This document shows, in pieces, positions 1-56,127 of a stretch of 56,127 nt of DNA. The notes below the pieces were generated by a model that had not been told where the DNA came from, made no database searches, and worked only from the letters and a program-made list of their open reading frames with translations. The translations under genes were made by a program, and so were the position numbers. Source of the stretch: Pelagibacteraceae bacterium AG-414-M23 (lineage in GTDB: Bacteria > Pseudomonadota > Alphaproteobacteria > Pelagibacterales > Pelagibacteraceae); NCBI GenBank assembly GCA_003214525.1, contig QCLN01000008.1, positions 1 to 56,127 on the forward strand. Reading direction: 5' to 3'. How positions within the stretch are numbered: the first letter of the stretch is position 1; each line of letters starts with the position of its first letter.

Positions 1-2
1 AG

Positions 3-41
3 AAAAAGAAAAGAAAAAATAAGAGAAAGCGTAAAAAATAA
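3..41 (+). CDS. possible 3' end of a gene cut by the window start
   Basis: One forward frame reads through the window edge as a run of about twelve codons, almost all Lys or Arg, and ends at TAA (39-41). Very basic C-terminal tails are common in proteins of AT-rich genomes, so this may be the end of an upstream gene. A-rich non-coding sequence would look similar, and nothing identifies a product. Confidence 0.2.
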   Translation, partial: KKKRKNKRKRKK

Positions 42-99
42 CCCTAAAAACTTAATCAAGTTTTATTTACTTTAATTGTTTTCTAGATAAGTTCTGTGT

Positions 100-2181
100 G
101 TGAAAACTTTTTATTTAAAATATCAAAATTATTTAATTTTTTTAATTATTTTGGTTTTACTAATAACTTTAAAAATAGCCAACCCAAGCTTTGTTAAATC
201 AATCTCCTATCTTAGCTTTGACTTGTATCAGAAAGTTTTTCCATTAGAAAAACGAGATACTGAAGTTATAATTATAGATATTGATGAAAAGAGCTTAGGA
301 AAATTTGGACAATTTCCTTGGAGCAGATCTGTATTTGCAAAAATTATTGAAAATGTTAACAAAGCCAGTCCAAAAGCCATAGGTTTTGATATTTTTTTTA
401 CTGAAAAAGATAAACAATCTCCTGAAGAAATAATAAAATCATACAACTTAATTCCTACAGACATGTCTGAGCTGCAAAATATTAAAGGCCATGACGAGAT
501 ATTTAGAGAACAGTTGGAAAAAACTAAATCAGTAACAGCAGTTCTTGGTAGCAATGTTCCCTCACACAGTAATTATGATAGATCTGCAAAAGCAAAATTT
601 CTTTCAAAAGGAGGTGATCCAAAAAAATTTACTTACTCTTATGCTTATTCAATAGGATCTCTTGAACAACTAGAAAAAAGTGTAAAAGGATTAGGATCTA
701 TTTCTTTTTTAGATCAAGCAGACGGTATAATTAGATCATTGCCATTAATTGTTCGTTTTGAAGATAAACTATATCCTACAATGGGACTTGAAATGATCAG
801 AGTAGGATCAAATCAAAAAAATCTTTATATAGAAATGAACGAAGTTGGTATTAACAGAATAAGTTCAAGACCTTATAAAATTTCATCAAACCCAAATGGA
901 ATTATTTGGATAAGATATAAAAATTCTTTAAAAAGCCAATACATTTCAGCAAGTTCAGTTTTTGATGGAAAATTTTCAGAAGATAGATTTAAAAATAAAT
1001 ATGTTTTAATTGGTGCATCAGCTCAAGGTTTATTCGACTTAGTCAAAACACCTTTGGGAGTTACTATTCCAGGAGTAGAAGTTCATGCAAACGTTATTGA
1101 AAATATTTTAGATCAATCTTACCTTGTTCGAAATCCAAACACATATATCTTTGAATTATTTTTTGCAATTATAGTTTCTGTTTTAACATTTTTCTTATCA
1201 CAAAAAATTAAACCAAAATATAGTTTATCTATTTTTTTTGGAAGTTTAACCATAGTAATTATTCTTGGCTTTAGTTTATTTTTATTTAGATCTGAACTTG
1301 TAGATATTAGTTATCCAATATTTATGTTGACCATAACCTTTCTAACAGGATTATATTTTAGATTTATAGAAGAAAATAAAATTGCTCTTTCTAACTTACA
1401 AAAAGAAGCAAAACTTTTAAAAGAAAGAGAGCTAGCAGGAGAAGTGCAAAAGAGTTTATTTCCAGATATCTCTAAGTTTGAAAATTTCATTTACGCAACA
1501 AATGTTCCTGCAAGAGATGTATCTGGAGATTATTATGACGTAGTAAATGTGACTAAAAATGAATATTTTTTTACATTAGCCGATGTTTCAGGAAAAGGAG
1601 TTAAAGCAGGAATGTATATGGCGAAAGCATCTTCAATATTTAGAACACTTTCCAATTTATCATATCCATTAGAAAAAGTAGTTTTTGGAGTTAACAATGA
1701 ACTGGTAGAGGCAAAATTTAAAGGAATGTTTGTTACAGCGGTTTTTGGTAAGTTTAATATAGAAACTGGAGAAGTTACATTTGTGAATGCTGGTCATGAA
1801 AGCATTATGGTATTTGACAGAAATAAAAATTTTGAATTTATAAAATCAGAATTACCACCGATAGGTATTGTAAAATATTTTACTGAATCAATGGTAAAAT
1901 CAAAAACTATTAATTTAAAAGACAAAACATTTGTCGTTTATACAGATGGGGTAACGGAAGGTTATTTAAAAAACGGTGAAGAACTTGGGGCCGAAGGTGT
2001 TCAAAGAATAGTCAAAACGCTTAGTGAGGTTACACCAAAAAATATTGTTGATACCATAGCAACAGAGCTTAATTGGGGAGCTGAAAAATTAAGAGACGAT
2101 ATAACTTGTCTTGCACTAGATCTTAAAAATACAGAGATAATTAAACCTCAAAAGAAGAAAAAACAAGATATTCAAAAATAG
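100..2181 (+). CDS. CHASE2-domain sensor fused to SpoIIE/PP2C-type serine phosphatase
   Basis: Membrane receptor phosphatase of 693 aa with a GTG start. One N-terminal membrane segment (about residues 12-30) is followed by a CHASE2-like extracytoplasmic sensor (about 40-345). Three membrane helices (about 350-425), a short coiled linker and a SpoIIE-type PP2C domain (about 450-680) follow. The metal-binding acidic motifs are all visible: SGDYYD, ADVSGKG, YTDGVTEG and RDDIT. Members of this family usually dephosphorylate a STAS-domain anti-anti-sigma factor in response to an external signal, which releases a stress sigma factor. No STAS protein, HATPase kinase or sigma factor lies in this window, so the partner is unknown. 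The domain calls are secure; the ligand and output are inference. Confidence 0.85.
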   Translation: MKTFYLKYQNYLIFLIILVLLITLKIANPSFVKSISYLSFDLYQKVFPLEKRDTEVIIIDIDEKSLGKFGQFPWSRSVFAKIIENVNKASPKAIGFDIFFTEKDKQSPEEIIKSYNLIPTDMSELQNIKGHDEIFREQLEKTKSVTAVLGSNVPSHSNYDRSAKAKFLSKGGDPKKFTYSYAYSIGSLEQLEKSVKGLGSISFLDQADGIIRSLPLIVRFEDKLYPTMGLEMIRVGSNQKNLYIEMNEVGINRISSRPYKISSNPNGIIWIRYKNSLKSQYISASSVFDGKFSEDRFKNKYVLIGASAQGLFDLVKTPLGVTIPGVEVHANVIENILDQSYLVRNPNTYIFELFFAIIVSVLTFFLSQKIKPKYSLSIFFGSLTIVIILGFSLFLFRSELVDISYPIFMLTITFLTGLYFRFIEENKIALSNLQKEAKLLKERELAGEVQKSLFPDISKFENFIYATNVPARDVSGDYYDVVNVTKNEYFFTLADVSGKGVKAGMYMAKASSIFRTLSNLSYPLEKVVFGVNNELVEAKFKGMFVTAVFGKFNIETGEVTFVNAGHESIMVFDRNKNFEFIKSELPPIGIVKYFTESMVKSKTINLKDKTFVVYTDGVTEGYLKNGEELGAEGVQRIVKTLSEVTPKNIVDTIATELNWGAEKLRDDITCLALDLKNTEIIKPQKKKKQDIQK

Positions 2182-2239
2182 TTTAAAAAAGTATATTTTG
2201 TCACCCTAAAAATTTTTATGAATTGTGTAATGTAATTGA

Positions 2240-3484
2240 ATGTCGAATATTAAGATAGCAATAATAGGCGCTGGAATTCAAGGAGTATGCAATGCATTAT
2301 TTTTGCAAAAAAAAGGATTTCAAGTTACCTTATTTGACAGAGATGAACCAGGCAATGCAGCTTCATATGGAAACGCAGGACACTTTTCTCCATACGCATC
2401 ACTTCAATTAAATAGAACTGACATTTTATCTGATGTTCCTGCGATGCTTTTAAGTAGTCGCGGACCTCTAGCGCTAAAGTGGAATTATATTCCTAAAATG
2501 ATACCTTGGTTTGCAAGATTTATTTTAAATTCTTCCAAATCAAAAATGATGCATACAGCAAAGTATATGCATCAAATTTTAGATTTATCTCTAGATGCTT
2601 TTGATGAATTATTTCAAGATATAGATTTAGAAGGTCTTATAGAAAAAAATGGAATTATTTATGTCTGGGAAAAAAAAAGTCTTAAAAGTAGAGATCTAGA
2701 AATAAATATTAGAAAAGAATTAGGCGTCGAACAACAAATACTTACACCAAAAGATATTCACGATCTTGAACCTAATATAAAACCTTTTTATCATGGCGGG
2801 GTATTTTATAAATACGCAAGACATGCGAGAAATCCAAAAAAAATTTTAATAAAATTATTTGAAAATTTTTTAAGCAAAGGTGGAAAATTTTTAAAATTAA
2901 ATATTCAAGATTTAGATTTTAATGAAAATAAACCTGTTTTACGATCTGAAACTCAACGTTTTTTATTTGATAAGTTAATAATCGCTTGTGGAGCTTTTTC
3001 TAAAAAATTAACAGACCAACTTCATGAAGAAATTCCTTTAGATACAGAGAGGGGTTATCATATTCATTTTAAAAATCATGAAAATTTACTATCAAGACCT
3101 GTTGTATGGTCTGATAGAGGGTTTGGAATAACTCCAATGGAACAAGGGTTAAGAGTCGTGGGAACAGTAGAGTTTGGTGGTTTAAATAATCCATTGTCAA
3201 AATCAAGAATCAAAAATTTAATCTTGAATACAAAGGAAATGTTGAATGGGATTCCACCCGAAGAAGTTCATGAAGATGAGTGGCTTGGATTTAGACCAAC
3301 TCTACCAGATTTTTTACCAGTAATTGGTCCATCTAAAAACTATGAAAATGTATATTATTCTTTTGGCCATCATCATCTAGGCTGGACATTGGGTGCAATC
3401 TCAGGCAAAATAATCTCTAAAATGATTGCAAACGAAAAAACTAATTTAGATTTACAGCCCTATAGTTCTTTGAGATTTTCTTAA
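2240..3484 (+). CDS. DadA-like FAD-dependent D-amino-acid dehydrogenase/oxidoreductase
   Basis: A 414-aa flavoprotein of the DAO superfamily. The N-terminal Rossmann motif IIGAGIQGVCNALFL binds FAD, followed by the DadA-type segment ASYGNAGHFSPYA. The C-terminal FAD-contact region is GHHHLGWTLG. Length matches DadA (about 415-430 aa), which oxidises D-amino acids to 2-oxo acids and passes electrons to the quinone pool. There is no signal peptide or membrane span. Four nucleotides separate it from a DMT transporter, with a 2-hydroxyacid dehydrogenase after that, which suggests handling of an amino or hydroxy acid. The exact substrate cannot be read from sequence; hydroxyproline- or glycine-oxidase-like activities remain possible. 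Confidence 0.8.
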   Translation: MSNIKIAIIGAGIQGVCNALFLQKKGFQVTLFDRDEPGNAASYGNAGHFSPYASLQLNRTDILSDVPAMLLSSRGPLALKWNYIPKMIPWFARFILNSSKSKMMHTAKYMHQILDLSLDAFDELFQDIDLEGLIEKNGIIYVWEKKSLKSRDLEINIRKELGVEQQILTPKDIHDLEPNIKPFYHGGVFYKYARHARNPKKILIKLFENFLSKGGKFLKLNIQDLDFNENKPVLRSETQRFLFDKLIIACGAFSKKLTDQLHEEIPLDTERGYHIHFKNHENLLSRPVVWSDRGFGITPMEQGLRVVGTVEFGGLNNPLSKSRIKNLILNTKEMLNGIPPEEVHEDEWLGFRPTLPDFLPVIGPSKNYENVYYSFGHHHLGWTLGAISGKIISKMIANEKTNLDLQPYSSLRFS

Positions 3485-3488
3485 TTTT

Positions 3489-4388
3489 GTGACAAATAAA
3501 AATAACTTAGCATATATTTTATTGGTACTGACCACGCTATTTTGGTCGGGTAATTTCATTGTTGGGAAAGCAGCTAGCACTTATGAAATTCCACCATTTT
3601 CATTAAATTTTTACAGATGGTTGTTTGCAGGATTAATTCTTTTACCATTTACATTAAGAGAAATTTTAAAAAAAAAAAAATATATTTTTAACAATATTGG
3701 TTTTTTTATAATTTTAGGAATAACAAGTATAACTATTTTTAATTCAACTGTTTATTATTCATTGTACTACATGCAAGTAATCAGTGGTGTATTGATGATT
3801 TCTACAATTCCAGTGTGGATTATGTTTATATCTTCCATATTAGGTATTGAGAAAACAAACAAATTTCAAATTTTTGGAGTAATTTTATCTCTATTAGGAG
3901 TACTTTTTATAATAACTAAATCTGACTTAAATGTTATAAAAAATTTAGCTTTTAATAGAGGAGATTTAATAATGGCAACTGGAATGTTTGCTTGGGCACT
4001 TTATTCTGCATTACTAAAAAAAAAATCATATGAAATTTCACAGATAACTTTATTGGAAGTGGTAATTATAACTGGTTTAATATTTTTAATTCCAATTTAT
4101 TTTTTAGAAATGAATTTTGGAAATAAAATTATAATTGATAAACCTTTTATTCTGACATTATCATATGTAGTTATTTTCCCAGGTCTTGCATCTTTCTTTT
4201 TTTGGATTAAAGGAATTGGAATTATTGGAGCTAATAGAGCTGGCGTCTTTTTACATTTAATGCCAGTATTTGGTTCAATAATGGCAATTATTCTTTTTGA
4301 TGAAAAATTCATGTTTTATCACATATGGGGAGCAATATTTATTATTGCGGGTATAACACTTTCAAATAAGAAAAAATTTAATGCTTAA
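3489..4388 (+). CDS. DMT-superfamily (EamA) transporter
   Basis: A 299-aa hydrophobic protein with about ten predicted membrane helices arranged as two EamA halves. The first half begins near LLVLTTLFWSGNFIVGK and the second near RGDLIMATGMFAWALY. It starts with GTG four nucleotides after the DadA-like gene and overlaps the next gene by 8 nt, so the three are probably one transcript. DMT proteins typically export amino acids or metabolites, sometimes import them. Direction and substrate cannot be read here, but the neighbours suggest an amino acid or its oxo/hydroxy acid. Confidence 0.8.
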   Translation: MTNKNNLAYILLVLTTLFWSGNFIVGKAASTYEIPPFSLNFYRWLFAGLILLPFTLREILKKKKYIFNNIGFFIILGITSITIFNSTVYYSLYYMQVISGVLMISTIPVWIMFISSILGIEKTNKFQIFGVILSLLGVLFIITKSDLNVIKNLAFNRGDLIMATGMFAWALYSALLKKKSYEISQITLLEVVIITGLIFLIPIYFLEMNFGNKIIIDKPFILTLSYVVIFPGLASFFFWIKGIGIIGANRAGVFLHLMPVFGSIMAIILFDEKFMFYHIWGAIFIIAGITLSNKKKFNA

Positions 4389-5334
4389 AGTTGCAATATT
4401 AGATGATTATCAAAATGTGTCACAAGATTTTGTGGATCTAAAAAAATTGTTAGAAAAATATGAAATAAGAGTTTTTAATGAGCCCTTTGCAGATGAAAAT
4501 GATGCCATAGAACAATTAAAAGAATACGATGCATTATTAATAATGCGAGAAAGAACTAAGATTACTTCTAATTTAATAAAAAATTTAAAAAATTTAAAAT
4601 ATATAATCACTAGTGGAATGAGAAATAAAGCGATTGACCTAGAGGCTGCAAAAAAAAGAAAAATTATAGTAAGCGGTACTGAAATTAATACTAATCCTAC
4701 CTGTGAATTAACTTGGGCCTTAATTTTAGGTTTAGCTAGGAATTTGAAAACAGAAATAGATAATATGTACCAAGGATATTGGCAGACAACAGTTGGAGTA
4801 GAATTAAAGGGAAAAATATTAGGTTTAATTGGATTAGGAAAAGTAGGATCGCAAGTTGCAATAATTGCAAAAGCATTTGGAATGCAAGTTATTGCTTGGA
4901 GTGAAAATTTGAATTTAGACAAGTGTACAGAATTAGGAGTTTTGCCATCAACAAAAGAAGATTTGGTTAGAAATTCAGATTTTATTTCAATTCACGTTCA
5001 AGGAGGGGAAAGATATAAAGATTGTATAACTTTAAAAGAATTTGATAAAATGAAAAAAACATCTTACTTAATAAATACATCGCGTGGACCAATTGTTAAT
5101 GAAGATGATTTAATAATCGCATTATCAACAAATGTAATTGCTGGTGCTGGAATTGATGTTTATGAAAAAGAGCCATTGCCAGAAACTCATAAGTTGAGAT
5201 TTGTTCAAAATGCTTTGATACTGCCACACGTAGGCTATGTTACTGCAGAAAATTATTCTATTTTTTATAATCAGATGATTGAAAATTTAGAGGCTTGTGT
5301 CTCCGGAAAACCAGTTAGAGTTATAGAAAATTAA
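4381..5334 (+). CDS. D-isomer-specific 2-hydroxyacid dehydrogenase (SerA-like)
   Basis: A 317-aa NAD(P)-dependent dehydrogenase. The nucleotide-binding motif LGLIGLGKVGSQVA (about residues 147-160) sits between two catalytic-domain halves. The catalytic Arg lies in INTSRGPIVNEDDL, the Glu in DVYEKEPLPETH and the His in LPHVGYVTAENY. It lacks the ACT/regulatory domain of long SerA proteins, so a dedicated serine-pathway role is less likely than reduction or oxidation of another 2-hydroxyacid. It overlaps the DMT transporter by 8 nt and precedes msrB by 19 nt. Confidence 0.85.
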   Translation: MLKVAILDDYQNVSQDFVDLKKLLEKYEIRVFNEPFADENDAIEQLKEYDALLIMRERTKITSNLIKNLKNLKYIITSGMRNKAIDLEAAKKRKIIVSGTEINTNPTCELTWALILGLARNLKTEIDNMYQGYWQTTVGVELKGKILGLIGLGKVGSQVAIIAKAFGMQVIAWSENLNLDKCTELGVLPSTKEDLVRNSDFISIHVQGGERYKDCITLKEFDKMKKTSYLINTSRGPIVNEDDLIIALSTNVIAGAGIDVYEKEPLPETHKLRFVQNALILPHVGYVTAENYSIFYNQMIENLEACVSGKPVRVIEN

Positions 5335-5353
5335 TGGAAATAGTTATAGTTTT

Positions 5354-5722
5354 ATGAATAAAAAAAATCCAAAACTTACAGCAGAGCAAAATTTAATTTT
5401 TTTTAAAGAAGGAACAGAACCTCCTGGATCGAGCGAACTAAATCATGAAAAAAGAGAAGGTGCATATCATTGCGCAAATTGTGGAGTAAAATTATTTGAT
5501 TCTAAAACAAAATATGAGAGTGGATCTGGCTGGCCTTCTTTCTATCAATCTTTACCAGATGTATTTGAAACAAAAACCGATTATTTATTAGGTTATGCTC
5601 GCACAGAATATCATTGCAAGAAATGTGGAGGACACCATGGTCATATTTTTGAGGATGGACCTGATCCTACTGGAAAAAGGTACTGTAATAACGGTTTATG
5701 TTTAACTTTTAAACAGAAATAA
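5354..5722 (+). CDS. msrB: peptide-methionine (R)-S-oxide reductase MsrB
   Basis: A 122-aa cytoplasmic repair enzyme that reduces methionine-R-sulfoxide in proteins. Two structural zinc CxxC pairs are visible (CANC near residue 40 and CKKC near residue 96). The family motif SGSGWPSFYQS is present, and the catalytic Cys lies in GKRYCNNGLCLTF at the C-terminus. Length is normal for single-domain MsrB. Its stop codon abuts the stop of the convergent glutaredoxin gene with no spacer, pairing two thiol-redox genes tail to tail. Confidence 0.95.
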   Translation: MNKKNPKLTAEQNLIFFKEGTEPPGSSELNHEKREGAYHCANCGVKLFDSKTKYESGSGWPSFYQSLPDVFETKTDYLLGYARTEYHCKKCGGHHGHIFEDGPDPTGKRYCNNGLCLTFKQK

Positions 5723-5977
5723 TTATTTTAATAAATTTAAAAGCTCACCTTTTTTTTCTAATTCTCTTAACTCTACATAACCACCAACATGGTGAGCATC
5801 AAAAAAAATTTGAGGAATAGTTCTCATTCCATTTGCTTTTTTAATCATTTCATCTCTTAAACCAGCCTCTTTAGATATATCTATCTCTTTATAAGACAAA
5901 TTATTTCTTGCTAATAACCTCTTTGCTGCTTCACAGAAATTACACAATGGGCCTGAATAGACCGTAATAGTTTTCAT
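5723..5977 (-). CDS. grxC: glutaredoxin (GrxC type)
   Basis: An 84-aa thioredoxin-fold protein with the active site CNFC at residues 12-15, in place of the usual CPYC. The cis-proline segment TIPQIFFDAHHVGGYVEL binds glutathione. Length matches GrxC. It reduces protein disulfides and glutathione mixed disulfides in the cytoplasm, and could supply electrons near msrB. The Asn-Phe active-site variant keeps both cysteines, so dithiol chemistry should be possible. Confidence 0.9.
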   Translation of the reverse strand: MKTITVYSGPLCNFCEAAKRLLARNNLSYKEIDISKEAGLRDEMIKKANGMRTIPQIFFDAHHVGGYVELRELEKKGELLNLLK

Positions 5978-6046
5978 ACTATCTATATAATTATTAAATC
6001 TTTTTTTTCCACTATATTTTTATTTTATTAATGTTATTTAAATTTT

Positions 6047-6562
6047 ATGAAACTGATTAATTATTTAATTATTTTAAGTTTATTATTGTTTTCAAGCACT
6101 TTTGCTAAAGAAAAACCACCATTTAAAAATATTTTATCTCTAGACAAACCTAAAACACATAAAGAGATTATTTTTCAGGATAGAGATGGCAGTATAATAA
6201 ATTTAAAGAAAATTAATTCAGACAAAATATATATTTTAAATTTTTGGGCAACTTGGTGTGCTCCATGCAAAGAAGAAATGCCTTCTTTAGATAAATTACA
6301 TGCAAAAGATGGAATATTTGTTTTTCCAATAAACTTAGAAGATAAAAACTTAAAAAAAACAGATAAATTTTATGATGATTTGAATATTGCAAACCTAAAT
6401 GTATATTTTGACGAAGGATTAAAATTAATAAAAGTTTTTTCTATTAGAGGAGTTCCTACAACAATAATTTTAAATAAAAATAAGGATGAAATAGCAAGAA
6501 TTACAGGAAGCGTAGATTTTTCAGATAATAAATTTATTTCTTGGTTAGACTCTATTAAATAA
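6047..6562 (+). CDS. periplasmic TlpA/ResA-like thioredoxin
   Basis: A 171-aa protein with a clear Sec signal (residues 1-20, cleavage after TFA) and a thioredoxin fold. The active site is WCAPC with Cys at about 71 and 74, and the cis-proline lies in RGVPTTIIL. TlpA/ResA proteins keep periplasmic cysteines reduced, often for cytochrome c or copper-centre assembly; no cytochrome maturation gene is nearby. Its 3' end overlaps the convergent DUF2805 gene by 8 nt. Confidence 0.85.
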   Translation: MKLINYLIILSLLLFSSTFAKEKPPFKNILSLDKPKTHKEIIFQDRDGSIINLKKINSDKIYILNFWATWCAPCKEEMPSLDKLHAKDGIFVFPINLEDKNLKKTDKFYDDLNIANLNVYFDEGLKLIKVFSIRGVPTTIILNKNKDEIARITGSVDFSDNKFISWLDSIK

Positions 6563-6848
6563 AGTCACTTTTTTTTATTTTCCTTTTCAAATCTTTTCTT
6601 TCTAATCTAAATTTTTTTCTATGTTTTAAACTTTTTCTTTTTACTCTTTCTCTCCAAAGTCTAAAAGATGATGGTTTTAAATTTTTTCTCATTATCTTAA
6701 TTACATCAGACTCAGATTTTCCAGTTTTTTTTTTAATTTCTTCAAATGTTATGCGATCAGCCCAAGCTGCCCAAATCACCCAATTTGGACTATTGCGATT
6801 TGGCTCTGGATTTTTGACGCGGGTCTCTGGAGTGTAAGATTTTTTCAT
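6555..6848 (-). CDS. TIGR03643/DUF2805 family small basic protein
   Basis: A 97-aa basic protein with the Trp-rich segment NWVIWAAWADRITFEEI. A helix-turn-helix-like stretch follows (KKTGKSESDVIKIMRKNL) and then a highly basic tail (about residues 65-97). This pattern fits the small TIGR03643 (DUF2805) family found in many aquatic bacteria, whose function is unknown. The basic tail and HTH-like helix would suit nucleic-acid binding, which is inference. It is divergent from lysE with 124 bp between the start codons. Confidence 0.75.
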   Translation of the reverse strand: MKKSYTPETRVKNPEPNRNSPNWVIWAAWADRITFEEIKKKTGKSESDVIKIMRKNLKPSSFRLWRERVKRKSLKHRKKFRLERKDLKRKIKKSDFI

Positions 6849-6914
6849 AAAAATTAATAAATCTTAAAAAAATCCATAATGCAAATTTTATAGATGTGTG
6901 ATACAATTATACTT

Positions 6915-6964
6915 AGATAGTCCTACTAAGCCATTTTTAGCTCCCGGTTATTTTAGGACTATCT
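6915..6964 (+). promoter_or_regulatory. leader hairpin before the LysE gene (unidentified structured RNA or operator)
   Basis: An 11-bp perfect inverted repeat (arms 6915-6925 and 6954-6964) encloses 28 nt. Inside it a shorter helix can form between TAA(G)CC (6927-6932) and GGTTA (6946-6950), leaving a 13-nt terminal loop. The second arm ends 8 nt before the likely ATG at 6973. There is no T-run, so it is not an intrinsic terminator. The position fits a translational cis-regulator or a transcription-factor site. I could not match it to a known riboswitch class. Confidence 0.5.
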
Positions 6965-6972
6965 GCAGAAAA

Positions 6973-7587
6973 ATGTTTCCTTTAGATTTTATCCTTTTTT
7001 TACAAATTATAATTTTCTTATTCATTACACCTGGCACTCCACGAATAGTTATTATTTCCTATTCTATGAATTATGGAGTTAGAAATTGTATTTGGACAGC
7101 ATTAGGAGATATAACTGCAAATTTTATTCAAGCTACCTTAGTTATTTTTGTAATTGGATCTTTTTTTTCTGATCATCCATTATTTTTGAATTCATTTAAA
7201 TGGATTGGAATAATTTATTTGTGTTACTTAGCTTATGATATTTACAAAAGTAGACCAAAAAATATTAATTCGAAAACTTTTTCATCAAAAAGTTTTCTTT
7301 CTTTCTTTAAAGATGGTTTTTTAGTCGCTGGAACAAGTCCAAAAGCTTGGATGTTTTTTCCGTTTATTTTTCCTCAGTTTATTGATTTTTCAGGAAATTA
7401 TGTTGTACAATTTTTTATTTTAATTGCGACTTATATGTTTTTAGATTTTATATCACTTGTTGGATATGCCGTGCTTGCAAATAAATTAATTTTATGGATA
7501 AATACAAATCCTAGAGTCATTAATTCAATTTCAGCGTGTGTATTAATAATAATAGCAATTATTATTGCTGCTACACAACAGTATTAG
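6973..7587 (+). CDS. LysE/RhtB-family amino-acid exporter
   Basis: A 204-aa protein with about six hydrophobic helices, the usual LysE length. The family motif near the N-terminus reads FITPGTPRIVIISYSMNYG. The open frame extends upstream to a GTG at 6898, but those 25 codons lie over the perfect leader hairpin and add a hydrophilic stretch not typical of the family. ATG 6973 is therefore preferred. LysE proteins export lysine, threonine, homoserine or similar amino acids. The substrate is not evident. Confidence 0.8.
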   Translation: MFPLDFILFLQIIIFLFITPGTPRIVIISYSMNYGVRNCIWTALGDITANFIQATLVIFVIGSFFSDHPLFLNSFKWIGIIYLCYLAYDIYKSRPKNINSKTFSSKSFLSFFKDGFLVAGTSPKAWMFFPFIFPQFIDFSGNYVVQFFILIATYMFLDFISLVGYAVLANKLILWINTNPRVINSISACVLIIIAIIIAATQQY

Positions 7588-7647
7588 CATTGCTTTTGCG
7601 TTATATGACATACTTGAAATAATTTTTTTTTTTATATTAAATGTATT

Positions 7648-7680
7648 TATAATAAATTTATTAATGAGAGAGAGGAATAA
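7648..7680 (+). promoter_or_regulatory. -10-like element and purine-rich ribosome binding site of livK
   Basis: TATAAT at 7648-7653 lies about 28 nt before the start codon, and a purine-rich GAGAGAGAGGAA stretch ends just upstream of ATG 7681. No good -35 box at correct spacing was found, so the promoter call is tentative. The binding site is stronger than at most genes here, consistent with a highly expressed periplasmic protein. Confidence 0.35.
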
Positions 7681-8919
7681 ATGAAAATAAAAAACATTTT
7701 AATTACATTTGTTTCTGCAATAGCGATTTTATTCTCAACTTCAGTTGTTTCTTTTGCAAAAGTTGTTGGTGATAAGATTGTTTTAGGTGCCGCTGTTTCG
7801 CTTACAGGAAAATATTCATCTAATGGTGTTCATACTCAAAACGGTTACAACATGGCTGTTGAGAGAATAAATAGTATGGGTGGAGTTAAAGTTGGTGGAA
7901 AAACTTACAAATTTGACATTATTTATTATGATGATGAATCAAATCCTAAGAGAGCAGCTCAACTTGCAGAAAGATTAATTAGCCAAGATGGTGTTGAGTT
8001 TATGCTTGGACCTTATAGTTCAGGATTAACTAAAGCTATGGCTCCAGTTACTGAAAAGTACGGGGTACCAATGGTTGAAGCAAATGGTGCTTCCAGATCT
8101 TTATTTACTAAAGGATATAAATATTTATTTGCAGTGTTAGCGCCAGCAAATCTATATCTAGACGTAGCCATTAGAACCGCAGTTGAATTAAATGGTGGAA
8201 AAGGTGTAAAAATTGCACAAGCTTTTGAGCAAGACGCTTTTTCTCAAGACGTTAGATTAGGTATTTTAGATGCCGCAAAAGATACAGGGTCTGAAATTGT
8301 AATTGACGATAAATTGCCAAAAGAACTTAATGATATGGCAGCTACTTTAGCTAAAGTAAAAGCAGTTAAACCTGATGTATTGGTTGTATCAGGTCATACA
8401 AAAGGAGCCTTAACTGCTATTAGACAAATAGCTGAAATGAAAGTTGATGTTCCAATGCTTGCAATGACACATTGTGATGCTGCAAAACTATCTAAGCAAC
8501 ATGGTAAAAATTCTCAGTACGCTTTATGTGCTTCTCAATGGCATAAAACTTTAACCTACAAAGATAAGTGGTTTAAAGATGGTATGACATATGATGCAGA
8601 CTTTACTAAAATGTTTGGATATGCACCACCATACCAAGCAGCTGAGTCTTCAGCAGCTTTATTGGTTTTCAAAGATGCTTTTGAAAGAGCAAATTCTTTT
8701 GATCAGAAAAAAGTAAGAGATGCTCTTGCTGCTACTGATATGCAAACTTTTTATGGAAACATAAAATTTGCACCAGGTGGTCAAAACGTTTCTAAACCAA
8801 TGGTATTATTCCAAGTTATCTGTGATAGTTCTGGAAAATGTGAAAACAAAGTTGTTGCTCCACTTAAGTGGGCTTCAGCTAAGTTAATTCACCCAATACC
8901 TAAGTGGTCTGAAAGATAA
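7681..8919 (+). CDS. livK: branched-chain amino acid-type ABC transporter substrate-binding protein (system 1)
   Basis: A 412-aa periplasmic type-I binding protein with a Sec signal (residues 1-26, cleavage after VSFA). The mature N-terminus carries the family pattern DKIVLGAAVSLTGKYSSNG. LivK-type proteins deliver branched-chain amino acids, but close relatives bind amides, urea or aromatic acids, so the ligand is open. It is followed by a strong terminator and then livHMGF and azlCD. It is longer than E. coli LivK, as is common for alphaproteobacterial homologues. Confidence 0.88.
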   Translation: MKIKNILITFVSAIAILFSTSVVSFAKVVGDKIVLGAAVSLTGKYSSNGVHTQNGYNMAVERINSMGGVKVGGKTYKFDIIYYDDESNPKRAAQLAERLISQDGVEFMLGPYSSGLTKAMAPVTEKYGVPMVEANGASRSLFTKGYKYLFAVLAPANLYLDVAIRTAVELNGGKGVKIAQAFEQDAFSQDVRLGILDAAKDTGSEIVIDDKLPKELNDMAATLAKVKAVKPDVLVVSGHTKGALTAIRQIAEMKVDVPMLAMTHCDAAKLSKQHGKNSQYALCASQWHKTLTYKDKWFKDGMTYDADFTKMFGYAPPYQAAESSAALLVFKDAFERANSFDQKKVRDALAATDMQTFYGNIKFAPGGQNVSKPMVLFQVICDSSGKCENKVVAPLKWASAKLIHPIPKWSER

Positions 8920-8932
8920 AAACTAATATTTT

Positions 8933-8965
8933 ATGCCCCCTAAATTTTAGGGGGCATTTTTTTTT
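8933..8965 (+). terminator. intrinsic terminator/attenuator between livK and livH
   Basis: A GC-rich hairpin with a 10-bp stem (8933-8942 with 8948-8957, core CCCCC/GGGGG) is followed by a run of nine T. It lies inside the importer operon, 12 nt before livH. Partial read-through would give more binding protein than permease. Confidence 0.9.
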
Positions 8966-8977
8966 AATTAAAATTCT

Positions 8978-9871
8978 ATGGACTTACTAATTTTTCAAGC
9001 TCCAATTTTAATGGTCCAAGCATCGATGGATGGGATTCTCCTTGGTATTCTGTTTGCTTTAATTGCATACGGGATGGCTCTTCAATGGGGAGTAATGAAT
9101 ATTATTAATATTGCGCAAGGTGATCTTGTAATTCTTGGTGGTTATATTGCATATTTTATGTACCTCTATGGAATACATCCCGCATGGGGAGTAATAGTTT
9201 CGCCAATCATTATGTATTTTGTAGGTATTGGAATTTACAAATTAGTTATTAATAAAGTTGTTGATAGAGATTTATTTATATCAATTTTAGCTACATTTGG
9301 GATTAGTATTCTTTTTATGCAATTGATGAATTTTGCATTTGGAGCAGATGTTGTTCTTGCGAATTCTGGTTATGGAACAACTATGTTATTTGATAGCTCT
9401 GTAGTTTTGCCTAATTCAAAAATATTTGCAGCTATCATAAGTATTATTTTTGCAATTGGTTTAGTTATTTATATGAAAAAATCTAAATTAGGTCGTGCAA
9501 TAAGAGCTACCGCACAAAACGCAAGGGCAGCAAAGATTTTAGGAGTCGATACCGAGAAAGTATATGCTGCAACTTTTGGAATAAATGCGGCCCTATGTGG
9601 AGTAGCAGGAGCACTTATTTCAATTACATTTACGATACATCCTTATATGGGATTACCATATACAATTAGATCTTTTATGATTGTAATTGTTGCTGGACTT
9701 GGAAACTTACCAGGTGTAGCAATTTCTGGTATGGGTCTTGGTGTTTTTGAAGAATTTGCAGATTATATTTTAGGAACAGAATTTAGAATAGGATCGGTAT
9801 TTTTACTACTCGTCTTAATTCTTGTTTATAGAAGATTTAAACTTTCTAAGAAAAGAGAATATTTAAAATGA
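8978..9871 (+). CDS. livH: LivH-type ABC permease (system 1)
   Basis: A 297-aa inner-membrane permease with about eight helices. The family signature appears as QWGVMNIINIAQGDLVILGG near the N-terminus. The coupling region contains GRAIRATAQNARAAKILGVD (about residues 171-190), which contacts the ATPases. It starts 12 nt after the livK terminator and overlaps livM by 4 nt (ATGA), so the two are translationally coupled. It pairs with LivM to form the translocation pore. Confidence 0.92.
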   Translation: MDLLIFQAPILMVQASMDGILLGILFALIAYGMALQWGVMNIINIAQGDLVILGGYIAYFMYLYGIHPAWGVIVSPIIMYFVGIGIYKLVINKVVDRDLFISILATFGISILFMQLMNFAFGADVVLANSGYGTTMLFDSSVVLPNSKIFAAIISIIFAIGLVIYMKKSKLGRAIRATAQNARAAKILGVDTEKVYAATFGINAALCGVAGALISITFTIHPYMGLPYTIRSFMIVIVAGLGNLPGVAISGMGLGVFEEFADYILGTEFRIGSVFLLLVLILVYRRFKLSKKREYLK

Positions 9872-10920
9872 TAAACAAAAATTTAATAGTTTATTTATTA
9901 ATTTTAATATTTGGTTTAGCTGCTCCATTTGTTTTTCCAGCATTTAAGGTCCAGCTATCAATTCTTTGTGTTTTAATAATTCTCGCAATAACCTGGAATA
10001 TTCAAGGCGGTGAAATGGGATATAATTCTTTTGGTAATATCTTGTTCTATGGACTTGGCATGTATCTTTGTGCATCTGTTCAAGTGGGAATGTTTTTTCC
10101 TTTAGCTGAGTGGACTGAAAGTGGAGGAGAAAAAACATTTGTTCATACCCCGGCTCAATTTTTTCAAGGTTTTGGAGTTGGTTTAGCTGTTGCCGCAATT
10201 GTACCAACCATAGTTGCAGGATTAATAGGATATTCAATTCTAGGATTAAGAGGACATTATTTTGCTATTTGCACATTAGGTTTAGGAGTTGCTGCTGGTG
10301 AAATTTCAGGTGGAATAGAAATTATTGGAGCAGGACAAGGTTTTACAACTCCTCCATTTCCAAATATAGGAGGCCTTGAAGCAAGAGGTGAATTTTTTTA
10401 TTTTTGTAGCTTTATTACGCTTGTGCTTACATTTGTAGCTGTAAAATCTATTTACTCAACCAGATTTAAATTAGTTCTTAATGCGATAAGAGATAATGAA
10501 GACAAAGCTGAAGCAATGGGAATTCAAACAATGAAATATAAAATTATTGGATGGATGATCTCAGCATTTTTCTGTGGTCTTGCAGGTGGAATAATGGGAG
10601 GTCTTGTTGGATACATAGATTCAACTGATGTTGCATTTGATGGAAGAGAGATGGGTGTGTTCATGGTTTTAATGGCAATATTAGGCGGCAAAGGAACTTT
10701 ATGGGGACCAGTTATTGGAGCAACTTTATTTCATATATTTAAAGAAGGTTTTTGGACTTTCTTCTTGGGATGGCAATACGTTGCTCTTGGAGTTTTAATT
10801 GTAGTAATAGTAATTTATTTTCCAGAGGGAATAATGGGCTGGTTAAGAGAAAAATATCCTGAAAGATTTGGAGAAGTAATTGATGAGGCAGACCGAAAGG
10901 CACAGGTAGAACTTAAATGA
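9868..10920 (+). CDS. livM: LivM-type ABC permease (system 1)
   Basis: A 350-aa multi-helix inner-membrane permease, second pore subunit. The LivM pattern is visible in GLRGHYFAICTLGLGVAAGE, and the coupling helix region in LNAIRDNEDKAEAMGIQT. Compared with E. coli LivM (about 425 aa) it lacks the long N-terminal extension, which is common in alphaproteobacteria. It overlaps livH and livG by 4 nt each. Confidence 0.92.
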   Translation: MINKNLIVYLLILIFGLAAPFVFPAFKVQLSILCVLIILAITWNIQGGEMGYNSFGNILFYGLGMYLCASVQVGMFFPLAEWTESGGEKTFVHTPAQFFQGFGVGLAVAAIVPTIVAGLIGYSILGLRGHYFAICTLGLGVAAGEISGGIEIIGAGQGFTTPPFPNIGGLEARGEFFYFCSFITLVLTFVAVKSIYSTRFKLVLNAIRDNEDKAEAMGIQTMKYKIIGWMISAFFCGLAGGIMGGLVGYIDSTDVAFDGREMGVFMVLMAILGGKGTLWGPVIGATLFHIFKEGFWTFFLGWQYVALGVLIVVIVIYFPEGIMGWLREKYPERFGEVIDEADRKAQVELK

Positions 10921-11657
10921 AAATTTTAGAAGTAAATAACGTAAGTAAATCATTTGGTGGAGTAAAAGCAAATGTTGATATTTCAATGTCTGTAGAGAAA
11001 GGAAAAATTGTAGGATTAATTGGACCTAATGGATCAGGAAAAACTACATTATTTAATTCTATTGTTGGAACTTACCCTATAGATCAAGGTTCTATAAAAT
11101 TTAATGATAAAGAAGTTTCAGAATTACCTGTTCCAGTAATAGCAAAACTTGGTTTGCTTAGAACGTTTCAACAAACAAGAATATATGGAAAACTAAATTG
11201 TGTAGAAAATATGCTTATTAGTCATAAAGCAAGCGACGAAAGTTTAGTCAAAATATTTTCACAGATACCTAAAAATTTAACAGAAAAAGCTGAAAATTTA
11301 TTAAGCTTTGTTGGATTATATCAAAAAAGAAAGTTAAGAGCAGGAGACTTATCTTTTGGTCAACAAAAATTATTAGAGCTCGCAATGGCATTAATGAACG
11401 AACCTGAAATGCTTTTATTAGATGAACCTACTGCAGGAATTAATCCTACATTGATCAATGGAATTATTGATAGATTAATTAAAGTCAATCAAGACTTTGG
11501 AATTACACTTTTGGTTATTGAGCATAATATGAGAGTTATTATGCAACTTGCAGAAAATATTTTCTGCTTAGCTCATGGAAAAATGCTAGCAAACGGTTCA
11601 CCACAAGATATTAAAAATGATAAGAGAGTAATCGATGCATATTTGGGGGCGCAATAA
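10917..11657 (+). CDS. livG: LivG-type ABC ATPase (system 1)
   Basis: A 246-aa ABC ATPase. Walker A is GPNGSGKTT (about residues 36-44), the signature is LSFGQQKLLELA, Walker B is MLLLDEPTAGINP and the switch His is in VIEHNMRVIM. The C-terminal tail KRVIDAYLGAQ is typical of LivG. It energises the LivHM pore together with LivF. It overlaps livM by 4 nt and livF by 1 nt (TAATG). Confidence 0.93.
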   Translation: MKILEVNNVSKSFGGVKANVDISMSVEKGKIVGLIGPNGSGKTTLFNSIVGTYPIDQGSIKFNDKEVSELPVPVIAKLGLLRTFQQTRIYGKLNCVENMLISHKASDESLVKIFSQIPKNLTEKAENLLSFVGLYQKRKLRAGDLSFGQQKLLELAMALMNEPEMLLLDEPTAGINPTLINGIIDRLIKVNQDFGITLLVIEHNMRVIMQLAENIFCLAHGKMLANGSPQDIKNDKRVIDAYLGAQ

Positions 11658-12442
11658 TGTCTAATCAATACGAAGTTCTTGGTGCAGCTCCAAAAGCAGA
11701 GGATTTAAAAAAATTATCTCCAAACAATGCACATTTAACAATTAAAAATTTATCTGCAGGTTATGGAAAAATGGAAATTTTACATAATCTAGATTTATTT
11801 GTAAGCAAAGCCCAATCATTATGTTTAATCGGACCAAATGGCGCTGGAAAATCCACTATACTTCATTCCATATACGGTTTTACAAATATTTTTTCAGGTC
11901 GAATAGAAATTGATGGAAAAGAAATAACAAATTTAACACCAGCAGAAAAATTAAAATCTGTTGGAATAGCTTACATTCTGCAAGATAACTCAGTATTTCC
12001 AGATATGACTGTAGAAGAGAACTTACTTATGGGTGGTTTTATTAAAGACAAAACAGAAGAATCTTTTGAAGAAGCTGAGAAAGTTCTTCAAAAATATGAG
12101 CGACTTAGAAACAGAAGAAATCAACCTGCCAAAGTTTTATCTGGAGGAGAAAGAAGACTTTTAGAAATATCAAGGGCACTGGTAATGAAGCCTTCTGTTT
12201 TATTAGTTGATGAGCCATCAATTGGATTAGAGCCAAGATATATAGATATGGTTTTTGAGATATTAAGAGATCTTCAACAAAACGAGAAGAAAACAATTAT
12301 TATGGTAGAACAAAATGCCAAAAAAGGTTTGGAATTTGCAGACATAGGCTATGTTCTTGTCTCCGGGCAAACTGCAATAGCGGGCCCAGGAAATGATTTA
12401 CTTAAAAATCCTGATGTAGGTAGACTTTTCCTAGGCGGTTGA
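11657..12442 (+). CDS. livF: LivF-type ABC ATPase (system 1)
   Basis: A 261-aa ABC ATPase. Walker A is GPNGAGKST, the signature LSGGERRLLEISRAL, Walker B VLLVDEPSIGLEP, and MVEQNAKKGLEFAD contains the H-loop position typical of LivF (Gln). About 26 extra residues precede the usual start of the ABC domain (MSNQYEVLGAAPKAEDLK); these are polar and may be a lineage-specific extension or reflect a later true start. It overlaps azlC by 1-4 nt. Confidence 0.92.
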   Translation: MSNQYEVLGAAPKAEDLKKLSPNNAHLTIKNLSAGYGKMEILHNLDLFVSKAQSLCLIGPNGAGKSTILHSIYGFTNIFSGRIEIDGKEITNLTPAEKLKSVGIAYILQDNSVFPDMTVEENLLMGGFIKDKTEESFEEAEKVLQKYERLRNRRNQPAKVLSGGERRLLEISRALVMKPSVLLVDEPSIGLEPRYIDMVFEILRDLQQNEKKTIIMVEQNAKKGLEFADIGYVLVSGQTAIAGPGNDLLKNPDVGRLFLGG

Positions 12443-13146
12443 TGATCAATTCTAGGATATTTTTAAAAGGTTTATTATCAGTAAAAAGATTTGATAGTCC
12501 AGCGATTGCTTTAGGTGCAAGCTTTGTGGCAATAGGTGCATTACTGAAAAATTTAGGTTTTACTATTCAAGAAAGTATTTTTTCGACATTTTTAACTTAT
12601 GCACTTCCAGGATCTTTAGTAATGGCCGAGTCAATGCTGATAGGGGCCTCTCTTTTAAATATTTTTTTAGCTGTGTGGTTGGTTAATGCAAGATTGTATC
12701 CAATGACGGTTTCTTTAATGCCTTTAGTAATGCATAAAAACCAACCAAGATGGAAATATTATTTATCATGTCATTTTGTTGCAGTTTCATCTTGGTTAAT
12801 TATGAAAAGTAATTATGAAAATGTTGAAAAAGAAAATAGAATTGATTTTTGGATTGGGATCGGAACTTCAACTTGGCTTATAGGAATTTTTTCTACAATA
12901 CTTGGATATTTTTCTGCAGATTATCTAAACAAAGATATTATGATAGGTTTGGCAATTGTTAATCCTGTATATTTTATGTGTGCAATGATTGGAGTTATGA
13001 AAACGAAAAATATTTCAATTGCAATTATTTTAGGGGCTATATTTGGACCTTCTTTTTATTATTTATCTCCTGAATGGTGTATTTTACTTGGTGGCGTGTT
13101 AGCAGGCACAATAGCTTTTTTAATAGGAGAAAATAATGTCAGTTAA
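12442..13146 (+). CDS. azlC: AzlC-family branched-chain amino acid export subunit
   Basis: A hydrophobic protein of 234 aa from ATG 12442; a TTG one codon earlier is also open. It has several membrane helices and the AzlC-type region SMLIGASLLNIFLAVWLVNA. AzlC with AzlD forms an exporter of branched-chain amino acids or analogues. The start overlaps the livF stop and its end overlaps azlD by 11 nt, so importer and exporter genes are one operon. The family assignment is good; the substrate is inferred from homologues. Confidence 0.82.
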   Translation: MINSRIFLKGLLSVKRFDSPAIALGASFVAIGALLKNLGFTIQESIFSTFLTYALPGSLVMAESMLIGASLLNIFLAVWLVNARLYPMTVSLMPLVMHKNQPRWKYYLSCHFVAVSSWLIMKSNYENVEKENRIDFWIGIGTSTWLIGIFSTILGYFSADYLNKDIMIGLAIVNPVYFMCAMIGVMKTKNISIAIILGAIFGPSFYYLSPEWCILLGGVLAGTIAFLIGENNVS

Positions 13147-13462
13147 TATTTTATTTGCAATTATTGTAACTTCTTTAGCAACTTATTCTTCAAGATTTTT
13201 TGGCGTTCTTACTTCTGAAAAGATAGATGAAAATTCAAAAATATATAGGTGGTTTAATTGTTTAGCATACTCAACTTTAGCAGCATTAATATCAAGGGTG
13301 CTTATATTTCCCAATGGAATGCTTGAGGAAACTAGCTATTTTATGAGATTAATTGTAATTTTTTTTTCAATATTAATTTTTTATATAACGAAAAAAAACT
13401 TAGTTTATCCAACAATATTTTCTGCCATCATATTAAGCATATTAAAAAATTATATTGGATGA
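13136..13462 (+). CDS. azlD: AzlD-family small export subunit
   Basis: A 108-aa membrane protein with about four helices and the AzlD-like N-terminal segment ATYSSRFFGVL. It is the small partner of AzlC. ATG 13136 lies inside the azlC 3' end. Its own stop codon overlaps the ATG of the decayed gene that follows. Confidence 0.8.
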   Translation: MSVNILFAIIVTSLATYSSRFFGVLTSEKIDENSKIYRWFNCLAYSTLAALISRVLIFPNGMLEETSYFMRLIVIFFSILIFYITKKNLVYPTIFSAIILSILKNYIG

Positions 13463-13652
13463 AAAAAATAATATTTTTAATTATGTCTTCTTTATTTTCT
13501 TTATTTTGATTAAATTCAAAAGCTGGATGCTATGAACTAGTGGAGACGGTGTAGATTATACAAATTTTGTAGGTGCCAATTTGAATGGATCTACCTGTAC
13601 CAATGAAATAAAATGTGGCTTAGAATCAATTGGAATATGCCAAAATGAATAA
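13459..13652 (+). pseudogene. decayed small secreted pentapeptide-repeat-like protein gene
   Basis: An ATG overlapping the azlD stop (ATGA) opens a signal-peptide-like frame beginning MKKIIFLIMSSLFSLF, which hits TGA at 13507-13509. In the same frame the sequence continues with LNSKAGCYE, a plausible cleavage region. A different frame then carries on from 13542 to TAA 13650-13652 with GDGVDYTNFVGANLNG and several Cys. The VDYTN/FVGAN/LNGST spacing resembles pentapeptide repeats of small exported proteins. One stop and one frameshift separate the parts. UGA recoding is unlikely, since nothing else here uses it. Confidence 0.55.
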
Positions 13653-13855
13653 TTGATTGAATTTTTCTATGGTTAGAACCCAATTTACAACTAGAGATAC
13701 GTTATAAAAAAATCTAGATAAATAAGGACATTTTTTGTTGTAATTTTGCAACATTTTAAGATTCATTGAAAAGTTATAATTTTCTTTTTTATTTTTCCAA
13801 ATTTGCTTGGTATAACTTATTTTTTATATAAAAAATTAAATAAACAGGAAGAATT
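13653..13855 (+). other. intergenic region before the beta-barrel gene
   Basis: No open frame of note. A weak 7-bp hairpin (13736-13742 with 13747-13753) is followed by only four T, so it is at best a poor terminator. The AT-rich stretch after it, including TATAAT at about 13769-13774, probably holds the promoter of the downstream outer-membrane gene, but no convincing -35/-10 pair was found. Confidence 0.3.
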
Positions 13856-14527
13856 ATGAAAAAAATAACAATAGCTATTGTATCTTTGTTTCTGACATTT
13901 GGTTTTTCTACAGCAAACGCGCTCGACATGAACGGAATGATGACGATTGGTGCTAGTGGAAACTATGCAGTTTATGCCGGTGAAGGTAAAGAGGACAACT
14001 ACGATGCAAATGGAGCTCTTAATGAAACAGTAACCAAGGATGGAGTGTTTACAAACGTTCATTATTCATTGTTTCTAGAGGCTAGCGTAACGGACAAGAT
14101 ATCAGTAGGTTTAGATTACGTACCTATGGCAATCGATACTCCTGGTAAATCAAACGGAGGTGAGCCAGATCCAGACAATACCATAACTGCTCAAGTAGAC
14201 TTTGAAGATCATACTACTTTATACGTACTTGCTAAAGCAGACAACGGTCTTTTTGCAAAACTAGGTTATGTTACGGTTGAAGTTATAACTAATGAGAGCG
14301 GAACTTCTGCAGACTATCCGAACCAAGATACAGAAGGTTATGTGCTTGGCTTAGGTTATGAAACAGACATGGATGGTGTGGGCTTAAGATTTGAATTAGT
14401 TGGAACAGCTTATGATGATGTTGAGGCAGCTAACGGTAAGGCAAGAAATACAGCTGAAGCTAACGTGATAAACGTTACAGACATGTACGGTGTTCAAGCA
14501 AAAATTTCTGTAGTTAAATCATTTTAA
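13856..14527 (+). CDS. small outer-membrane beta-barrel protein
   Basis: A 223-aa exported protein with signal peptide MKKITIAIVSLFLTFGFSTANA (cleavage after residue 22). The rest alternates polar and hydrophobic residues in about 10-residue strands, e.g. TTLYVLAKADNGLFAKLGYV and TEGYVLGLGYETDMDG. The chain ends in Phe, as outer-membrane barrel proteins do. It resembles small opacity/OmpW-size barrels (about 8 strands), but the family is not certain. It stands alone between terminator-like elements, suggesting its own transcript. Confidence 0.7.
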   Translation: MKKITIAIVSLFLTFGFSTANALDMNGMMTIGASGNYAVYAGEGKEDNYDANGALNETVTKDGVFTNVHYSLFLEASVTDKISVGLDYVPMAIDTPGKSNGGEPDPDNTITAQVDFEDHTTLYVLAKADNGLFAKLGYVTVEVITNESGTSADYPNQDTEGYVLGLGYETDMDGVGLRFELVGTAYDDVEAANGKARNTAEANVINVTDMYGVQAKISVVKSF

Positions 14528-14555
14528 TTACAAAAATTAAAAAATTATAAAAAAA

Positions 14556-14584
14556 GGTCAGATTTAACTCTGGCCTTTTTTTTT
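14556..14584 (+). terminator. intrinsic terminator after the beta-barrel gene
   Basis: The 7-bp stem GGTCAGA/TCTGGCC (14556-14562 with 14569-14575, one G-U pair) is followed by nine T. It lies 28 nt after the stop of the barrel gene. Confidence 0.85.
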
Positions 14585-14604
14585 GTTTAAACTAATCTAT
14601 AGTT

Positions 14605-15375
14605 ATGCGTTTAGGTTTTATTGGAACTGGAGAAATTACAAAGTCAGTAGTGACTGGTATTTTAACGTCAAAAGTAAAATTTACTAAAATCAATCTTTCA
14701 AAAAGAAATAAAATAATATCAAAACAACTAAGTAAACTAAGTTCAAAAATAAAAATTTTAAATAATAATCAAAATATAATTAATAGATCTAACTGGATAT
14801 TTTTATGTGTAACACCACTTGTAGGAAAAAAAATTATTAAAAATTTAAAGTTTAAAAAAAAACAAATAATAATAAGTTTTATTTCTACAATAAAGTTAAA
14901 TGAATTAAGAACATATATTAAGACGAATAATGAGATTGTTAGAGCAATACCTTTACCACCAATTGCATTAGGAGTTGGTCCAGTTCCTATATTTCCACCA
15001 AATAAAAAAGTAAAAAATTTTTTCAATAAAATTGGCAGTACAGTAGAAATAAATAATGAAAAATTATCTCTAAATTTTTGGACCATGTCGTCAATGATGG
15101 CCCCTTATTATGAAATGCTAAATAATTTTTCTTTGTGGTTAATAAGAAAAGGATTAAACAGAAAAAAAGCAGAAAATTATATAACATCTTTATTTTTAGC
15201 TCTTTCAAAAAATGCTGATCAAAATACATACAAAGATCTTTCAGAACTAGTAAAAAAATCTCAAACTCCGAGAGGGTTAAACGAACAATCATTAAAAGAA
15301 TTAAAAAAATCAAATTTTTATAAAAAGTTGAATAATACATCTGATAAAATTCTTAAAAGGCTTAAAGGTAATTAA
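14605..15375 (+). CDS. ProC-like pyrroline-5-carboxylate reductase family protein
   Basis: A 256-aa oxidoreductase with N-terminal Rossmann motif MRLGFIGTGEITKSVV and the NAD(P)-contact segment IFLCVTPLVGKK. The central EIVRAIPLPPIALGVGPV corresponds to the ProC region normally reading VRAMPNTP. The catalytic-site stretch near residues 222-235 reads SQTPRGLNEQ, where typical ProC has a GGTT motif. Either it acts on another imine, or it is a diverged proline-synthesis enzyme. It lies 5 nt before the second livG, hinting at an amino-acid-linked role. Confidence 0.7.
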   Translation: MRLGFIGTGEITKSVVTGILTSKVKFTKINLSKRNKIISKQLSKLSSKIKILNNNQNIINRSNWIFLCVTPLVGKKIIKNLKFKKKQIIISFISTIKLNELRTYIKTNNEIVRAIPLPPIALGVGPVPIFPPNKKVKNFFNKIGSTVEINNEKLSLNFWTMSSMMAPYYEMLNNFSLWLIRKGLNRKKAENYITSLFLALSKNADQNTYKDLSELVKKSQTPRGLNEQSLKELKKSNFYKKLNNTSDKILKRLKGN

Positions 15376-15380
15376 TAAAA

Positions 15381-16178
15381 ATGGATTTAAATCCAGATAT
15401 TCTCAAAGTTGATAATTTAACAAAATATTTTGGAGGGTTAGCTGCTGTTTCAAGTTGTTCTTTAAAAATAAAAAAAGGATCCATCACAGGTATAATTGGC
15501 CCCAATGGTTCAGGAAAAACAACTTTATTTAATTTAATTGCAGGAAATTTAAAACCTAATGATGGAAAGGTATTATTTAATAATGAAGATATAACTTCAA
15601 CGCCCTCATATGAACTGTTTTCAAAGGGAATATTGAGAACATTTCAAATTGCGCATGAATTTACAAATCTAACTGTTTTGGAAAATTTAATGATGGTTCC
15701 AGGAAATCAAACTGGCGAAAACCTTATAAATGCTTTTTTAAAACCTGGATTAATTAAGAAGGAAGAAGATTTTATAAGACAAAAGGCCTATGAAGTTATT
15801 GAGTTTTTAAATCTTAAGCATCTTGCCAATGAATTAGCAGGCAATTTATCAGGTGGTCAAAAAAAGCTTCTTGAGCTCGGTAGAACAATGATGGTTGATG
15901 CGAAATTAGTTTTATTAGATGAAGTAGGGGCTGGCGTAAACAGAACTTTATTAAAAGATCTTGGAACCGCGATTTTAAGATTAAATAAAGAAAAGGGCTA
16001 TACTTTTTGTATGATTGAGCATGACATGGATTTTATAAGCAGAATGTGCAATCCTGTAATTGTTATGTCTGAAGGCTCAGTTTTGTTTGAAGGAACCCCA
16101 AATGAAGTCAAAAAAAATGAGAAAGTAATAGAGAGCTACTTAGGACGAGCAAACAAGATTAAAGGTGAAAATAACTAA
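15381..16178 (+). CDS. livG: LivG-type ABC ATPase (system 2)
   Basis: A 265-aa ABC ATPase: Walker A GPNGSGKTT, signature LSGGQKKLLELG, Walker B LVLLDEVGAGVN and the switch His in MIEHDMDFISRM. The residue after the Walker B Asp-Glu is Val rather than the usual Pro; this D-loop variant leaves the catalytic Glu intact. It overlaps livF by 1 nt. It belongs to the second branched-chain-amino-acid-type importer, whose gene order (G-F-H-M) differs from system 1 (H-M-G-F). Confidence 0.9.
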   Translation: MDLNPDILKVDNLTKYFGGLAAVSSCSLKIKKGSITGIIGPNGSGKTTLFNLIAGNLKPNDGKVLFNNEDITSTPSYELFSKGILRTFQIAHEFTNLTVLENLMMVPGNQTGENLINAFLKPGLIKKEEDFIRQKAYEVIEFLNLKHLANELAGNLSGGQKKLLELGRTMMVDAKLVLLDEVGAGVNRTLLKDLGTAILRLNKEKGYTFCMIEHDMDFISRMCNPVIVMSEGSVLFEGTPNEVKKNEKVIESYLGRANKIKGENN

Positions 16179-16885
16179 TGGCATTCTTTGAGGGAGACAA
16201 AATGACAGCAGGTTATGGAAATGGGCCTGACATTATAAGCTCTTGTTCTATAAATGTTAACAGAGGAGAGATTGTTGCAATTTTAGGTCCAAACGGAGCT
16301 GGCAAATCTACTGCCATGAAAGCAATGCTTGGATTGTTAAAATTAAAATCTGGTTCAGTATCAATTGATGGAAAAGATATATCAAATTTATCACCACAAG
16401 ATAGAGTTAAGCAAGGCATATCCTTTGTTCCTCAAACCAGAAATGTTTTTGCTGATTTAACTGTTAGAGAAAATTTAGAGATAGGAGCATTTTTAAGAAA
16501 TGATGATGTGAATAAAGTTATTGAGGAAATTTATGAGTTATTTCCAATTTTAAATGAAAAAAAATTTCAAATAGTCGGAGAACTATCTGGAGGTCAGAGA
16601 CAGCAAGTAGCTTTAGGAAGAGCCTTAATGATTAAACCATCAGTTTTAATGTTAGACGAACCTACTGCAGGAGTCTCACCAATAGTAATGGATGAACTAT
16701 TTGACCACATAATTAAAGTAAAAAACACTAACGTAGCAATCATAATGGTAGAACAAAATGCAAAACAAGCATTAAGTATTTCTGATCGTGGATACATTTT
16801 AGTTACTGGAGAGAATAAATTTGAAGGATCTGGAAACGAATTACTCCAAGACCCTGAAGTAAGAAGGTCATTTTTGGGAGCTTAA
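16178..16885 (+). CDS. livF: LivF-type ABC ATPase (system 2)
   Basis: A 235-aa ABC ATPase: Walker A GPNGAGKST, signature LSGGQRQQVALGRAL, Walker B VLMLDEPTAGVSP, and MVEQNAKQALSISDRG near the C-terminus. Standard LivF length, without the N-terminal extension of the system 1 copy. One nucleotide separates it from livH. Confidence 0.9.
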   Translation: MAFFEGDKMTAGYGNGPDIISSCSINVNRGEIVAILGPNGAGKSTAMKAMLGLLKLKSGSVSIDGKDISNLSPQDRVKQGISFVPQTRNVFADLTVRENLEIGAFLRNDDVNKVIEEIYELFPILNEKKFQIVGELSGGQRQQVALGRALMIKPSVLMLDEPTAGVSPIVMDELFDHIIKVKNTNVAIIMVEQNAKQALSISDRGYILVTGENKFEGSGNELLQDPEVRRSFLGA

Positions 16886-16886
16886 A

Positions 16887-17897
16887 ATGGATTTTTTAAA
16901 TGCACTTGTTTTAATATTAAATTATACAATTATTCCTGCACTTAGTTATGGTTCACAACTAGCACTTGGAGCAATCTTTGTAACATTAATTTATGGAGTT
17001 CTAAGATTTGCAAATTTTGCAACTGGAGACATGATGTCATTTGGAACCATGTTTGCAGTTTTACTTACATTTTATTTTCAATCTTTGGGAATAAGTTTAG
17101 GAATACTACCAACGGCACTACTATCCATACCTTTTGCTATTATTATGATGATTTTATATATGCTTACTATAGATAAATTTGTTTTCAGTTATTATAGAAT
17201 TAAAAAAAGCCCACCAGTTGTGCTTGCAATGGTTAGTGTAGGAGTAATGTTTGTAACTCAAGCGATAATAAGAATAATAATAGGACCTTTTGACAGAAGA
17301 TTTCTTGATGGTGAAAAATTTATTTTAAAAGCTACAGAATTTAAAGAAATGACAGGATTAAATGAAGGATTAACAATTAAATCAACTCAAGCAATTACAA
17401 TAATTGTTACTATTATTGTTGTTTCAATAATGTTTTGGTTTTTAAATAAAACTAAAACTGGCACAAGCATGCGTGCTTATTCTGATAATGAAGATCTTGC
17501 TTTATTGTCAGGTATAGATCCTAAAAAAATTGTATTAATGACTTGGATTATTGCTGGGGTTTTGGCAACTATCGGAGGTGTTTTATATGGTCTAGATAAA
17601 AGTTATAAACCATTTGTATATTTTAATAATATGCTTCCCATTTTTGCTGCTGCAATTGTCGGAGGGATAGGAAATCCATTAGGAGCGTTTTTAGGAGGTT
17701 ATGTAGTAGCATTTGGTGAAATTTTTATAACATATGCTTATAAAAAGTTTTTTACTTATATATTACCAGAAAGTCTTGAACCAAATTCTCTTATGCAATT
17801 ACTATCAACAGATTACAAATTTGCAGTATCATTTTCTATTTTAGTACTTGTGCTACTTTTTAGACCTTCTGGTATTTTCAAAGGACTGAGATTATGA
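16887..17897 (+). CDS. livH: LivH-type ABC permease (system 2)
   Basis: A 336-aa permease with about eight to nine helices. The LivH N-terminal pattern is YGVLRFANFATGDMMSFGT. The coupling segment is GTSMRAYSDNEDLALLSGID (about residues 192-211). It is about 40 aa longer than the system 1 LivH, mostly in a loop near residues 140-165 and near the C-terminal end. It overlaps livM by 4 nt. Confidence 0.9.
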   Translation: MDFLNALVLILNYTIIPALSYGSQLALGAIFVTLIYGVLRFANFATGDMMSFGTMFAVLLTFYFQSLGISLGILPTALLSIPFAIIMMILYMLTIDKFVFSYYRIKKSPPVVLAMVSVGVMFVTQAIIRIIIGPFDRRFLDGEKFILKATEFKEMTGLNEGLTIKSTQAITIIVTIIVVSIMFWFLNKTKTGTSMRAYSDNEDLALLSGIDPKKIVLMTWIIAGVLATIGGVLYGLDKSYKPFVYFNNMLPIFAAAIVGGIGNPLGAFLGGYVVAFGEIFITYAYKKFFTYILPESLEPNSLMQLLSTDYKFAVSFSILVLVLLFRPSGIFKGLRL

Positions 17898-19264
17898 AGC
17901 AATATTTAAACGTTGTAACAGCCTATGCAATAATGTTTACACTTATTATTCTAGTTGGAATATTTCAATCTTGGTCACAAGCTTTATCCATTTTGAATTA
18001 TTGTTTAATTTCAGCAGTTATGACAATGGGTGCAAATATACAATGGGGATATGCAGGATTAATCAATTTTGGAATTATGGGTTATACGGCATTAGGAGGC
18101 CTAGCTGTCGTTCTTGTATCAGTCGCGCCAGTGCCCGAAGCATGGAAAGCTGGAGGTCTAAACATGATAGGTTCTCTAGGTATTATTGTAGCTATGATAT
18201 TTTCAATTCGCCATGTTTTAAAAAGAATTCAAAAATCGAAAAAAAGAAATTATTTAATTGCCGGTATTATAGTAATTGGTTTATTGCTAATTAGATTAGT
18301 TTCTGGCCCAGGAATTGAAAGCATCGAAGCAGTTGAACCAGCCAAGACTGGTTTCTTAGGTGGCTTAGGAATGCCAATATTATTTTCATGGATTGTTGGA
18401 GCATTCTTTGCTGGAGGATTAGCTTATATTATTGGAAAAATTGCTCTAGGATTAAGAGCAGACTATCTCGCAATAGCAACATTGTTAATTGCAGAAATTG
18501 TAGTTTCTATAATTAAACACGAAGATTGGTTGGCTAGAGGAGTTAAAAATGTAATAGGTTTAAAAAGACCTGTTCCTTATGAGATTGACCTTCAAACTTC
18601 GCCGTGGTTTATAAATTTAGTAGAGAAATTTAATTCTGGTAAATTAAAAGTTATTGACACTATTTCAGAAAGACAAGATGTTTTAAATCAATTAGTGATT
18701 GATGCATCTTCAGTTTATGTAAAACTTTGTATGACAGGTCTTTTTTTAACTGTTGTTATCATTTTATTAATTGTTACTCAAAAAGCTTTGTATTCACCAT
18801 GGGGACGAAAAATGAGAGCAATAAGAGATAATGAAGAAGCAGCGGGAGCCATGGGAAAAAACGTTGTTAAAGAACATCTTTTAATTTTTATATTAGGATC
18901 GGCTGTTGTTGGTATAGCAGGCGCGATGATGGTAACAAACGACGGATTATTTACACCAGGAAGTTACAGACCTATGAGATATACATTTGTTATTTGGGTT
19001 ATGGTAATAGTTGGAGGAACAGGAAACAATTTTGGAGCAATATTAGGAGGTTTTGTAGTATGGTTTTTATGGGTTGAAGCTGCGCCAATTGCTTTATTTT
19101 TAATTAATTTTTTTACATCTCATTTACCAGAAACAAATGCTCTAAAAATTCATTTAATTCAAAGCGCTCCTTATTTCAGGTTCTTAATGATTGGAATGGG
19201 AGTATTATTAATTATGCGCTATAGACCACAGGGAATTTTACCAGAAAAAATTATAAAACAATAA
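17894..19264 (+). CDS. livM: LivM-type ABC permease, long form (system 2)
   Basis: A 456-aa permease, about 100 aa longer than the system 1 LivM. The LivM core appears in GLRADYLAIATLLIAEIVVS and in MRAIRDNEEAAGAMGKNVV. Extra sequence includes an additional hydrophobic/basic region near residues 85-140 and a hydrophilic loop near residues 230-285. Its length is nearer that of E. coli LivM. It is the last permease gene of the operon, 2 nt before the thioredoxin-like gene. Confidence 0.9.
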   Translation: MKQYLNVVTAYAIMFTLIILVGIFQSWSQALSILNYCLISAVMTMGANIQWGYAGLINFGIMGYTALGGLAVVLVSVAPVPEAWKAGGLNMIGSLGIIVAMIFSIRHVLKRIQKSKKRNYLIAGIIVIGLLLIRLVSGPGIESIEAVEPAKTGFLGGLGMPILFSWIVGAFFAGGLAYIIGKIALGLRADYLAIATLLIAEIVVSIIKHEDWLARGVKNVIGLKRPVPYEIDLQTSPWFINLVEKFNSGKLKVIDTISERQDVLNQLVIDASSVYVKLCMTGLFLTVVIILLIVTQKALYSPWGRKMRAIRDNEEAAGAMGKNVVKEHLLIFILGSAVVGIAGAMMVTNDGLFTPGSYRPMRYTFVIWVMVIVGGTGNNFGAILGGFVVWFLWVEAAPIALFLINFFTSHLPETNALKIHLIQSAPYFRFLMIGMGVLLIMRYRPQGILPEKIIKQ

Positions 19265-19266
19265 AT

Positions 19267-19638
19267 ATGAAAAAAATACTAATAATTATTTTTATTTTAA
19301 TTCCATTTCATTCTTTATCTATTGAAAAAAAAACTACATTTACTTTAAAAAAATTTAATAAAGCTCAAGAAGAAGGGAAGGTGGTGGTAATTAATTCATG
19401 GAACAAATCTTGTTTAACTTGTGCTAAACAAGTAAAAATTCTTGATGAAGCTGAAGAAAAATTTAAAAATATTGTCTTCTTAAGCTTTGAACAAAATAAA
19501 AACAAAGATATAGCAAGGTTACTCAATATAGATTATTGGACCACAATTGCTATTTATAGAAACAATAAAGAAATTATTCGTGAAATGGGATTAACAAGCA
19601 AAGAAAAAATTTACAGCCTAATTAAGAAAGGAATATAA
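19267..19638 (+). CDS. exported thioredoxin-fold protein with CLTC motif
   Basis: A 123-aa protein with signal peptide MKKILIIIFILIPFHSLS. The thioredoxin-like domain has a SCLTCAKQ active site (Cys about 49 and 52) and resembles the C-terminal domain of DsbD-type or thioredoxin_7 proteins. It is directly downstream of livM (2 nt), so co-transcribed with the second importer; a functional link is not obvious. Both cysteines are present, so redox activity is plausible. Confidence 0.7.
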   Translation: MKKILIIIFILIPFHSLSIEKKTTFTLKKFNKAQEEGKVVVINSWNKSCLTCAKQVKILDEAEEKFKNIVFLSFEQNKNKDIARLLNIDYWTTIAIYRNNKEIIREMGLTSKEKIYSLIKKGI

Positions 19639-19639
19639 A

Positions 19640-19708
19640 TTGAATTATATATTACTAGGTATTGCTTTAGGTTTGGCGATGTATTTAGCTGATAAATATA
19701 TTTTTTAA
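19640..19708 (+). CDS. possible 22-aa single-helix miniprotein
   Basis: A TTG-started frame begins 1 nt after the thioredoxin-like gene and encodes NYILLGIALGLAMYLADKYI plus one more residue, essentially one membrane helix with a charged end. It fits exactly between the preceding stop and the terminator. Small size and TTG start make it uncertain. Confidence 0.3.
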   Translation: MNYILLGIALGLAMYLADKYIF

Positions 19709-19710
19709 AA

Positions 19711-19740
19711 AAAACTCAGCGAAGAAATTCGCTGAGTTTT
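19711..19740. terminator. bidirectional intrinsic terminator between convergent operons
   Basis: A perfect 13-bp stem (19711-19723 with 19728-19740) around a GAAA tetraloop, flanked by A-run and T-run, so it can stop both the plus-strand liv operon and the minus-strand binding-protein gene. The core is CTCAGCGAA. Confidence 0.92.
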
Positions 19741-19754
19741 TAAAGAATTAAATA

Positions 19755-20936
19755 TTATCTTTGTTTTTTAGTTTTGAATTTTCCACCTTTGATTTCTTTT
19801 TCTAAGAAAGAACCAAAAGCTTCACCTACATCTGTAAATTCTACTCCAGTAGCACCTTCGTAGTTAACAGCTTTACCTTTTGCAAGTAAATCTAGAGCTT
19901 TTCCTAATTCACCTGGATAAATCTTTTTTCCTGGAGCATTAGCAACAGCCATTACATTTTGTTGAATTGTTGCTCTGTCAGCTTTACCACCAGCCTGCAT
20001 AGCTAAAGTAATTAAAGCAGCAGCATCATATGATTCACCAGTGTAAGGTCCAGAAGAGTCTATTCCAGCAGCTTTTGCTACATCAGCAAATACTCCCGCA
20101 CCTTTTCCTGTTGATCCTGGCAAAGAACCAAATGATTTGTTTAAAGCTTTTCCAAAATTATCAGTTAAAGAGTCACCGATCATACCGTCAGACAAAATAA
20201 ACACGTCAAATGCACCAGAGTCTAAAGAAGCTTGAATTATTCCTTTACCACCTTGGTCTATATAACCAATTACAGCAACCGCATCACCACCTGCTGAAGC
20301 AAGTGTAGCAACTTCTGCTGAATAATCTGCCTTACCATCTTCGTGAGCAGCAACAGTTGTTACTTTAATACCATGACCTTCTACAGCAGCTTTATAAACA
20401 TCCGCTAAACCTTTACCATAGTCGTTGTTTGTATAAGTGATAGCAACACTTTTAATTTTTCTATCTTTTGTAATATCAGCTAAGATTTGTCCTCCTCTTG
20501 CATCTGATGGAGCTGTTCTAAAGAAATATCCATTATCATTTAGATCAGTTAATCCAGGAGATGTAGCAGAAGGTGAAATCATAACTACTCCGTTAGGAAC
20601 GGCAACGTTAGTTGCAATCGCACCAGTAACACCAGAACAGTCAGCACCCATAATCGCAACTACTCCATTTGAAACTAAACCTTCCGCAGCAGTTGTTGCC
20701 GCAGCAGAGTCTACGCAAGTTGAGTCAGCTCTTTCCACTGATATTTTTTTTCCGCCAAGTAATTTACCTGAGTTTGATGCTTCATTAAAAGCAAGCTCAG
20801 CTGAATTAGCCATAGCAGGAGTTAGAGATTCAATAGGACCTGTAAATCCTAATATAATTCCCATTTTGATATCTGCTAAAGAATTTGTTGAAATAGTCGA
20901 AACAAATAAAAAAGCAGCTAAAACCAATTTTCTCAT
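19755..20936 (-). CDS. livK: branched-chain amino acid-type ABC substrate-binding protein (system 2)
   Basis: A 393-aa periplasmic binding protein. The frame extends to a TTG at 20960, but ATG 20936 is chosen because it begins a clean signal peptide (MRKLVLAAFLFVSTISTNSL, cleavage soon after) and has TTAAGGAA just upstream. The mature start DIKMGIILGFTGPIESLTP fits the LivK/amide-binding family. It converges on the second liv operon and is most likely its binding protein. Ligand unknown; Ser/Asp/Gly-rich lobes are typical of the family. Confidence 0.88.
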   Translation of the reverse strand: MRKLVLAAFLFVSTISTNSLADIKMGIILGFTGPIESLTPAMANSAELAFNEASNSGKLLGGKKISVERADSTCVDSAAATTAAEGLVSNGVVAIMGADCSGVTGAIATNVAVPNGVVMISPSATSPGLTDLNDNGYFFRTAPSDARGGQILADITKDRKIKSVAITYTNNDYGKGLADVYKAAVEGHGIKVTTVAAHEDGKADYSAEVATLASAGGDAVAVIGYIDQGGKGIIQASLDSGAFDVFILSDGMIGDSLTDNFGKALNKSFGSLPGSTGKGAGVFADVAKAAGIDSSGPYTGESYDAAALITLAMQAGGKADRATIQQNVMAVANAPGKKIYPGELGKALDLLAKGKAVNYEGATGVEFTDVGEAFGSFLEKEIKGGKFKTKKQR

Positions 20937-21010
20937 ATTATTTTCCTTAATTGTTAACAATTTATATAAAATAAATTAAAGCTCATTGGTATATTTTTTC
21001 AATAAGTAAA

Positions 21011-21868
21011 TTATCTTATTTTTTGGAGCAAAAAGACTGAAGTTATTACTATAATTCCACCAATTAACATTATTGCTGTTGGAATTTCACCAAATATAAA
21101 AAAACTTAAAACCATTCCAAAAATTGGGAATAGGGCATAGAAAGGAAGAACTTGTCCCACCGAGTAAAACTTGTAAAGATAAAACATTGACATGTGTCCT
21201 ACTAAAGAGCAAAGAACACCAGCATGCAATACCATAAGCCAAGCCTCAAGATTTAAATTTTTTAAATGAAAAACTGTATTTCCTTCAAAAAATATAGAAC
21301 CAATTAATAAAGTAAAAAATCCTATAAAACCCATAGAGGCATTAGTAAATTTAACATCCAGTTCTTTTAGATGTCTTGAAAATACCTGTGATAAAGCATA
21401 AAAAAAAGCCATAGAACAGATCAGCAAAAATCCTAAAATTTCATCAGCAATTTTTGGGTCAAATCCTATTAATAAAATTCCTAAAAGAGATGTAAAAATT
21501 AAAATCCATTTTTTGTAATTTATTGATTCACCAATAAATACAGAGCTTAAAATAATTCCTATAGGAATTGACAGTTGGGCACCTATAACTAGAGGCGACA
21601 TTATACTCGATGCATTAACAGATAAATATAAAAACAAGTTTACACATACTCCCATCGAGAATGAAAAACCAAGCAAAGGTAAGATATACTTTTTATTTGG
21701 TAAAATTATTTTGCAAAAAGGGTATAAGCAAAGAAATACAATTCCCATTCTTAAAGCACCAAACAAGATTGGAGGCACAGATGCATTAATTCCAAGCTTA
21801 CCTGTAGGGTATGCGCTACCCAAGAAAAACATGACAAGTAAAATTAATAATGTATGTTTTTTACTCAA
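21011..21868 (-). CDS. DMT-superfamily (EamA) transporter
   Basis: A 285-aa membrane protein with about ten helices in two EamA halves, starting at TTG (21868). The sequence begins near LILLVMFFLGSAYPTGK, and the second half near EILGFLLICSMAFFYALSQ. It is the last gene of the LLM/ThDP/DUF1185 operon, 4 nt after the aldehyde dehydrogenase, so it may export or import a pathway metabolite. Substrate unknown. Confidence 0.8.
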   Translation of the reverse strand: MSKKHTLLILLVMFFLGSAYPTGKLGINASVPPILFGALRMGIVFLCLYPFCKIILPNKKYILPLLGFSFSMGVCVNLFLYLSVNASSIMSPLVIGAQLSIPIGIILSSVFIGESINYKKWILIFTSLLGILLIGFDPKIADEILGFLLICSMAFFYALSQVFSRHLKELDVKFTNASMGFIGFFTLLIGSIFFEGNTVFHLKNLNLEAWLMVLHAGVLCSLVGHMSMFYLYKFYSVGQVLPFYALFPIFGMVLSFFIFGEIPTAIMLIGGIIVITSVFLLQKIR

Positions 21869-21872
21869 TTAA

Positions 21873-23354
21873 TTAACCCATAGTAAAAGGATCATCCATA
21901 GGTTTATCAGAAGTATTAAACCAAGTAGTTTTTATTCTGGTATAATCTTTAATAGATTCAATTCCCGCCTCTTTTCCATAACCACTATCCTTCATTCCTC
22001 CAAATGGAGCAGAGGGAGAAATTAATCTGTAAGTATTTACAAAAGTAATTCCAGCCCGAATTGAATTTGAAACTCTTAATCCTCTATTTATATCTTTGGT
22101 GTAAACACCAGATGACAATCCATACTGATTGTCATTCATTTTTCCTATCACTTCTTTTTCATCATTAAATTTCATTACAGAAAGAACAGGTCCAAATAAC
22201 TCATTTTCTGCAGTTGGCAAATTATGATTTTCACACTCAATTACCGTAGGCGGGAAATAGTAACCTTTATTTGATAAGTTATGTCTTTTACCTCCACATT
22301 TCAGTTTTCCTCCTTGATCCAAAGTAAGTTTGATATTTTTTTCTATAATTTCTAATTGTTTTAAACTACTTAAAGGGCCCATTTGTGTATCAGGTTCCAT
22401 AGGTGGACCCAGCTTAATTTTGTTTGCTCTATTTACTATTTTTTCTAAAAAATTTTCATAAATACTATTTTGTATATACAGCCTTGAACCTGCTATACAA
22501 CTTTGACCGCTAGCACCAAAGATTCCTGCGGTAATTCCATTTAAAGCATTTTCTTGGTCAGCGTCTTCAAATACAGCTACAGGACTTTTACCTCCTAACT
22601 CTAAACTTACTTGTGATAAATTATCAGCCGAATTTCTTATAATATGTCTTGCAGTTTCAGGGCCTCCTGTGAAAGCGACTCTTTCTACATAATTATGTGA
22701 GGTTAATGCTTTTCCACAAGGATCTCCAAACCCAGAAACAATGTTTACTACTCCTTTAGGTATACCTGTTTTCTCAATTAATTTTGCAAATTCAAATAAT
22801 GTAGCAGGAGCTAATTCAGAAGATTTGATTACTATAGTATTACCCATTGCAAGTGCAGGAGCAAGTTTTACAGCAGTTAATAACATCTGTGAATTCCAAG
22901 GAATTATGGCAGCCACAACTCCGATGGGTACTCTAGTAGTTATGACCTGCATATTAGCTTTATCGATTGGCAAAACTGTTCCTTCAACCTTATCAGCAAG
23001 ACCCGCGTAGTAATCATAGTATTCAGCAATATAATTTGCCTGAGTTTTTGTTTCTTTAAATAGTTTTCCAGTATCAATTGTTTCAATTTTACCAAGCTGT
23101 TCCGCATTATCTCTGAGTTGTTCTGCTATTCCCTTTAAATATTTTGCTCTTTCTCTTGGAAATAATTTTGACCATGTTCCTTCAAAAGCTTTTTGTGCTG
23201 CTTTAACAGCTTTATCAACATCTTTTTCACTAGCTTCGGGAACTTCTGCCCAAGGTTCATTATTTTCTGGATTTAGCGATTTAAATGTTTTTTTACTTTC
23301 CGAGTTAACCCACTCTCCATTAATAAACATTTTATAATTTTTTAATTCAGGCAT
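21873..23354 (-). CDS. NAD(P)-dependent aldehyde dehydrogenase
   Basis: A 493-aa ALDH-superfamily enzyme. The general-base Glu is in SLELGGKSPVAVFEDAD (about residue 255) and the catalytic Cys in GASGQSCIAGSR (about 288). The NAD-binding segment has AIIPWNSQML. Length is normal. It overlaps the alpha/beta-hydrolase by 8 nt within the six-gene operon, where it probably oxidises an aldehyde made by the upstream enzymes. Closest in general character to the betaine/aliphatic aldehyde group; the substrate is inference. Confidence 0.88.
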   Translation of the reverse strand: MPELKNYKMFINGEWVNSESKKTFKSLNPENNEPWAEVPEASEKDVDKAVKAAQKAFEGTWSKLFPRERAKYLKGIAEQLRDNAEQLGKIETIDTGKLFKETKTQANYIAEYYDYYAGLADKVEGTVLPIDKANMQVITTRVPIGVVAAIIPWNSQMLLTAVKLAPALAMGNTIVIKSSELAPATLFEFAKLIEKTGIPKGVVNIVSGFGDPCGKALTSHNYVERVAFTGGPETARHIIRNSADNLSQVSLELGGKSPVAVFEDADQENALNGITAGIFGASGQSCIAGSRLYIQNSIYENFLEKIVNRANKIKLGPPMEPDTQMGPLSSLKQLEIIEKNIKLTLDQGGKLKCGGKRHNLSNKGYYFPPTVIECENHNLPTAENELFGPVLSVMKFNDEKEVIGKMNDNQYGLSSGVYTKDINRGLRVSNSIRAGITFVNTYRLISPSAPFGGMKDSGYGKEAGIESIKDYTRIKTTWFNTSDKPMDDPFTMG

Positions 23355-24117
23355 TAATTAGTCTTTTCATTGCATTGTTTACATCATCTGGACATTCAAT
23401 ACTACAAAGATGTTTAGCTTTTGGTATTATTGTAAGATTTGAATTTTCAATTATTGCACTTAAATTCTTTGACATTTCTGGAGTAGACCCAACGTCTTCT
23501 TCTCCTGTGATTACTAATGTTTTCGTTTTTATTTTATTGAATTCCTCATTGTCTTTATGTTCAACAAATAATTGGTAAACTTTTAGAAAATTTGTCATAT
23601 CATTTTTATCTAAAATGCTTTTAATTTTTTCGTATGTTTTTGGATTTTTATTTAAATAATCTTCTGTAAACCATCTTTTTAAAGCTTGCTTAGATAAAGA
23701 ATTATTTTTTTTTGCCAATTCAAATCTATCATTTACAATTTGTTGTTGATCTTTGCTTCTCTTAAATACTGAGCATAAAAGTGTTAATGATTCTAGTCTA
23801 TGGTTAAATTTACAAGCAAAATTTCTAGCTATTAAAGATCCAATTGAAAATCCTACTAAATGAAATCTTTTGATGTTAAGTTCATCTACTAAATTTGTTA
23901 ATTGATCAGAAAAATCTTCAAAAGTAATATCTTTTTTTACAAGTGGGGTCTTGCCATGCCCTAAAATATCATAAGCTATAACTGTATTATCAAAAGCATC
24001 TATTTGAGGTTCCCAAATAGAATGATTTAATCCAACGCCATGAACAAAAATAATTGGTGGATCTTTTTTAATATTTATTTGATAAAATGTTCTTTTAGAG
24101 TCAAAATTATTTATCAA
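23347..24117 (-). CDS. alpha/beta-fold hydrolase
   Basis: A 256-aa hydrolase. The oxyanion-hole segment is IIFVHGVGLNHS, the nucleophile elbow GFSIGS (Ser about 95), the acid probably in VITGEEDVGSTPEM and the His in IPKAKHLCSIECP. It starts with TTG, overlaps DUF1185 by 11 nt and aldehyde dehydrogenase by 8 nt. The small size and compact lid resemble RutD/NicD-type C-N or C-C hydrolases, which act after ring opening. That role is a guess from context. Confidence 0.8.
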   Translation of the reverse strand: MINNFDSKRTFYQINIKKDPPIIFVHGVGLNHSIWEPQIDAFDNTVIAYDILGHGKTPLVKKDITFEDFSDQLTNLVDELNIKRFHLVGFSIGSLIARNFACKFNHRLESLTLLCSVFKRSKDQQQIVNDRFELAKKNNSLSKQALKRWFTEDYLNKNPKTYEKIKSILDKNDMTNFLKVYQLFVEHKDNEEFNKIKTKTLVITGEEDVGSTPEMSKNLSAIIENSNLTIIPKAKHLCSIECPDDVNNAMKRLINA

Positions 24118-24691
24118 TTCCCATTTCCTTCATATCTTGATATCTATCTCCAGTTCTAGCATGTGCTCTTCCACTAGAAGCTCCACCAATAGCAATTACT
24201 ATTTCATTATCAAAGGGAGCATCATGAATAGTAAATTCATGTGTTAGATAATATGGTCTTAAGCCAGAATCTGTTTTATGCATCATAGGTATAGAAATTT
24301 TTGATCCCGCAGGTCCTCTTGTATTGGTAAAACTTAAATAAGATGTTCCACCTACTGCATCTCTAAATTTATTTCCAAATCTTAAAGTGTGAATAAATGC
24401 AGATGCGTGCTCGATCTCTCCGTTTAAACCAACGATTCCTGCTTTGCCATAAGCTAGAATTTTTTCTGCTGAACCAATTTCTTTTATTAATTCTGGAACT
24501 AAAATATCACCAAGCTTTGGAGCTAAATCTAAAATTGTAGGTTTAAGATCTTCAACAAACCCTTGTCCATCCCAAGGATTTTTAAAAACTGCTGCAACGG
24601 AAACTAGCAAGACGGGTTCTTTTGCTTCTTTTCCACCTTCAATAAATGTCTTATCAACAAATTTTGTAAACTTTCTTAATTCTAATTTCAT
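24107..24691 (-). CDS. DUF1185 ('amino acid synthesis' PF06684) family protein
   Basis: A 194-aa cytoplasmic protein. Features that recall DUF1185 are the segment LVSVAAVFKNPWDGQGFVED near residues 28-47, AYGKAGIVGLNGEIEHASA around 96-114, and IAIGGASSGRAHARTGDR near the C-terminus. The family is named from genomic association and has no established reaction. Here it is co-translated (ATGA overlap) with the ThDP enzyme and overlaps the hydrolase, so it is an integral part of this pathway. Confidence 0.78.
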   Translation of the reverse strand: MKLELRKFTKFVDKTFIEGGKEAKEPVLLVSVAAVFKNPWDGQGFVEDLKPTILDLAPKLGDILVPELIKEIGSAEKILAYGKAGIVGLNGEIEHASAFIHTLRFGNKFRDAVGGTSYLSFTNTRGPAGSKISIPMMHKTDSGLRPYYLTHEFTIHDAPFDNEIVIAIGGASSGRAHARTGDRYQDMKEMGIDK

Positions 24692-26385
24692 TTTTTTAAT
24701 CTATGTTTAAAACTATCTCTTCTAAAACTGTATAGTGCTTTTGGATCTACATCAACATCAATGACTACAGGTTTATTTATTTTTAGAGCTTCTTTAACTG
24801 CTTGGTTTATTTCTGAAACTTTTTTAACCTTAAAACCTCTAGCACCATATAGCTCTGCAACTTTATCAAAAGGTGGACTACTAATATCAGCTCCCAAGTA
24901 TCTTTTTCCATAAAAATCTTTTTGATAAGCTTTTTCAGCTCCCCAACTTCTATTATTCATTACTATAGTTATTGTATTAATCTTATACTCAACAGCCGTA
25001 CTTAATTCTGAAATTGTCATTCCAAAACCTCCGTCTCCCATAAGGCTAATTACCTTTTTGTTAGGTTTTGCAATCTTTACACCCAAACCACATGCAAAAG
25101 AAAAACCAACTAAACCAAAGTCTAATGGAGTAAATAAAGATGGAGGATCATAATATTCAAGAGCATCTGTAGCTTGTAAACAAAGAGTACCCGCATCTAA
25201 AGTTATTGCAGAGTTTTTAGGAAGTACTTTTCTTAATTGTTTAAACAAACTATTAGGTTGTATAGGAAAATTTTTCTGTTCAAATTTATCTCTGTTGATC
25301 AAAAACTTTTTTCTTTCATTTAAATAGTTATTGGTCCATTTTTTTATATCAAGAGTAATATTTTGCTTCTTAATTTCTTTGTATAATTGGTCAGTTATTG
25401 TGGCAGCGTCTCCATAAATTCCTACTGCTACAGGAAAGTATCTTCCTATCATTCTTTTTTCCAATTCAACTTGTATGATTTTTGCTTTTTTATTTATATT
25501 TTCGTAAGAATAAAAAGTTGAATTAAATCCCAGCCTTGTTCCAAGAGCAATTATAACGCTTGCCTCTTTAACTAATTTGGATGCAACTGGATTGCCTCTT
25601 GGACCCATTTGTCCAGCATTTAGTTTATGATTGAATGGTATAGCATCTCCATGACCAGCTGCAGTTACTATTGGAACGTTTAACAATTCTGCCAATTTAA
25701 CTACATTTTTATATTTTGATGTATATTTAATTCCACCACCAGCAATAATAACAGTCTTGTTTGAATTATTGATAATTTTTACAGCTTTTTTTATATAATT
25801 AGATTTTGCTTTAGTTGAGTTTTGATTATCAAAAGATTGACTTTTTTCATTGATTTTAAAAATTCCTTTATCTGCCAAAATATTTCTTGGTAAATTAATA
25901 CATACAGGTCCCCTTCTGGGCGACATTGCTAAGTTAAAAGCATCGCTGAAAATTTTTGGAATTTTTTTAAAATTTTTTATTGTCCAAGTTTTTTTTGTTA
26001 CCGGTTTAAATAAAGATAGTTGATCAAGACCTTGAAAAGCATCTTCCATTTTATCTTTTGTAGAATACGAACCTGCAATTGAAACAACTGGAGAAAAAGC
26101 TGCCTTCGCTTGTGCAAGACCAGTCACTAAATTTGTAGCACCAGGACCATTTTGTCCAGCAAGTATTATACCTGGTTGATTAGATGCTCTTGCATATCCA
26201 TCCGCCATGTGTGTACCAGTTCTTTCATCACGAACACCAATAAATTTTATATTTTTTTCATGATAAAGAGCGTCAAACATTTCCATTGTAGCGGAGCCAA
26301 TTAAACCAAAAACATGTTTAACTTTTTCTTTTTTTAAGGATTTAATTGCGGCTTGGCCACCAGTTAGGCTCTTTTCCTTGATCAC
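24688..26385 (-). CDS. thiamine-diphosphate-dependent enzyme (acetolactate synthase/benzoylformate decarboxylase-like)
   Basis: A 565-aa three-domain ThDP enzyme with a GTG start that overlaps the LLM gene stop (GTGA). The activating Glu lies in GVRDERTGTHMADGYARAS (about residue 53). The Mg/ThDP motif begins at MGDGGFGMTISEL and ends near MNNRSWG. Length is standard. Catabolic members cleave or decarboxylate 2-oxo acids to an aldehyde, which would suit the downstream aldehyde dehydrogenase. There is no small regulatory IlvH-like subunit beside it, so biosynthetic acetolactate synthesis is unlikely. The substrate is unassigned. Confidence 0.82.
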   Translation of the reverse strand: MIKEKSLTGGQAAIKSLKKEKVKHVFGLIGSATMEMFDALYHEKNIKFIGVRDERTGTHMADGYARASNQPGIILAGQNGPGATNLVTGLAQAKAAFSPVVSIAGSYSTKDKMEDAFQGLDQLSLFKPVTKKTWTIKNFKKIPKIFSDAFNLAMSPRRGPVCINLPRNILADKGIFKINEKSQSFDNQNSTKAKSNYIKKAVKIINNSNKTVIIAGGGIKYTSKYKNVVKLAELLNVPIVTAAGHGDAIPFNHKLNAGQMGPRGNPVASKLVKEASVIIALGTRLGFNSTFYSYENINKKAKIIQVELEKRMIGRYFPVAVGIYGDAATITDQLYKEIKKQNITLDIKKWTNNYLNERKKFLINRDKFEQKNFPIQPNSLFKQLRKVLPKNSAITLDAGTLCLQATDALEYYDPPSLFTPLDFGLVGFSFACGLGVKIAKPNKKVISLMGDGGFGMTISELSTAVEYKINTITIVMNNRSWGAEKAYQKDFYGKRYLGADISSPPFDKVAELYGARGFKVKKVSEINQAVKEALKINKPVVIDVDVDPKALYSFRRDSFKHRLKK

Positions 26386-27551
26386 GAAACTTTTTTTACT
26401 TCAGTATTTAAATCATCTTTGAAGTGAGGCATTACTTTTTCAGTGAACATTTTGATGCTTTTCATGTAATCTTGATGTTTAACTCCAGGAAAATTGGACC
26501 ATACTTGTAAATTTTGTAAATTTAATTCTGATTTAAGTTCATGGATCTTGTCTACTACATACTCAGGTGTTCCAAATAACATGTTACGTTTATGAAGAAA
26601 ATCATAGCTTAGTAAATCAAGTTTTCCTTTAGTTACAGGCAATTCTTCACCTGGGTCCATGTGATTGCCAAGTCCTCTCCAATGACACACCCATCTCATA
26701 TAATTTACCATATGTTCGCCAGCTTTTTCTTTAGCTTCTTCCATACTGTCAGCAACAAACATATCTCTTACTAATGATATACCTTCTCCCATTGGAACAT
26801 TTCTTTTTTCAGCTTCAGATTTTGCATTTTTAAATGCTTCAAATTTAATTTTTAAAGCTTTAACAGTAGGTATCCACATTATAATATTCAAACCTTGTGT
26901 TGCAGCCCATTCAATAGATCTAATTCCATCGACTACTTGGTGAATAGCAGGATAAGGTTTTTGGTAAGGTTTTGGTAAAACACTTATGTTTTCCATAACA
27001 TTTGTTTCAATATTAACCAAATCTTTATTTGGTGGACTCATATCATGCTGCCAAACATAATCAGGAGCAGGATATGTATAAAACTCACCTTTATGATTAA
27101 AAAATTTTTCTTTCCAGGATTTTTTTAAAATTGTTAGCGTTTCTTCAAACAATCTAAAATTTTTTGCTTGGTCTTTCATATCTGCTTCTTTATTTAAATT
27201 TATTGCTTCTCTTCCATAGATTCCTCTTCCTATTCCAACTTCAACTCTACCTTTTGATAATTGATCAAGAAGAGCAATATCTTCAGCCATTCTAATTGGA
27301 TTATGAAAAGTAATTACATTACAAGCTTGACCTATTCTAATATTTTTTGTTCTAGCTGCAGCATCAACTCCCATCATTAATGGATTAGTTAAAGATTCCA
27401 TTCCTTCATGATTAAAATGATGTTCTGTATACCAGATTGAATTCCATTTATTCTGATCACAATATTCTGTAATCTCTCTAGTTTCGTCTAAAAGTTTATC
27501 GTAAGGTTTGTGTGTCCAATTTGTTGTATTACAAAAATAACCAAATTTCAT
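26382..27551 (-). CDS. LLM-class (luciferase-like) flavin-dependent monooxygenase
   Basis: A 389-aa TIM-barrel flavoenzyme of the bacterial luciferase family. N-terminal MKFGYFCNTTNW, the WYTEHHFNHEGM segment near residues 41-52 and LSKGRVEVGIGRG near 95-107 are family landmarks. Such enzymes use FMNH2 and O2 to oxidise or cleave substrates; no flavin reductase is in the operon, so reduced flavin must come from elsewhere. It is the first gene of a six-gene overlapping operon and has the strongest Shine-Dalgarno of the cluster (AAGGAGG). Confidence 0.85.
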   Translation of the reverse strand: MKFGYFCNTTNWTHKPYDKLLDETREITEYCDQNKWNSIWYTEHHFNHEGMESLTNPLMMGVDAAARTKNIRIGQACNVITFHNPIRMAEDIALLDQLSKGRVEVGIGRGIYGREAINLNKEADMKDQAKNFRLFEETLTILKKSWKEKFFNHKGEFYTYPAPDYVWQHDMSPPNKDLVNIETNVMENISVLPKPYQKPYPAIHQVVDGIRSIEWAATQGLNIIMWIPTVKALKIKFEAFKNAKSEAEKRNVPMGEGISLVRDMFVADSMEEAKEKAGEHMVNYMRWVCHWRGLGNHMDPGEELPVTKGKLDLLSYDFLHKRNMLFGTPEYVVDKIHELKSELNLQNLQVWSNFPGVKHQDYMKSIKMFTEKVMPHFKDDLNTEVKKVS

Positions 27552-27566
27552 TAAAGCCTCCTTTAA
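27551..27566 (-). promoter_or_regulatory. Shine-Dalgarno hairpin at the LLM gene start
   Basis: A perfect inverted repeat (TTAAAG/CTTTAA, 6 bp, 4-nt loop) spans the AAGGAGG ribosome binding site (27557-27563) and reaches the first base of the start codon. When folded it would partly mask the site. The AT content makes the stem weak, so control is possible but unproven. Confidence 0.4.
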
Positions 27567-27687
27567 AAATCAATTTAAAGACGACCGATCCCACTTTCGT
27601 TTAGCTTTTTGAAGTTAAAACGACGAGTTATGTATCGCTTGAGTTATTTATAACACAAAATATAACTTTAGGATATATTTAAAAAAT
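27567..27687. promoter_or_regulatory. shared divergent control region of the LLM and EutA-like operons
   Basis: 121 bp between two divergent operons. It holds a relatively GC-rich block (27592-27637), including CGTTT...AAACG pairing around 27598-27622 that can form a hairpin in either transcript, and the repeated CGAC elements GACGACCGATC and AACGACGAG. No clear -35/-10 pair was found. It is probably an operator or leader region; no regulator gene is adjacent. Confidence 0.4.
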
Positions 27688-28431
27688 ATGGAAACAAAAA
27701 AAATACCACCAAAATATTTAAAGGATTTAAATCCTAAAATAGGACTAATTGCACTTGCTAGCGATTATATGATTGAGAAAGATTTTATAAGTGTAATCAA
27801 AGATAAGAAAATTGATTTTTTTGTAAATAGAATTGAAACATTTAATCCTTTGACAGCAGAAAATCTTATAAAAATGTCAGAAAAAATTACTAAAGTTACA
27901 AAAGATATACTTCCTGATGAAAAAATAGATTGTGTCGCATATGGATGTACTTCCGGTACAATTGCAGCTGGATATAGTTCTATTGAAGAAAAAATCAAAA
28001 AAGCAAAACCAAGTACAAATGTAACCACACCTAGCACAGCAGCAGTGAAAGCTTTAAAAAAATTAAATGTTAAAAAAATATATTTATTCACACCATATCC
28101 TAAAAAATTAAATGATGAAGTTATTGAATTTTTTAAAAAAGAAGGATTTGAAATAACTTCAAATTCTTATTTTGATATTGCTTCTGATATTGATATTGGA
28201 AAAGTTGATCCAGAATATCTATATGAAACTTTATCAAGCATTAACTTAGATGATGCTGATGCTATGTTTATTTCATGCACTGCACTACCGGCTTTATCAA
28301 TAATTGATAGATTAGAAAAAAAACTAGGAAAAATTGTTTTATCAAGTAACCAGGCTTTAATATGGGAAACTTTAGAAAAGATTGGAATGAATAAGTCTGT
28401 TGTAGGATTTGGTAAATTATTTTCAAACTAA
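27688..28431 (+). CDS. EutA-like Asp/Glu racemase superfamily protein (maleate isomerase/arylmalonate decarboxylase type)
   Basis: A 247-aa protein of the Asp/Glu racemase superfamily. Two active-site Cys are visible, in VAYGCTSGTIAAG (about residue 93) and FISCTALPA (about 194), and the C-terminal segment SSNQALIWETL is typical. The segment VNRIETFNPLT also fits the maleate isomerase/EutA group. EutA is encoded with ectoine hydrolase EutD and is linked to hydroxyectoine use in rhizobia; here too the next gene is EutD/DoeA-like, 1 nt downstream. A maleate cis-trans isomerase is the main alternative. Confidence 0.75.
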   Translation: METKKIPPKYLKDLNPKIGLIALASDYMIEKDFISVIKDKKIDFFVNRIETFNPLTAENLIKMSEKITKVTKDILPDEKIDCVAYGCTSGTIAAGYSSIEEKIKKAKPSTNVTTPSTAAVKALKKLNVKKIYLFTPYPKKLNDEVIEFFKKEGFEITSNSYFDIASDIDIGKVDPEYLYETLSSINLDDADAMFISCTALPALSIIDRLEKKLGKIVLSSNQALIWETLEKIGMNKSVVGFGKLFSN

Positions 28432-28432
28432 T

Positions 28433-29602
28433 ATGCTATTTACTAAAGAAGAATACAAAGGAAGACTAAATAAAGTTAAAAAATTTATGCAGAATAAAGG
28501 CATCGATCTTTTGATTTCACAAGATACATCAAATATTAATTATCTTACCGGATATGATGCTTGGTCATTCTATTATGCACAATGTGCAATAGTTCATGTT
28601 GATGCTGATGAACCATTGTTATTTGTAAGAGCACAAGATGCAGGCGCAGCATATATAAATTGTTATATAAAACATGAAAACATAATTGCTTACGATGAAA
28701 AATATATTCATACATGGCCCACACATCCTTACGATGCAATTGTAGATTTAATAAAAAAAAGAAAATGGGAAAATTTTAAAATTGGTTTAGAAATGGATAC
28801 CCATTACTTTACTGCATACTCTTATAAGAAATTATTAGATGGTTTGCCTGATGCTAAATTAATAGATAGCGAAAGATTAGTTAATTGGGTTAGAGTAGTT
28901 AAGTCAGACGCAGAAATAGATTTAATGAAAAAAGCAAGTGTCATAACTGAAATAGGTATGAAAAAAGCATTTGAATGTATTAAACCTGGCGTTAGGCAAA
29001 ATGATGCAGTTTCAGAAATAACTGGTGCTTTAATTAGAGGAACAAAAGATTTCGGTGGAGAATACTCATCAATAGTTCCTCTTTTACCAACGGGAAAAGG
29101 TACATCAGCGTCTCATTTAACCTGGAGTGATGCCAAATTCGTTGAAGGAGAGGCAACTATAATTGAAGTTTCTGGAGTTTATAAAAGATATCATTGTCCA
29201 ATGGCAAGAACAGTGCTTCTTGGTAAACCAGATCAAAAAAAAATAGATACAATGAAAAAAACCATAGAAGCTCTACATGCGGGAATTGATGTTACAAAAC
29301 CAGGAAATACCGCAGATGATGTTGCCCAAGCATTTTGGAAAGTATTAGATAAATATGGAATAGAAAAAAAATCTAGAACCGGATACTCAATAGGAATTGG
29401 ATATCCTCCAGATTGGGGCGAACATACATTAAATATTCTCAAAGGTGACAAAACAGTGCTAGAAAAAAATGTTTGTTTTCACATGATTGCTGTAATGCAA
29501 TTTGGGAACTGGGGAGTAGAGGCCTCAGAGTCAATAAGAGTTACCGATACTGGATCAGAGTTATTTTGTAATCTTTCAAAAGAACTGCATATAAAAAGCT
29601 AA
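28433..29602 (+). CDS. M24-family EutD/DoeA-like hydrolase (ectoine hydrolase type)
   Basis: A 389-aa creatinase/prolidase-fold enzyme. A TTG at 28409 extends the frame into the preceding gene; ATG 28433 is chosen because the N-terminus MLFTKEEYKGRL aligns with ectoine hydrolases. Strong family stretches are INYLTGYDAWSFYYAQC, HLTWSDAKFVEGEA, YKRYHCPMARTVLLGKP and IGYPPDWGEHTL. DoeA/EutD opens the ectoine ring. Xaa-Pro peptidase and creatinase are the fold relatives, but the residues above favour the ectoine-hydrolase group. It follows the EutA-like gene and precedes potA by 46 nt. The other ectoine genes (doeB/eutE, eutB, eutC) are not adjacent. Confidence 0.78.
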   Translation: MLFTKEEYKGRLNKVKKFMQNKGIDLLISQDTSNINYLTGYDAWSFYYAQCAIVHVDADEPLLFVRAQDAGAAYINCYIKHENIIAYDEKYIHTWPTHPYDAIVDLIKKRKWENFKIGLEMDTHYFTAYSYKKLLDGLPDAKLIDSERLVNWVRVVKSDAEIDLMKKASVITEIGMKKAFECIKPGVRQNDAVSEITGALIRGTKDFGGEYSSIVPLLPTGKGTSASHLTWSDAKFVEGEATIIEVSGVYKRYHCPMARTVLLGKPDQKKIDTMKKTIEALHAGIDVTKPGNTADDVAQAFWKVLDKYGIEKKSRTGYSIGIGYPPDWGEHTLNILKGDKTVLEKNVCFHMIAVMQFGNWGVEASESIRVTDTGSELFCNLSKELHIKS

Positions 29603-29620
29603 AATTAACTATTGAATATT
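29601..29620 (+). repeat. direct repeat copy 1, upstream of potA
   Basis: AAAATTAACTATTGAATATT begins on the stop codon of the M24 gene and lies 29 nt before potA. A copy lacking one T occurs at 30768-30786, upstream of potD. It may be a shared operator; AT richness means chance is not excluded. Confidence 0.4.
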
Positions 29621-29648
29621 ATCTTCACAAATGTTTTAAATCCTCCCT

Positions 29649-30737
29649 ATGCCTAATAACAAAGAATTCGTTAAATTTGCAAAAGTTGATAAAAGTTATG
29701 ACGGAAAAGTTCTTGTCGTAAAAGATCTAAACCTAGATATAGCTGAAGGTGAGTTTATCACAATGCTTGGACCTTCTGGTTCGGGAAAAACTACTTGTTT
29801 AATGATGTTAGCTGGTTTTGAAACACCAACAAACGGTGAAATTTATTTAGATGGAAATCCAATTTCAAACATACCTCCACACAAAAGAGGTATTGGAATG
29901 GTTTTTCAAAACTATGCATTATTTCCTCATATGACAGTTTATGAAAATTTAGCATTTCCATTAAGGGTAAGAAAAATTCCAAAAGATGAAATTGATAAAA
30001 AAGTTGATAAAGCATTATCAATGGTTTCGTTAGCTGGTTACGAGTCAAGAATGCCAGGCCAACTTTCAGGAGGACAACAACAAAGAGTTGCCGTTGCTAG
30101 AGCGTTAGTTTTTGATCCTTCAGTTGTACTAATGGATGAACCATTGGGAGCGTTAGATAAAAATTTAAGAGAAAGCATGCAATATGAAATTAAACATATT
30201 CATGAAAGTATAGGAGTCACAGTTGTTTATGTTACTCACGATCAAGGAGAAGCTCTTACCATGTCAAATCGAATAGCAGTATTTAATGATGGAAAAGTTC
30301 AACAATTATCTAGCCCTGACAAACTATACGAAGAACCTGTTAATTCTTTTGTTGCGGAGTTTATAGGTGAGAATAATACTTTTAGTGGCCAAGTCACAGA
30401 TATTTCTGGAGGCAAGTGTAAAGTAAAATTAGACTCTGGATCAGAAATAATGTCAAATCCGATTAGAGTAAATTCAAAAGGTGAAAAAACTATTGTTTCT
30501 TTAAGACCAGAGAGAGCAATTATAAATCCAGAAAATAACATGGAAAATAAGCATAAAGGGAAAATAGAAGAAGTAATTTATCACGGTGACCACACTAGAG
30601 TTAGATTAAATTTGTTAGGAAATAAAGAATTTATACTAAAAGTTCCAAATAGTTCAGCTAGAATGGATATAAAAGTTGGAAACGAAATCGCAGTAGGTTG
30701 GGACAGCCGAGATGCAAGAGCTTTAGACCCAAAGTAA
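29649..30737 (+). CDS. potA: polyamine-type ABC transporter ATPase PotA
   Basis: A 362-aa ATPase: Walker A GPSGSGKTT, Q-loop in MVFQNYALFPHMTV, signature LSGGQQQRVAVARAL, Walker B VVLMDEPLGALD and switch His in VTHDQGEALTM. A TOBE-type domain follows at about residues 285-355. Standard length for PotA. It energises PotB/PotC and binding protein PotD. It follows the EutA/EutD-like genes on the same strand, so the transported compound may be an ectoine- or polyamine-like cation rather than spermidine itself. Confidence 0.9.
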   Translation: MPNNKEFVKFAKVDKSYDGKVLVVKDLNLDIAEGEFITMLGPSGSGKTTCLMMLAGFETPTNGEIYLDGNPISNIPPHKRGIGMVFQNYALFPHMTVYENLAFPLRVRKIPKDEIDKKVDKALSMVSLAGYESRMPGQLSGGQQQRVAVARALVFDPSVVLMDEPLGALDKNLRESMQYEIKHIHESIGVTVVYVTHDQGEALTMSNRIAVFNDGKVQQLSSPDKLYEEPVNSFVAEFIGENNTFSGQVTDISGGKCKVKLDSGSEIMSNPIRVNSKGEKTIVSLRPERAIINPENNMENKHKGKIEEVIYHGDHTRVRLNLLGNKEFILKVPNSSARMDIKVGNEIAVGWDSRDARALDPK

Positions 30738-30767
30738 ACTTATCATTAAAAACGTTATATTATAAGC

Positions 30768-30786
30768 AAAATTAACATTGAATATT
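30768..30786 (+). repeat. direct repeat copy 2, upstream of potD
   Basis: Matches the copy at 29601-29620 except for one missing T. It lies 13 nt upstream of the predicted potD -35 box, a usual place for an activator site. Confidence 0.4.
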
Positions 30787-30799
30787 CTTAAATGAGCTG

Positions 30800-30828
30800 T
30801 TGACTCCATTTTTTATCCTTGTTGTAAT
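30800..30828 (+). promoter_or_regulatory. predicted sigma-70 promoter of potD
   Basis: TTGACT (30800-30805) and TGTAAT (30823-30828) are separated by 17 nt, and the start codon is 36 nt downstream. A palindrome CGTTTAAACG (30847-30856) adjoins the GGAGG ribosome binding site (30856-30860) and could be an operator or fold over the site. This gives potD a transcript separate from potA. Confidence 0.5.
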
Positions 30829-30864
30829 CCTTTTTTTAAAAAAAAACGTTTAAACGGAGGATAA

Positions 30865-31980
30865 ATGAGAAAATTAAGTAAATTATTACTTACCTTGACT
30901 TTTGCTCTTTCTTTAACTTCATCAGCATTTGCAGTAGTTGTTGCATCATGGGGTGGAGCTTATACAGAGTCTCAAAAGCTTGGATATGGTGATCCTACTG
31001 CAAAAGCTTTAGGTATATCTATCGATTGGGTAGACTACTCAGGCGGATTATCAGAAATTAAAGCACAAAAAGAAGCTGGTGCTATTGTATGGGATATAAT
31101 CGACGTATTTGCATTTGATACAATAAATGGATGTGACGAAGGTATATTTGTTGAATTTGATTTCGACAAAGACTTTCCTGCAGCTCCAGACGGTACACCT
31201 GCAAGTGAAGACTTCTTCACTGCAATGCCTTCTAAATGTGCTGTAGGAAACATTTTATATTCTTGGAACTACGCTTATAACAGCGACAATGTTAAAGGTA
31301 CTCCAAAGACTATAAAAGATTTCTTTAACACTAAAAAATTTCCTGGAAAAAGAGCTATCTATAAAAGCGCTCTAACTAACTTAGAGATCGCTTTAGCAGC
31401 TACTGGAACAAAACCTGGAAAAGGTGGAGCAAATATCTATAAAAAATTGAATACTGAAAAAGGTGTTCAAAAAGCATTAGATACTATTAAAAAACTTTGT
31501 ACTGATCCAAAAGGCGGATGTGTATTTTGGTCAGCAGGTGCTCAACCACCAGAACTATTAATGAGCGGTGAAGTTGTTATGGCAACTGGTTGGAATGGAA
31601 GATTTTTCAACGCTACAGTTGGCGAAGGTGCTCCAATCGTTCAAGTATGGGACGCTCAAGGTCTTGACTATGAATATTTTGCACTAGTTAAAGGTGGACC
31701 AAACGAAGCTGATGCTATGAAAGCTCTTGCTATGATGACTAACACAGAAATGTTAGCTGGAAGCGCTAAGTATATAGCTTATGCTCCTTGGAGAAAATCT
31801 TCAATAGCTGTTATGGAAGCAGGTGAGCCATGGTATAAAGATGGTAAAACAAATATGGTACCACATATGCCTACTGCGCCAAAAAACACAAAAAATTACT
31901 TCCTAGTAGATCCATTCTTTTGGGCTGATAACGGCACTGAGCTTGGTGAAAAATGGGAAGCTATGAAAGCAGGTCTATAA
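30865..31980 (+). CDS. potD: polyamine-type ABC substrate-binding protein PotD
   Basis: A 371-aa periplasmic type-II binding protein. The signal peptide runs to about residue 23 (cleavage after SAFA). The mature N-terminus VVVASWGGAYTESQKLGYGD is typical of the extracellular solute-binding protein 1/8 families of polyamine importers. It is rich in Asp/Glu and Trp/Tyr, as expected for a cation-binding cleft. It contains four Cys (about residues 90, 107, 212 and 219), possibly two disulfides. The promoter upstream and terminator downstream let it be made in excess of the permease. The ligand is not readable from sequence. Confidence 0.87.
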   Translation: MRKLSKLLLTLTFALSLTSSAFAVVVASWGGAYTESQKLGYGDPTAKALGISIDWVDYSGGLSEIKAQKEAGAIVWDIIDVFAFDTINGCDEGIFVEFDFDKDFPAAPDGTPASEDFFTAMPSKCAVGNILYSWNYAYNSDNVKGTPKTIKDFFNTKKFPGKRAIYKSALTNLEIALAATGTKPGKGGANIYKKLNTEKGVQKALDTIKKLCTDPKGGCVFWSAGAQPPELLMSGEVVMATGWNGRFFNATVGEGAPIVQVWDAQGLDYEYFALVKGGPNEADAMKALAMMTNTEMLAGSAKYIAYAPWRKSSIAVMEAGEPWYKDGKTNMVPHMPTAPKNTKNYFLVDPFFWADNGTELGEKWEAMKAGL

Positions 31981-32017
31981 TTTAAGTTTTAAAGACTAAA
32001 ATTATATATTATATTTA

Positions 32018-32047
32018 GGGCGGTTATTAAATAACCGCCCTTTTTTT
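32018..32047 (+). terminator. intrinsic terminator/attenuator between potD and potB
   Basis: GGGCGGTTAT/ATAACCGCCC, 10-bp perfect stem (32018-32027 with 32031-32040), 3-nt loop and seven T. The T-run touches the potB start codon at 32048. Permease expression must come from read-through or a start within the T-run. Confidence 0.9.
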
Positions 32048-33301
32048 ATGAGCAGTGAAACACAAAAAATTTTAACAACTGACGGAATTCCTTTAGAGAT
32101 TAGCCTAAAGAAGGCTGAGAAAAAAAATAAAATTAAAGCTTTTCTTCTAGTAGCCCCATTATTACTTTTTATAATAATTACTTATATTTTTCCTATAGGT
32201 GAAATGTTTACAAGAAGTATAGACGATAGAATGGTTACAAATATGTTACCTAAAACATTTAAAGCTATGGAAACATGGGATGGAAAAGAACTTCCACCAG
32301 AAGAAGTTTTTGCTGCTTTTTTATCTGATTATAGAGCTTTAGCTGAAAAAAAAGAACATGGAAAACTAGGCCAAAGATTAAACAAAGAGAAGAACGGATT
32401 TAATACAATCCTCAAAAAATTATGGAGAAAAATGAAAAAATTTGAGGATGGTAATACTAAAGAACAAATAATGGCAGTTCATAAACGATTTAGAGATGTA
32501 AAATATTGGCAAGCAATAAAAAGGACAGCTCCTCCGTATACTATGGGAAAATATTTAAAAGGTATGGACATGTATTATGATGAGGATGGAAAAGTCGTTC
32601 AAGTTGAGGAGGACAGAAGAATACATAGAATACTTTGGCTGAGAACTTTAGAAATAGCTGTTGTTGTCACTATTCTTTGTTTTTTAATGGGTTATCCAAT
32701 TGCACATTTGCTTGCGACTCTTCCAATGAAATACAGTAATTTATTAATGATATGTGTTCTTTTGCCATTCTGGACCTCTTTACTTGTAAGAACTGCAAGT
32801 TGGATGATTTTGTTACAACAACAAGGAATTGTAAATGACTTTTTCGTCATGATCGGATTAGTAGCTGACGATAATAGACCAGAGATGATGTATAATAAAA
32901 CCGGTACCTATATTGCAATGACGCAAATTCTTTTACCTTTTATGGTATTGCCTTTGTACAGTGTTATGAAAACAATATCTCCTAGTTTAATGAGAGCGGG
33001 AAAATCCTTAGGAGGCACTCCATTCGTTGCTTTTTGGAAAGTTTACTTTCCATTAACAATACCTGGTATTGGAGCAGGCTGTTTATTAGTCTTTATACTT
33101 GCAATTGGATATTATATTACCCCAGCTTTAGTTGGTGGCGCATCAGGAACATTGATTAGTAACCAAATAGCTTACCATATGAAGGAAACGCTAGACTGGA
33201 GCTTTGCATCGGCCATGGGATTAATGCTATTAACTGGAGTCCTTGTCGTTTACTGGATTTATAACAAACTTGTTGGAATTGATAATATTAAATTAGGATA
33301 A
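32048..33301 (+). CDS. potB: polyamine-type ABC permease PotB, long form
   Basis: A 417-aa inner-membrane permease. The first helix (about residues 30-52) is followed by about 140 mostly charged residues (about 55-195). The permease core follows with five to six helices, and the EAA-type coupling loop contains SLMRAGKSLGGTPFVAFWKV (about 313-332). E. coli PotB is about 275 aa, so the insert is extra periplasmic sequence, seen also in other alphaproteobacterial homologues. Its ATG directly follows the terminator T-run without a Shine-Dalgarno. It pairs with PotC. Confidence 0.88.
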   Translation: MSSETQKILTTDGIPLEISLKKAEKKNKIKAFLLVAPLLLFIIITYIFPIGEMFTRSIDDRMVTNMLPKTFKAMETWDGKELPPEEVFAAFLSDYRALAEKKEHGKLGQRLNKEKNGFNTILKKLWRKMKKFEDGNTKEQIMAVHKRFRDVKYWQAIKRTAPPYTMGKYLKGMDMYYDEDGKVVQVEEDRRIHRILWLRTLEIAVVVTILCFLMGYPIAHLLATLPMKYSNLLMICVLLPFWTSLLVRTASWMILLQQQGIVNDFFVMIGLVADDNRPEMMYNKTGTYIAMTQILLPFMVLPLYSVMKTISPSLMRAGKSLGGTPFVAFWKVYFPLTIPGIGAGCLLVFILAIGYYITPALVGGASGTLISNQIAYHMKETLDWSFASAMGLMLLTGVLVVYWIYNKLVGIDNIKLG

Positions 33302-33303
33302 AT

Positions 33304-34158
33304 ATGGCTTTACCCAAATATACAGAAACTCGTTATAGAATTTGGCACTATTTGTATTTAACAATTTGTGGTTTTGTATTTTTCTTTTTAATAGCGCCGT
33401 TGTTTGTAATTTTTCCACTTTCATTTAACGCTGAGGAATTCTTAGTTTTTTCAGATGGAATGAAAAGACTTGATCCTGATGCATTTTCTTTAAGGTGGTA
33501 TCATGACATGGTTTATGGAACAAAAAATCCCTGGGGACTTGCTGCAAAAAACAGTTTTATAATTGCAATATTTGCAACAATAGGAGCGGTAATACTTGGT
33601 ACAGTAGCTGCACTAGGATTAAGTAGCAGACATATGCCATTCAAAGGTTTAATAATGGCAACTTTAATTTCACCAATGATTGTTCCACTTATTATTTCTG
33701 GAGTTGCCATCTTCTTTTTTATAGCAAAAATTGGATTAGCAGCTACACACTTAGGAATTATTATTGCTCATATAATTCTAGGAACTCCATTTGTAGTAAT
33801 AACTGTTACTGCCACTTTGTCAGGTTTTGACCATAGTGTTACTAGAGCAGCATCTAGCCTAGGAAGTGATCCAGTTAACACATTTATGAAAATAACATTA
33901 CCATTGATTTTGCCAGGAGTTATATCCGGGGCTTTATTTGCATTTGTCACATCTTTTGATGAGGTAGTAGTAGTTTTATTTTTAGCCGGTTTAGATAATA
34001 CAACGATACCTATTCAAATGTGGACGGGTTTAAGAGAACAATTAAGCCCAACTATACTTGCTGTTGCTACTTGCTTAATAATTCTTTCAACATTAATACT
34101 TGTTACCGCGGAACTTTTAAGAAGAAGGTCTGAGCGTATAAGAGGTATTAACAGATAA
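33304..34158 (+). CDS. potC: polyamine-type ABC permease PotC
   Basis: A 284-aa permease with about six helices. The coupling loop contains VTRAASSLGSDPVNTFMKIT (about residues 179-198) and the final helix is followed by a basic tail RRRSERIRG. Standard PotC length. Two nucleotides after potB; it forms the heterodimeric pore with it. Confidence 0.9.
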   Translation: MALPKYTETRYRIWHYLYLTICGFVFFFLIAPLFVIFPLSFNAEEFLVFSDGMKRLDPDAFSLRWYHDMVYGTKNPWGLAAKNSFIIAIFATIGAVILGTVAALGLSSRHMPFKGLIMATLISPMIVPLIISGVAIFFFIAKIGLAATHLGIIIAHIILGTPFVVITVTATLSGFDHSVTRAASSLGSDPVNTFMKITLPLILPGVISGALFAFVTSFDEVVVVLFLAGLDNTTIPIQMWTGLREQLSPTILAVATCLIILSTLILVTAELLRRRSERIRGINR

Positions 34159-34180
34159 TATAAAAGTTAAGCTAAATTCT

Positions 34181-36403
34181 ATGGAAATTAAAAAAGTTGT
34201 AGTAATAGGATCAGGAACAATGGGAAGTGGTATTGCGGCTCATTTATGTAATGCTAATATTCCAGTAACATTGTTAGATTTAACTACAGAAATTAGTCAA
34301 AAAGCAAAAGATAGAATTCAAAAATCTAGACCACCACTTTTAATTGATAAAACAAAAATAGACAATATAAGAGTCGGAAATATTAATGATGATTTTGATG
34401 TAGTAAAAGATGCAGATTGGGTAGTTGAAGCTGTTGTTGAAAGAATAGACATTAAACATAATATTTATGAAAAAATTTTTAAATTTAGAAAATCAGGAGC
34501 AATTGTTTCCTCAAATACATCGTCAATACCTATAAAAATTTTATCTGAAAAATTATCAGATACAGAGAAAAGAGATTTTTGTATAACACACTTTTTTAAC
34601 CCTGTAAGGTACATGGGGTTACTAGAGATTGTAAAAAATGAAAATAATGATCTAGGTAAGATAAATTCTCTAAAAAAATTTTGTGAGCTAGAACTTGGTA
34701 AGGGCGCAATAATTTGCAATGATACTCCTGGATTTTTAGGAAACAGAATAGGTGTTTTTGCTATGCAAGTAGCGATGACAGAAGCGTTTAGGTTGAAATT
34801 GTCTATCGAAGAAGCCGATGCTGTTTTTGGAAGACCAATGGGCATTCCAAAAACAGGAGTATTCGGACTTTATGATCTTATAGGAATAGATTTAATGGCT
34901 GATGTTTTAAAAAGTTTTATAAAAGAGCTTCCAAAAAATGATCCATTTCAAGTAGTAGCAAAAGAAATCCCCTTAATTACAAAATTAATTAATACAGGGT
35001 ACACAGGAAGAAAAGGAAAAGGTGGATTTTATAGAATGAATAAGCAAAATAATCAGAAAATTTTAGAGGCAATCAACCTTGAGTCAGAAGAATATTCCGC
35101 AACAAAGAAAATTGACCTTGGTATTGAAACTGTAAATTTAAACGTATTGATCAATAGAAATGATAAATACGGTGAATATTCATGGTCGGTAATTTCAAAA
35201 ATTATAAAATATGCATCTTCTTTAGTTCCAGGTATTACAGATAAATTTAATGATATTGATGAAGCAATGAGACTTGGTTTTAACTGGGCAATGGGACCTT
35301 TTGAAATGTTAAAAGCAATTGGTGTTAAAAATTTCTTTAAACGTATTGATGCTTTTGAAAATAATAAATTCTTAGAAAATTTATCAAAAACAAAAAATGA
35401 AAATTTTTATGGGGAAAGGCAAAAGTATACAGATATTGAGACACTAGGAAAAATAAAACCAAAAGCTATAAAAGTTGATAAAAATAAATCGGCTGAAATT
35501 TATAGATTTAAAAATTTTAATATTGTTGAATTTACAACTAAAGCTTGTGCTTTAAATTATGATTCTATGGATGCATTGAAAAATGCAACAGACAAACCTT
35601 TAATAATTATTAATGAAAGTATGCAATTTTCTGCAGGTGTAAATTTAACTTACACAATGGATTTTGCAGACAAAGGTGATTTTAAATCAATTGAAAAATT
35701 TATTAAATATTTTCAAGAAACTTGCAAACATTTAAAATATTCAGATCATCCTGTAATATCTGCTCCATCAGGTTTAGTTTTAGGAGGGGGCGAAGAGGTG
35801 GCTATTCAATCAAATTTTGTTGTATCTCACACAAATATTGTGATGGGATTGGTTGAAACGGGAGTAGGTCTAGTACCAGCTGGTGGAGGATGCAAAGAAG
35901 TTTTATGGAGATGGTCACAAACACCTGAATCTAAAAAAGATCCAGACTATGCTCCTCTAGAAGTATTTAATATTATTGGTTATGCGAAAACAGCAACCTC
36001 TACTGTTGAGGCTGTACCACTTAAGTTTTTAAGACCAGAAGATAAAAAGGTAATGAATAGAAATAGTTTATTTGACGTTTCAAGAAAATTGATTGAAGAA
36101 AATAAAGATTTTATTCCTCCAAAAGAATGTAAATTTAATTTATCTGGAAAGCCTCTTAAAGAAAAAATGATAAAAATTTTGGAAAAATTATATAATGAAA
36201 AAGTTATTTTAGACCATGGTATGGAAGTTGGCAAAGAATTAGCTAATGTTTTAAGTGGCGGAAATACAAGTATAGATAAAACATTAACAGAAGATGATTT
36301 GTATAAATTAGAGCTCGAGTCATTTATGAGACTTATTGAAACAAAAGAAACTCAAGCTAGAATCAAACACACACTTGCAACAGGCAAACCATTAGTTAAC
36401 TAA
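34181..36403 (+). CDS. FadN-type bifunctional 3-hydroxyacyl-CoA dehydrogenase/enoyl-CoA hydratase
   Basis: A 740-aa fusion. N-terminal Rossmann domain (VVVIGSGTMGSGIAAHLC, residues 5-22), HCDH C-terminal domains (about 180-280 and 340-400), then a crotonase-like domain (about 460-640) with PSGLVLGGGEEVAIQSNFVV and ETGVGLVPAGGGCKE. The order dehydrogenase-then-hydratase is the FadN arrangement, inverse to E. coli FadB. It catalyses two steps of acyl-CoA beta-oxidation. It is 22 nt downstream of potC, so perhaps in the same transcript and handling an acyl-CoA derived from the imported compound; no thiolase is beside it. Its 3' end overlaps the convergent cyclophilin gene by 12 nt. Confidence 0.85.
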   Translation: MEIKKVVVIGSGTMGSGIAAHLCNANIPVTLLDLTTEISQKAKDRIQKSRPPLLIDKTKIDNIRVGNINDDFDVVKDADWVVEAVVERIDIKHNIYEKIFKFRKSGAIVSSNTSSIPIKILSEKLSDTEKRDFCITHFFNPVRYMGLLEIVKNENNDLGKINSLKKFCELELGKGAIICNDTPGFLGNRIGVFAMQVAMTEAFRLKLSIEEADAVFGRPMGIPKTGVFGLYDLIGIDLMADVLKSFIKELPKNDPFQVVAKEIPLITKLINTGYTGRKGKGGFYRMNKQNNQKILEAINLESEEYSATKKIDLGIETVNLNVLINRNDKYGEYSWSVISKIIKYASSLVPGITDKFNDIDEAMRLGFNWAMGPFEMLKAIGVKNFFKRIDAFENNKFLENLSKTKNENFYGERQKYTDIETLGKIKPKAIKVDKNKSAEIYRFKNFNIVEFTTKACALNYDSMDALKNATDKPLIIINESMQFSAGVNLTYTMDFADKGDFKSIEKFIKYFQETCKHLKYSDHPVISAPSGLVLGGGEEVAIQSNFVVSHTNIVMGLVETGVGLVPAGGGCKEVLWRWSQTPESKKDPDYAPLEVFNIIGYAKTATSTVEAVPLKFLRPEDKKVMNRNSLFDVSRKLIEENKDFIPPKECKFNLSGKPLKEKMIKILEKLYNEKVILDHGMEVGKELANVLSGGNTSIDKTLTEDDLYKLELESFMRLIETKETQARIKHTLATGKPLVN

Positions 36404-37039
36404 CATCTCAAAATTATTAATGAAATCAGGTCTTAAAACATATTCTGTCTTTTCACTATATTTAATTTTTTTCAGAACTTCCAAACCATAAATTACTTTT
36501 CCAACAGGCGTATATTCTCCTTCAAATAATGGTGCGTCTTGGAGAAGTATAAAAAATTGACTATCTTCAGTGTTTTTTTGATCTGTTCTAGCTAAAGCAA
36601 CTGTACCTATTTTAAAATCAAATTTATTTTTTAACTCTGATTTAATAGTTCCATATCCTGATTTGCCAGTTCCTATATATGCATAATTTAAATTATCTTT
36701 TTTACCAAATTCTAAATCACCTGCTTGGACAAGTACATTTTTTATAACTCTATGAAAGGCAACATTATTATATTCTCCAGATTTAATTAACATTTTAAAT
36801 CTATTCACAGATTTTGGTGAAATATTGGGATAGAGCTCTATTATAACATTTCCGCAATATGCATTCATCACTGCAATATTTTCTGGAATTTCAAAATTGA
36901 TTTTTTTTGGATCATAATTTTTTATAAATAAACATTTATTCTTCATCGATACGAAAGAACCAAAAAATACAATTGTTAAAACTATAACAAATACTAATAA
37001 AATCTTTTCAGATATTGTTTGTTTTAATTTTTTTACCAT
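36392..37039 (-). CDS. membrane-anchored cyclophilin-type peptidyl-prolyl isomerase
   Basis: A 215-aa protein with one N-terminal membrane anchor (about residues 14-33) and a cyclophilin domain (about 50-210). Catalytic-site segments include NVAFHRVIKN, IGTVALARTD and DSQFFILLQDAPLFEGEYTP. The domain is probably periplasmic and assists folding of exported proteins. It lies directly after the zincin gene with no spacer (adjacent stop and start). Confidence 0.88.
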   Translation of the reverse strand: MVKKLKQTISEKILLVFVIVLTIVFFGSFVSMKNKCLFIKNYDPKKINFEIPENIAVMNAYCGNVIIELYPNISPKSVNRFKMLIKSGEYNNVAFHRVIKNVLVQAGDLEFGKKDNLNYAYIGTGKSGYGTIKSELKNKFDFKIGTVALARTDQKNTEDSQFFILLQDAPLFEGEYTPVGKVIYGLEVLKKIKYSEKTEYVLRPDFINNFEMLVN

Positions 37040-37780
37040 TTAATTAAAATTAAAAGTTTCATCAATTTTTAATATATTTTTTTTTAAAAAAAGTATTTTT
37101 TTATTTAGAATTGAATCAATTTGAGCTTTGTTTTCTAATTTTTCTTTGTTAGTTATAATAAAGGAAAACACCTCCGCCATATCTTCAGACGGTGTCGACA
37201 TAGAGTATTCTGTCACAAAGCCTTTGCTTTCATTTAATAACAGTAAACCTAATTTATCTGTGCAAGTTGAACATTCAGCATATTTGAATTCTGGATTATT
37301 GAAATTTTTCCACTCTTCATTCGAAAATTTATTTTTATGACTATCATTTATCATATGAAATATTTCATGATGCAAAATTCTTTCAAAATGTTCTACATCA
37401 AATTTTATATCAATTACTAAAGTTTTCGTTTGTGAGTTCGGAACACCAGCGGCACTGATTTGGGATACTGAAAGCTTTTCACATAAAACAATATATTTAA
37501 GATTAATTTTATGTAAAAAAGCAGAGCTATATTTATTTAAATTTTTTTTAATTATAGGCATTTTTTTTTCAATATCTTCTTTACTAGAATTAAAGCATGA
37601 AACATTATTATCTTTTATTCCTACAGCAAAAGGTTTGGTCGCTTTTAAATATTTAAGGCCATTTATAGAGTTACTGCTATGTATTTCTAAGTTTGGTATT
37701 TTAATTAGGTAAAATATTGTGTTAGCATTAGCTGGTGCAATAAATATAAGAATTGATAGAATAATTTTTAAAAATTTCAT
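37040..37780 (-). CDS. exported putative zinc metallopeptidase (zincin, HEXXH)
   Basis: A 246-aa protein with Sec signal (MKFLKIILSILIFIAPANA). The zinc motif HEIFH lies at residues 138-142 and a candidate third ligand Glu about 60 residues later in SEDMAEVFSF (about 203). Two Cys in YAECSTCTDK may form a metal or disulfide site. The arrangement fits a gluzincin-like secreted peptidase, but I cannot name the family. It is divergent from speB with only 12 bp between the start codons. Confidence 0.65.
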   Translation of the reverse strand: MKFLKIILSILIFIAPANANTIFYLIKIPNLEIHSSNSINGLKYLKATKPFAVGIKDNNVSCFNSSKEDIEKKMPIIKKNLNKYSSAFLHKINLKYIVLCEKLSVSQISAAGVPNSQTKTLVIDIKFDVEHFERILHHEIFHMINDSHKNKFSNEEWKNFNNPEFKYAECSTCTDKLGLLLLNESKGFVTEYSMSTPSEDMAEVFSFIITNKEKLENKAQIDSILNKKILFLKKNILKIDETFNFN

Positions 37781-37792
37781 AAGTATATATAA

Positions 37793-38758
37793 ATGAAAAA
37801 ACAGAGAAATAAAAACCCTATACAGCCAGTTATTGGAACCAAAGTTCCGAGGTACGCTGGACCGAATACATTTGCAAGGTTGCCTGAGCTAAGAGATGTT
37901 GAGAGTTGCGATGTAGCTATAGTAGGAATTCCTTTTGATGCAGGAACAAGTTATAGACCGGGAGCGAGATTTGGACCTCAAAGTATTAGACAAGCTTCAA
38001 GACATTTAAGAACTAATTATCATCCAGATTACGACGCAGAACCTTTCAAAGTTCAACAAGTTGCTGATGCAGGAGATATAGCTTGTAATCCATTTAATAT
38101 TAATGAAGCAATTAAACAAATTGAAAAAGGTGCAACAGAATTATTAGAAAAAGTTGGAGGAATTATTAGCATGGGAGGTGATCACACGATTGCTTTTCCA
38201 TTGCTTAGATCAATAAATAAAATAAATAAAGGACCGGTTGCATTAGTTCATTTTGATGCGCACCTAGATACTTGGGACACTTATTTTGGCGCACCTTACA
38301 CACACGGCACACCATTTAGAAGAGCTAGAGAAGAAAATCTATTTTTAGATAATGCCTCAATGCACGTTGGTATAAGAGGCCCTCTCTATAGCAAAGACGA
38401 TCTAAAAAACGATGCAAGTTTTGGTTTTAAAATAATTCATTGCGATGAATTTCAAACCGAGGGTATTGATAAAATAGTTAAAAGAATTAAAGAAAGAGTG
38501 GGTGAAAATCCTTTATATCTTTCAATTGATATAGATGTATTGGATCCTGCCCACGCACCAGGAACAGGCACCCCTGAAATCGCAGGAATGACAACAAGAG
38601 AAATTGTAAATGTTTTAAGAGGACTTTCAGGCATGAATCTAATATCTGCAGATGTTGTTGAAGTTGCACCAGCATATGACCATGCAGAATTGACATCACT
38701 AGCTGCGGCAACAATAATTTATGAATTAACAAATTTATTTGCTAACAAAAAAAATTAA
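37793..38758 (+). CDS. speB: agmatinase-family ureohydrolase SpeB
   Basis: A 321-aa arginase/agmatinase-fold enzyme. All manganese-binding motifs are present: MGGDHTIAFP, HFDAHLDTWD and SIDIDVLDPAHAPGTGTPE. It hydrolyses a guanidino compound to urea and an amine; agmatine, guanidinobutyrate or guanidinopropionate are the usual substrates and are not distinguishable here. It is followed 14 nt later by an aldehyde dehydrogenase, which fits polyamine or guanidino-aldehyde catabolism with the upstream pot importer. Confidence 0.88.
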   Translation: MKKQRNKNPIQPVIGTKVPRYAGPNTFARLPELRDVESCDVAIVGIPFDAGTSYRPGARFGPQSIRQASRHLRTNYHPDYDAEPFKVQQVADAGDIACNPFNINEAIKQIEKGATELLEKVGGIISMGGDHTIAFPLLRSINKINKGPVALVHFDAHLDTWDTYFGAPYTHGTPFRRAREENLFLDNASMHVGIRGPLYSKDDLKNDASFGFKIIHCDEFQTEGIDKIVKRIKERVGENPLYLSIDIDVLDPAHAPGTGTPEIAGMTTREIVNVLRGLSGMNLISADVVEVAPAYDHAELTSLAAATIIYELTNLFANKKN

Positions 38759-38772
38759 TATAGATTTAAAAT

Positions 38773-40206
38773 ATGTTAGATAAAAAAAACTTTTATATAA
38801 ATGGTGAATGGGTTTCTCCAATTGAACCAAAAAGTTTTAAAGTTATAGATCCATCAAATGAAGAACCTTGTGCTGAAATATCACTTGGGGGAAAAAAAGA
38901 TGTAGATAATGCAGTTAGTGCTGCAAAAAAAGCTTTTGAAACATGGGCTTTTTCAAAAAAAGAAGAAAGATTAGAATTGTTAGAAAAATTGTACGTTGTT
39001 TATAAAAAACGATGGGCAGAAATGGCAAAACTTATCTCTACAGAGATGGGGGCTCCTATGAAATTTTCTACTGAAATGCAAGCCGCGACAGGAGCAAGTC
39101 ACATCAAATCTTTTAAAAATATATTAAAAGATTTTAAATTTGAAAAAGATTTAGGTGAAGAAAAAAATAACCAGAAATTACTGTATGAGCCAAAAGGAGT
39201 ATGTGCATTAATCACACCTTGGAATTGGCCAATTAATCAAGTCAATTTAAAAGTGATACCTGCGTTAGCTTCAGCTTGTACTGTAGTTTTGAAACCATCT
39301 GAAGTCGCACCTTTGTCATCCATGCTACTTGCAGAAATGATTGATGAAGTAAAGTTCCCAGCGGGAGTTTTTAATTTAGTAAATGGTGATGGAGCTGTAA
39401 CAGGAGATGCTTTAACAAGTCATCCAGATATTAATATGATATCTTTTACTGGATCCACTAGAGCTGGTGCACTAATTTCTCAAAATGCTGCAAAAGATTT
39501 TAAACGAATAAGTTTAGAATTAGGAGGAAAAGGAGCAAATATAATTTTTCAAGATGCCGACTCAGAAGCTGTGGCAAGAGGAGTTTTAAGGTGTTTTAGA
39601 AATTCGGGGCAGTCATGTAATGCGCCAACAAGAATGCTAGTAGAAAAATCAATTTACAACGAAACTGTAGAAAAAGTAAAAGAATTAGCAAATAATACAA
39701 AAGTAGATTCCCCAGCAAAAGATGGCGACCATATTGGGCCAGTAGTTTCTGAAATACAATTTAATAAAATTCAAAATTTGATTCAAAAAGGAATAGATGA
39801 AGGTGCAAAACTAATTGCCGGAGGCACTGGAAAACCAAAAGGTTTAGAAAAAGGCTATTATGTAAAACCAACCGTTTTTGCAGATGTAAATAATCAGATG
39901 GAGATTGCTAGAACTGAAATTTTTGGTCCTGTACTATCCATAATTCCATTTGAAAATGAAGATGAAGCTATTTCAATAGCTAATGATACTCCATATGGAT
40001 TAACAAATTATATTCAAACGCAAGATAAAGAGAAAGTTAAAAGAGTCGCAAGAAAACTTAGATCAGGAATGGTAGACGTAAATGGAGTTGGTATAGCTGT
40101 AAGTTCACCATTTGGTGGATATAAACATTCAGGCATTGGTAGAGAAGCTGGAACCGAAGGTTTAATAGAGTTTTTAGAAGTAAAAACAGTTGGTGGATGG
40201 AGTTAG
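38773..40206 (+). CDS. NAD(P)-dependent aldehyde dehydrogenase
   Basis: A 477-aa ALDH-family enzyme. The base Glu is in SLELGGKGANIIFQDAD (about residue 250) and the catalytic Cys in RNSGQSCNAPTR (about 283). TPWNWPINQ is the cofactor segment. It is 14 nt downstream of speB, suggesting oxidation of an amino- or guanidino-aldehyde to the acid. It differs clearly from the ALDH of the LLM operon (493 aa, different Cys context). Confidence 0.87.
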   Translation: MLDKKNFYINGEWVSPIEPKSFKVIDPSNEEPCAEISLGGKKDVDNAVSAAKKAFETWAFSKKEERLELLEKLYVVYKKRWAEMAKLISTEMGAPMKFSTEMQAATGASHIKSFKNILKDFKFEKDLGEEKNNQKLLYEPKGVCALITPWNWPINQVNLKVIPALASACTVVLKPSEVAPLSSMLLAEMIDEVKFPAGVFNLVNGDGAVTGDALTSHPDINMISFTGSTRAGALISQNAAKDFKRISLELGGKGANIIFQDADSEAVARGVLRCFRNSGQSCNAPTRMLVEKSIYNETVEKVKELANNTKVDSPAKDGDHIGPVVSEIQFNKIQNLIQKGIDEGAKLIAGGTGKPKGLEKGYYVKPTVFADVNNQMEIARTEIFGPVLSIIPFENEDEAISIANDTPYGLTNYIQTQDKEKVKRVARKLRSGMVDVNGVGIAVSSPFGGYKHSGIGREAGTEGLIEFLEVKTVGGWS

Positions 40207-40303
40207 TTTAAAATAATTATATTTCTGTGCAATTTGGGTTTTATTTTTATTATATTTCAAGTATTTTTAACCATTCAAAATAAATCCTTTACTTTACCGT
40301 GCA

Positions 40304-40335
40304 ACTAAATAGTGTTTTATCAAATAAAAGGAGGG
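40304..40335 (+). promoter_or_regulatory. palindromic ACTA-AA-TAGT element and strong ribosome binding site before the NCS1 permease
   Basis: ACTAAATAGT (40304-40313) is a perfect 4-2-4 palindrome located 26 nt before the start. The identical 10-mer occurs at the same distance upstream of amtB (54277-54286). AAGGAGGG (40328-40335) decides the start at ATG 40339 over the upstream in-frame ATG 40312. The operator role is inference. Confidence 0.45.
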
Positions 40336-40338
40336 AGA

Positions 40339-41793
40339 ATGGCAAAATCTTCAAAATTGTATAATAAAGATCTAGCCCCAACCCCAAGTAGGGATAAAAA
40401 ATGGGGATGGTTTGAAATCTTTAACGTGTGGGCTAACGATGTTCAGAGTTTATTTGGATATACTTTAGCTGCTTCACTATTTTTAGCTTCAGGCTTAAAT
40501 GGTTGGGCAGTTATGCTTGCGTTAGTTCTTGCAGGTTTTTTTATAATGTGGCTCGTAAACCTTTCAGGAAAACCAAGTGTTAAACATGGTATTCCATACC
40601 CTGTATTTGCAAGAGTCAGTATGGGTGTATTTGGAGCAAACTTCCCAGCAATGGCTCGGGGAATTGTTGCAATGTTTTGGTACGGTGCACAAACTTTCGC
40701 AGCTTCAACTGCAGTTGCGCTATTAATAACAGGTTTAACTGGAATAGAAGGTGAACCAATGCTTCTTGGAATGTCAGGAGTAATGTGGATTTCATTTATA
40801 TTTGTATCAGTTTTCCAAGTTTATTTGTTCTGGCAAGGAATAGATTTAGTCAGAAGATTTTTAAACTTTGCTGGTCCAGCAGTTTATGTTGTAATGATTG
40901 TTTTAATGATTGCAATATGGGCTAAAGCTGGTGGAGGATTGCTATCAGAGGTTGGAAATATATTTTCTGGAGGAGAAAGATCAGGTGGTTTTGAAGGATT
41001 AGGATCATTTGGAGCTTTCATGGCAGTATTTTCGATTATGGTAGGGTACTTTGCGGCAGTTGTGATTAACTTTGGTGACTTCGCTAGATTTGTTAAAAAT
41101 GAGAATGAAATGAAAAAAGGAAATTTATGGGGCCTAGTAGGTAACGTTGTTTTCTTCTCATTCATTACTTTAATGATTACTGGCGGAACAATTGCTATAT
41201 TTGGTGAGTATATTGCTTCACCAACTGATATGGTTGCAAAAGTAGATAATTTACTACTTACAATCATTGCTGCATTTGCATTTTTTGCAGCAACTGTTGG
41301 TATAAACATGGTTGCAAACTTTGTACCACCTGCATATGACTTAGCTAATTTAATACCAAGCAAAATTAATTTCAAAATAGGTGGATTAATTACTGCGGTA
41401 TTTGGTTTTATAATTGGTGGTTTATGGGTATCAACGATTACTAAGATGGGACTATTCCCATTTGTAAACACGCTAGGCGCAATATTAGCTCCAGTGTTTG
41501 GTATAATGATTACTGACTACTACATCATTAAGAAGCAAAAAATTAATGTAAACGATCTTTTCTCAGACAGTAAAAGCGGAAAATATTACTACAACGACGG
41601 ATTCAATGGTAAGGGAATGTTAGCTTGGGTGCTATCAGGATACATTGCTGTTGGAACAGTTTGGCCAAATATTTTAGTATTTGGTTTAGACGATTTCTTT
41701 GCTAACCTTGGTGGTGGAGGAGGATATGCTTGGATGATCGGTGCTGCTTTAGGCGCTGTAATTCACCTAGCAATATCTAATAGAGGCAAATAA
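40339..41793 (+). CDS. NCS1-family nucleobase/cation symporter (CodB/allantoin/thiamine type)
   Basis: A 484-aa membrane protein with about twelve helices. NCS1 features are the N-terminal WGWFEIFNVWANDVQS and the conserved region RGIVAMFWYGAQTFAAS (about residues 102-118). The family imports cytosine, uracil, purines, allantoin, hydantoins or thiamine with Na+ or H+. The start was moved from ATG 40312 to ATG 40339 on ribosome-binding-site evidence. It is flanked by a hairpin terminator and separated from the aldehyde dehydrogenase by 132 bp, so it is probably transcribed on its own. The substrate is open. Confidence 0.85.
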   Translation: MAKSSKLYNKDLAPTPSRDKKWGWFEIFNVWANDVQSLFGYTLAASLFLASGLNGWAVMLALVLAGFFIMWLVNLSGKPSVKHGIPYPVFARVSMGVFGANFPAMARGIVAMFWYGAQTFAASTAVALLITGLTGIEGEPMLLGMSGVMWISFIFVSVFQVYLFWQGIDLVRRFLNFAGPAVYVVMIVLMIAIWAKAGGGLLSEVGNIFSGGERSGGFEGLGSFGAFMAVFSIMVGYFAAVVINFGDFARFVKNENEMKKGNLWGLVGNVVFFSFITLMITGGTIAIFGEYIASPTDMVAKVDNLLLTIIAAFAFFAATVGINMVANFVPPAYDLANLIPSKINFKIGGLITAVFGFIIGGLWVSTITKMGLFPFVNTLGAILAPVFGIMITDYYIIKKQKINVNDLFSDSKSGKYYYNDGFNGKGMLAWVLSGYIAVGTVWPNILVFGLDDFFANLGGGGGYAWMIGAALGAVIHLAISNRGK

Positions 41794-41819
41794 ATAACTT
41801 TTTTATAGGTTAATATAAT

Positions 41820-41856
41820 ATCCTGTCACGTTTAACACGTGGCAGGATTTTTTTTT
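41820..41856 (+). terminator. intrinsic terminator after the NCS1 permease
   Basis: 12-bp stem (41820-41831 with 41837-41848, one G-U pair, core CCTGTCACG) and nine T (41848-41856). It abuts the stop codon of the convergent argE-like gene. Confidence 0.9.
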
Positions 41857-43033
41857 ACATTATCGATTTATCTTTTACTCCATCAAGAAACGATAAACAT
41901 TTTTTGATTTCATTAAGTTCAATAAATTCATCAATTTTATGCGCTTGATCAATTGATCCTGGGCCACAAACTACAGTGCTAATTCCTAATTCTTGAAAGA
42001 GACCAGCTTCAGTTCCAAACGAAACTACTTCTCGAGAATTATCCCCGGTTATGCTTGTAACAAATTCACAGGCCTCAGAATCATTTATTCTATTAAAACC
42101 AATAACTTCACCTATGGTTTCCTTTCGAATATTTGAATTAGGAAAAACTTTTTTCATTTCTGGTAATAGAGTTTCATTTACAAATTTATCAATTTCTTTT
42201 GTAACGAAAATTGCATCTTCTTTAACTACAGGCCTAGTTTCCCATTCAACTTTACATTTGTCAGCAATAACATTATGGGCTATTCCTCCTGAAATTCCAC
42301 CAACAGACAGAGTTGAATGAGGAGGATCAAAAATGCAATCCTTAGGTCCTCTCTTTATTAATTCTTGTCTTAATTCTAAAAGCTTATTTATATATCTTGT
42401 TGAATACTCTATCGCATTTACTCCTTTATGAGGTTGAGAGCTATGTCCAGCTAAACCTTCAAAGTGAATTGTGTATTCGTTCATACCTTTGTGTGCATCT
42501 ATAATTTTCATTTTTGTTGGTTCTCCAATTATGCAAATACCTTCTTGAATATTTCTTTTTTTTAATTCTTTGATCAACAGTGGTGCACCAATACAGGCTG
42601 TTTCTTCATCAAATGTAAATGAAAAATGAATATTTCTATCTAAATTTGCAGAGGAAAGTTTTGGAACATAGGCAAGCGTACAAGCAATAAATCCCTTCAT
42701 GTCACATGAACCTCGTCCATAAAGTTTATCTCCTTTTATTGTTGCAACAAATGGATCTGTCGACCATCCTTTTGAAACCGGAACAACATCTGTGTGTCCT
42801 GATAAAATTATAGGTTTTTTCCCATTAGTTTTTTTAGCTTTTATAGTGCCAAAAAGATTTACTCTTTCTTTATTATCGTCGAAAACACGGAATGTTGAAA
42901 CTCCATTTTCTTTTAAAATAGCATCGCAATAGTCAATCAGTGGACCATTTTCTTTTCCAGATATTGTTTTAAAACCTATCAAGTCACTTAAAATCTTGAT
43001 TGATTTTTTATATAAATTGCTTTCTATACTCAT
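41855..43033 (-). CDS. argE: ArgE-type M20 deacylase (acetylornithine deacetylase family)
   Basis: A 392-aa M20 metallopeptidase-family amidohydrolase. The metal ligands lie in ILSGHTDVVPVS (His), GRGSCDMKGF (Asp), TFDEETACIGAP (Glu-Glu) and near the C-terminus in IDQAHKIDEFIE (His). The dimerisation domain (about 175-285) includes EGLAGHSSQPHKGVNAIEY. ArgE deacetylates N-acetylornithine, but relatives act on other N-acyl amino acids; the location beside nitrogen-scavenging genes leaves a catabolic role open. Confidence 0.82.
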   Translation of the reverse strand: MSIESNLYKKSIKILSDLIGFKTISGKENGPLIDYCDAILKENGVSTFRVFDDNKERVNLFGTIKAKKTNGKKPIILSGHTDVVPVSKGWSTDPFVATIKGDKLYGRGSCDMKGFIACTLAYVPKLSSANLDRNIHFSFTFDEETACIGAPLLIKELKKRNIQEGICIIGEPTKMKIIDAHKGMNEYTIHFEGLAGHSSQPHKGVNAIEYSTRYINKLLELRQELIKRGPKDCIFDPPHSTLSVGGISGGIAHNVIADKCKVEWETRPVVKEDAIFVTKEIDKFVNETLLPEMKKVFPNSNIRKETIGEVIGFNRINDSEACEFVTSITGDNSREVVSFGTEAGLFQELGISTVVCGPGSIDQAHKIDEFIELNEIKKCLSFLDGVKDKSIM

Positions 43034-43056
43034 AAACTTAATTATATATTATTATT

Positions 43057-43398
43057 ATGAAAGAACAAATAACCTACGATATTTTTGACAAAGTAGATAT
43101 AAGATTAGGAACTGTCTTAAGTGTTAAAAAAAACGAAAAAGCAAGAAAACCTTCTCTAATTGTTGAGGTTGATTTTGGTAAAGAAATAGGAATCAAACAA
43201 TCTTCAGCTCAGATAACTCATTACTACAATGAGGCAAACCTTGTAGGTAAACAAGTAATTGGAATTTGTAATTTTCCAGAAAAAAATATAGCAGGAATTA
43301 AATCACAAGTATTAATTTTAGGTTCTATAGACAAAGAAGGAAAAGTTACATTAGTTCATCCTTCTCAAGAATCGGAAAATGGTTTACCAATAGCATAA
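43057..43398 (+). CDS. csaA: CsaA-like tRNA-binding-domain protein
   Basis: A 113-aa OB-fold protein of the EMAPII/CsaA type. The motif FDKVDIRLGTVL opens the fold; KQSSAQITHYY and VIGICNFPEKNIAGIKSQ complete the pattern. CsaA is a homodimeric tRNA-binding protein with proposed chaperone activity. It begins 23 nt after the divergent argE start. Confidence 0.85.
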   Translation: MKEQITYDIFDKVDIRLGTVLSVKKNEKARKPSLIVEVDFGKEIGIKQSSAQITHYYNEANLVGKQVIGICNFPEKNIAGIKSQVLILGSIDKEGKVTLVHPSQESENGLPIA

Positions 43399-43401
43399 AT
43401 T

Positions 43402-43992
43402 ATGCACCCTGAAATAATTTCAATATCTCTCTTTTGGTTTGTAACTGCATTTACGCCTGGTCCTAATAATATTGTTGCTTCATACTCAGGATTTAATTTT
43501 GGATTAATTAAAACTATTCCCCATATTCTTGGAGTAATTTTAGGTTTTACAACATTAGTATTTTTATTAACTATAGGTTTAATAAATGTATTTAAACTTT
43601 ATCCAATTATTCAAGAAATATTAAGATATCTTGGAACTGCTTTTTTGATTTATTTAGCTTATAAAATTTCATTTTCTCAATTTTCTGAAAATAAACTAAA
43701 AGAAAATCCAGTAAAATTCATAGAAACTTTTTTATTTCAATTTTTAAATCCCAAAGGCGTTATAGTGGGAATAATAGTTGTATCCACATATGTGGAAACG
43801 GGAGAAAATTATTTTTTATATTCTTTGTGGGTCATCGTATTGGCTGTATTATTTTCATCAACAAGTATTATTTCTTGGACTTTATTGGGTAAATTTCTAA
43901 GAAAATTTGCGACAAATGATAAATTTATTAAATACTTCAATTATGCTATGTCGATACTTCTTTTAGGAAGTGTTATTACATTTTATTTATAA
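43402..43992 (+). CDS. LysE/RhtB-family exporter
   Basis: A 196-aa membrane protein with about six helices and the family motif WFVTAFTPGPNNIVASYSG at the N-terminus. It lies 3 nt after csaA and 4 nt before acnA. It is a second LysE-type exporter in this window, with a more canonical motif than the 6973-7587 copy (TPGPNN versus TPGTPR). Substrate unknown. Confidence 0.85.
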   Translation: MHPEIISISLFWFVTAFTPGPNNIVASYSGFNFGLIKTIPHILGVILGFTTLVFLLTIGLINVFKLYPIIQEILRYLGTAFLIYLAYKISFSQFSENKLKENPVKFIETFLFQFLNPKGVIVGIIVVSTYVETGENYFLYSLWVIVLAVLFSSTSIISWTLLGKFLRKFATNDKFIKYFNYAMSILLLGSVITFYL

Positions 43993-43996
43993 AATT

Positions 43997-46666
43997 ATGA
44001 TACCAGGAAAAAAAAATTCTTATAATTCTCTTAAAACTATAAATATAGAAGGAAAAGAATACAAATATTTTTCAATAAAAGAAGCTGAAAAAAATGGCTT
44101 AGAAGGAATATCCAAACTCCCGAAATCATTATTAGTTTTGTTAGAGAATCTTCTAAGATATGAAGACGATATATCGGTAACTAAAAAACAAATTGATTCA
44201 ATCAAAAACTGGTTGAAAACAAAAAAATCTAAAACAGAAATTGCATATAGACCTGCTAGAGTTTTATTACAAGATTATACAGGAATACCAGCTGTTGCAG
44301 ATCTTGCAGCAATGAGAGAAGCGGTTAAAGAAAAAAACAAGGACCCAAAAAAAATTAATCCATTATCTCCTGTAGATTTAGTTATCGACCATTCCGTCCA
44401 AGTAGATGACTTTGCTCACGCTTCATCATTAAATAAAAATGTTGATAAAGAATTTAATAGGAATGGTGAAAGATATTCATTTCTAAAATGGGGTCAAAAT
44501 GCATTTGATAACTTTAGAATTGTTCCTCCAGGAACTGGAATTTGTCACCAGGTAAACTTAGAATATTTATCAAAAGTAGTTTGGAATGAAAAATTTGATA
44601 AAGATGAATATATCTTCCCAGATACTCTAGTTGGAACAGATAGTCATACAACTATGGTAAACGGTTTATCAGTTTTAGGGTGGGGAGTCGGAGGCATAGA
44701 GGCCGAAGCTGGGATGTTAGGTCAACCAATATCAATGTTAATCCCAGAGGTTATTGGATTTGAATTAATTAATAAATTACCCGAAGGAACTACTGCTACA
44801 GATCTAGTTTTAACAGTTGTTAAAATATTAAGAGACAAAGGAGTTGTTGGTAAATTTGTAGAGTTTTATGGAAAAGGTTTAAAAAACCTAAGCTTAGCGG
44901 ATAGAGCTACAATTGCAAACATGGCTCCTGAGTATGGAGCTACTTGTGGATTTTTTCCAATCGATGATGAAACTTTAAAATATCTAAAATTCTCAGGAAG
45001 AGATAATCAAACAATCAAAATAGTTGAGAGATATGCTAAAGAACAAGGGTTATGGGTAAGTGAAGATATTGAGTTTACCGATGTTGTTAAATTAGACATG
45101 TCAACAGTTGTACCAACAATATCTGGACCTAAAAGACCTCAAGATAAAGTGTCGCTTATTGAAGCAAAAAATTCATTTGAAAAAAGTTTCAAAGAAATCA
45201 CAAAACGTAAAAATAAAAACAAATCAAAAGTTTCTGGAGCAGATTTTGAAATAAAGGATGGATCAATCGTAATTGCAGCAATTACTTCATGTACGAATAC
45301 ATCAAATCCTAACGTTCTAATTGGCGCAGGTCTTCTTGCTAGAAAAGCAATTGAAAAAGGACTTAAAACCAAACCATGGGTAAAAACTTCATTAGCTCCT
45401 GGTTCACAAGTTGTCACTGACTATCTTAATAAATCTGGATTAAGTAAGTATTTAGATGAATTAGGATTTAACCTAGTTGGCTACGGATGCACAACATGCA
45501 TTGGTAATTCTGGTCCATTACCTGAAAATATATCAAACTCAATTAAAGAAAATGATATTTATGCAGTTTCTGTTTTATCAGGAAATAGAAATTTTGAAGG
45601 AAGAATATCCCCTTTAGTAAAAGCAAACTATCTTGCTTCACCTCCATTAGTTGTTGCGTACTCTTTAGCCGGATCTATGCAAATAGATTTATATAAAGAT
45701 TCTTTAGGTAAGGATAAAAATGGAAACGATATTTTTTTAAAAGATATTTGGCCCACCAACAAAGAAATCGAAGAAGTTTTATTGCAATCCTTGAATCCTG
45801 AAATGTTTAGAGAAAGATATTCAAATATTTCCAAAGGGCCACAACAATGGCAGCAAATAAAAACTAAAGAAAGCAGTATTTATGATTGGGATACAAATTC
45901 TACTTATGTTAAGAAACCACCATTTTTTGAAAATCTTTCACCAAAACCAGAAGGTTTTAAAGCAATTAAAGATGCAAGACCTTTACTAATTTTAGGTGAT
46001 ACTGTAACAACAGATCATATTTCACCCGCTGGAGCTATACCAAAAGAAAGTCCTACTGGTGAATATTTTATGAAACATCAAGTACTTCCAAAAGATTATA
46101 ACTCTTATGGTTCAAGGCGTGGAAATCATGAAGTAATGATGAGAGGAACTTTTGCAAATATTAGAATAAGAAACGAGATTGCCCCAGGATCAGAGGGAGG
46201 TTTTACCAAACTTCAACCAGAAAATAAAGTAATGCCAGTATATGATGCAGTTGTTGAATATAAAAAAAGAGGAGTTGACCTTGTAGTGATCGGCGGAAAG
46301 GAATATGGCACAGGTTCTTCAAGAGACTGGGCAGCCAAAGGAACAAAATTATTAGGGATTAAAGCTGTAATTGCAGAAAGCTTTGAAAGAATACACAGAT
46401 CAAATTTAATTGGCATGGGAGTATTGCCGTTACAATTTATTAATGGAGTTAATAGAAAAAATCTTAATCTAGCTGGATCAGAGTTATTTACAATAATAAA
46501 ACTAGAATATGGAATTAAGCCATCAGAAGAATTAGTATTAGAAATAAAATATAACAATGGTGAGATTAAAAAAATTAAAGTATTGTCGAGAATAGAAACG
46601 GAGAACGAGTTAGAGTATTATAAAAATGGTGGCATTCTACAATATGTATTAAGAAATATGATTTAA
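43997..46666 (+). CDS. acnA: aconitate hydratase AcnA
   Basis: An 889-aa TCA-cycle enzyme converting citrate to isocitrate. Iron-sulfur ligands are visible in AAITSCTNTSNP and GYGCTTCIGNSGPLP. The C-terminal swivel domain contains IGGKEYGTGSSRDWAAKGTK. The frame extends 27 nt upstream into the lysE gene, but ATG 43997 gives MIPGKKNSYNSLKTI, matching the AcnA N-terminus and length (E. coli 891 aa). Confidence 0.96.
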   Translation: MIPGKKNSYNSLKTINIEGKEYKYFSIKEAEKNGLEGISKLPKSLLVLLENLLRYEDDISVTKKQIDSIKNWLKTKKSKTEIAYRPARVLLQDYTGIPAVADLAAMREAVKEKNKDPKKINPLSPVDLVIDHSVQVDDFAHASSLNKNVDKEFNRNGERYSFLKWGQNAFDNFRIVPPGTGICHQVNLEYLSKVVWNEKFDKDEYIFPDTLVGTDSHTTMVNGLSVLGWGVGGIEAEAGMLGQPISMLIPEVIGFELINKLPEGTTATDLVLTVVKILRDKGVVGKFVEFYGKGLKNLSLADRATIANMAPEYGATCGFFPIDDETLKYLKFSGRDNQTIKIVERYAKEQGLWVSEDIEFTDVVKLDMSTVVPTISGPKRPQDKVSLIEAKNSFEKSFKEITKRKNKNKSKVSGADFEIKDGSIVIAAITSCTNTSNPNVLIGAGLLARKAIEKGLKTKPWVKTSLAPGSQVVTDYLNKSGLSKYLDELGFNLVGYGCTTCIGNSGPLPENISNSIKENDIYAVSVLSGNRNFEGRISPLVKANYLASPPLVVAYSLAGSMQIDLYKDSLGKDKNGNDIFLKDIWPTNKEIEEVLLQSLNPEMFRERYSNISKGPQQWQQIKTKESSIYDWDTNSTYVKKPPFFENLSPKPEGFKAIKDARPLLILGDTVTTDHISPAGAIPKESPTGEYFMKHQVLPKDYNSYGSRRGNHEVMMRGTFANIRIRNEIAPGSEGGFTKLQPENKVMPVYDAVVEYKKRGVDLVVIGGKEYGTGSSRDWAAKGTKLLGIKAVIAESFERIHRSNLIGMGVLPLQFINGVNRKNLNLAGSELFTIIKLEYGIKPSEELVLEIKYNNGEIKKIKVLSRIETENELEYYKNGGILQYVLRNMI

Positions 46667-46667
46667 A

Positions 46668-47312
46668 ATGAACGAAGAATCGCAAACAATTCCAAATGAT
46701 ATTAAAAGTAGTAATTTAAGAAATATTTTATTAAACAACAAAAAGTCAATAATTGTTTTCTTAGCAATTGTTCTACTATCTCTTTTTGTCTACTTTTTTT
46801 ACACAGATTATAAAAAGGATCAAAAATTACAAATATCTCAAAAATATAATTCAGCTGTAATAAATTATAATAAAAAAAACCCCACTTCCTCAATTTCTGA
46901 GATGAAAATTATTATTAAAACTAAAGATCCAACTTATTCTCCTCTAGCATTATATTTTTTACTAGATAATAATTTGTTAAGTAACAAAGGTGAAGTTAAT
47001 CAATATTTTGATCTACTAATCAAAGATGAAAAATTAGAAAAAGAGATTATAAATTTATTAATATTTAAAAAAGGCTTGTATAATTCAGAAACAGCTAGTG
47101 AAGAAGAACTTTTACAGATATTTCAACCTTTAATTAAAAGTGACAACTTATGGAAATCGCATGCTCTATATATAATTGCTGAATATTTTTTTTCAAAAAA
47201 TGAGAAGAAAAAATCAAAAGAATTCTTTGAACAAATTATAGAATTAGAAAATTCTAATCCCAAAATTAAATTAGAAGCGCAAAAAAGATTACAAAGAGAC
47301 TTTAGTGTATAA
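46668..47312 (+). CDS. YfgM-like membrane-anchored TPR protein
   Basis: A 214-aa protein with a cytoplasmic N-terminus, one membrane helix (about residues 28-48) and a helical periplasmic domain resembling the YfgM/PF09976 tetratricopeptide family. Like yfgM, it directly precedes a bamB gene and overlaps it (8 nt). YfgM assists periplasmic chaperones and the Sec translocon. Sequence identity is weak; synteny carries much of the call. Confidence 0.68.
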   Translation: MNEESQTIPNDIKSSNLRNILLNNKKSIIVFLAIVLLSLFVYFFYTDYKKDQKLQISQKYNSAVINYNKKNPTSSISEMKIIIKTKDPTYSPLALYFLLDNNLLSNKGEVNQYFDLLIKDEKLEKEIINLLIFKKGLYNSETASEEELLQIFQPLIKSDNLWKSHALYIIAEYFFSKNEKKKSKEFFEQIIELENSNPKIKLEAQKRLQRDFSV

Positions 47313-48600
47313 AAATATTTTACTAATAATTACATTTATATTTATAGCTCAGTGCTCTCTAGATACAAAAACAGGATTTTGGACAAAATCAGAAATAACA
47401 AAAGAAAAAAAAGATGATTTAAAAGAAATATTTAAACCTGCTGAAATATTAGAAAAGGAGTTTAATAAAAATTTAAAAATAAAAATAAATAGCTCTTATG
47501 CAAAAAAACCTTTCATTAATAATCTGTCAAATAATGCAGGATATATAAATTTTAATAGTAATTTTAAAGAAATTTCAAAGTTTAAATTTAAAAAAATAAA
47601 AAATTTTGATTTTATTAATCCAGATCTATTAATGGGTGATGATAATTCTCTAATTTTTTTTGATGACAAAGGATCTATATTGAAAATTAATAAAAATTCA
47701 AAAATTATATGGAAAAAAAATCATTACAATAAGAAAGAAATAAAGCAAAAACCATCTGTATATTTTGCAACGAACCAAAAAATCTTGATTGCCGCTGATA
47801 GCATAGCAAATCTTTATGCAATGGATTACACAAATGGAGACTTAATATGGAAAAATTTTAATACTGCCTCTTTTAATTCTGAGATTAAGATTTTTGATAA
47901 TAAAGTTTTTTTAATTGATTTTGAAAATGTAATTAGATGTGTTTCTATAAAAAATGGAGAAGAAATTTGGAGATTTGCTACAGAAAAATCATTTATAAAA
48001 TCTCAAAGAAAACTATCCTTAATTATTCAAGATGGATTAGTTATATTTATTGATACTTTTGGCGATATTAATGCTTTAGATTTAAATACGGGAAGTTTAA
48101 TATGGCAAGCACAAACTATTAAAGAAGATATTTTTGAAAATGCTTTTTTATTAAAAAGCTCTAGATTAGTCTATGATGATGAGACAATTTTTGTTTCAAA
48201 TAACCAAAATAATTTTTTTGCCATAGACTCTAAAAACGGAATAATAAAATGGGAACAAACTATAAATTCTTATATAGAGCCTTCAATAATCGAAAATATT
48301 GTTTTAACTATTTCAGAAGAAGGATTTTTATTTGTCATTGATAAAAAAAATGGAAATATTTTAAGATCAACAAATATATTAAACACAGTTAAAAATAAAA
48401 ATATTTATCCAACTGGTTTTATAGCAGCTAAAAACTTTGTTTATGTTAGTTTAAGCAACGGAAGATTGCTCAAAGTTGGAATTGAAGACGGTAAAACTAA
48501 AGATGTGATAAAAATTGATAATAATAAGATATCAAGACCTTATATTATTAATAAGCAGATGTATATTTTAAGGGATAATGCAATAATTAGAATTGAATAA
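47305..48600 (+). CDS. bamB: BamB-like PQQ/WD-type beta-propeller lipoprotein
   Basis: A 431-aa protein starting with GTG inside the upstream gene. The lipoprotein signal ends FIFIAQC (Cys 17). Repeats of the propeller are seen in YAMDYTNGDLIWKNF, VSIKNGEEIWRFATE, LDLNTGSLIWQAQ and IDSKNGIIKWEQT. BamB is an outer-membrane assembly subunit. It overlaps the cupin gene by 1 nt (TAATG). The der gene that often follows bamB is not present. Confidence 0.8.
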   Translation: MYKNILLIITFIFIAQCSLDTKTGFWTKSEITKEKKDDLKEIFKPAEILEKEFNKNLKIKINSSYAKKPFINNLSNNAGYINFNSNFKEISKFKFKKIKNFDFINPDLLMGDDNSLIFFDDKGSILKINKNSKIIWKKNHYNKKEIKQKPSVYFATNQKILIAADSIANLYAMDYTNGDLIWKNFNTASFNSEIKIFDNKVFLIDFENVIRCVSIKNGEEIWRFATEKSFIKSQRKLSLIIQDGLVIFIDTFGDINALDLNTGSLIWQAQTIKEDIFENAFLLKSSRLVYDDETIFVSNNQNNFFAIDSKNGIIKWEQTINSYIEPSIIENIVLTISEEGFLFVIDKKNGNILRSTNILNTVKNKNIYPTGFIAAKNFVYVSLSNGRLLKVGIEDGKTKDVIKIDNNKISRPYIINKQMYILRDNAIIRIE

Positions 48601-49031
48601 TGTTCCTTAAATTGCTGGAAAAAATTGGAAGAAAAAAAACTGTTTTGGATAGAGGTCCATCACACCCCAAATTTTCTGAAGCAAAACCATGGTTAAACAG
48701 ATATTACGTATTATTTAAAAATAGACCTAAATGGTTTCCCTTTAATATTATTATTCATGAAATGTTAGATGATGACCATGGTTACGGCGTTCATAATCAC
48801 CTATGTCCATTTATGACTATCATAATTAGAGGAGGTTATTACGAAACATTGAGAGATGGTAAGCACTGGAGATCTCCAGGATATATAGGTTTTAGATCGG
48901 CCAACACATTTCATAGAGTTGACTTAAAACCGGGAACAAAACCTATTACTATTTTTTTCCCTGGACCTTTTGGTCTAAGAAAAGGACCTAGATCAGAGTA
49001 TGGAATAGATTTTAAAACAAAAATTAAATGA
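48600..49031 (+). CDS. cupin-fold hypothetical protein
   Basis: A 143-aa protein with a cupin pattern: GYGVHNHLCPFMTIIIRGGY (metal motif 1 with HxH) and NTFHRVDL (motif 2). Conserved PSHPKFSEAKPWLNRYYVLF precedes it. No enzyme family is named from this; it could bind a metal and an organic acid. It overlaps the YjbQ gene by 4 nt. Confidence 0.6.
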   Translation: MFLKLLEKIGRKKTVLDRGPSHPKFSEAKPWLNRYYVLFKNRPKWFPFNIIIHEMLDDDHGYGVHNHLCPFMTIIIRGGYYETLRDGKHWRSPGYIGFRSANTFHRVDLKPGTKPITIFFPGPFGLRKGPRSEYGIDFKTKIK

Positions 49032-49450
49032 TACAAAAATTTTTTAATCTTGAAATAAAAACTAACGGACAAAGATTGTATAACATTACTGATAAGACTG
49101 AAAAATGGGTAAAAGATAATAAATTTTCGAATGGAATTATTAATTTAAGCATTCAACACACAAGTGCGTCATTAATTGTTCAAGAAAATGCTGATCCCGA
49201 TGTTCAGAGAGATCTTATAAATTATTTTGACAAACTAGTACCAATGGATGAAAAATTGTATAGTCACACAACCGAAGGAAGAGACGATATGCCAGCACAT
49301 ATAAAATCTGTTCTTACTAATAATCAAATATCATTAAGTATAAAAGATAGTAATATATTACTTGGGACGTGGCAGGGCATATACTTATTCGAACACAGAT
49401 TAGCACCAACTAAAAGAACTATTATTCATCATTTTATTGGAGATAATTAA
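49028..49450 (+). CDS. yjbQ: YjbQ/UPF0047 family protein (secondary thiamine-phosphate synthase type)
   Basis: A 140-aa protein with the UPF0047 pattern: NLSIQHTSASLIVQENADPD, TEGRDDMPAHIKSVL and LGTWQGIYLFEHR. E. coli YjbQ has a weak thiamine-phosphate synthase activity; the physiological role is unclear. It overlaps the cupin gene by 4 nt, which suggests that the two act or are expressed together. Confidence 0.88.
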   Translation: MIQKFFNLEIKTNGQRLYNITDKTEKWVKDNKFSNGIINLSIQHTSASLIVQENADPDVQRDLINYFDKLVPMDEKLYSHTTEGRDDMPAHIKSVLTNNQISLSIKDSNILLGTWQGIYLFEHRLAPTKRTIIHHFIGDN

Positions 49451-49486
49451 AATTTTATTTACTAGGTAAGTGTGTCCCTCTAGTGC

Positions 49487-49948
49487 CTATCTATAAGGAT
49501 TATAGGCCCATTGTAAAATAGCCTGTCTTTGTCTTTTTCTACAATCTAAGTTACCCATTTCACAGTTTTTTTCTATTGCTGTCACATGTCTACGAAAATT
49601 TTTCCATCTTTTAATTTGAATTATATCAATATGCTGAATACGTCTTCCCATTGAATATCTGCAATACCATTGAAACCAACCCAGAGGATCTTTTTTAAAT
49701 ATCCAACCTTTTTCGATCCAATGCTGTCGAGATAATCCAGCTTTAATTTTAAATCTATTTAAATTTACATCAAAAGTTTTAGAAATTTTCACATTTTTAA
49801 ACCATAAACTTGGAAATTCTTTTATATTCAAACCAAAATAAGAACCACCAAATACACCCATTTCTAGCATTCTTTTAGGAGTTAGTTCAGGTTTAAATAT
49901 TTTATAAATATTTTTAATTTCTTTATCTTTTAGTACGAATTTTTTCAT
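49487..49948 (-). CDS. conserved-looking hypothetical protein rich in Trp, Arg and Lys
   Basis: A 153-aa soluble protein with a notable WF/WC-rich region (DPLGWFQWYCRYSMGRRIQH, about residues 87-106) and a C-terminal Cys pair (KNCEMGNLDCRKRQRQAILQ). The length, regular codon use and position 8 nt after the PLP-lyase gene support a real gene. I do not recognise the family. The conserved aromatic/Arg pattern suggests an enzyme or nucleic-acid-binding fold, but that is only a guess. Confidence 0.6.
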   Translation of the reverse strand: MKKFVLKDKEIKNIYKIFKPELTPKRMLEMGVFGGSYFGLNIKEFPSLWFKNVKISKTFDVNLNRFKIKAGLSRQHWIEKGWIFKKDPLGWFQWYCRYSMGRRIQHIDIIQIKRWKNFRRHVTAIEKNCEMGNLDCRKRQRQAILQWAYNPYR

Positions 49949-49956
49949 TTACTTAA

Positions 49957-51084
49957 TCATTTATTCAATAGTATTTGGTACAGTTCCTCATCGACATCTC
50001 CTTCACAACCCAATAATAAAACTTGAGAATTTTTATCTAAATTTAATTTTCCTTTAAGCTTATTATTATTACAAGATGCAATTAAACTAATGATACCAGG
50101 TGTGGCACATTCTCCACCAATTATTTTTTTTTCACTAAATGACGAGGTTGCCAATAGTTTTATAGTGTCTGATATTTTATCATCCGGAATTGATATACAA
50201 AAATTACAGCTATTATTAATTATTTTCCAAGGGATTGTTGAAACTTCTCCACAAGACATGCCACCCATTAAGCTTTCTTTTTTTATATCTAAGGTGACAA
50301 TTTTATTTTTTTCCACAGCTTTAAGCACACAATCCGCAGATTCAGGCTCAACAATAATTATTTTTGGAATATGTTCTAGATATCTAGCACATCCTGCAAT
50401 CATAGCGGCAGCCATACCTCCAACTCCAGCTTGTAAAAAAATATGAGAAATTTTATTTTTGTTTATTTGATCTGAAATTTCTTTCATCATTACAGCATAT
50501 CCTGCCATTGTTAGTTTGGGAACCAGCTCATATTTCTCCCAAGCAACATCTTGTATAATTTCCCATCTGTTTTTTTTTGATTGTTTGATACATTCTTTTA
50601 ATGAATTATCATAATTTCCTTTTACTCTAAAAACCTCAGCACCGAATCCTCTCATAGCTTCTGCTCTGCTTTCAGAAACAAATTCGCTAATAAAAATTTT
50701 ACAATTTAATCCTAGTCTTTTGGCTCCCCAGGCAACAGATCGTCCGTGATTTCCTGCTGTTGCTGTAGATACAGTTATATTTTTTTTACTTTGATATATT
50801 TTTTCAACAGCGTATGCTCCACCTAATGCTTTAAAAGATTTTAAATTGAATCTTTTAGACTCATCTTTGTAAAAAATTTTTTTTAAACCTAGTTCAGAAG
50901 ATAATTTATAAAGATTTTCCAAGGGTGTTGATGAATAGTTTTCCCAGTTTGAAATTACTTTGTAAGCACTATCGATTTCATTTTTTGATAAAATGCTAAA
51001 TATTTGATCACGGTCAAAATTAAAATACTTATTTTCTATGAAATTTGAATACTTCCAAGATTTGTCATTGGAAATTAAACTCAT
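49957..51084 (-). CDS. PLP-dependent lyase, diaminopropionate ammonia-lyase (YgeX)-like
   Basis: A 375-aa fold-type II PLP enzyme. The Schiff-base Lys is Lys85 in FNLKSFKALGGAYAVEK, followed by the phosphate loop TAGNHGRSVAWGAK and the glycine-rich LQAGVGGMAAAMIAG. This matches diaminopropionate ammonia-lyase (threonine-dehydratase superfamily) more than threonine synthase. It makes 2-oxo acid plus ammonia from an amino acid. It is 3 nt downstream of glnT, in the ammonium-handling cluster, so the released ammonia could be re-assimilated. Confidence 0.75.
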   Translation of the reverse strand: MSLISNDKSWKYSNFIENKYFNFDRDQIFSILSKNEIDSAYKVISNWENYSSTPLENLYKLSSELGLKKIFYKDESKRFNLKSFKALGGAYAVEKIYQSKKNITVSTATAGNHGRSVAWGAKRLGLNCKIFISEFVSESRAEAMRGFGAEVFRVKGNYDNSLKECIKQSKKNRWEIIQDVAWEKYELVPKLTMAGYAVMMKEISDQINKNKISHIFLQAGVGGMAAAMIAGCARYLEHIPKIIIVEPESADCVLKAVEKNKIVTLDIKKESLMGGMSCGEVSTIPWKIINNSCNFCISIPDDKISDTIKLLATSSFSEKKIIGGECATPGIISLIASCNNNKLKGKLNLDKNSQVLLLGCEGDVDEELYQILLNK

Positions 51085-51087
51085 TAA

Positions 51088-52413
51088 TTAGCAGTCCAGC
51101 GTATTATTTTTTTCCCATGTAGTTATAGAAGATCTTTTATCAAATCTTTCTTCCTCATCAAAAGACTCCAACTCTTGCTTCTTTAATTTTACATAGCTTG
51201 AAATAACTTTTTCTCCAAATGCTTCTCTCAAAACTTTGCTATCTTCTAAATTATCAAGTGAGTCCTCAAGTTCATTTGGAAGTTTTGGTAAATTTGGATA
51301 GTTTTTATAATCAGTATACATATTGCAAAACAGTGGTTCACCTGGATCAATTTTATTATTTATACCATCAATGCCAGCAGCCATAACTCCAGCTTGCAAT
51401 AAATAGGGATTTGCAGATCCGTCCATAAGTCTGAGTTCAAATCTTCCTGGGTCAGGAACTCTGATCATATGTGTTCTATTGTTTCCAGTATAAGAAATAC
51501 TACTTGGAGACCAACTTGCACCTGATTTAGTTGGTGGAGCATTTATTCTTCTATAACTATTTATTGAAGGGTTAAAAAAAGATGATAAAGCTTGTGCATT
51601 TTTTATTATTCCACCTAAGAAATTATAAGCTAATTTACTTAAACCAAGTCTGTCGCTCTTATCTAAGAATTTATTAGATCTACCGTCCCATAATGAAATG
51701 TGAGCATGACAGCCATTACCTGTTAAGTTTTCAAATGGTTTTGGCATAAAAGTTGCTCTTAATCCATGTTTTTCAGCCAAGGATTTAACCATGAATTTAA
51801 AAAAAGTATGTCTATCAGCAGTAACCAAGCTATCTGAATAATCCCAATTCATTTCAAATTGACCGTTCGCATCTTCATGATCATTTTGATAAGGATTCCA
51901 CCCTAACTCAATCATACAGTCACAAATTTCTTTAATTAATTCATATCTTCGCATTAATGCAGATTGGTCATAACATGGTTTTGGCTGAATATCTCTTGGG
52001 TCTGAAATAGAGTTACCATCTTCTGATAATAAAAAATATTCACATTCTACACCAGATTTCATTTTAAAATTTCTTTTAGATAATTTTTCAATTTGTTTTT
52101 TAAGCATTATTCTTGGTGAAGCTTCAACAGGCTTTCCATCCATCCATAAATCTGAAGCTAGCCATCCTACTTCCCTATTCCAAGGCAAAATAATTAAGCT
52201 ATCCGGGTCTGGAATAGCAAACATGTCTGTGTCTGCGGGCGTCATATCTAACCATGTTGCAAATCCAGCGAAACCTGCTCCATTTTTTTGCATTTCACCA
52301 ATTGCTCTTGTTGGAACAAGCTTTGATCTTAATACTCCAAAGAGATCTACAAAACTAATAAGAAAATATTTTATTTTTTTTTGTTTTGCTAATTTTGAGA
52401 GATTCTTTGACAT
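51088..52413 (-). CDS. glnT: class III-like glutamine synthetase GlnT / gamma-glutamylmethylamide synthetase GmaS family
   Basis: A 441-aa ATP-dependent ligase of the glutamine synthetase superfamily, GlnT/GmaS branch. The start is set at ATG 52413 (a TTG two codons earlier is open). Diagnostic segments: AGFAGFATWLDMTPADTDMF, QNDHEDANGQFEMNW and GNGCHAHISLWDG. GmaS joins methylamine to glutamate in the N-methylglutamate pathway; GlnT makes glutamine. The partner GlxD/MgsC-type gene upstream fits either system, and the sequence alone does not decide. It may be co-transcribed with amtB and the miniproteins. Confidence 0.82.
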   Translation of the reverse strand: MSKNLSKLAKQKKIKYFLISFVDLFGVLRSKLVPTRAIGEMQKNGAGFAGFATWLDMTPADTDMFAIPDPDSLIILPWNREVGWLASDLWMDGKPVEASPRIMLKKQIEKLSKRNFKMKSGVECEYFLLSEDGNSISDPRDIQPKPCYDQSALMRRYELIKEICDCMIELGWNPYQNDHEDANGQFEMNWDYSDSLVTADRHTFFKFMVKSLAEKHGLRATFMPKPFENLTGNGCHAHISLWDGRSNKFLDKSDRLGLSKLAYNFLGGIIKNAQALSSFFNPSINSYRRINAPPTKSGASWSPSSISYTGNNRTHMIRVPDPGRFELRLMDGSANPYLLQAGVMAAGIDGINNKIDPGEPLFCNMYTDYKNYPNLPKLPNELEDSLDNLEDSKVLREAFGEKVISSYVKLKKQELESFDEEERFDKRSSITTWEKNNTLDC

Positions 52414-52415
52414 AT

Positions 52416-52574
52416 TCAAAATAAATTTTTTATTGCATCTTTGTAATATATTAAGTTTACCACTACAATTATAATTATTGCAATTATAACTCCATACTTT
52501 GCTTTAGGCCACGCTATTCTAGCCATCTTGTGGGGAGTTTTATTCTCTTGCTCTTTTTGATTATTTTCTTCCAT
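52416..52574 (-). CDS. 52-aa single-pass membrane miniprotein upstream of glnT
   Basis: ATG 52574 to TGA 52416 encodes 52 aa: a charged N-terminus (MEENNQKEQENK), basic/Trp patch (KMARIAWPKAKYG), one strong helix (VIIAIIIIVVVNLIYY) and a short tail. It is too short for usual gene finding. Its stop lies 2 nt before glnT and it follows the 73-aa gene, so it fits neatly in the operon. It may be an AmtB-associated or regulatory peptide, but no function is known. Confidence 0.55.
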   Translation of the reverse strand: MEENNQKEQENKTPHKMARIAWPKAKYGVIIAIIIIVVVNLIYYKDAIKNLF

Positions 52575-52583
52575 TTTTTAAAA

Positions 52584-52608
52584 GAGGGCGCATTTAAAAT
52601 GCGCCCTC
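52584..52608 (-). terminator. GC-rich hairpin between the two miniprotein genes
   Basis: An 11-bp perfect stem (52584-52594 with 52598-52608, core GAGGGCGC). On the minus strand it is followed by only four T and then the ATG of the 52-aa gene, so it may be an attenuator, a weak terminator or an mRNA stability element. Confidence 0.6.
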
Positions 52609-52618
52609 AAAGACTTAT

Positions 52619-52840
52619 TTACCAGTCTGGACTGTTGCTTTTCCAGTCATCTTTACCAGGTCTTCTTCTTGCGATGTCGTTCATTTTTTTGGACTCTTGC
52701 ATATTCGAAATTACATGCCAGCCAATCCAAAGAACTATACCGATAAGAACTAGAATGCCTTCGCTTCCAACTCCTGGGTAAATTGCCCCTTGCACTTCAG
52801 AGGCACTTAAATGATCTATCCAGTTAGTTACTGTTGCCAT
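52619..52840 (-). CDS. 73-aa membrane miniprotein downstream of amtB
   Basis: A 73-aa protein with one membrane helix (about residues 29-45, ILVLIGIVLWIGWHVI) and a hydrophilic C-terminus rich in Lys/Arg/Asp/Trp. AAGGAGG (52847-52853) overlaps the amtB stop codon and lies 6 nt before the ATG, so it is clearly translated with amtB. No family recognised. Partnership with AmtB is suggested by adjacency. Confidence 0.7.
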   Translation of the reverse strand: MATVTNWIDHLSASEVQGAIYPGVGSEGILVLIGIVLWIGWHVISNMQESKKMNDIARRRPGKDDWKSNSPDW

Positions 52841-52852
52841 AGTATACCTCCT

Positions 52853-54253
52853 TTACCTTGATGATGATGCGACAGCTTTTTCATCATTGCCCGCATCCTC
52901 TATTATTTGATAATCTAAACCAGCCAGCTCTACTTCTCGTGGTATTCTTAATTTGCCCATACCATGAAGTACTTTAGCTATAATCCAGCCCGGAATCATT
53001 CCAAGAACGAAGAACATAATTATCGCTCCAAGAAACATTCCTAACGGATTAATTGCAGCATAAGTTGTTCCATCCCACATAGCTCCAACACTGTAACCAG
53101 ATGATGGATAACCATTTAGAACGAAACCACAAATAACTAGTCCAGCGAAACCAGCGTAACCATGAACAGCTACTGCTCCAACCGCATCATCAATTTTGAA
53201 CTTACGTTCAACCCAGTAATGCATTTTGTAGGCAATAACCACTCCTATCATACCAATAATCATTGATTGTATCGGATGATACAAGTCATTACCAGCTGAT
53301 GCACAAATTATTCCTGCTAGTCCACTTGAATATGTCCAGAAAGGATCTCCTTTAGACACAACATATCCAGCCAACAACCCTCCTGATAGTGACATCAAGA
53401 AGTTAAATGTAATACCACTCAGCGTGGTAGGTGTTACATAGATGTTTGTTGCGGTCCAAAAAGTTTTTCCTTCCATTCCATACTCAGGCCCTAAATCAAA
53501 GATTGGAATATTACACGCTGCATAAAATCCCCAAAAACCAGTATAAATTAAAAATAACCCAACTGTTACTAACCAAGGATTTCTTGGTCCAATATTTCTA
53601 GGTTCTCCGCTAGACGAGAATTTTCCTATTCTTGGTCCTAAAACACATAGAATTCCAAGAGCAAATCCTCCCGCTATGGCGTGAATTACTCCCGATGCAT
53701 AAGCATCGTGGTAACCTAATATTTTTAACATCCAACCGTCAAAATGCCATCCCCATGCAGCATCTATTGTCCAGAATACTGAACCAATAGCTATTGCTAA
53801 GATACCAAATGCAAATGTTGTAATTCTCTCAATTACAGCACCTGAAACGATTGAAGCTGCCGTCCATGAGAATAATAAGAATGCTGCCCAGAACACACCA
53901 CTTATGTGGTCGTTAAGGTTCACTCCCATTATATCACTTGTAGGCACATACCAAGCTGCACTAAATGCAGATTTATCCGTAATCAATGCTGCACTTTCAT
54001 TCATAATTGAAGGTGCTAAACCTGGTCCTGTTGGAAAAGCCCAATATATCCACCAACCAAAGAAAAACCAAGTTACTGTTACCAAAGGTATAAGCATTGT
54101 ATTTTTCATCAATGTATGCTGGTGATGTTTATATCTAGAGGCTCCAACTTCATACATACAGAAACCTACGTGAATTAGGAACATTAAAACTACAGTTACC
54201 CAATAATAGAACTCTGTAAATATGGTCGTCAATGCACTAAGTTGATCAGTCAT
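52853..54253 (-). CDS. amtB: ammonium/methylammonium transporter AmtB
   Basis: A 466-aa channel protein with about eleven helices. The twin histidines are conserved: ASGVIHAIAGGFALG (first) and GAVAVHGYAGFAGLV (second), in the Amt pattern. The C-terminal tail (about 430-466) ends in charged residues with LAGLDYQIIEDAGNDEKAV. AmtB conducts ammonium or methylammonium and is usually gated by a PII protein; glnK is not adjacent, unlike in many bacteria. GAGGAGA precedes ATG 54253. Confidence 0.93.
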   Translation of the reverse strand: MTDQLSALTTIFTEFYYWVTVVLMFLIHVGFCMYEVGASRYKHHQHTLMKNTMLIPLVTVTWFFFGWWIYWAFPTGPGLAPSIMNESAALITDKSAFSAAWYVPTSDIMGVNLNDHISGVFWAAFLLFSWTAASIVSGAVIERITTFAFGILAIAIGSVFWTIDAAWGWHFDGWMLKILGYHDAYASGVIHAIAGGFALGILCVLGPRIGKFSSSGEPRNIGPRNPWLVTVGLFLIYTGFWGFYAACNIPIFDLGPEYGMEGKTFWTATNIYVTPTTLSGITFNFLMSLSGGLLAGYVVSKGDPFWTYSSGLAGIICASAGNDLYHPIQSMIIGMIGVVIAYKMHYWVERKFKIDDAVGAVAVHGYAGFAGLVICGFVLNGYPSSGYSVGAMWDGTTYAAINPLGMFLGAIIMFFVLGMIPGWIIAKVLHGMGKLRIPREVELAGLDYQIIEDAGNDEKAVASSSR

Positions 54254-54276
54254 CGTGCTTCTCCTCTCATTTATTT

Positions 54277-54353
54277 ACTAAATAGTTTAAGCAAAAGTAC
54301 TTTCTAACTAGTTTACTCTGTGAACCTAAACTATTTACTGAAACCTTAGTTTA
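54277..54353 (-). promoter_or_regulatory. control region of amtB with four TAGTTTA elements
   Basis: The heptamer TAGTTTA occurs at 54283-54289, 54309-54315 and 54347-54353, and inverted (TAAACTA) at 54327-54333. The first lies in ACTAAATAGT (54277-54286), a palindrome also found before the NCS1 permease. Four copies in about 75 bp exceed chance expectation for this composition (roughly 0.04 by hand estimate). It is probably an operator array, perhaps for a nitrogen regulator; the protein is unknown. Confidence 0.5.
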
Positions 54354-54445
54354 TTGAGAAGGCAATAACAAGATCAAAAACCCCAGTATGAGCTGTTAAA
54401 TTTAAATTTTATCAACTAAAACTAGAGATATTTTAACTTTTGATT

Positions 54446-54856
54446 CTAAAATTTTCTGTAAGCTTTTTTAAGATCAACAAGAGGATGGTTTGGGGACATT
54501 TGAAATTTTACTAACAACTCTCTTGCAATCATGTCTCTGTCTTGTTGGTTATTTGGTAGTTTTATTTTACTTGGGATTGTAACCCAACCATTTGCATTTC
54601 TATCAAATACAGCGGGTCTATTTTCTTCATATCCCATATGTACATCTTCCAACCAATTAAGATCATCCCACCCCATTGCTTCAATGTATTTTTTTAAGAA
54701 AGGTGTAATTCTATTGTAATCAGGCAACAGATTTACATCATATCTATAACCAATTGTCTGGCCAATCATTTTTTCTCTAGCTGACTCTTTTTTTTTTCCT
54801 AGCTGACCTTTTATTTGTTTTTTAATTTTTTTATTTTTTTTTATTTTCTTAGCCAT
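54446..54856 (-). CDS. 136-aa protein of unknown function in the amtB-glx cluster
   Basis: A 136-aa soluble protein. A very basic N-terminus (about residues 1-30, mostly Lys) precedes a compact domain with YRYDVNLLPDYNRITPF, AMGWDDLNWLEDVHMGYEEN and MIARELLVKFQMSPNHPL. I do not recognise the family. It lies 5 nt after the GlxD/MgsC-type gene, so it is co-transcribed with the glutamate-synthase-like subunits; it may be a small subunit or accessory factor. Confidence 0.6.
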   Translation of the reverse strand: MAKKIKKNKKIKKQIKGQLGKKKESAREKMIGQTIGYRYDVNLLPDYNRITPFLKKYIEAMGWDDLNWLEDVHMGYEENRPAVFDRNANGWVTIPSKIKLPNNQQDRDMIARELLVKFQMSPNHPLVDLKKAYRKF

Positions 54857-54861
54857 AGTTT

Positions 54862-56127
54862 TTATATTTTATGAAAGTCGTCTACCCCTACAGTATGGTT
54901 TGTGCCAGAGAGAGGTACTTTTGCTAAAGCAGAAGCTTCCATTGTTAATGCCGCCATATCTTCTGGTTCTAATGAGTGAATATTTGTTTTACCACATGCT
55001 CTAGCTAATAGTTGAGCTTCTAATGTCATTGTATGTAAATAGTTATAAACTCTTAGTGCCGCTTCATCTGGATTTAATCTTTTTCTTAATTTTGGATCCT
55101 GAGTAGCAACTCCAACCGGACAACGACCTGTGTGACAGTGATAACAATGTCCCGCAGGAACTCCCATTTCTTTTTCAAAATTTGACTCTGGTATTTCTTT
55201 ATTACAATTTAAAGCTATCATAGCTCCTGTTCCAATAGCAATTGCATCAGCTCCAAGAGCTAGAGCTTTTGCCATGTCAGCGCCATCTCTAACACCTCCA
55301 GCATAAATTAGAGTTACTTTCCCAGTTTTTCCAACATCATCCAATGCTCTTCTTGCTTCTCTTATTGCTGCAATTCCTGGAATTCCTGTATTTGCTGCTG
55401 CAATGTGTGGTCCGGCACCAGTTGAACCTTCCATACCATCCAAATAAATTGAGTCAGGATCACATTTTGCTGCCATACGAACATCGTCATAAACTTTTGC
55501 CGCACCTAACTTTAATTGAATAGGAACTCTATTTTTTGTTAACTCTCTTAATTCTTGAACTTTTAATGCCAGGTCGTCTGGGCCTAACCAGTCTGGGTGA
55601 CGAGCAGGGGATCTTTGATCAATTCCAGCAGGTAATGATCTCATTTCTGCAACTTGGTCAGTAACCTTTTGACCCATTAGGTGTCCACCCATACCTACTT
55701 TTTGTCCTTGTCCTATAAATACTTCTATACCGTCAGCCAATTGTGCGTGATGTGGATTAAAACCATATCTTGATTGGATACATTGATAATACCATTTTTC
55801 TGAATATCTTCTTTCATCAGGTATCATTCCACCTTCACCTGAACAAGTTGCACTTCCTGCCATGGTTGCTCCTCTTGCTAAAGCAGTTTTAGCTTCATAA
55901 GAAAGAGCACCGAAACTCATCCCAGTAATATAAACTGGAATATCTAATTCTATAGGGTTTTCACATCTTGGGCCAATTACAGTTTTTGTTTCGCATTTTT
56001 CTCTATAACCTTCAATTACAAATCTTGTTAATGTACCTGGTAGAAAAACTAAATCATCAAACGTTGGAATTTTCTTCATAAGAGCCATTCCTCTCATTCT
56101 GTATCTTCCTAGTTCTGCTTTAATATG
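54862..56127 (-). CDS. GlxD/MgsC-type FMN-binding glutamate synthase domain (5' end beyond the window)
   Basis: 422 codons of the FMN-binding domain of the glutamate synthase family. The frame is open to the window edge and the extra N-terminal residues AELGRYRMRGMA match the family, so the start lies outside. Diagnostic segments: ITGMSFGALSYEAKTALARG, DQRSPARHPDWLGPDDLALK, GDGxxG-like FMN loops near ALALGADAIAIGTGA and the iron-sulfur motif CYHCHTGRCPVGVATQDP. In the split GlxBCD/MgsABC enzymes the separate glutaminase and GXGXG subunits are encoded next door, presumably just beyond this end. Confidence 0.85.
   Translation of the reverse strand, partial: HIKAELGRYRMRGMALMKKIPTFDDLVFLPGTLTRFVIEGYREKCETKTVIGPRCENPIELDIPVYITGMSFGALSYEAKTALARGATMAGSATCSGEGGMIPDERRYSEKWYYQCIQSRYGFNPHHAQLADGIEVFIGQGQKVGMGGHLMGQKVTDQVAEMRSLPAGIDQRSPARHPDWLGPDDLALKVQELRELTKNRVPIQLKLGAAKVYDDVRMAAKCDPDSIYLDGMEGSTGAGPHIAAANTGIPGIAAIREARRALDDVGKTGKVTLIYAGGVRDGADMAKALALGADAIAIGTGAMIALNCNKEIPESNFEKEMGVPAGHCYHCHTGRCPVGVATQDPKLRKRLNPDEAALRVYNYLHTMTLEAQLLARACGKTNIHSLEPEDMAALTMEASALAKVPLSGTNHTVGVDDFHKI

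Follow-up and report, generated by a model that had tools for sequence, protein, structure and literature searches.

A SAR11 PotABCD importer annotated for polyamines and its linked EutA- and DoeA-like enzymes may serve the scavenging of ectoine-like zwitterions

Described relatives and the SAR11 block

The closest described counterparts of the locus are ectoine utilization clusters, which, in the available text of PMC13188858, carry Ehu or TRAP (Ueh) importers, with BCCT or other carriers in some lineages; the sequence-only reading, which paired known clusters with Ehu or TRAP importers, agrees with that account. The Ruegeria pomeroyi cluster uehABC-eutABCDE-asnC-ssd-atf, which serves ectoine and 5-hydroxyectoine, shares with SAR11 the linkage of EutA and EutD homologues to a substrate importer, whereas the SAR11 locus lacks eutC and eutE, encodes divergent EutA and DoeA proteins, and has, in place of a TRAP importer, an ABC importer with a GABA/opine-class receptor. 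In Sinorhizobium meliloti (ehuABCD-eutABCDE), an ABC importer lies in one operon with the eut enzymes, as in SAR11, but Ehu belongs to a different ABC family and the SAR11 block holds homologues of eutA and eutD out of the five eut genes. In the creatinase-potADBC loci of other alphaproteobacteria, this importer family is likewise accompanied by a metal-free M24 amidinohydrolase; the M24 enzyme studied here, however, is 20 to 22% identical to those creatinases and belongs to the DoeA group. The literature assigns SAR11 PotABCD to polyamines, whereas the title and the relatives of the solved structure 8jv1, to which PotD of the present locus is about 75% identical, point to GABA-like zwitterions. 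According to the accessible portions of PMC8437039, SAR11 cells take up five polyamines, potABCD is suggested by the authors as the carrier, and, of the proteins detected in surface seawater, PotD is often one of the most abundant. A link between SAR11 PotABCD and eutA-doeA was not found in the accessible parts of the open-licence literature searched (PMC8437039, PMC13188858, PMC8739950, PMC5924519, PMC10130141, PMC6018831, and PMC10030771).

The window, which is the whole stretch of 56,127 nucleotides analyzed, is SAR11 DNA and carries eutA-doeA-potA-potD-potB-potC on one strand with intergenic gaps of 1 to 127 bp (1, 46, 127, 67, and 2 bp in that order), and a FadB-like gene begins 22 bp after potC (Table 1). 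The start of the M24/DoeA-like gene was placed at the ATG at 28433, the TTG at 28409 being a mechanical start upstream of it. Linkage was counted in 80 named loci of SAR11, the ocean's most abundant bacteria, these being the best 80 of 130 found. Within this set, eutA lies directly upstream of doeA in 79/80 loci, the exception (L092) ending at a contig edge; potA follows no more than four genes downstream in 80/80; and potD is present in 71/80, the contigs of the other nine ending at potA. The earlier statement that two EutA/EutD-like enzymes precede potABCD is therefore borne out. Twenty of the 71 loci carry a divergent potADBC cassette (PotD 40 to 43% identical), still with eutA-doeA in front. 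Many SAR11 loci have the FadB-like gene 3′ of potC, and others have different genes there. One genome (G004, 96% complete) keeps eutA-doeA and has no PotD, and in the second family of the order the doeA and pot genes are apart. The joint absence of doeA and potD from four incomplete SAR11 genomes (G007, G014, G019, and G023) was not counted as evidence, because adjoining genes would be missed together.

Table 1. Predicted features of the locus and candidate partners, with positions given on the window
Feature	Position	Strand	Evidence
EutA-like protein, 247 aa, arylmalonate decarboxylase/maleate isomerase superfamily	27688..28431	+	TIGR02990, 208.6 bits (cut-off, 318); Pfam Amdase
M24-family DoeA/EutD-like hydrolase, 389 aa, clade II	28433..29602	+	TIGR02993, 463 bits (cut-off, 613); ectoine hydrolase 6twk, 354 bits
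PotA-type ABC ATPase	29649..30737	+	TIGR01187, 380.2 bits, above cut-off of 355.6
"PotD" solute-binding protein, GABA/opine class	30865..31980	+	8jv1, 592 bits; no NCBIfam model matched
PotB-type permease	32048..33301	+	Pfam BPD_transp_1; top NCBIfam hit, PotB at 167 bits (cut-off, 348)
PotC-type permease	33304..34158	+	Pfam BPD_transp_1; top NCBIfam hit, PotC at 141 bits (cut-off, 326)
FadB-like 3-hydroxyacyl-CoA dehydrogenase/enoyl-CoA hydratase	34181..36403	+	Family scans; link to module uncertain
Agmatinase-family ureohydrolase, possible partner	37793..38758	+	TIGR01230, 235.2, above cut-off of 174.3
ArgE-type N-acetylornithine deacetylase, candidate deacetylase	41855..43033	-	TIGR01892, 357.8, above cut-off of 297.7
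Diaminopropionate ammonia-lyase-like PLP enzyme, possible distant partner	49957..51084	-	PRK08206, 396, above cut-off of 276

Enzyme and receptor families

The EutA-like protein scores below its equivalog cut-off (Table 1), and the two cysteines of the racemase/isomerase site, C87 and C197, are present in 80/80 aligned homologues. The M24 enzyme also falls below the EutD/DoeA equivalog cut-off and lies outside the clade of cut-off-passing DoeA proteins, in a sister clade (clade II; support, 100/100) that also holds paralogues adjoining a 5-oxoprolinase gene and a gamma-glutamyltransferase-like gene. The DoeA core is retained, with the M24 metal ligands substituted and H228, E245, Y253, and R259 kept. 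Among 130 columns conserved in 23 true DoeA proteins, 79 are kept across 81 SAR11 proteins, H228 included, while 41/130 have another commonest residue and 10/130 are laxer; some of the changed columns (H49A, R75I, K189Q, and W356Q) might line the pocket. The EutD-like identity given to this enzyme in the sequence-only reading holds as far as membership of the DoeA group and the core residues are concerned, but the protein is not a EutD orthologue, given its sister-clade position and its score, and the metal ligands of the peptidases are missing from it. The active site may already be described in a 2020 JBC study of EutD.

It is extremely improbable that the M24 protein is an Xaa-Pro peptidase. 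A Pfam M24 match and weak PepQ matches would fit such an enzyme, but in an alignment with the Pyrococcus prolidase 1pv9, whose metal ligands we take to be D209, D220, H284, E313, and E327, these positions are occupied by E245, P256, I322, I352, and S365, respectively, with low alignment confidence in the stretch around I322. The replacement of all five prolidase ligands strongly disfavors an M24B assignment.

The best solved match of PotD, 8jv1, is titled "Structure of the SAR11 PotD in complex with GABA," and the closest solved relatives are 8jv1, MotA, Atu4243, and AgtB, with no classical PotD or PotF among the nine PDB sequence matches (E 0.001). The PDB comparison was made on one chain per sequence, with the titles and ligands of 8jv2, 8jv3, and 8jv4 outside it. 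A structure predicted from the single sequence (mean pLDDT, 35) was discarded, and one predicted with an alignment of 20 SAR11 sequences (mean pLDDT, 58.6) was used solely for ranking PDB relatives. The top-ranked relative was the same as the first in the sequence search, and spermidine/putrescine receptor structures ranked after GABA and opine receptors as fold matches of the predicted model, at 13 to 18% identity. At least 50 of 52 PotD family members retain the NGR arginine. By its sequence relationships, SAR11 PotD is a receptor of the GABA/opine class and not a classical polyamine receptor. The importer is not of the Ehu or Ueh type either: potA matches EhuA weakly (166.9; cut-off, 345.4), the binding protein matched no NCBIfam model, and no UehP relative was found in genomes G000, G012, and G025. 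The label "polyamine-type importer" thus suits potA, potB, and potC by best match and does not suit the binding protein. The ligand may already have been reported in a 2024 study of SAR11 binding proteins in Nature.

These observations make it unlikely that PotABCD is a plain SAR11 polyamine importer and that eutA and doeA are neighbors without a shared substrate. The agmatinase-family gene and an aldehyde dehydrogenase downstream would accord with polyamine use, but the solved relatives, the low rank of spermidine/putrescine receptors, the conserved NGR arginine, and the survival of the eutA-doeA linkage through the transporter swap all argue against it, and the published SAR11 uptake data, as given in the available text of PMC8437039, do not single out PotD.

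Importer neighborhoods outside SAR11

From 53 non-SAR11 genomes with a DoeA-family match, 47 were scanned for PotD, and six with weak DoeA matches only (G064, G101, G181, G188, G190, and G349) were left out. Of 36 other alphaproteobacterial genomes, 7, representing five families, have a PotD orthologue no more than 10 kb from a DoeA-family gene; three of the seven belong to one genus, and the limits (10 kb; DoeA-family score of at least 390 bits; PotD E value of 1e-50) were set after the hits were known. The expected number was 0.24 under a chance model that is uniform along the genome, an approximately 29-fold excess (about 4e-6 for five or more). The DoeA list excludes G245 and further paralogues of G148, G330, and G403, none of which has PotD at the limit, and one genome with the two genes 23 kb apart (G194) was scored as a miss. 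The remaining 29/36 orthologues have no doeA within 10 kb.

The same counts bear on whether potADBC and eutA-doeA are held together by a frozen SAR11 gene order, with the recurrences elsewhere reflecting a general clustering of nitrogen-compound genes. SAR11 gene order is generally conserved, and the 29 importer loci without a nearby doeA would be in keeping with this account, but it is hard to reconcile with the excess over chance and with the genes upstream of eutA, which vary across the 80 named SAR11 loci (best 80 of 130) while eutA-doeA-pot does not; we consider it very unlikely.

Genuine ectoine clusters are among the neighbors of the importer. One genome (G199, one contig) carries a full eutB-eutC-doeA-eutE-asnC-ssd-atf cluster adjoining potADBC, with all four enzymes above their cut-offs (eutB, 505.9 [413.35]; eutC, 500.5 [471.65]; doeA, 738 [613]; eutE, 557 [402.7]) and no UehP orthologue (best match, 29%). 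G363, of the same genus, pairs this ectoine cluster with a TRAP importer, its closest PotD match being at 29%. The potADBC genes of G305 stand between doeA and eutE, and in G116, G225, and G314, doeA directly follows potC. The search for importer alternatives in the co-location genomes covered UehP, with no match in G305, G116, G225, G314, or G192 and matches of 26 to 28% in G186. Scores short of the ectoine-model cut-offs were obtained for the DoeA proteins of G186, G141, and G192 and for the Eut proteins of G192, a point against the ectoine reading. In G192, DoeA is sister to SAR11 DoeA, PotD is sister to the divergent SAR11 PotD type, and homologues of eutA, eutB, and eutC lie 10 to 13 kb upstream of doeA. 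A clade-II DoeA occurs in G054 with EhuR/EnuR (581; cut-off, 480), EutB, and EutC, the last two each passing one of its two models. Import of an ectoine-like cyclic amidine, one option raised at the outset, is favored by importer homologues near DoeA-family genes in five other families, above chance. The sequence-only reading needs correction on the receptor, which is of the GABA/opine class, and on the M24 enzyme, which is in a sister clade of EutD. The second option raised there, enzymes acting on another ring, is a plausible rival, guanidino acids included.

Guanidino-compound genes are also found beside this importer family. A creatinase homologue is nearby in 7/36 loci, a raw count; the single one compared with the PDB gave 680 bits to creatine amidinohydrolase 7yto. 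The order creatinase-potADBC-doeA is unbroken in G225 and G314, and in G116 it is interrupted by one 114-aa open reading frame. In G033, clade-II doeA has an arginine:glycine amidinotransferase homologue next to it; a 66% relative heads the eutA-eutB-eutC genes of G192, where a sarcosine-oxidase-alpha-type gene (1162 bits; cut-off, 1164) lies two genes before doeA. Together with the GABA title of 8jv1, these arrangements support an importer for GABA and guanidino acids such as creatine, with the clade-II M24 enzyme and EutA acting on a different amidine or guanidine acid and not on ectoine. We regard this as rather doubtful, since clade-II DoeA occurs with EhuR, EutB, and EutC in G054 and since a complete SAR11 genome (G012) carries, at a separate place, homologues of creatinase (60% over 268 aa, truncated where the examined stretch of that genome ends) and of amidinotransferase. 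Creatine therefore has its own enzyme in G012, and a creatinase role for the SAR11 M24 gene is accordingly disfavored. The search of G000 (88% complete) gave three M24 genes, with no creatinase label on the two others.

Candidate pathway and its meaning for SAR11

The remaining eut genes were reported missing, which holds for EutE (0/41 genomes searched) and EutC (0/26). A DoeB2-like deacetylase was found in 0/25 genomes of the window's genus and in 16/16 of the order's other family, and DoeB2 or EutE encoded elsewhere in the window's genus was rejected as the deacetylase on these counts. By score, the enzyme at 49957 to 51084 belongs with the diaminopropionate ammonia-lyases, reaching 62 to 72 bits on EutB models (cut-off, 413); its homologues adjoin potADBC, in G401 alongside EutA and M24 genes and in G327 alongside an M24 gene. 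An agmatinase-family homologue (42 to 44%) adjoins clade-II DoeA in two f104 genomes. ArgE-type enzymes occupy the deacetylase slot directly after clade-I DoeA in G281 (702 bits), G186 (607), and G141 (600). ArgE looks spare because ArgJ is present in 25/26 relatives; no close ArgE relative was found in 4 of the 16 genus members searched.

We propose, with a probability of roughly 0.4, that eutA-doeA-potADBC forms an operon with which SAR11 scavenges a small zwitterion combining a carboxylate with a cationic amidine, the likeliest such compound being ectoine and/or 5-hydroxyectoine. The GABA/opine-class receptor would capture the compound through its conserved arginine for the carboxylate and acidic residues for the cation, and PotABC would import it. 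The metal-free, creatinase-like M24 enzyme would then open the amidine ring by water attack, yielding an N-acyl diamino acid, and EutA would invert the stereocenter if the substrate is hydroxylated. The acyl group would be removed by the ArgE-type deacetylase 12 kb downstream in the window's genus and by the DoeB2-like M20 enzyme adjoining doeA in the order's second family, the resulting diamino acid entering aspartate metabolism. The sequences themselves establish the linkage of the genes, the protein classes, the replaced metal ligands, and the repeated occurrence of the importer near ectoine clusters, while the substrate, the opening of the ring, and the parts played by EutA and ArgE are inferences from them.

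Counted against the ectoine reading were the EutA and DoeA scores, the separate DoeA clade, and the changed DoeA columns; the absence of EutC and EutE, of DoeB2 from the window's genus, and of a close ArgE relative from 4/16 genus members; the importer loci away from doeA (29/36) or near creatinase (7/36); the lack of PotD in G004 and the separation of doeA and pot in the second family; and the solution of PotD with GABA and the polyamine uptake by SAR11 in the available text of PMC8437039.

Because a fixed block joins the importer to ectoine-type enzymes and its relatives lie beside genuine ectoine and creatine enzymes, it may feed cells ectoine-like nutrients. With somewhat less than even confidence, we expect its substrates to be carboxylated amidine/guanidine zwitterions, with ectoine or hydroxyectoine the likeliest in SAR11. 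It is possible, if still doubtful, that the SAR11 "polyamine" importer belongs to an unrecognized importer family for carboxylated amidine/guanidine zwitterions (ectoine, hydroxyectoine, and creatine) that partners metal-free M24 amidine hydrolases across alphaproteobacteria and feeds a divergent SAR11 ectoine-type pathway (EutA, clade-II DoeA, and a recruited ArgE). The linked enzymes render the question of the PotD substrate directly testable. If ectoine-class import is true, the "potABCD" label given to genes next to M24 genes elsewhere in the alphaproteobacteria would have to be corrected. Since PotD is often so abundant in surface seawater, its true substrate bears on ocean carbon and nitrogen flow, and import of ectoine-class osmolytes, if true, would give another identity to what is now counted as a polyamine flux.

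The eutA-doeA-pot module in the window and across SAR11

Six genes, eutA-doeA-potA-potD-potB-potC, lie in tight order on one strand of the window, with gaps of at most 127 bp, which bears out the linkage of eutA/eutD-like genes to an importer proposed in the sequence-only reading. The gene names used there agreed with family scans, but the EutA-like protein (208.6 bits; curated cut-off, 318) and the EutD/DoeA-like M24 enzyme encoded by doeA (463 bits; cut-off, 613) scored below the curated thresholds, and the solute-binding protein (SBP) encoded by potD had no match to any NCBIfam model. The host belongs to SAR11, the best 80 of 130 relatives of the M24 gene (98% identity downwards) all being titled Pelagibacteraceae or Pelagibacterales. 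The divergent set upstream of eutA, which presumably also holds an aldehyde-dehydrogenase-like gene, is kept in some SAR11 loci and replaced by other genes in others.

Features of the window, with positions and strands where available
Feature	Position	Strand	Remarks
rhtB sRNA family match	6898-6981	+	71.9 bits, above the gathering score of 55; sole Rfam match in the window
Divergent set upstream of eutA	21873-27551	-	Luciferase-like monooxygenase, TPP enzyme, AA_synth protein, alpha/beta hydrolase
eutA-doeA-potA-potD-potB-potC	27688-34158	+	Gaps of 1, 46, 127, 67, and 2 bp
FadB-like gene	22 bp past the module's last gene		3′ neighbor of potC
ArgE-type deacetylase	41855-43033		

Among the best 80 of the 130 SAR11 loci found, eutA lies directly 5′ of doeA in 79 (locus L092 ends at a contig edge), potA lies within four genes downstream of doeA in 80/80, and potD can be seen in 71; the remaining nine stop at potA. 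The genes 5′ of eutA differ among these loci. The cassette is of the window type in 51 of the 71 loci and of a divergent type (potD 40 to 43% identical to that of the window) in 20, and eutA-doeA precedes the divergent potADBC cassette too. Many divergent loci (L062, L074, and others) contain two extra genes between doeA and potA, which in L062 encode a protein of 208 aa that matches no Pfam family and a TPR protein of 190 aa.

Within the window's genus, doeA was found in 21/25 genomes (the window's own counted), and potD lies 1.2 to 1.8 kb from it on the same contig in 19 of the 21. In one genome (G020), the two genes are on separate contigs; in another (G004, 96% complete), eutA-doeA is kept, no PotD was found genome-wide, and what we recognize as a thiolase-like gene occupies the expected place of potADBC (locus L034). 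In the order's second family (16 genomes), doeA (69 to 71% identity in the family's main genus) and any potD present occupy separate sites. The genes 5′ of doeA in that family encode a DoeB2-like M20 hydrolase and a Rieske oxygenase in G025; they are a Rieske gene, an EamA-like gene, an ammonia-lyase-like gene, an M20 gene, and eutA in G038 and an amidinotransferase homolog in G033. The eutA-doeA-pot linkage is real, SAR11-wide, and beyond chance.

The M24 enzyme and possible further pathway steps

In the M24 enzyme, E245, P256, I322, I352, and S365 occupy the five positions that we take to bind metal in prolidase 1pv9, the I322 stretch being a low-confidence alignment. Because these positions hold other residues, the M24 enzyme is very probably no peptidase, and that assignment was rejected. 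Its sequence points to a metal-free hydrolase, and it belongs to a clade that is sister to EutD. Among 23 DoeA proteins above the cut-off, 130 columns show conservation of at least 95%; a set of 81 SAR11 proteins keeps 79 of these columns, is laxer with the same commonest residue in 10, and has another commonest residue in 41, the changes including H49A, R75I, Y124H, K189Q, F351M, and W356Q. In a 66-row tree (57 rows distinct), the clade with the SAR11 enzyme (clade II, which also includes G192 and various paralogs) splits from true DoeA (clade I) with support of 100/100.

The gene contexts of clade II are mixed. In G054, the clade II gene is beside genes for EhuR/EnuR (581; cut-off, 480), EutB (426.5 versus 413 on one model, 390.6 versus 413.35 on the other), and EutC (467.4 versus 408 and 439.2 versus 471.65), with a borderline EutE (401.6 versus 402.7) farther along. 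The clade II gene adjoins the 5-oxoprolinase gene pxpA in G400, and a second copy in G321 adjoins a presumed gamma-glutamyltransferase gene. The run in G192 (L214/L248) comprises an amidinotransferase homolog, eutA, eutB, eutC, a cysteine-synthase-like gene, a DoeB2-like gene, an M24 gene, a trans-3-hydroxyproline dehydratase-like gene, a sarcosine-oxidase-alpha-type gene, and clade II doeA; its Eut scores are below the ectoine-model cut-offs, as if it were a parallel pathway.

The other eut genes had been read as missing, and for eutC and eutE this holds in the genomes of the order that were searched (EutC in 0/26, EutE in 0/41). A DoeB2-like gene was found in 0/25 genomes of the window's genus and in 16/16 of the other family. 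An ArgE-type deacetylase is a candidate for the enzyme that would finish the SAR11 pathway. Sixteen genus members searched for ArgE yielded 11 full relatives at ≥72% identity (window counted), 1 fragment, and 4 weak matches only; in the other family, 9 of 10 genomes had matches of ∼30% and 1 had none. ArgE and doeA are 10.6 to 23.8 kb apart in the eight genomes where they share a contig and on separate contigs in three, and ArgJ is present in 25/26 genomes. An ArgE-type enzyme lies immediately 3′ of clade I DoeA in three genomes (G281, G141, and G186), and agmatinase, clade II doeA, ArgE, and an EamA-like transporter form a single run in two f104 genomes.

Elsewhere in the window's own genome (L254, G000:C4:28000-42000) are a Rieske-like gene (a match at 27%) and an M24 gene for a 411-aa protein, possibly the DMSP lyase DddP. 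In the complete SAR11 genome G012 (L256, G012:C1:262000-269000), a creatinase homolog (60% identical to the tested creatinase over 268 aa) adjoins an amidinotransferase homolog (73% to the tested one), with another M24 gene.

The binding protein and the importer outside SAR11

The sequence-only reading called the importer polyamine-type. Two SBP matches, 8jv1 and Atu4243, have depositor-given polyamine names, but the nine sequences matched were of the GABA/opine-receptor type (8jv1 first at 592 bits, followed by MotA [mannopine], GABA sensors, Atu4243, and agropine receptors), with no classical PotD or PotF among them at E 0.001. By these comparisons, the importer is not a classical polyamine system. 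The 8jv1 entry bears the title "Structure of the SAR11 PotD in complex with GABA," and an NGR arginine and a WD aspartate, which are ligand contacts in the GABA receptor, are conserved in at least 50 of 52 SBP family members. Together with the matches, these features indicate that the ligand probably bears a carboxylate and a cation. Ectoine, GABA, and creatine match this description and spermidine does not. Polyamines are the third-ranked and an improbable substrate. Polyamine, spermidine, and putrescine are unmentioned in the portions of the ectoine literature searched, and none of the titles listed from the open-licence literature links ectoine to a polyamine importer.

A DoeA-family match was found in 56/386 alphaproteobacterial genomes and passed the cut-off in 23. 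Outside SAR11, 36 genomes carry a DoeA-family gene (≥390 bits) as well as a PotD orthologue (E ≤1e-50); the two are ≤10 kb apart in 7 of these genomes, which represent five families (0.24 expected; chance of five or more, ∼4e-6, with the distance, bit score, and E-value limits set after the fact). DoeA is over the cut-off in five of the seven and under it in G186 (607) and G192 (470). The gene is immediately 3′ of potC in three genomes of one genus (G116, G225, and G314), and doeA and eutE flank potADBC in G305. In G186, doeA-argE, an aminotransferase gene, and potADBC are neighbors, with a creatinase homolog in between. In G199, potADBC adjoins the atf end of atf-ssd-asnC-eutE-doeA-eutC-eutB; all four Eut proteins that were scored exceed their cut-offs, and the best genome-wide match to UehP, a TRAP ectoine importer component, is 29%. 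The congeneric G363 combines the same ectoine cluster with a TRAP importer on the eutB side, its best PotD match being 29%. The co-located PotD proteins do not group in a single clade, and therefore the importer-doeA link arose or survived several times. Five loci (L213, L198, L233, L234, and L219) share a trio of an EutA-like protein, another M24 protein, and a diaminopropionate ammonia-lyase-like enzyme, which adjoins potADBC in four and in L198 is directly 5′ of doeA-eutE.

Like ectoine hydrolase, creatinase is a metal-free M24 enzyme, and both cleave amidine-type C-N bonds in carboxylated zwitterions. A creatinase homolog (≥50% identity to a tested creatinase, itself matching creatine amidinohydrolase 7yto at 680 bits) lies within the fetched stretch in 7/36 potADBC loci of the co-location genomes, in the order creatinase-potADBC-doeA in G225 and G314. 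A guanidino acid or a GABA-linked compound is the second-ranked substrate, which we consider rather doubtful. In the best-supported reading, the module encodes a putative importer and a ring-opening hydrolase that act on a carboxylated amidine zwitterion; ectoine or hydroxyectoine leads the ranking of substrates, with a probability of roughly 0.4. Because potADBC recurs beside both ectoine hydrolase and creatinase, the results suggest one importer class for such carboxylated zwitterions, which leaves room for guanidino-acid use by SAR11.
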